Of a DNA stretch of 21,741 bases, positions 1 to 21,741 are shown in pieces. A program made the position numbers and the translations under genes. Numbering within the stretch: the first letter of the stretch is position 1; the number at the start of each line of letters is the position of its first letter. The notes beneath the pieces were generated by a model. It worked only from the letters and a program-made list of their open reading frames with translations. It searched no databases and was not told the origin of the DNA. Source of the stretch: a virus; the IMG/VR virus record IMGVR_UViG_3300049845_000045, positions 1 to 21,741 of that record, one strand, 5' to 3'.

Positions 1-449
1 TCAACACCCAAGAGCTGACTGACGAGCTCAAGAAGCGGTACGCCGGGTACTCCCTGATCGTGTATCCAGACCCGGCCGGCAGCGCGCGGAAGTCCTCGGC
101 CGAGAACACTGACCACGCGATCATGCGGCTGGGCGGCCTGATGCTGCGGGTCATGGCAAGCCATCCGCGCATTCGAGATCGTGCGAACTCGGTGAACGCG
201 CTGTTCCTGAACGGCTTTGGTGATCGTCGGTTGCACATCAACCGCACGACATGCCCAGGTCTGCACAAGTCACTGATGACTCAGGTGTGGGACAAGGACG
301 ACAAGCCGAAGAAGGGCGTCCAGATCGGTTTGCCAAGCACCAAGAACACGCTGATTGACGGTCCATTGGACGCGTTGGGGTACTTCGTGTTCACGAACTG
401 GCCGGTGCGTGGTTCGGGCTCCCCGAACATTCGGCTGGTGGGTACGTGA
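1..449 (+). CDS. terL: Terminase large subunit, C-terminal part (5' truncated)
   Basis: This is the C-terminal ~149 residues of a phage large terminase, the motor ATPase and nuclease that packages DNA into the prohead. The reading frame is open from base 3 and continues off the left edge; the gene ends with TGA at 447-449. Visible are YPDPAGSARKSS, the acidic motif of the RNase H-like nuclease domain, then an RDRANSVNALFLN segment and the late acidic motif DGPLDALGYF. In relatives the last motif is usually DHPNDALGYF and supplies a metal-binding Asp. The ATPase domain lies outside the window. The portal gene follows after a 42-base gap, the usual order in tailed phages. The family assignment rests on motif recognition, and no other family fits as well. 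Confidence 0.85.
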   Translation, partial: NTQELTDELKKRYAGYSLIVYPDPAGSARKSSAENTDHAIMRLGGLMLRVMASHPRIRDRANSVNALFLNGFGDRRLHINRTTCPGLHKSLMTQVWDKDDKPKKGVQIGLPSTKNTLIDGPLDALGYFVFTNWPVRGSGSPNIRLVGT

Positions 450-459
450 TAGCGGCTGG

Positions 460-466
460 GTAAATA
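460..466 (+). promoter_or_regulatory. GTAAATA motif, copy 1 (terL-portal gap)
   Basis: GTAAATA followed by C lies 26 bases before the portal ATG. It sits inside a small inverted repeat, TGGG-TAAATA-CCCA at 457-470. A Shine-Dalgarno-like AGGA follows near 480-484. The same heptamer recurs in four other gaps (1814, 3534, 5119, 10644). It resembles the TATAAATA -10 box of T4 late promoters, but no -35 element is apparent. A role as a late promoter is inferred only from recurrence and placement. Confidence 0.4.
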
Positions 467-491
467 CCCAATACCGCATTAGGAACTCGCC

Positions 492-1817
492 ATGCCAGTC
501 AACACCCGTCACTACGAATTCGAAAAGGCGTACCCACGCATTGAGCTGACTGAAGCGGCGGTGGAGGGCTCGGTTCGACGCGAAGAGTTTGTGCCTCGCC
601 TGACAGGACAGTCACAGGCCGCCTGGGAAGCGTACGTCAAGCGCGCCGCGTACTACAACGTCACTGAGCGCTCGTTGCTTGCGTTGGTCGGCGCGCTGCT
701 TCGCAAGCCGTACAGCATGAGTGGCTTGGTCGGTGACGAGCCGGTTGTTGACGACACGCACTTTGAAGAGTTCCTGCAACGCGCGTACCGCACGCTGCTG
801 GTGCAAGGCAGGCTAGGGCTGCACGTCGATTACGACGAAGAGCGCGGGTCGCCAAAGCTCATCGCGTACAGCGCCGAGCACGTCATCAACTGGTGCAACG
901 ACTTCATCGTGATTGAGGAATCGGTCATCGAAAAAGACAAGGACGATCCCTTTGTTGTGAAGTCCGTGCCGCAGTGGCGTGAGCTTCGCATCAACGAGGC
1001 AGGGCAGTACGAGGTCCGGTTGTGGCGTCAGACGGGTCGTGATCGCTTTGAGATCATCGACACGCGCGTGCCGTTGGTGCGTGGTGCCGCGCTGTCCGAG
1101 ATCCCGTTCTGGTTCGTCACCCCGTACGACAACAGCACCGAGGTGTACACGCCGCCGCTGGCTGGCTTGGCCGAGCTGAACGTGCAGCACTTCCGCACTT
1201 CGGTTGACCACGGGCACGGGCTGCACTTCACGGCGCTGCCACAACCGTACATCGCAGGTGACCTGCAGCTCGCGGATCCGAACAACCCGGTGCTGAAGCT
1301 TGCCATTGGCACGGATCAGGTGTGGCACCTGACGGCCGGTTCAACGGTTGGGTACCTTGAGTTCAGCGGATCTGGTCTGGGCGCCATCAAGGAGCACATC
1401 CAGCACCTCGAAGAGCAGATGTACTCGGCCGGTTCACGGTTGCTGACCGTCAAGCGCGGTGTGGAGTCCGCTGAGGCCCTGCAGCTTCGTGCGGGGTCGG
1501 AAAGTGCCGTGCTGATCACGATGGCCCTGGCCCTTGAGCACGGTCTCATCGCGGCCCTGACCATGTACAACAACTGGGCCGGGTCTAGCACCGTGCCAAC
1601 CGTGGAGCTGAACAAGGACTTCACGGCCGCGCAGGTTGACCCGACCGAGATGAAGTCGCTGCTGGAGGCGTACGCCGCTGGCGCGCTCACGCTGGAATCA
1701 CTGCTCAAGCGTCTGTACGACGGCGAGCTGATCGAGGACGTGGAAACGGAGCTTGCCGCGCTTGCCGCGAATCCTCCGGCACCCGAACCGACTGTAGTTA
1801 CCGGCGTAAATCAGTAA
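492..1817 (+). CDS. Portal protein (DUF4055 type)
   Basis: A 441-residue protein recognised as the DUF4055 portal-like family. Portals form the dodecameric ring at the unique capsid vertex through which DNA enters and leaves. The N-terminal segment with the pattern AAYYNVTERSLLALVGALLRKPY (residues ~53-75) is the family hallmark. The long C-terminal helical part (residues ~290-400) has the EQMYSAGSRLL and SAEALQLRAGSESAVL segments expected of the portal stem and crown. The length is close to that of family members. The start ATG is preceded by an AGGA ribosome-binding site about 8 bases away. Its place between terminase and scaffold fits. No fused head-morphogenesis domain is seen. Confidence 0.85.
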   Translation: MPVNTRHYEFEKAYPRIELTEAAVEGSVRREEFVPRLTGQSQAAWEAYVKRAAYYNVTERSLLALVGALLRKPYSMSGLVGDEPVVDDTHFEEFLQRAYRTLLVQGRLGLHVDYDEERGSPKLIAYSAEHVINWCNDFIVIEESVIEKDKDDPFVVKSVPQWRELRINEAGQYEVRLWRQTGRDRFEIIDTRVPLVRGAALSEIPFWFVTPYDNSTEVYTPPLAGLAELNVQHFRTSVDHGHGLHFTALPQPYIAGDLQLADPNNPVLKLAIGTDQVWHLTAGSTVGYLEFSGSGLGAIKEHIQHLEEQMYSAGSRLLTVKRGVESAEALQLRAGSESAVLITMALALEHGLIAALTMYNNWAGSSTVPTVELNKDFTAAQVDPTEMKSLLEAYAAGALTLESLLKRLYDGELIEDVETELAALAANPPAPEPTVVTGVNQ

Positions 1818-1820
1818 ATA
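1814..1820 (+). promoter_or_regulatory. GTAAATA motif, copy 2 (portal-scaffold gap)
   Basis: GTAAATA followed by C overlaps the TAA stop codon of the portal gene (1815-1817) and lies 39 bases before the scaffold ATG. The downstream bases (CAGCAT) resemble those after copies 1 and 4 (CCGCAT). It is interpreted as the same unidentified element as the other four copies. Confidence 0.35.
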
Positions 1821-1858
1821 CAGCATCGACCACAAGGGCCGCCGGGGGCGGTTAAGCG

Positions 1859-2530
1859 ATGCTGAAATTTGAAACCAACGAGATCCCAGCGGGGCTGGAG
1901 TCTTACTACGAGGACACCGGAACCGGCGTCTTCAAGCTCAAGGTGGATGGGGTAGTTCCTGTCTCGGAAGCCGAACAGCACAAGTCGAAGCTCAAAGAGT
2001 TTCGCGACACGAACATCAACTTGAAGAAGCAGGTCGAAGAGCTTGCTCGCTTTGAGCAGATGTTCAAGAGCGGTGAGTTCTCGTCAGAGAAGCTCAGCGC
2101 CAAGATTGAAGAACAAGCGCTCGTTAAGGCCGCCGAAATGAAGGCCGCATACGAGCAGCAGGTCGCGGAGTTGACCGAGAAGCTCACTGGTACCAGTACC
2201 AAGCTTGAGCAGATCGTTCGAGACAACGCGGTCTCAGCAGCCGCTCTCAAGCACGGTGTGTCAGAGACGGCTCTAGAGGATGTGCACGCTCGTGCAAAGG
2301 CTGCCTTCAAGGTGGTCGATGGTGAGTTGGTTGCCGCTGATGGTGTCCTCGACGCCAAAGGCAAGGCCCTCACGGTTGACGGCTGGATGGCTGCTCTTGC
2401 TGAAAAGGCACCACACCTCTTCAACGCATCACGCGGGGCGGGTGCGACAAAACCGAACCGGCCGGTACCGGCAGTTGAGAAGAAGTCCGCTGTGGACCTG
2501 ATCTCGGCTGGATTGGCCAAACGCCGCTAA
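1859..2530 (+). CDS. Capsid scaffold protein (GP20-like minor structural protein)
   Basis: A 223-residue, highly charged protein directly upstream of the major capsid gene, the classical scaffold position. Scaffolds template prohead assembly and are then lost or degraded. Residues ~38-125 are Lys/Glu/Leu rich and helical, with a strong coiled-coil look (SKLKEFRDTNINLKKQVEEL). A Gly/Pro-rich hinge (residues ~195-210) is followed by a short basic C-terminal helix ending SAGLAKRR; such basic tails bind capsid protein in known scaffolds. The N-terminus resembles the phage minor structural protein GP20 family. The ATG has only a weak, G-rich ribosome-binding site (GGGGGCGG at ~1844-1851). No protease motif is seen, so this is scaffold rather than a protease-scaffold fusion. 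Confidence 0.75.
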   Translation: MLKFETNEIPAGLESYYEDTGTGVFKLKVDGVVPVSEAEQHKSKLKEFRDTNINLKKQVEELARFEQMFKSGEFSSEKLSAKIEEQALVKAAEMKAAYEQQVAELTEKLTGTSTKLEQIVRDNAVSAAALKHGVSETALEDVHARAKAAFKVVDGELVAADGVLDAKGKALTVDGWMAALAEKAPHLFNASRGAGATKPNRPVPAVEKKSAVDLISAGLAKRR

Positions 2531-2563
2531 GTACGGCAGCACCTTTTCCAATAGGAGCCTCAA

Positions 2564-3517
2564 ATGGCATTGATCACCCTTTCCGAAGTCAAGAAGCTTG
2601 GCTACGACGACCTGGCTGCTGGCCTGGCCGAGTCCATCATCACCATCAACCCGCTGTACCAACTGCTTCCGTTCAACACCGTGAACGGCAACGCGTACGC
2701 CTTCAACCGTGAAAACGCGCAGGGCAACGTGATCGTTGGTGGCCGTGGTGTTGCAACCACGAACGCCAAGGGCGCTCCAACCTTCACGCAGATCGCGCAA
2801 GCTCTGGTCACCATCGCTGGTGACGCTGAGATCGCTGGTCAGGACGTCGCACAAGGCGTTGGTGAAGGTGCTGGCAACGACCCTGTCGCTATGCAGGTTG
2901 CTGCCAAGGCTAAGGCCATTGGTCGCGAGTACCAGCGCATGATGGTTTCGGGCGACAGCGCTTCGCCTTCCGCTTCGAACGACACTGGTGTGACCAACAC
3001 CGCTGAGTTCGATGGTCTGATCAAGATGATCGGCTCTGATGCCGCGTTCTCTGCTCAGAAGCTGGACAAGGCCAACGCTGCTCTGACGCTGGACATGCTC
3101 GATGAGCTGGTTCACGCCGTCACCGCTTCTGACGCTCAGTTCCTGATGGGCAACAGCGCCGCTGTTCGCAAGATCCTGTCGCTGCAGCGCGCTGCTGGTG
3201 GTGTCACGATGACCGAGCTGGCTGGTGTGCAGGTTCCTTCGTGGAACGGCATTCCAATCTTCCGCAACGACTTCATCCCAACGGACGTGATCGGCGGTAC
3301 CGCTGGCAACCAAACGCACCTGTTCGCAGGTTGCTTCGACGACGGCACTCGCAAGCTCGGCATGTCCGGCGTGCTGCCTTCAGCCGGCGGTCTGATTGTT
3401 GACGACATCGGTTGGAGCGAAAGCGCCGACGTGATGATCAAGCGCGTCAAGATGTACGGCACCTTCGCTGTGCACTCGGTTCGCTCAGTCGCCGGTCTGT
3501 GGAACGTCACGGTCTGA
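2564..3517 (+). CDS. Major capsid protein
   Basis: A 317-residue protein matching the phage major capsid (GP7-like, HK97-fold) family. It starts MALITLSEVKKLG and has the typical N-terminal pattern of a helix followed by INPLYQLLPF and AFNRENAQGNVIVGGRG. Later segments fit the P-domain and A-domain of an HK97 fold: DKANAALTLDMLDELVHAV (spine helix), GVQVPSWNGIPIFRNDFIP, and a Gly-rich stretch near the C-terminus. A good ribosome-binding site (AGGAG at 2553-2557) precedes the ATG. Codon use is strongly biased (Ala GCT, Asn AAC, Lys AAG), consistent with high expression. A terminator-like hairpin follows 22 bases after the stop, a common arrangement after abundant capsid genes. Confidence 0.9.
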   Translation: MALITLSEVKKLGYDDLAAGLAESIITINPLYQLLPFNTVNGNAYAFNRENAQGNVIVGGRGVATTNAKGAPTFTQIAQALVTIAGDAEIAGQDVAQGVGEGAGNDPVAMQVAAKAKAIGREYQRMMVSGDSASPSASNDTGVTNTAEFDGLIKMIGSDAAFSAQKLDKANAALTLDMLDELVHAVTASDAQFLMGNSAAVRKILSLQRAAGGVTMTELAGVQVPSWNGIPIFRNDFIPTDVIGGTAGNQTHLFAGCFDDGTRKLGMSGVLPSAGGLIVDDIGWSESADVMIKRVKMYGTFAVHSVRSVAGLWNVTV

Positions 3518-3523
3518 TCTAGC

Positions 3524-3535
3524 ACCTAGCTAGGT
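3524..3535. repeat. 12-bp perfect palindrome ACCTAGCTAGGT
   Basis: A perfect palindrome just after the capsid stop codon. It overlaps the first two bases of GTAAATA copy 3. With the CTAG at 3519-3522, three CTAG tetramers fall within about 15 bases, although CTAG is generally scarce in bacterial and phage DNA. It could be a protein-binding site or part of the mRNA 3'-end structure. No function is established. Confidence 0.5.
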
Positions 3536-3540
3536 AAATA
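3534..3540 (+). promoter_or_regulatory. GTAAATA motif, copy 3 (after capsid gene)
   Basis: GTAAATA, here followed by A rather than C. It is wedged between the 12-bp palindrome and the terminator hairpin and lies 44 bases before the next start codon. If it is a -10 element, the transcript would begin within or near the hairpin, which is an odd arrangement. Confidence 0.35.
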
Positions 3541-3565
3541 AGGGAACGGGAAACCGTTCCCTTTT
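3540..3565 (+). terminator. Rho-independent terminator after the capsid gene
   Basis: A perfect 10-bp stem, AAGGGAACGG (3540-3549) with CCGTTCCCTT (3554-3563), closes a GAAA tetraloop. The run TTTT spans 3562-3565. The U-tract is short, so termination is probably partial. This would let capsid mRNA accumulate above that of the downstream connector genes while still allowing read-through into the tail operon. Confidence 0.75.
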
Positions 3566-3583
3566 GACTTTCTGGAGGTCCGA

Positions 3584-4093
3584 ATGACGTTGATCGTCGG
3601 CCAAAACACATACATCAGCCAAGCGGACGCGGAAGCGTACGCAGATTTGGCTGGCCTGGACGCCCTCACTGACCCCGTGAAAAGTCTCAAGCAGGCAACT
3701 CTTGCGCTCGACCGCTTGTACGGCGCGCGCTTCATTGGTCTCAAAGACAACCTGGAGCAGCCGCTGATGTGGCCGCGTCGTCCAACGTCGTCAGATGTGG
3801 ACAGCGCAACGGACTACTACCTCGTGGACAGCTTTGGGAACTACCGGAGCTTCACGGGCATTCCGATTGAGGTTGCGCACGCCACGGTCGAGCTGGCAAT
3901 GCTGATCGAGTCGGGCACCAACGTGTACGCGCAGTCAGATCCGGTCGTAAAGCAGGAAACCATTGAGGTTGATGTGATCAGGACCTCGCGCACGTACCAC
4001 GACATCGGGTACCGCACGAACTTCCTGCACAAGATCCATGTGATCTTGGCCCCGCTGCTGACCTCGGCAGCCTCATTCAAGCTGGTGCGCTGA
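3584..4093 (+). CDS. Head-tail adaptor (DnaT-like/gp6-like family)
   Basis: A 169-residue protein starting MTLIVGQNTYISQADAEAYA, the hallmark of the phage family catalogued as putative DnaT-like ssDNA-binding protein. Members sit just after the capsid gene and are best explained as head-tail adaptors docking under the portal. The central SLKQATLALDRLYGARFIG helix followed by QPLMWPRRP is typical. The ATG has a strong ribosome-binding site (GGAGGT at 3574-3579). Its TGA overlaps the next ATG as TGATG. The DnaT label reflects distant similarity; position favours a connector role over DNA replication. Confidence 0.75.
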   Translation: MTLIVGQNTYISQADAEAYADLAGLDALTDPVKSLKQATLALDRLYGARFIGLKDNLEQPLMWPRRPTSSDVDSATDYYLVDSFGNYRSFTGIPIEVAHATVELAMLIESGTNVYAQSDPVVKQETIEVDVIRTSRTYHDIGYRTNFLHKIHVILAPLLTSAASFKLVR

Positions 4094-4416
4094 TGGACTA
4101 CGCACGCATGGCCGGCATTGCCGACAAGCTTCTGAGCACGGTTGGAATGCGTGTCTCAGTGTCGCGAGCTGGTGCCTCGGTTGGCAGCGGCTCTGGCGTT
4201 TTCGTGAACAAGACCAAGCAGGACCAAACGACACCGGCCTCGTCGGTGCTGGCGCAAACCGCCATGACTGAGCGTGTGCTGCTGCTGTCAGGTCTGGTGC
4301 GTGAGGTTGAGGTCGGCGACACGGTTGTGGCCGAGCGCATTACGTACAAGGTCACGGGCGTTGAGATCGTGCGTCCAACGACCACAACGCTGCTTTACAA
4401 GCTCACGGTGGTCTGA
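4093..4416 (+). CDS. Putative head closure (stopper) protein
   Basis: A 107-residue small protein between the adaptor and the gp10-like gene, where head-closure proteins are encoded. The sequence is beta-rich in its second half (VREVEVGDTVVAERITYKV), consistent with the small beta-barrel fold of stopper proteins, and starts with a short helix (YARMAGIADKLLSTVG). It has no catalytic motif. It is translationally coupled on both sides: its ATG overlaps the upstream TGA and its own TGA overlaps the next ATG. The function is inferred mainly from position and size. Confidence 0.6.
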   Translation: MDYARMAGIADKLLSTVGMRVSVSRAGASVGSGSGVFVNKTKQDQTTPASSVLAQTAMTERVLLLSGLVREVEVGDTVVAERITYKVTGVEIVRPTTTTLLYKLTVV

Positions 4417-4715
4417 TGGCAATCATCCAAAACGTCTTCGCTGGTCTGAACACACGGCTTCGCAAGTTCAAGTCCGAGTTTGGTGTCGAGTTCATGGAGC
4501 GCGTCAAGGAAAAGACGCCCGTGATCACTGGTCGCTTGCAAAACGGCTGGGGCTTCACGATGAAGCAAACCGACATCGAGATCTGGAACGTCCAAGACTA
4601 CGCGTCGTACGTCGAGTACGGCACGCCCAAGATGGCGCCGCGAGGTATGTTGCGTCGGACGCTGCTTGAGTCCCAGGACATCGCAAAGGTCGCAATGGAG
4701 AGGGCCAAGAAATGA
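4416..4715 (+). CDS. HK97 gp10-like tail completion / neck protein
   Basis: A 99-residue protein of the HK97 gp10-like family. The signature pattern is present: KEKTPVITGRLQNGW, then NVQDYASYVEYGTPKMAPRGMLRRTL. These proteins join head and tail or complete the tail in siphophages. The ATG overlaps the preceding stop (TGATG), and its own TGA overlaps the next start (ATGA), so the connector genes form one coupled translation unit. Confidence 0.85.
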   Translation: MAIIQNVFAGLNTRLRKFKSEFGVEFMERVKEKTPVITGRLQNGWGFTMKQTDIEIWNVQDYASYVEYGTPKMAPRGMLRRTLLESQDIAKVAMERAKK

Positions 4716-5113
4716 GCTACGCAAATCTTCAAGCGGCCCTGGACAACCACCTGCAGACGTTGGCTAACCTGCCGCCGCTGCAGCTTGAGAACACCCGCAA
4801 CATCGGCCGCACTGGTCAGTCGTTCTCACGCGCCACGCTGTTGCCAGCCCGTCCAAGTCAGCTCTCGGTTGGCGCGCAAGGCCGTGATCTTCGACGCGGC
4901 CTGTACCAGATTGACCTGTTCGTCCCAACGGACGACGGCGCAACAACCGCAAACGTGATGGCCGACGAGGTCATCGCGCACTTTCCACGAGGTTTGGTCG
5001 TGTCGCTAGACGGCACCAGCGTCGTGGTCGAGATGGCGTACCGCGAAGTCGGACAGCGTGTAGAGACGTTTTACATGCTGCCAATCATGGTCGTTTGGTG
5101 GTCCATTGCCTGA
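4712..5113 (+). CDS. Tail terminator protein (DUF4128-like)
   Basis: A 133-residue protein resembling the DUF4128 tail terminator-like family: an N-terminal helix, a central strand run with RRGLYQIDLFVP, a helix TTANVMADEVIAHFPRG, and C-terminal strands. Tail terminators cap the tail tube hexamer and bind the head connector. It lies directly before the tail tube gene, as in lambda (gpU before gpV). The start overlaps the upstream stop as ATGA. Confidence 0.7.
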   Translation: MSYANLQAALDNHLQTLANLPPLQLENTRNIGRTGQSFSRATLLPARPSQLSVGAQGRDLRRGLYQIDLFVPTDDGATTANVMADEVIAHFPRGLVVSLDGTSVVVEMAYREVGQRVETFYMLPIMVVWWSIA

Positions 5114-5118
5114 CCGAA

Positions 5119-5125
5119 GTAAATA
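5119..5125 (+). promoter_or_regulatory. GTAAATA motif, copy 4 (before tail tube gene)
   Basis: GTAAATA followed by CCGCAT, lying 26 bases before the tail tube ATG, the same spacing as copy 1. A strong ribosome-binding site (AAGGAG) lies between the motif and the ATG. It precedes one of the most highly made virion proteins, which would fit a promoter or an mRNA-stabilising element. Confidence 0.4.
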
Positions 5126-5150
5126 CCGCATAGCCCATTAAGGAGCACCC

Positions 5151-6059
5151 ATGGCCGCATCTAACAGCCGTCGCCAGCTTGCGTTTATCCCTGAGACCGT
5201 TTTCGGGACCACGCCAGCCACCCCACAAACCCAGCTCATCGAGTTCGTGTCGTTTGACGCGGACCTGACCTCTGAGCAGCTCAACAGCGCTGCCATTCGT
5301 GCTGACCGCCAGATCGGTTTTTCACGTCGCGGCAACCTGTCAGCCGAGGGTTCGCTTGTCGTGGAAATGGCGCCCGACAACTACGACACGTTCCTTGAGG
5401 CCACGCTTGGTGGCACTTGGACAACCAACGTACTGAAGATTGGCAACACCGCTCGTTCGTTCGCCTTTGAAGAAGGCTTTATGGACATCGCGCAGTTCCG
5501 GGTGTTCAACGGTGTGACGTTCAACAGCCTGTCGATGGAAGTGACGCCTGACGCGCTTGTTCAAGCAACGTTCGGCCTGATGGGTTCGACTGCAACCGCG
5601 TTCACTGGCACGTCGATTGACTCGACGCCAACCGCGATCACAAAGAAGGATGTGTTCTTCCACGAAGGTGGCACGATCAACGAAGGCGGCGCACCAGTCG
5701 CGTTCGTCACCGGCATCACCTTTGAGCTGACGAACAACCTCGCTGGCAACCGCGCCCTGGGCAGCTCGTCGTATCGCTCGATGACGCTGGGCCGCGCTGA
5801 GGTGACCGGCACCGTGACCGCGCTGTTTGAGTCCGTGACGCTGTACAACAAGTACCGCAACAGCACCACGTCGTCGCTGAGCTTCGTGCTGTCGGCTGGT
5901 TCGCCTGCCGAGACACTGACCTTCACGTTCCCTGATGTCCGCTACACGAGCGGCACCCTGCAGCGTGCTGACACTGGCCCGGTGCTGGTTGAGCTTGGCT
6001 TCACGGCTGTGTACGACTCGGCTTCAGCCACGTCGCTGCAGATCACGCGGAGCGCTTGA
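5151..6059 (+). CDS. Major tail tube protein
   Basis: A 302-residue protein resembling the Phage_tube_2 tail tube family. Hexamers of such proteins stack to make the tail tube. The start SNSRRQLAFIPETVFGTTPATP is a typical N-terminal arm. The rest is beta-rich with repeated short strands (EGSLVVEMAPDNYDTFLEATLGG, NSLSMEVTPDALVQATFGLMG) and a C-terminal segment GPVLVELGFTAVYD. The ribosome-binding site AAGGAG is well placed. The TGA overlaps the tail chaperone ATG (TGATG). Its position between the tail terminator and the chaperones confirms the call. Confidence 0.88.
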   Translation: MAASNSRRQLAFIPETVFGTTPATPQTQLIEFVSFDADLTSEQLNSAAIRADRQIGFSRRGNLSAEGSLVVEMAPDNYDTFLEATLGGTWTTNVLKIGNTARSFAFEEGFMDIAQFRVFNGVTFNSLSMEVTPDALVQATFGLMGSTATAFTGTSIDSTPTAITKKDVFFHEGGTINEGGAPVAFVTGITFELTNNLAGNRALGSSSYRSMTLGRAEVTGTVTALFESVTLYNKYRNSTTSSLSFVLSAGSPAETLTFTFPDVRYTSGTLQRADTGPVLVELGFTAVYDSASATSLQITRSA

Positions 6060-6436
6060 TGAAGGTTAGCTCACTGCTGCCGACTGCCCGAGACCTGCCC
6101 ATCAAGTTCGTTGATGGCGAGCCTACGGGCATCGTCATGAAGATCGTTGGTCACGACAGCAAGCAGGTGCACGAGGTCGGCAAGAAGTTCGCCATGCAGC
6201 TTAGCGAGGATGGCAAGAACTTTGACCTGCTTGAGCAGCGCGCCGCTGAGGTGGTGGCCGCTTGCGTGGTCGGTTGGACCGGTCTCGAAAACGAAGACGG
6301 CACCCCAATGCCGTACTCACACGAAAAAGCCGTTGAGCTGCTGTCCAAGCCCGAGCTGTCATTCATCGCTGAACAGGTTGTGAGGTACGCCGCTACACGG
6401 CAAAACTTCTTTCGACGGCCTGAATCAGAAGCTTGA
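6059..6436 (+). CDS. Tail assembly chaperone, short form (gpG-like)
   Basis: A 125-residue protein in the lambda gpG slot between tail tube and tape measure. gpG-type chaperones coat the tape measure protein during tail assembly. I start at ATG 6059, which overlaps the tail tube TGA; a TTG at 6056 in the same frame is less likely. The core (IKFVDGEPTGIVMKIVGHDS, then a helical EQRAAEVVAACVVGWTG) looks like the strand-rich N-domain of this family. It ends at TGA 6434-6436. The +1 frame is open from 6384, so a longer gpGT-type product is expected by frameshifting (see the 6414-6791 entry). Confidence 0.75.
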   Translation: MKVSSLLPTARDLPIKFVDGEPTGIVMKIVGHDSKQVHEVGKKFAMQLSEDGKNFDLLEQRAAEVVAACVVGWTGLENEDGTPMPYSHEKAVELLSKPELSFIAEQVVRYAATRQNFFRRPESEA

Positions 6437-6791
6437 GACCTACATCCGCTGGGTCGTAGAGACCCAGCACCCCGGAAAAGATGGTGTCTCCAAAGAGCGC
6501 CATCTTCAAGCCGCCATCAAGCAACTTCAACGAGCCGGCCGCCCAACGGCTGAGCTTGAGGCACAGCTTGTGCCTCCCGAGATCCCAAACGGCTTTGAGT
6601 ACCTGATCTCGCACTTTGCTCTCATAAATAGAGCAAGAGGCAGTGGCTTTAACGGGCCGTTGGCAATCAGCTTCACCGAACTCAAAGCTTTCAGCGAGCT
6701 GCTGGACATCACGCTTGAGCCATGGGAGGTACGTGCGCTGTTGCGACTTGACGCTGCCTACATCGAAGCATCAATGGATCGGGGCGCGTAA
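6414..6791 (+). CDS. Tail assembly chaperone extension (gpT-like), reached by frameshift
   Basis: An open frame without its own convincing start, from 6384 to TAA 6789-6791, in the +1 frame relative to gpG. Its translation contains FEYLISHFALINRARG and ends EPWEVRALLRLDAAYIEA, the helix pattern of gpT-like chaperone C-domains. The best slip site is UUU_C at 6410-6413: tRNA-Phe on UUU can move +1 onto UUC, and the next zero-frame codon is CGA. A slip there gives a fusion of about 243 residues (118 + 125). The -1 frame is blocked by TGA at 6421. The last base of the TAA is the first base of the tape measure ATG (TAATG). Confidence 0.7.
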   Translation, partial: DGLNQKLETYIRWVVETQHPGKDGVSKERHLQAAIKQLQRAGRPTAELEAQLVPPEIPNGFEYLISHFALINRARGSGFNGPLAISFTELKAFSELLDITLEPWEVRALLRLDAAYIEASMDRGA

Positions 6792-9136
6792 TGGACATTG
6801 TCTCACTGCTGTTTAAGGCGAACACCAAGGCCCTTGATGACGCCGAGAAGAAGCTTGCCAAGGTTGGCGACGAAGCGGCCGATGCGCAAGGCAAGCTGAA
6901 TCAGGCAGGTAGTGCAGGCGAGAGCGCCGGTCGAGGCATCGCTTCAGGCAGCAACCTCGCGGCATCTGGTGTTGGCAAGCTCACGATGGCCGTCAAGACA
7001 CTGGTAGCACCGCTGCTGGCAGTCATGTCGGTGACCAAGTTCATTGATGTGGCGCGTGAAGCCGAGATCCTGAACGCCAGCTTGATCACGGCAACCGGAT
7101 CCGCTGAGAAGGCCGCCGAGGCCATGACGGCGCTGCAGGACTTTGCCTCGCAGACTCCGTACGATCTAAACCAAGTGGTTGATGGGTTCAACAAGCTGGT
7201 GAACCTTGGCTTGACCCCGTCTGAGCGTGCGCTGACCGCGTACGGCAACACGGCGTCGGCACTCGGCAAGGACCTCAATCAGATGATCGAGGCGGTGGCT
7301 GATGCTGCCACCGGTGAGTTCGAGCGTCTGAAGGAGTTTGGCATCCGCTCCAAGAAAGAGGGCGACAACGTCACGTTCACGTTCCGTGGTGTTGCCACCA
7401 CCGTCAAGAACAACAGCCGTGAGATTGAAGAGTACCTGACACGGCTGGGTGAGGTCGAGTTCGCGGGCGCAATGGAACAGCGCATGAACACGCTTGATGG
7501 TGCGATCTCGAACCTTGGCGACAGCTTCACCAAGCTGGTGACCTCAATCTCCAACTCAGGTCTTGGCAGCGTTGTTGCATCCATGGTGCGTGAGGTTGCC
7601 GGTTGGTTCGACTGGCTGGGCAACTTCTTCACGGCTGGCGGCTTCAACGCGTACATGCTGGCGCTTCGCGCGCAGTGGGGCAACTTGTTTGGCGACATCG
7701 CCAAGGTGGTTTCCAACATCTTCAACTGGATCAAGAGCTTCAGCTCTACGTCGGTAGCCGAAACCTCAGATACGTGGCTGATGCTGCCAAATCGCATCCG
7801 CACCGCCATTGGCACGGGTTTGGCCTATCTCGCTGAGATGGTGACCAAGGCCCAGGCGTACGGCAAGGCCATCGCTGAGGCGGTCTCGGCACCACTGCAG
7901 TCGCTGACCGATGGCAGCTTCCGCAGCCAGATCACGGCTCGCTTGGATGCTCGATTGAAGGAAGCCGAGCAAACACGCCAACGCGCAGTTGAGACCCTTA
8001 AGACCGAAGAAAAGAACGCGCAGATTCTGTTGCAAGCCGCTCGCGTGCAGGCAGCGGCAGCGGTTGAGTTTGCGTCCGCTTCGAGGGTGCCAACTCCAAG
8101 CCCAGGTGATCGACTTGCGCAGTACCGCGTTGGGGCAGATGCGCCAAGCACGCCCACACAGTCCAAGCCAGAGCAGCCAAAGTTGCGCGAGCGTGAGTAT
8201 CGTGGTGACTTCCGCGACGCAAACGCCGAAGCTGAGTACAAGTCGTACGAGAAGTACGCACTGGCAACCGAGAAGCTGCTTGAAGAACGCGAGACGCGCG
8301 AGCGCGAGATTGCACTAGCGGCGCGTCGGAACGCACAAGAAGAGTACATGGCTCTGATGCAGCGCATTCAGGGCTACCGTGATCTTGCTGACCCAACACT
8401 GCGTTACCGCGATCTGCTGACACAGATGAACGCGGACTACCAGACCGGCAAGCTTGATGCCGAGTCGTACGCCAGCGCGGTTGCCAAGATCAAGGACGCC
8501 ATTGCTGAGGTTGACGAGTCTTGGAAGGACGGCAGCTTCACGGATGGTATGAAGCAGGCACTGGGCGAAGTGAATCGCCAGCTCATGACAACGGCCGAGA
8601 TGGGCAAGAGCGCCTTCACGGAGTTTGCTGATCGCTCGTCCGACGCGTTTGCAGACTTTGTGACCACAGGCAAGCTGAACTTCAAGGAGTTTGCTCGCTC
8701 ATTCCTGGCCGACATTGCCAAGATGATCGCCAAGCAACTCATGTTGAACGCGCTGAAGTCGGCCTTTGGTGGGTTCTTTGCTGACGGTGGTGCGTTCTCG
8801 AACGGCGTGCAGTTCTTTGCCAAGGGTGGCGTCGTCAATCGACCGACCGCGTTTGGTATGTCTGGTGGCCGTGTTGGTGTGATGGGCGAAGCTGGACCAG
8901 AAGCGATCATGCCGCTGAAGCGTGGTTCTGACGGCAAGCTTGGTGTGGTCGCCCAGCAAAGCGGCCCCAAAAACGTCAGCGTTCACAACAACATCAGTGT
9001 GTCGATTGGGTCGGTGGACAGCGCCGAGCGCCAAGCCGAGCTGTTGCGCGAGATCCAGAAGACCACCGAGGCGACCACCAAGCGCACACTGGCCGATCAA
9101 ATGCGCCCAGGCGGCATGCTGTACGCGCGAGCCTAA
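6791..9136 (+). CDS. Tape measure protein (lambda gpH-like)
   Basis: A 781-residue protein that sets tail length and is ejected during infection. The N-terminal helix (ALDDAEKKLAKVGDEA) is followed by a tape-measure domain at residues ~75-265 (ASQTPYDLNQVVDGF, GEFERLKEFGIRSKK). A long Gln/Arg/Glu-rich coiled coil occupies ~375-430 and ~475-530. The lambda-type C-terminal domain spans ~590-745, with FKEFARSFLADIAKMIAKQL, AKGGVVNRPTAFGM and GEAGPEAIMPLKR; the last is highly characteristic. At the rule-of-thumb 0.15 nm per residue the tail would be about 117 nm. It starts at ATG 6791, overlapping the upstream TAA, with only a weak GGGG ribosome-binding signal. Confidence 0.92.
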   Translation: MDIVSLLFKANTKALDDAEKKLAKVGDEAADAQGKLNQAGSAGESAGRGIASGSNLAASGVGKLTMAVKTLVAPLLAVMSVTKFIDVAREAEILNASLITATGSAEKAAEAMTALQDFASQTPYDLNQVVDGFNKLVNLGLTPSERALTAYGNTASALGKDLNQMIEAVADAATGEFERLKEFGIRSKKEGDNVTFTFRGVATTVKNNSREIEEYLTRLGEVEFAGAMEQRMNTLDGAISNLGDSFTKLVTSISNSGLGSVVASMVREVAGWFDWLGNFFTAGGFNAYMLALRAQWGNLFGDIAKVVSNIFNWIKSFSSTSVAETSDTWLMLPNRIRTAIGTGLAYLAEMVTKAQAYGKAIAEAVSAPLQSLTDGSFRSQITARLDARLKEAEQTRQRAVETLKTEEKNAQILLQAARVQAAAAVEFASASRVPTPSPGDRLAQYRVGADAPSTPTQSKPEQPKLREREYRGDFRDANAEAEYKSYEKYALATEKLLEERETREREIALAARRNAQEEYMALMQRIQGYRDLADPTLRYRDLLTQMNADYQTGKLDAESYASAVAKIKDAIAEVDESWKDGSFTDGMKQALGEVNRQLMTTAEMGKSAFTEFADRSSDAFADFVTTGKLNFKEFARSFLADIAKMIAKQLMLNALKSAFGGFFADGGAFSNGVQFFAKGGVVNRPTAFGMSGGRVGVMGEAGPEAIMPLKRGSDGKLGVVAQQSGPKNVSVHNNISVSIGSVDSAERQAELLREIQKTTEATTKRTLADQMRPGGMLYARA

Positions 9137-9145
9137 GGAGACAAC

Positions 9146-9493
9146 ATGCCCGTAGCCCTTCCACTTCAGACCGCAATCTCGCAGGCGTCATCCGCTGGCG
9201 TTGAGTTCCGCGTGCTCATGTCCCAGTACGGGAACGGGTACAGCCAACGGGCGCCAGATGGCATCAACAACGCGATTCACTCATGGGATGTTGTTTGGGA
9301 CAACCTGACAGCGTCCGAGTTCACCACGGTCGTGAACGCCATAGAGGCTGCCAAAGGCGCGGATTACTTCACCTGGCAAGCCCCTGGTGACGCCGCAAGC
9401 AAGAAGTACGTGATCAGCGCGTACAGCAAGTCGGCACTGGCAGGCGAGATCTACTCGGTGTCAGCCACACTCAAGCAGGTCTTTGACGTATGA
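9146..9493 (+). CDS. Minor tail protein, gpM-like
   Basis: A 115-residue protein of the phage minor tail (lambda gpM) family. Signature elements are the early QYGNGYSQRAPDGIN segment, WDVVWDNLTASEF, and the central DYFTWQAPGD strand. gpM takes part in tail tip assembly at the distal end of the tape measure. An AAGGAG ribosome-binding site (9135-9140) overlaps the tape measure stop. The gene's TGA overlaps the gpL-like ATG (ATGA). Confidence 0.85.
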   Translation: MPVALPLQTAISQASSAGVEFRVLMSQYGNGYSQRAPDGINNAIHSWDVVWDNLTASEFTTVVNAIEAAKGADYFTWQAPGDAASKKYVISAYSKSALAGEIYSVSATLKQVFDV

Positions 9494-10623
9494 GCCTAAA
9501 CACTGAACTCCAAAAGTCAGTGCTGAGTGCGCTGATTGAGCTGTACACCATTGACCTTAACCCAATTGGCGTCAACGAGGTCTTCTATCTGACGCCTACG
9601 CCCAACGCCAAGGTTGAGCGCCGGAACTTGCTGACGTTTACAGAGGACCTTCGCAATACCGCAGAGGCTGGTGCAACTCGTCCCTGGTCGCAGTTCAACG
9701 ACACTGGCAACGAAGTCGCAGTCACCATTGGGCACGCAGACCCCATTGGAGGCACAGGCGCGTCAAAGCTTACTGCAACGACAGGTCTTCAAGTTCAGCG
9801 GCAGGTTTCACAAACACCAAATCCCTTGTTGGTGGGCAACAGCTTTGCAACTGTTTCTGTGTACGCAAAAGCTGCAGAGTGCCAACACCTAAGGCTTTAC
9901 ATTAGCACGAGAACAGCGACCACAAACTTCCCGTTCGCCACTTTCAATCTGCAAAACGGAACGTTCACTGGGTTTGGCACAAGCAATGGCTTCACCATGT
10001 CTGATGCCCGCATTGAAAGCGTTGGCGATGGTTGGTACCGCTGCAGCGCGTCACTTGCCGACGTTGGATCTGGTGGCGTATCTGGTGGCAGCGCCATTCT
10101 GCAAATGGTGCAGTCTAACGGCGCAGCTTTTGATCCTGTGAATGCAGGCGAGGGCCTGTTTCTGTGGGGCGCGCAGCTTGAGTACGGTCCGCTGACACAG
10201 TATCAAGCCGTTCCCGGTTCATCGTGGTGGCAGCCATACCCCGACGCCATTCGATTTGACGGCAACACGTACATTGCGTTCCCAATTCAGGGTGACGGCT
10301 TTGAAACGGCTTCCAACGGATCGCCACCACAGCCAACCCTTCGCATCAGCAACGTCACCAAGTACATCCAGTCGTACTTGGGCCTGTACCAAGACTTGGT
10401 AGGCGCAAAGGTCACGCGGTTTTTGACGTTCAAGAACCTGCTTGACACCCCGTCTGAAGTTTTTGGACAGCAGGTGTACCTCGTGCACCAACTGGTGTCG
10501 CAAACCAAAGACCAGATTGAGTTCAAGCTGTGCTCGGTGCTGGACAACAAGCAGATTAAGCTGCCGCGCGAGCAGGTTCTCCGAAACGAGTTCCCAGGAG
10601 CTGGACTCTTCAGAGCTGACTGA
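9490..10623 (+). CDS. Minor tail protein, gpL-like, with inserted carbohydrate-binding-like domain
   Basis: A 377-residue protein in the gpL slot of the tail tip. The gpL core is split: residues 1-43 (SALIELYTIDLNPIG) and ~242-377 (IRFDGNTYIAFPIQGDGFETASNG, then PQPTLRISN) form the gpL-like half-domains. Between them, residues ~44-241 form a jelly-roll or carbohydrate-binding-like phage module: RRNLLTFTEDLRN, ADPIGGTGASKL, ATVSVYAKA, then VGDGWYRCSASL and LFLWGAQLEYGPLTQYQAV. The four-cysteine iron-sulfur C-terminus of lambda gpL is missing; only one Cys lies outside the insert. The insert holds the rarer Arg codons AGG (9892) and AGA (9910), so it may have a different origin. The start overlaps the gpM stop. 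Confidence 0.8.
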   Translation: MSLNTELQKSVLSALIELYTIDLNPIGVNEVFYLTPTPNAKVERRNLLTFTEDLRNTAEAGATRPWSQFNDTGNEVAVTIGHADPIGGTGASKLTATTGLQVQRQVSQTPNPLLVGNSFATVSVYAKAAECQHLRLYISTRTATTNFPFATFNLQNGTFTGFGTSNGFTMSDARIESVGDGWYRCSASLADVGSGGVSGGSAILQMVQSNGAAFDPVNAGEGLFLWGAQLEYGPLTQYQAVPGSSWWQPYPDAIRFDGNTYIAFPIQGDGFETASNGSPPQPTLRISNVTKYIQSYLGLYQDLVGAKVTRFLTFKNLLDTPSEVFGQQVYLVHQLVSQTKDQIEFKLCSVLDNKQIKLPREQVLRNEFPGAGLFRAD

Positions 10624-10625
10624 TG

Positions 10626-10673
10626 GCCGATCACTCAGGGTGGGTAAATACATGCACACCCTGATGAATCGGC
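10626..10673 (+). promoter_or_regulatory. Hairpin with GTAAATA in its loop, before gpK-like gene
   Basis: An imperfect inverted repeat fills the gap between the gpL-like and gpK-like genes. GCCGAT (10626-10631) pairs with ATCGGC (10668-10673), and TCAGGGTG (10635-10642) pairs with CACCCTGA (10657-10664), with a 3x3 internal loop between the two helices. The 14-base apical loop contains GTAAATA copy 5 (10644-10650). The 3' arm abuts the gpK-like ATG at 10674, and no clear Shine-Dalgarno sequence is seen. It may be a translational control element, an operator, or a promoter in a palindrome. It lacks a U-tract, so it is not a standard terminator. Confidence 0.6.
10644..10650 (+). promoter_or_regulatory. 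GTAAATA motif, copy 5 (before gpK-like gene)
   Basis: GTAAATA followed by C lies in the apical loop of the hairpin at 10626-10673, 24 bases before the gpK-like ATG. It is the only copy inside the tail tip operon. Confidence 0.4.
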
Positions 10674-11408
10674 ATGACGCAGCACCCACTGTCTGATGAA
10701 ACTCTACAAGCCCTAAAGGCGCACCTGATCTCGGTGTGGCCGGAAGAGGGCTGCGGGTACATCAAGGACGGGGTGTTCTACCCTGTTGCGAACCTCGCCG
10801 AAGACAAAGAGCACGCGTTCGAGTTCCCAGCCGATCTAATGCTGGTTGAGCCGGACATCATTGTGCATTCGCACACGGTCGGCTACGCCGACAAGAACCC
10901 AAGCCACGACGCGCGTGCTCCCTCACATGCTGATCTGGTTGGGCAGCTCAACACCGCCGTTGAGTGGGCGCTGTGTGTGACTGACGGACAAACCTGCGAA
11001 GACCCACGGTTTTGGGGCAACCCAAGCAACCGCCCACCTTTGGTTGGCCGGGACTTCATTCACAACCTGCAGGACTGCTTCTCGCTGGCCCAGGACTGGT
11101 ACTACGCCGAGCGCGGGTTGGTGCTACCAAACGTCGCGCGTACCCCGTTCTGGAATCAAGAGGGCGAAAACCACATTGCGGAGCACTACGCGAGCTTTGG
11201 CTTTGTGGAGATCCCGCTAAGTGAGCTGCAGCACGGCGATGCGCTGCTGTATCAGGTGCGCTCCAAGGTCCCAAACCACATTGGCATCTACGTTGGTGAC
11301 AACCGCGTGCTGTCGCACTGGGCCGGTCGGATCTCGCAGGAAGAGGACTTCGGTACGTGGGCACGGTACATCGTGACGGCGCTCCGGTACCAGGGAGACA
11401 AGCAATGA
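10674..11408 (+). CDS. Tail assembly protein, gpK-like (JAMM + NlpC/P60)
   Basis: A 244-residue two-domain protein like lambda gpK, a tail tip protein. Residues ~1-105 form a JAMM/MPN metalloprotease-like domain, with Glu24/25, the HSH metal motif at 65-67 and SHAD at 84-87. Residues ~120-235 form an NlpC/P60 cysteine peptidase domain, with the nucleophile Cys135 in LQDCFSLAQDW and the catalytic His202 in NHIGIYVGDN. NlpC/P60 domains cut peptidoglycan peptides; in tail tips this may help local wall penetration or tip maturation. The chosen ATG gives a complete JAMM domain but has no good ribosome-binding site and follows a strong hairpin. Its TGA overlaps the gpI-like ATG (ATGA). Confidence 0.88.
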   Translation: MTQHPLSDETLQALKAHLISVWPEEGCGYIKDGVFYPVANLAEDKEHAFEFPADLMLVEPDIIVHSHTVGYADKNPSHDARAPSHADLVGQLNTAVEWALCVTDGQTCEDPRFWGNPSNRPPLVGRDFIHNLQDCFSLAQDWYYAERGLVLPNVARTPFWNQEGENHIAEHYASFGFVEIPLSELQHGDALLYQVRSKVPNHIGIYVGDNRVLSHWAGRISQEEDFGTWARYIVTALRYQGDKQ

Positions 11409-12001
11409 GAACCATCAAGCTGCACGGCGCGCTCGGTAAGGAGTTCGCTGAAAAGATCGAGCTTGAGTGCTCAAACATGTTCCAGGTCATGACGGCGCTG
11501 GAAAGCCGCTTTGGGCCGCGCTTCAAAGAGGTCATTCGTACTGGTCGCTGGCACGTCGTTGACGGCGCCGTGAAGCCTGGAAACGACCTGTCTGAAGAGA
11601 CGCTGCAACGCCCACTCAAGAACCGGGTGCTGCACATTATGCCCGTTGTCGAAGGCAGAAACAGCACGGTTCGAATCATCTTGGGCGCCGTGCTGATCGC
11701 GGTTGGAACGTACTTTGGTCAGACGTGGATGGTCCAAGCTGGTTGGGCCATGGTCATTGGTGGTGTCGTTGAGATGCTGGTCAAGCCAAAGGGCATGGAC
11801 CAAAGCAAAAAGCTGGACCAAGCCCAAAGCTCGTTGTTCAACGGCGCCCGAAACGTGACCACACAGGGTGGTCCGATCCCGCTGATCTATGGCCGCGTAC
11901 GTCGCGCCTCATCGGTAGTGATCTCGTCCGACTTCAGCTCGGCCGCCGTGGTGATTCCACAAGAAGTAATTGACGTTGGTAGCGAGGGTCCAATCCCATG
12001 A
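11405..12001 (+). CDS. Tail assembly protein, gpI-like
   Basis: A 198-residue protein in the lambda gpI slot between gpK and gpJ types. The N-terminal MRTIKLHGALGKEF is the family signature of a ubiquitin-like beta-grasp domain. A hydrophobic stretch at residues ~89-125 (IILGAVLIAVGTYFG, then WAMVIGGVVEML) is also typical of the family. The C-terminal part has FNGARNVTTQGGPIPLIYGR, also seen in gpI homologues and thought to help gpJ incorporation. The frame extends upstream to 11357, but ATG 11405 matches the conserved N-terminus and overlaps the gpK-like stop. The TGA overlaps the gpJ-like ATG. Confidence 0.87.
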   Translation: MRTIKLHGALGKEFAEKIELECSNMFQVMTALESRFGPRFKEVIRTGRWHVVDGAVKPGNDLSEETLQRPLKNRVLHIMPVVEGRNSTVRIILGAVLIAVGTYFGQTWMVQAGWAMVIGGVVEMLVKPKGMDQSKKLDQAQSSLFNGARNVTTQGGPIPLIYGRVRRASSVVISSDFSSAAVVIPQEVIDVGSEGPIP

Positions 12002-15000
12002 CAGAACTAATCAAAGGCGCTGGTGGTGGTGGTTCAAAGCCACGCACTCCTGTTGAGACCCCAAACACCCTGCTGTCCAAGACCACCGCGAAGGTGCTGT
12101 TTCTGTTGTCTCAAGGTGAGACAGGCGGCCTTGCGGACCAAATCAACCCAGCCAAGGCTGTGTACTTCAACAACGTCCCGGTGATGAACTCGGACGGATC
12201 GCCGAACTTCCCAAACGTACAGATTGACGAGCGGTACGGTTTGCCATCGCAGGATGTGCTGCCAGGGTTTACACAGGTTGCCAACGCCTTCAACGTGAAC
12301 ACCAAGGTGCTGGTGAGCACCCCAGTCACGTATCAAACCGCCACGTCTGACATTGACGCGGTGCGTGTCACGGTGCGCTTCCCGGCGCTGTTCCAGACCG
12401 AGGACAACGGCGACATCAACAAGACCACGGTGCAGTTTGGCATCTACCGTCGGCTTGGCGCCGGCGCGTGGGAGCTGGTTCGGAACGTGTGGGTGAACGA
12501 CAAAACGAACGCTCCGTCCGACATTGACTACACGGTTGAGCGTCCTGCTGGTACGGGCACCTGGGGTGTGCAACTTCGTCGCGTGACGGCTGACAACACG
12601 TCAAGCTCCAAAGCGAACGACATCTTCTTCCAGACCGCGACCCAACTGAAGTACGCGCAACTGCCGTACAACAACCGCGCGGTGGTGGGTGTTACGGTCA
12701 CGGCTGACCAGACTGGCGCGCAGTACCCAACGGTTGCGTTTGACTACGTTGGTATCAAGGTCAAGGTGCCAAGCAACTACAACGTGACTACTCGCGCGTA
12801 CACGGGTGCTTGGAACGGGACGTTTGCGGCTCAACGACAGGTCACGGACAACCCGGCCTGGATTCTTTACGACCTGCTGACCAACACCTGGTACGGCATG
12901 GGCATTGCGGAAGCTGACATCGACAAGTTCAGCTTCTATGACGCTGCGGTGTACAACGATGGCTTGGTGCCAGCTCTTGTGGGTGGTGCGTACTCTGGCA
13001 CCGAGCCTCGTTATACATTCAACCACCAGTACCTCGACGGCCAAGAGGACGCGTGGTCGATGCTGCAGAACCTCGCAGCGTCGTTTGGCGCGGTGGTGTA
13101 CACGGCAAACAACCTCGTCAAGCTGGTTCAAGACCGGCCAACGAACTGGTCCCGTGTGCTGACGAACTCAAACGTCATTGACGGCAAGTTCGAGTACTCA
13201 TCAAGCGCCCTAAACACACGCACCACGGCCTGTGTGGTGTACTGGCAGAACCCAGACGAGAACTGGTTGGCGACGCCGTCGTACTACGAGGACGCCGCTG
13301 CCGTTGCGCGCTATGGATACAACCTGAAGGAAATCGAGGGTGTCGGCTTGACCACGGAAGGTCAGGCCATGCGTCTCGCCAAGTGGACGGTTGAGACCTC
13401 GATCTCGAACCTTGCAACCGCGCTGTTCAAGGTTGGCTTTGAGAACGCGGGCTTGACCCCAGGTGAGGTCGTCAAGATCGCTGACTCCGAGTACGCGCAG
13501 GTCATGAACGAGGCCGTCGTGATCTCGTCGGGCTCGGGCACGTTCACCCTTGACCGTGCCGTGAACGTGACCAACGGCGACACGCTCGATGTGCAGGCGT
13601 CAGACGGCAGCGTGCAGACCCGCACGATCTCGATCAGCAGCACTGGCAGCACGATCACGTACTCCGGTGACGCGGTCACGGTGACCCCAGGCGCCAAGAT
13701 CATCTTCACTGGTGCGATCTCGCCCCGGTTCTTCAAGGTCCTGTCGGTGCGCGAAGAAAAGCCGGGTGAGTGGACCGTCAGCGCAGCGCAGTACGACCCT
13801 AACAAGTTCGGCCGTGTGGACAACACGCCAACTGGCCCAACACCGGTCTTCCAGCTTCCAGTGCTGGTCACGTCGGCGCCACAGAACCTAACGTTCCGTG
13901 AAGGCGCCGTGAATGACAACGGCAACATCCGTCGTTCGCTGCTGGTGTCTTGGAGCCGTCCAGCCCAAGGTGTTGTGTCAGGGTACCGCTTGCAGATTCG
14001 TCGTGACACAGGCGCATGGGACGTGCGTGATGTGTCGTCCACGAGCTTTGAGATCACGCCAGCCGCTGACGGCTTGTACGAGGTCGAGGTTCAGGCCGTT
14101 GGCACAAGTGGTGTGCTGTCGTCGAAGGCAACTGGCTCGTACACGCTGGCGATTGGTGGCGGCTCGGCCTCACCGCTGAACGCGCCAACGTCGCTGCAGA
14201 TCATTGGTGGCGGCACGAACTTCAGCGGCCTGGACGTGAACTTCCAGTTCACAAACCCATCGTCAAACGCGTCCGTTGCGGCGGTGCTGCGTGACTTTGA
14301 GATCCGTGTCATTGAAACCGTTGGCAGCACCGAGCTTCGTCGCTTCACAGTGCCTGCAACTCCTGCTGGACAGATTCAGACTGGTGCGTACACGTACTCG
14401 ATGAACCTCGCGGATGGTGGCCCGCGCCGCACCGTGCAGATTCAAGTTCGGTGCCGTGACACAAACAACAACCTGTCCAACCCTGTCACCGCCACGTTCA
14501 CAAACCCAGCACCGGCCGTGGTTTCAGGCATCTCGGTGGTTGGTGGCATTGGCAACGTCAAGATCACGTTCGACAAGCCAACTGACGCCGACTTTGCTGG
14601 TGTGCTGGTGTGGCGCTCAACGACGAACGGCTTCACGCCGTCGTCCGGCAACCTTGTGTACGACACCACGTCGAACTACATCAGCGACTCGGTGGACTTT
14701 GGCACGACGTATTACTACAAGCTGGCGGCGTACGACCAGTTCAGTCGTCCGGTTGACGGCGCTGGCCTGAACATCAGCACGCAACAGTCTGGTGCAGCTC
14801 AGGCGGGTGAGGGCATTCCAGAGGTTTCAACGCTGCCAAACCCAAGCGGGTACACCGGTCCCAAGATCGTGTTCTTGGAGTCTGACGGTCAGTTGTACTC
14901 GTACATTGACGGGGCATGGGAGCCCACGATTCCGCCAGTCAGCGATGTGCTGGATGGGTCGATCACGGTTGCCAAGTTTGCAGCTGGCCTGGAGCCTGTC

Positions 15001-18000
15001 AAGGTTGTAACCAGCCTTCCAAGCACCAAGCAAACTGAAGTCGTCTTTCTAACCACGGAAAACAAGCTTTACCGCTGGAATGGCACCGCGTACGTTGCCT
15101 CTATCCCCGCAACGGACATCAGTGGTCAGCTCACGAACGATAAGATTGCGGCGCTTGACGCCGCCAAGCTAACTGGATCGCTTGACATGGCGCGCATTGC
15201 GCAAGGTGCAATCGACGCGTCCAAGTTCAACACGACGAGTGTCTCTGTTCCGTCTTTGCAGACGTCAAATCCAACAACTGGAAACTTTGTTGGCCGTTTG
15301 ATCTATCGCACGGATCTAAACAAGCTGTTCCGTTGGGATGGTTCACAGTGGACGGCCACGGTGCCCGCTTCAGACGTTGGTAACGGAATTACAAACGAGC
15401 AGATTGCGAGTTTTGATGCTGCCAAGCTTACCGGGGTTTTGAACCCTGCTCGCCTTGAGCCGGGGGCAATTGATGCCAGCAAGTTTGCAAGCTCAATCAA
15501 GCCAGTTGAGATCATCACGGGCGCGCTTCCAGCCGCGCCGCACATTGCTGGTCGAGTGGTCTTTCGCACCGATGACGGCAAGCTGTACCGCAACACTGGG
15601 TCTGGGTGGGTTGCAAGTATTGCGGCTGTGGACATCAGTGGTCAGCTCACGAACGATAAGATTGCGGCGCTTGACGCCGCCAAGCTAACTGGATCGCTTG
15701 ACATGGCGCGCATTCAAGACGGCGCGATCAATGCCGCCAAGTTTGCAAGCTCAATCAAGCCAGTTGAGATCATCACGGGCGCGCTTCCAGCCGCACCGCA
15801 CACAGCGGGGCGTGTTGTCTTCCGCACCGATGACGGCAAGCTATATCGCAACACCGGCTCTGGTTGGACTGCTGCTGTCGCTTTGGACGACATTCCCACC
15901 ATTCCTAATGCCAAGATTGAGGCGGTGGACGCGGCCAAGCTAACTGGAACACTAGACGTTGCGCGGATTGCTAACAACGCGCTTGACGCAACCAAGTTTG
16001 CAACTTCGTTGACAGTTCCGCTGCTTACCACAAGCAACCCATCAACTGGCAACTTCGTTGGCCGCCTGATCTATCGCACGGATCTAAACAAGTTGCTTCG
16101 TTGGAACGGATCAGCTTGGGTGTCGGATGTGGACTTGGCTGACATTCCAGCCATCCCAAACAGCAAGATCTCGGATCTAGATGCGGCCAAGCTAACGGGC
16201 ACATTGAACGTCGCCCGTATTGCCGCCGGCGCTCTTGACGCGACCAAGTTTGCGACTTCGTTGTCGGTGCCAACGCTGACCACAACCAATCCAACAACAG
16301 GAAACTTTGTTGGCCGCCTGATCTATCGCACGGATCTGAACAAGCTGTTCCGTTGGGACGGTAGCACTTGGACGGCGGCAGTTGACGGCGCCGACATTGT
16401 TGCGAACAGCATCACTGGCGGCAAGATCCAGGCTGGTGCTATCGGCGCGAACGAGCTTGCCGCGAACGCGATCACGACCGAAAAGCTGCTGATCAAGTCG
16501 TTCGCAAACCTTGTTGAGAACGCGAACTTCGAAGCTGGTCAGGTTGGTTGGACGGCGTCAACCCGCATCGTGAACACCGCTGGCGAGCCATACCAAGGCT
16601 CCTGGGTGTACCGCATGGTGCAGGCATCATCGGCAAACGCCGTCATCAGCGAAGGCAACATCGTTCCTTGCCAACCCGGTGACGCGTTCATGCTCCGTGG
16701 TTGGGGCCGCTCTGATGAAGCCGCAACCGGCAACTTCAGCCTGCGTATCCGCTGGTACAGCGCAACAAACGCGTTGCTGTCTCAATCTTCGGTGCAGTGG
16801 GATAACCCATCGCCAACATGGTCGCTGCGCTCCAACGCGTTTGTAGCTCCTGCCAACACCGCGTATCTGCGGGTCAGCCTGTACACCACCGGTGTGGGTA
16901 CGTTTTGGTGGGACGAAATCACTCTCACACGTGCCGCCAACGCCGAGCTGATTGTTGACGGTAGCATCACCACAGCCAAGATCACGGCCGCTGGCATTGA
17001 TGGTGATGTCATTCAAGCTGGCACGCTCAATGCCAACCGCATTGAAGCAGGCACGTTGTCCGCTGGGCAAATTGCAACCGGTACGTTGTCGGCTGATCGG
17101 ATTGGCGCTGGAACCATCACGTCGTCCAAGCTGTACACGGGTGCCGTGCAGGCTGATCGAATCCAGTCGGGCAACATTGCGGCCGGTGCTATTGGTGCCG
17201 AGCAGATTGCTGCGAACTCAATTACGGCAAGCAAGCTGTTTGTTGGTGACACCTCAAACGTGTTCCCCGACTTTGACATGCAGGACACTGGGTTCTACAG
17301 CACGTCCACCGCAGCACCGTACTTGTTCACTGGCACGTCTTACACTGGCACTGGTCAGCGTCGTTTGATCATTACGCCTTCTGTTGACACTGAGCTGGTT
17401 GCCACCCAGTGGTTTCAAGTTGAGCCAAGCACTGACTACCGCGTTGAGCTGCACCTAAGCCGAGAAAACGGCACAACGGGAACCGCCGTTGCGTACTGGG
17501 AAACGGCCACGCTGTCGGCTGCTGGCGCTGTCACGGCCTCGACATCAGGAACGATCGGGTCAAGCAGCGCGGTCAGCTCTACGCAGCGATTTGGCGCTAG
17601 CGTGCTGACCGGCAGCGGCGTTCGCCGCATGCGCTTGGTGTTTGAGCGCACTGGTGGTGGTGATGGTCAGGTCACGTTCGGTGGCGTCGTCGTTCGCCGT
17701 CGCGCTACGGGCAGCCTAATCGTTGACGGATCAATCACAACCGAGAAGATCACCGCTGGCGGTATCAGTGGTGGTGTCATTCAAGCAGGCACGCTGCACG
17801 CTGACCGTATCCAAACCGGTACTTTGTCGGCCACTCAAATTGCTACCGGAACCCTGTCCGCTGATCGGATTGGTGCAGGCACCATCACGTCCTCCAAGCT
17901 GTACACAGGAGCGGTGCAAGCTGATCGCATTCAGGCAGGCAACATCGCGGCTGGTGCAATTGGCGCGACTGAGATTGCCGCGAACAGCATCACGGCATCT

Positions 18001-20118
18001 AAGCTGGTGCTTGCCGACTTCACCAACGGGTTTCCAAACCCAACCTTCTCGGTTAACGGTGCAGCAAGCAACGATGGTTGGACTGGCGGCGCGTCTACCG
18101 CGCTTGCACGCAGCGCCGGTGGCGTTCCAACAAATGCCCCTACGGCCTTTGTGCTTCGGGTTGCCGTTGGCGCCGGGGCAGTTGATGTGTTTGGTACCGG
18201 CACCATTGAGGTAACACCAGGCGACTCGTACTACGTGGAGGTCTTGTGCGCTTCTGACGCCACGGCAAACCGAGAGTGCCGCATCATGGTCGAGTACCGC
18301 GATGTGACTGGTGCTAGCGTTAACTGGGCAACGGTTGCCACTCGTGCGGCGCCAAACCAGACGTGGGTCAAGATCTCTGGCATCCACAGCGTACCTGCAA
18401 CAATCGGCGGCTTTGTACCTGCACGAGCTCGTGTGTTCCTGAGCACGCGTGGCAGCTCCGGCGGCACGGGGAACTGGTACTTTGCAAAGCCGGTGTTCCG
18501 CAAGGCCGCAAGCGCGGAGCTGATTGTTGACGGCACGATCACCACAAACATGATCAATGCCGCTGGCATCAGCGGAACTGCAATCACGGCAGGCACACTT
18601 CACGCTGATCGAATCCAAACCGGCACGTTGTCAGCTAACCAGATTGCCACTGGTACGCTGTCGGCCGATCGCATTGGTGCAAACAGCATCACGTCAGCCA
18701 AGCTGTACACAGGCGCAGTACAGGCTGATCGGATTCAAGCGGGCAACATTGCGGCTGGTGCAATTGGAGCAACCGAAATTGCCGCCAATGCGGTGACCGC
18801 CGAGAAGATTCTTGGTGGCAGCATCATCGCCGGTAAGCTTGCAGCTAACTCGATTGACAGCAACAGTCTGTTCGTCAACGGGGTCATCACTGGTCAAAAG
18901 TTGTACTCGGGGGCAGTCGAAGCTGATCGCATCCAAGCAAACAACCTTGCAGCTAACTCGATTACGGCAGGCAAGATTGCGGCTGGCGCAATCAACGCGT
19001 CTAGCTTGTTTGTCAACGGTGTTGTTGGTGCAGGTGCGTTGGCGACTGCAAGTGTGGTGGCCGGCAAGATTGACGCTGGTGCAATCAACGCAAGCAACTT
19101 GTTTGTGGACGGGGTGATCACCGGCAACAAGATTGCAGCGAACACAATTACTGCCGCAAACATTCAGGCCGGCCAAATTAGTACGGCGTTGTTGGCCGCT
19201 GGCGCCGTCACTGCCTCAAAGATCGTTGTCACTGACACAAGCAACATAGTTGCCGATCCAATGATGATCGACAACTCGGCTTGGACTAACTCATCCGGCA
19301 CAGGCTCGTGGACGGCCTGGGGTACCAGCATCACTGATGATCCGTCATTCCGTTCGACTAGGTTCATGAAGCTCGCTGGCGCGTCGGGTGCGTACGTCGG
19401 CTTTGTGTACACCAAGTACATGCCAGTTGAACCGGGACGCCAGTACTTCATTTCAGTGCAAGGTCGCTCGGTTGGTGGCGTCGCTGGCGGTGCCGTGTAC
19501 AACCTTGAGTGGGCTGATGACGAGGCACGCACGAACTTCACTGAAACGAACTTTACCCAGATCAGCTCAAGCACGACCACTGAGTCAACTCTCACGGTGA
19601 CCGCGCCCGCTAAGCGCTTCTTGCGCCTCCGGTTCTATAAGAACAACAACACAGCGACTGAAGCGCAATTTGGCGGTGTGATTGTCCGACGCATGAACAG
19701 CTCGGAGCTGATCGTGGACGGCGCGATCACGGCAGCAAAAATTGACGCGCTTGCGGTTACGGCAGGCAAGCTAGCAGCGAACTCAATTGACAGCAACAGC
19801 TTGTTTGTCAACGGGGTGATCACCAGTCAGAAGCTGTACTCAGGCGCCGTTGAAGCTGATCGGATTCAGGCAAACAACATTGCAGCAAACGCGATTGTTG
19901 CTGGCAAGATCGCGGCTGGCGCTGTGTCCACAACCGAGCTGGCGGCCAACGCGGTCACGGCCGAGAAGATCGCGATTTTTGACTACCAAGGTCTGATTCC
20001 AAACGGAAACTTCCAGACTGGTGACCTTCGGAACTGGGCAAGCGTGCCGGCAGGGTACACGGTGGTGTCTCGTGCAACGCCACCAGTGCTGGCGCCGACC
20101 GAGAACGGACTGGTTTGA
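11998..20118 (+). CDS. Giant tail tip / central fibre protein, gpJ-like (frame broken near 20107)
   Basis: A 2706-residue open frame and the main host-recognition protein. Residues ~1-615 are a gpJ hub with TAKVLFLLSQGETGGL, NPAWILYDLLTNTWYG and MRLAKWTVETSISNLATALF. Three FN3-like domains follow at ~627-718, ~727-836 and ~840-931, then seven GRLIYRTDLNKLFRWDG-type repeats at ~955-1470. After that, jelly-roll-like domains at ~1502-1648, 1752-1906, 2007-2174, 2413-2570 and 2662 onward alternate with decapeptide linkers (GTLSADRIGA, NSITASKL). Each jelly roll except the first begins near a linker Asp and all end before LIVDG. Lambda gpJ is only about 1130 residues. The TGA at 20116-20118 lies inside the fifth jelly roll; the domain continues in the +1 frame, so the stop is probably an artefact or mutation. 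Confidence 0.85.
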   Translation: MTELIKGAGGGGSKPRTPVETPNTLLSKTTAKVLFLLSQGETGGLADQINPAKAVYFNNVPVMNSDGSPNFPNVQIDERYGLPSQDVLPGFTQVANAFNVNTKVLVSTPVTYQTATSDIDAVRVTVRFPALFQTEDNGDINKTTVQFGIYRRLGAGAWELVRNVWVNDKTNAPSDIDYTVERPAGTGTWGVQLRRVTADNTSSSKANDIFFQTATQLKYAQLPYNNRAVVGVTVTADQTGAQYPTVAFDYVGIKVKVPSNYNVTTRAYTGAWNGTFAAQRQVTDNPAWILYDLLTNTWYGMGIAEADIDKFSFYDAAVYNDGLVPALVGGAYSGTEPRYTFNHQYLDGQEDAWSMLQNLAASFGAVVYTANNLVKLVQDRPTNWSRVLTNSNVIDGKFEYSSSALNTRTTACVVYWQNPDENWLATPSYYEDAAAVARYGYNLKEIEGVGLTTEGQAMRLAKWTVETSISNLATALFKVGFENAGLTPGEVVKIADSEYAQVMNEAVVISSGSGTFTLDRAVNVTNGDTLDVQASDGSVQTRTISISSTGSTITYSGDAVTVTPGAKIIFTGAISPRFFKVLSVREEKPGEWTVSAAQYDPNKFGRVDNTPTGPTPVFQLPVLVTSAPQNLTFREGAVNDNGNIRRSLLVSWSRPAQGVVSGYRLQIRRDTGAWDVRDVSSTSFEITPAADGLYEVEVQAVGTSGVLSSKATGSYTLAIGGGSASPLNAPTSLQIIGGGTNFSGLDVNFQFTNPSSNASVAAVLRDFEIRVIETVGSTELRRFTVPATPAGQIQTGAYTYSMNLADGGPRRTVQIQVRCRDTNNNLSNPVTATFTNPAPAVVSGISVVGGIGNVKITFDKPTDADFAGVLVWRSTTNGFTPSSGNLVYDTTSNYISDSVDFGTTYYYKLAAYDQFSRPVDGAGLNISTQQSGAAQAGEGIPEVSTLPNPSGYTGPKIVFLESDGQLYSYIDGAWEPTIPPVSDVLDGSITVAKFAAGLEPVKVVTSLPSTKQTEVVFLTTENKLYRWNGTAYVASIPATDISGQLTNDKIAALDAAKLTGSLDMARIAQGAIDASKFNTTSVSVPSLQTSNPTTGNFVGRLIYRTDLNKLFRWDGSQWTATVPASDVGNGITNEQIASFDAAKLTGVLNPARLEPGAIDASKFASSIKPVEIITGALPAAPHIAGRVVFRTDDGKLYRNTGSGWVASIAAVDISGQLTNDKIAALDAAKLTGSLDMARIQDGAINAAKFASSIKPVEIITGALPAAPHTAGRVVFRTDDGKLYRNTGSGWTAAVALDDIPTIPNAKIEAVDAAKLTGTLDVARIANNALDATKFATSLTVPLLTTSNPSTGNFVGRLIYRTDLNKLLRWNGSAWVSDVDLADIPAIPNSKISDLDAAKLTGTLNVARIAAGALDATKFATSLSVPTLTTTNPTTGNFVGRLIYRTDLNKLFRWDGSTWTAAVDGADIVANSITGGKIQAGAIGANELAANAITTEKLLIKSFANLVENANFEAGQVGWTASTRIVNTAGEPYQGSWVYRMVQASSANAVISEGNIVPCQPGDAFMLRGWGRSDEAATGNFSLRIRWYSATNALLSQSSVQWDNPSPTWSLRSNAFVAPANTAYLRVSLYTTGVGTFWWDEITLTRAANAELIVDGSITTAKITAAGIDGDVIQAGTLNANRIEAGTLSAGQIATGTLSADRIGAGTITSSKLYTGAVQADRIQSGNIAAGAIGAEQIAANSITASKLFVGDTSNVFPDFDMQDTGFYSTSTAAPYLFTGTSYTGTGQRRLIITPSVDTELVATQWFQVEPSTDYRVELHLSRENGTTGTAVAYWETATLSAAGAVTASTSGTIGSSSAVSSTQRFGASVLTGSGVRRMRLVFERTGGGDGQVTFGGVVVRRRATGSLIVDGSITTEKITAGGISGGVIQAGTLHADRIQTGTLSATQIATGTLSADRIGAGTITSSKLYTGAVQADRIQAGNIAAGAIGATEIAANSITASKLVLADFTNGFPNPTFSVNGAASNDGWTGGASTALARSAGGVPTNAPTAFVLRVAVGAGAVDVFGTGTIEVTPGDSYYVEVLCASDATANRECRIMVEYRDVTGASVNWATVATRAAPNQTWVKISGIHSVPATIGGFVPARARVFLSTRGSSGGTGNWYFAKPVFRKAASAELIVDGTITTNMINAAGISGTAITAGTLHADRIQTGTLSANQIATGTLSADRIGANSITSAKLYTGAVQADRIQAGNIAAGAIGATEIAANAVTAEKILGGSIIAGKLAANSIDSNSLFVNGVITGQKLYSGAVEADRIQANNLAANSITAGKIAAGAINASSLFVNGVVGAGALATASVVAGKIDAGAINASNLFVDGVITGNKIAANTITAANIQAGQISTALLAAGAVTASKIVVTDTSNIVADPMMIDNSAWTNSSGTGSWTAWGTSITDDPSFRSTRFMKLAGASGAYVGFVYTKYMPVEPGRQYFISVQGRSVGGVAGGAVYNLEWADDEARTNFTETNFTQISSSTTTESTLTVTAPAKRFLRLRFYKNNNTATEAQFGGVIVRRMNSSELIVDGAITAAKIDALAVTAGKLAANSIDSNSLFVNGVITSQKLYSGAVEADRIQANNIAANAIVAGKIAAGAVSTTELAANAVTAEKIAIFDYQGLIPNGNFQTGDLRNWASVPAGYTVVSRATPPVLAPTENGLV
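15114..15198 (+). repeat. 85-bp exact direct repeat, copy A (copy B at 15630-15714)
   Basis: The 85 bases here are identical to 15630-15714, offset 516 bp, or two repeat periods. They encode DISGQLTNDKIAALDAAKLT and the following bases. Exact identity over this length, including third codon positions, points to recent duplication or gene conversion within the fibre gene. Confidence 0.85.
15480..15536 (+). repeat. 57-bp exact direct repeat, copy A (copy B at 15738-15794)
   Basis: The 57 bases are identical to 15738-15794, offset 258 bp, or one 86-residue period. They encode KFASSIKPVEIITGALPAA. Together with the 85-bp repeat this shows that units four and five were recently duplicated or homogenised. 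Confidence 0.85.
15630..15714 (+). repeat. 85-bp exact direct repeat, copy B
   Basis: Second copy of the repeat at 15114-15198. It lies in the linker of repeat unit four. The sequence diverges immediately on both sides of the identical block. Confidence 0.85.
15738..15794 (+). repeat. 57-bp exact direct repeat, copy B
   Basis: Second copy of the repeat at 15480-15536. It begins repeat unit five. Confidence 0.85.
16948..17250 (+). repeat. Decapeptide-repeat linker between jelly rolls 1 and 2
   Basis: Encodes about ten decapeptide repeats of the type (A/G)GTLSAxxIA/xANSITASKL, starting at LIVDGSITTAKI. The regular spacing of Ile/Leu and small residues suggests a beta-helical or triple-stranded fibre segment. 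Homologous linkers lie at 17716-18015, 18520-19233, 19708-19980 and 20414-20700. Confidence 0.75.
17716..18015 (+). repeat. Decapeptide-repeat linker between jelly rolls 2 and 3
   Basis: Same organisation as the 16948-17250 linker. The 29 residues encoded at 17848-17934 are identical to those at 17080-17166, yet 14 of the 29 codons differ synonymously. Confidence 0.75.
18520..19233 (+). repeat. Expanded decapeptide-repeat linker between jelly rolls 3 and 4
   Basis: This linker is 714 bp, against about 300 bp for the two before it. The extra part adds repeats with the variant SLFVNGVITGxKLYSGAVEA, giving three SLFVNG/NLFVDG modules in a row. A jelly roll could have been lost here, or the linker may have grown by internal duplication. 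Confidence 0.7.
19708..19980 (+). repeat. Decapeptide-repeat linker between jelly rolls 4 and 5
   Basis: Contains the SLFVNGVITSQKLYSGAVEA module, nearly identical in protein to that encoded at about 18866-18930, with many synonymous base differences. It ends with AANAVTAEKIAIFDYQG, leading into the fifth jelly roll. Confidence 0.7.
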
Positions 20119-21741
20119 TGCCAAGGCTGGTGACACCTTCAGGTACAGCGTGACCGCGCTGCGTGACAGCGGCACGTTCACGAACACCACAGTTCGGCTG
20201 CTTGTGTACTGGAAGCTGGCTGATGGCACCACGAACAACTTTCACAGCTTCTATTTCGACCCAACGACAACGTGGCAGACGTTCAGCGGCATCACATCCG
20301 CTGCACCGGCCAACACGGTTGGTGCACGGTTCCGCATCTACCGGAACAGTCACTCGAACACCTCGAACATCTGGGTGACGAATCTTGAGTGCCGCAAGCG
20401 CAACGCGGGCGAGCTGATCGTTGACGGCAGCATCACGACGAACATGATGACCGCGAACACCATCAACGGTGACCGCATTCAAGCGAACACGTTGGTCGGT
20501 GGCAAGATTCAAGCGAACACCGTTGACGGTGACCGCATCATTGCGAACACAATGCAAGGTGACCGCATCATTGCGAACACCTTGAACGCGGATCGCATTC
20601 AAGCAGGTACGCTGTCTGCCAACCAGATTGCTACTGGGTTCTTGTCGGCTGACCGGATTCAATCGGGTTCAATTAGCGCCGGCAAGATCAACGCCAACGG
20701 CCTGACGATTCGGAACTCGTCCGGCACGGTGCTGCTGGCGGCCAACGGTGCTGCTGTGCCGCCATGGGTGCAAGCCATGGAGAGCGCTGGTACTGGTGTC
20801 TCGCTGGTTGAGGCCGCGAACACCGCGAACAACACGGCGCAGCTTCGGTCGCTGCGTGCAGGTACCGGCATCGCGTTGTCAGCGTCGGCAGGCGCGGTCA
20901 CGATCTCGGCCTCGCACGAGGTCAACACCGTTCGGTTGTCTGCTGACTTTGCGTCTACGAACGCGTCGTTTGAGCACGTCCCTGGCTTCGCGCTGCCGCT
21001 GGAGACGAACAGCACGTACATGGTGACGGCGTACATCCGCGTGCGGTCGCCAGCCGAAACGACGGGCGTGTGGATCGGCTCTGAGACGCCGTTCCATGCC
21101 ACCAGTGGTGGTGCACAGACCGTGTTCTCGGCAACCGCCATGGTCGGAAACGCGAACGGTCAGACTCGTCAGGCGTACTCGGCGGTTGGTGGTGGTCTTG
21201 CCGCGTACTTCCCGGGGCACTTCGCAAACGTGAACGCGTCGGCGACGTACAGCTCAACGGCGTTTAGCTTGATTCAAGTGCAAGCGCTGGTGATCACAGG
21301 CACCGTAGCTGGTGCATTCCAGATCATCTCGGCCCCGGAGATCAACGGTCAGACCGTGACGATTGGTGCTGGCTCGGTGCTGAAGGTCGAGAAGATCACG
21401 AACGCGTCGGTGGCGCCAGCCACATCGCTGGTTTCCGCACCGGCTGGCATTGCTACCTCGTACATCGACACGCAGTACACAAACGGTGAGCCTGCGTTGG
21501 CCCAGGTGTCCTTCACGATCAACACGAACGGTACATACACCGTCACCACAAACTCATCGACGTTCAACGGCACGTGGTTGTCCACGGGCTCGGCCAGCGC
21601 GTGGGACGTGTTGTTTGACGTGACTGGCACAAGCGGCACGGTTAGCGTGACTCGCTCGAACGGCGCAAGCGTGTACTCACAGGTCAGCGAGGCTCGGAGC
21701 TACAGCATCAGTGTGTTCAGCGCAGCCGGCTCGAACATTCT
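20108..21741 (+). CDS. gpJ-like fibre, continuation in +1 frame (3' end outside window)
   Basis: The +1 frame is open from 19997 to the end of the window. From about 20108 it completes the fifth jelly roll (WFDAKAGDTFRYSVTALRD, then ECRKRNAGELIVDGSI), followed by another decapeptide linker (20414-20700). The distal part contains LTIRNSSGTVLLAANGAAVP, GTGIALSASAGAVTISAS and an SADFASTNASFEHVPGFALP domain, typical of distal fibre or baseplate-tip domains. With the upstream part the protein would exceed 3247 residues. There is no plausible independent start within the domain, so I treat it as one gene with 11998-20118, split by a one-base insertion or, less likely, by recoding. Confidence 0.75.
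20414..20700 (+). repeat. Decapeptide-repeat linker after jelly roll 5, with 30-bp tandem units
   Basis: Encodes repeats of the type ANTxxGDRI(I/Q). Within it, 20528-20550 and 20558-20580 are an identical 23-base pair of direct repeats at a 30-bp period, exactly one decapeptide. This shows DNA-level expansion of the basic ten-residue unit. Confidence 0.75.

Follow-up and report, generated by a model that had tools for sequence, protein, structure and literature searches.

A short box with the core TAAATA recurs before virion genes in a little-known family of small siphophages and prophages. We propose that nTAAATA probably constitutes a set of T4-type, phage-specific late promoters, many of them insulated against read-through, and that GTAAATA is the form found in the window. 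The window is the whole stretch of DNA analyzed here, a 21.7-kb IMG/VR fragment (21,741 nucleotides) of a siphophage virion gene block.

GTAAATA in the window

Genes in the window are ordered portal, scaffold, capsid, adaptor, head closure, neck, tail terminator, tail tube, tape measure, and tail-tip. An earlier note, made from the letters alone, had placed GTAAATA at 460, 1814, 3534, 5119, and 10644, and these positions are exact. All five copies lie on the + strand and the − strand holds none, and each copy precedes a virion gene, within a gap. Boxes and neighboring genes are as follows.

460..466, + strand: box 1, GTAAATA, before the portal gene; putative start near 472
492..1817, + strand: portal protein gene (PHROG 145, E 1.9e-84)
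1814..1820, + strand: box 2, GTAAATA, before the scaffold gene; putative start near 1826
1859..2530, + strand: head scaffolding protein gene (PHROG 206, E 2.4e-22)
2564..3517, + strand: major capsid protein gene (PHROG 212, E 1.2e-46)
3534..3540, + strand: box 3, GTAAATA, after the capsid gene; putative start near 3546
3584..4093, + strand: head-tail adaptor Ad1 gene (PHROG 477)
5119..5125, + strand: box 4, GTAAATA, before the tail tube gene; putative start near 5131
5151..6059, + strand: tail protein gene (PHROG 290 minor tail protein, E 3.8e-69), taken as tail tube by position
10644..10650, + strand: box 5, GTAAATA, before a tail-tip gene; putative start near 10656
10674..11408, + strand: minor tail (tail-tip) protein gene (PHROG 30, E 1e-54)

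The earlier note held this recurrence to be improbable by chance, and the counts bear it out: 0.22 copies are expected per window, and 0 of 100 dinucleotide shuffles reached five. The first 12 kb contains seven gaps totaling 278 bases, and all five copies fall inside them; GTAAATA is common to five gaps, and the best heptamer in 2000 gap shuffles was shared by three at most. The short distance to the start codon claimed for the word was confirmed at 23-43 bases, counted from its last base, as was the C that follows four of the five copies (the exception is 3534). The further claim that no copy lies within a gene stands insofar as all five are in gaps, but copy 2 overlaps the portal stop codon (TAA = 1815-1817). 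CCGCAT or AGCAT sequences are indeed present downstream of copies 1, 2, and 4, but they vary by site and do not form a second conserved box, and the site logo described below shows nothing constant downstream of TAAATA. At copy 2 these words include a sequence complementary to the region of the start codon, and copies 1 and 4 show the same weakly.

Several other features of the window were observed. A sixth TAAATA, preceded by A, occurs at 6625 inside a tail chaperone gene, away from any start codon, flanked by GCTCT/AGAGC arms. The tail assembly chaperone pair occupies 6056-6791, with the second open reading frame in the +1 frame and overlapping the end of the first, and TTT-CGA-C at 6410-6416 resembles a +1 frameshift site. 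A giant tail-tip/fiber open reading frame in 11998-21741 ends at 20118, but its reading continues in a different frame until the contig ends, which probably reflects an indel near 20110.

The box in related phages

A search with the capsid protein led to two close relatives, G1 (L006 plus its contig L018+L019; capsid 77% identical) and G2 (L007, a prophage of Xenophilus sp. E41; capsid 72% identical), and the portal protein led to L040. As single queries against IMG/VR, the portal and tail proteins returned no relatives; a capsid alignment as query did yield IMG/VR relatives. A search of 800 genomes from the host's family and order found no prophage besides the Xenophilus ones. Several relatives are metagenome fragments, for which gene starts were called in this analysis.

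In G1, GTAAATA precedes the portal, scaffold, adaptor, tail tube, tape measure, and further late genes. The portal gap is boxed in G1 (L006:713), G2, and other relatives as well, and the tail tube gap is boxed in G1 (5387) and G2 (16801). The part that stays constant across close relatives is TAAATA, and across 13 related contigs this core takes two clade-specific forms, C(A/G)GTAAATAG versus GATAAATAA. Contigs L025 and L026-L033, with capsids 39-54% identical, mostly carry GATAAATAA, which lies before the scaffold, adaptor, tail tube, and chaperone genes. The TAAATA pattern is absent from L034-L036, with capsids 28-29% identical. The isolates whose capsids are closest are Mesyanzhinovviridae such as Xanthomonas phage DoCa5 and Pseudomonas phage PAKlein3. 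Their capsids are ~42% identical and their genes are similarly ordered, but TAAATA is practically absent, with 0-2 copies per strand in complete genomes of 56-60 kb.

Anatomy of the box and comparison with T4 late promoters

A logo was built from 69 curated sites (30 and 39 in the two clades), for which the TAAATA core itself had served as the search word. The core is preceded by G in the window's clade and by GA in the second clade; taken as a pair, the two leading bases are mostly AG, GG, or CG in the former and GA in the latter. There is no conserved -35 block: from -45 to -4, almost every position carries close to zero information. Downstream of the box, too, no sequence is fixed. The segment that directly follows the box, AT-rich in T4-type late promoters, is AT-rich in the second clade but not in the window's GC-rich clade. 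Boxes lie 22-71 nt from the start codon, mostly 25-50 nt, with a single exception at 10 nt, and barring that exception the lower limit is 22-25 nt. Judged from these spacings, a transcript starting ~6 nt after the box would just fit a Shine-Dalgarno sequence at the shortest normal distances. A reading of the box as the -10 element of host sigma-70 was rejected, as there is no -35 and window positions 1-12000 contain 0 pairs of -35 and -10 hexamers spaced at 16-18 nt versus 2.3 in shuffled sequence.

A T4 late promoter is one 8-bp box that lies about a helical turn ahead of the start, and it lacks a -35; variants in the first two bases are known, and the late box of Aeromonas phage Aeh1 keeps TAAATA with the two leading bases changed (PMC2988020). 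Promoters of this type have been described for T4-related phages with gp55 and a sliding clamp. The boxes reported here share with the gp55-sigma promoters (TATAAATA) the same TAAATA core and the lack of a conserved -35, and in both systems there is one box per late gene or small operon. Relative to TATAAATA, the leading two bases here are not TA, a deviation of the kind reported for Aeh1. The resemblance to the T4 late box that the earlier note had pointed out thus rests on the core, the missing -35, and recurrence before orthologous late genes across the phage family. The two systems differ in that ours are small siphophage-type genomes or prophages, the leading bases are GT or GA, and no gp55 homologue was found.

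Hairpins at the box

In the mechanism we propose, the box would act as a single -10-like element without a -35, with a transcript start ~6 nt past its last A. Frequently, an inverted repeat has its left arm in contact with the box, and this repeat would fold in RNA reading through from the upstream gene. The fold would be a terminator-like hairpin downstream of the capsid gene, and at some of the other boxes a stem hiding the Shine-Dalgarno sequence or start codon. A transcript initiated ~6 nt past the box would be without most of the left arm and remain free, so that the hairpin would silence only read-through RNA.

One such hairpin in the window follows the capsid gene.

3540..3563, + strand: terminator-like hairpin AAGGGAACGG/CCGTTCCCTT; its left arm begins at the last A of box 3

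In 11 of 13 contigs, distant ones included, the left arm of a terminator-like hairpin lies directly against the post-capsid box, although these are not 11 independent cases, since L026, L027, L028, L029, and L033 are close to each other. These stems have energies of -13 to -21 kcal/mol and start at most a few bases from the box's final A. In RNA that starts 6 nt past the box the stem is lost, with a residual -3 to -11. The arms covary, with 3-4 pair types at arm positions 5-7. An abutting hairpin is missing in G1 and contig C25; G1 has a terminator just before the post-capsid box. The hairpin of contig C32 is without a clear T-run.

Two pairings in the window bear on start codons.

1821..1864, + strand: scaffold-start hairpin; arm 1821-1828 CAGCATCG pairs with 1857-1864 CGATGCTG, and the ATG is at 1859-1861
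10651..10676, + strand: pairing of CATGC (10651-10655) with GCATG (10672-10676) over the start codon; weak, and alone not significant (p 0.25)

The clearest start-hiding case in the window's clade is that at 1814, before the scaffold gene, where opening the hairpin costs 20.3 kcal/mol versus 10.9 when the left arm is shuffled (p 0.003); in RNA that starts 6 nt past the box, the opening cost is 10.7 kcal/mol. At G1 2091, again before the scaffold gene, AAGCATCTT pairs with AAGATGCTT (p 0.002), at G2 10358 ACTCCCGTC pairs with GACGGGAGT (p 0.002), and G1 5387 and 18817 have start-hiding stems at p 0.005 each. At these five sites, the window's with its TAAATA at 1815 among them, the box-adjacent arm pairs with the Shine-Dalgarno sequence or start codon at p 0.002-0.005. 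Start-hiding stems at p <= 0.02 were found at 8 of 28 sites in the window's clade, compared with 3 of 38 control starts, and at 1 of 39 in the second clade; with all sites taken together, a rank test was not significant (p 0.22). A start-hiding hairpin at every box is therefore ruled out, as only a subset of sites has one and many boxes are without any adjacent hairpin.

This arrangement has a precedent in T4. The long early RNA of gene e hides the ribosome site in a stem, and late promoters lie in the 5' strand of that stem, so that RNA started from them is without that strand and well translated (PMC3014915). The gated leaders of T4 gene e, soc, 49, and I-TevI share the layout proposed here, in which the 5' strand of a stem concealing the ribosome site contains a late promoter, and the window site at 1814 and the four sites in G1 and G2 have this geometry, with the left strand at the putative promoter (p <= 0.005). 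Gated leaders serve a few special genes in T4, whereas here putative ones precede several virion genes, and the terminator-like hairpin after the capsid gene is additional to what the T4 leaders have. From a T4-like box combined with gene e geometry at a subset of sites, we infer phage-specific late promoters, some of them insulated.

The strongest competing explanation, which we regard as rather doubtful, accepts T4-type promoters but takes the hairpins as capsid mRNA 3' ends and scaffold autoregulation instead of insulation. It would account for gating that is significant at a subset only. It also fits the second clade, where the scaffold Shine-Dalgarno sequence lies within its own small covarying hairpin (TTAC-GGA-GTAA or ATTCC-GGA-GGAAT), far from the box. 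It does not, however, account for a post-capsid arm that starts at the box even in distant contigs, nor for several unrelated G1 and G2 leaders whose arms also start there. The second-clade hairpins, found at L027:9227, L033:9231, L028:952, L030:3153, and L031:2393, possibly reflect translational control of the scaffold protein.

Another explanation places the function of the word in RNA, where UAAAUA beside a hairpin would be cut by an endoribonuclease or bound by a protein to give processed or regulated late mRNAs. A hairpin directly adjoining the word at many sites, the strand specificity of GTAAATA/TAAATA, and the frequent overlap of the word with the upstream stop codon, which places it in a transcribed stretch, all agree with such a role. 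A cut at the word, however, would keep the start-hiding stem intact and the Shine-Dalgarno sequence or start codon still hidden, and some boxed genes lack a co-directional neighbor immediately upstream from which a precursor could come (by the gene calls of this analysis, in which some neighbors may be spurious). For both reasons the RNA processing site that the earlier note had offered beside a promoter is less likely. The many boxes that stand without a hairpin, and surroundings that are not fixed as would be expected for a protein-RNA site, also argue against it, and we consider this explanation unlikely.

Search for the recognition factor

Late promoters of the type we propose would call for a dedicated recognition factor. 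The earlier note had suggested a late promoter read by a phage sigma or polymerase; the promoter reading is supported here, but no phage sigma or polymerase that reads the box was found. A gp55 profile (PHROG 234) that finds T4's own protein found none in nine related records, which are perhaps fragments. Pfam and PHROG comparisons of 30 early proteins gave no convincing sigma or gp55, six-frame searches of the relatives with the gp55 family and sigma regions 2 and 4 produced no convincing match, and no known RNA polymerase gene was found in the relatives. A sigma region 4 match in G2 (16 bits) was below the cut-off and inside the polymerase-like protein described next, and was set aside.

A protein of ~366 aa, for which neither Pfam nor PHROG gave a convincing match, is encoded at L020:7950-9047 (G2), L040:2537-3664, and L052:6001-7080. 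It carries the family-A polymerase motifs YDI.ACAPT, K..(I/L)NS.FNGARLAKN, and EHDGF, and the best PDB match of its AlphaFold model (pLDDT 77) is Bst DNA polymerase I (E 2.3e-4); it is possibly a compact polymerase of these phages. Its motifs and fold could suggest that in G2 and L040 it is the phage RNA polymerase reading the box. Its best matches are DNA polymerases, however, for which a role in replication is simpler, and BLAST found no match to it in the second-clade contigs that carry the box. We thus think it very improbable that this protein reads the box, and take it for a replication gene. GIY-YIG family proteins were also observed in the early regions of L018, L020, L040, and L044, some with their own TAAATA box.

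The candidates for a late factor are narrowed to a handful of small early genes. TAAATA before virion genes without a gp55 homologue would point to convergence or to an undescribed late factor. More tentatively, we suggest that these small siphophages and prophages may have their own late system, with a TAAATA reader unrelated to gp55 or known sigma factors and with promoters built into hairpins, so that genes would be expressed from their own promoter only. If so, this would be a widespread phage family in which several virion genes have their promoter in the left arm of a hairpin. The box-hairpin design may offer densely packed genes a simple form of insulation that needs no spacer DNA, and the hairpin geometry may help to annotate late transcription units in phages that have not been cultivated.

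Frequency of the word

A literature search for phage promoters of the form GTAAATA or GATAAATA returned nothing relevant. With the word preset, GTAAATA occurs on the late strand 9 times in G1 versus 0.36 expected and 3 times in L040 versus 0.2, and the opposite strand of G1 has one copy. TAAATA counts on the late and other strands are 16/2 in G1, 14/2 in G2, and 8/3 in L040, where 1.6, 1.5, and 0.65 are expected. Across the 13 contigs, 66 late-strand copies of TAAATA have a Shine-Dalgarno sequence and an open reading frame start behind them, compared with a summed mean of ~14 for permuted words, a control that is strict in AT-rich contigs because some permuted words overlap the same sites. Chance or base composition, which might be invoked since permuted words are also common before genes in AT-rich relatives, can be dismissed for practical purposes, as no shuffle of the GC-rich contigs came near the observed counts and the word replicates at orthologous gaps and in G1, L040, and G2. 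The Xenophilus genome that hosts G2 contains 18 copies of GTAAATA in 5.9 Mb, three of them within the prophage, and this rarity in the host favors a phage-specific reader.
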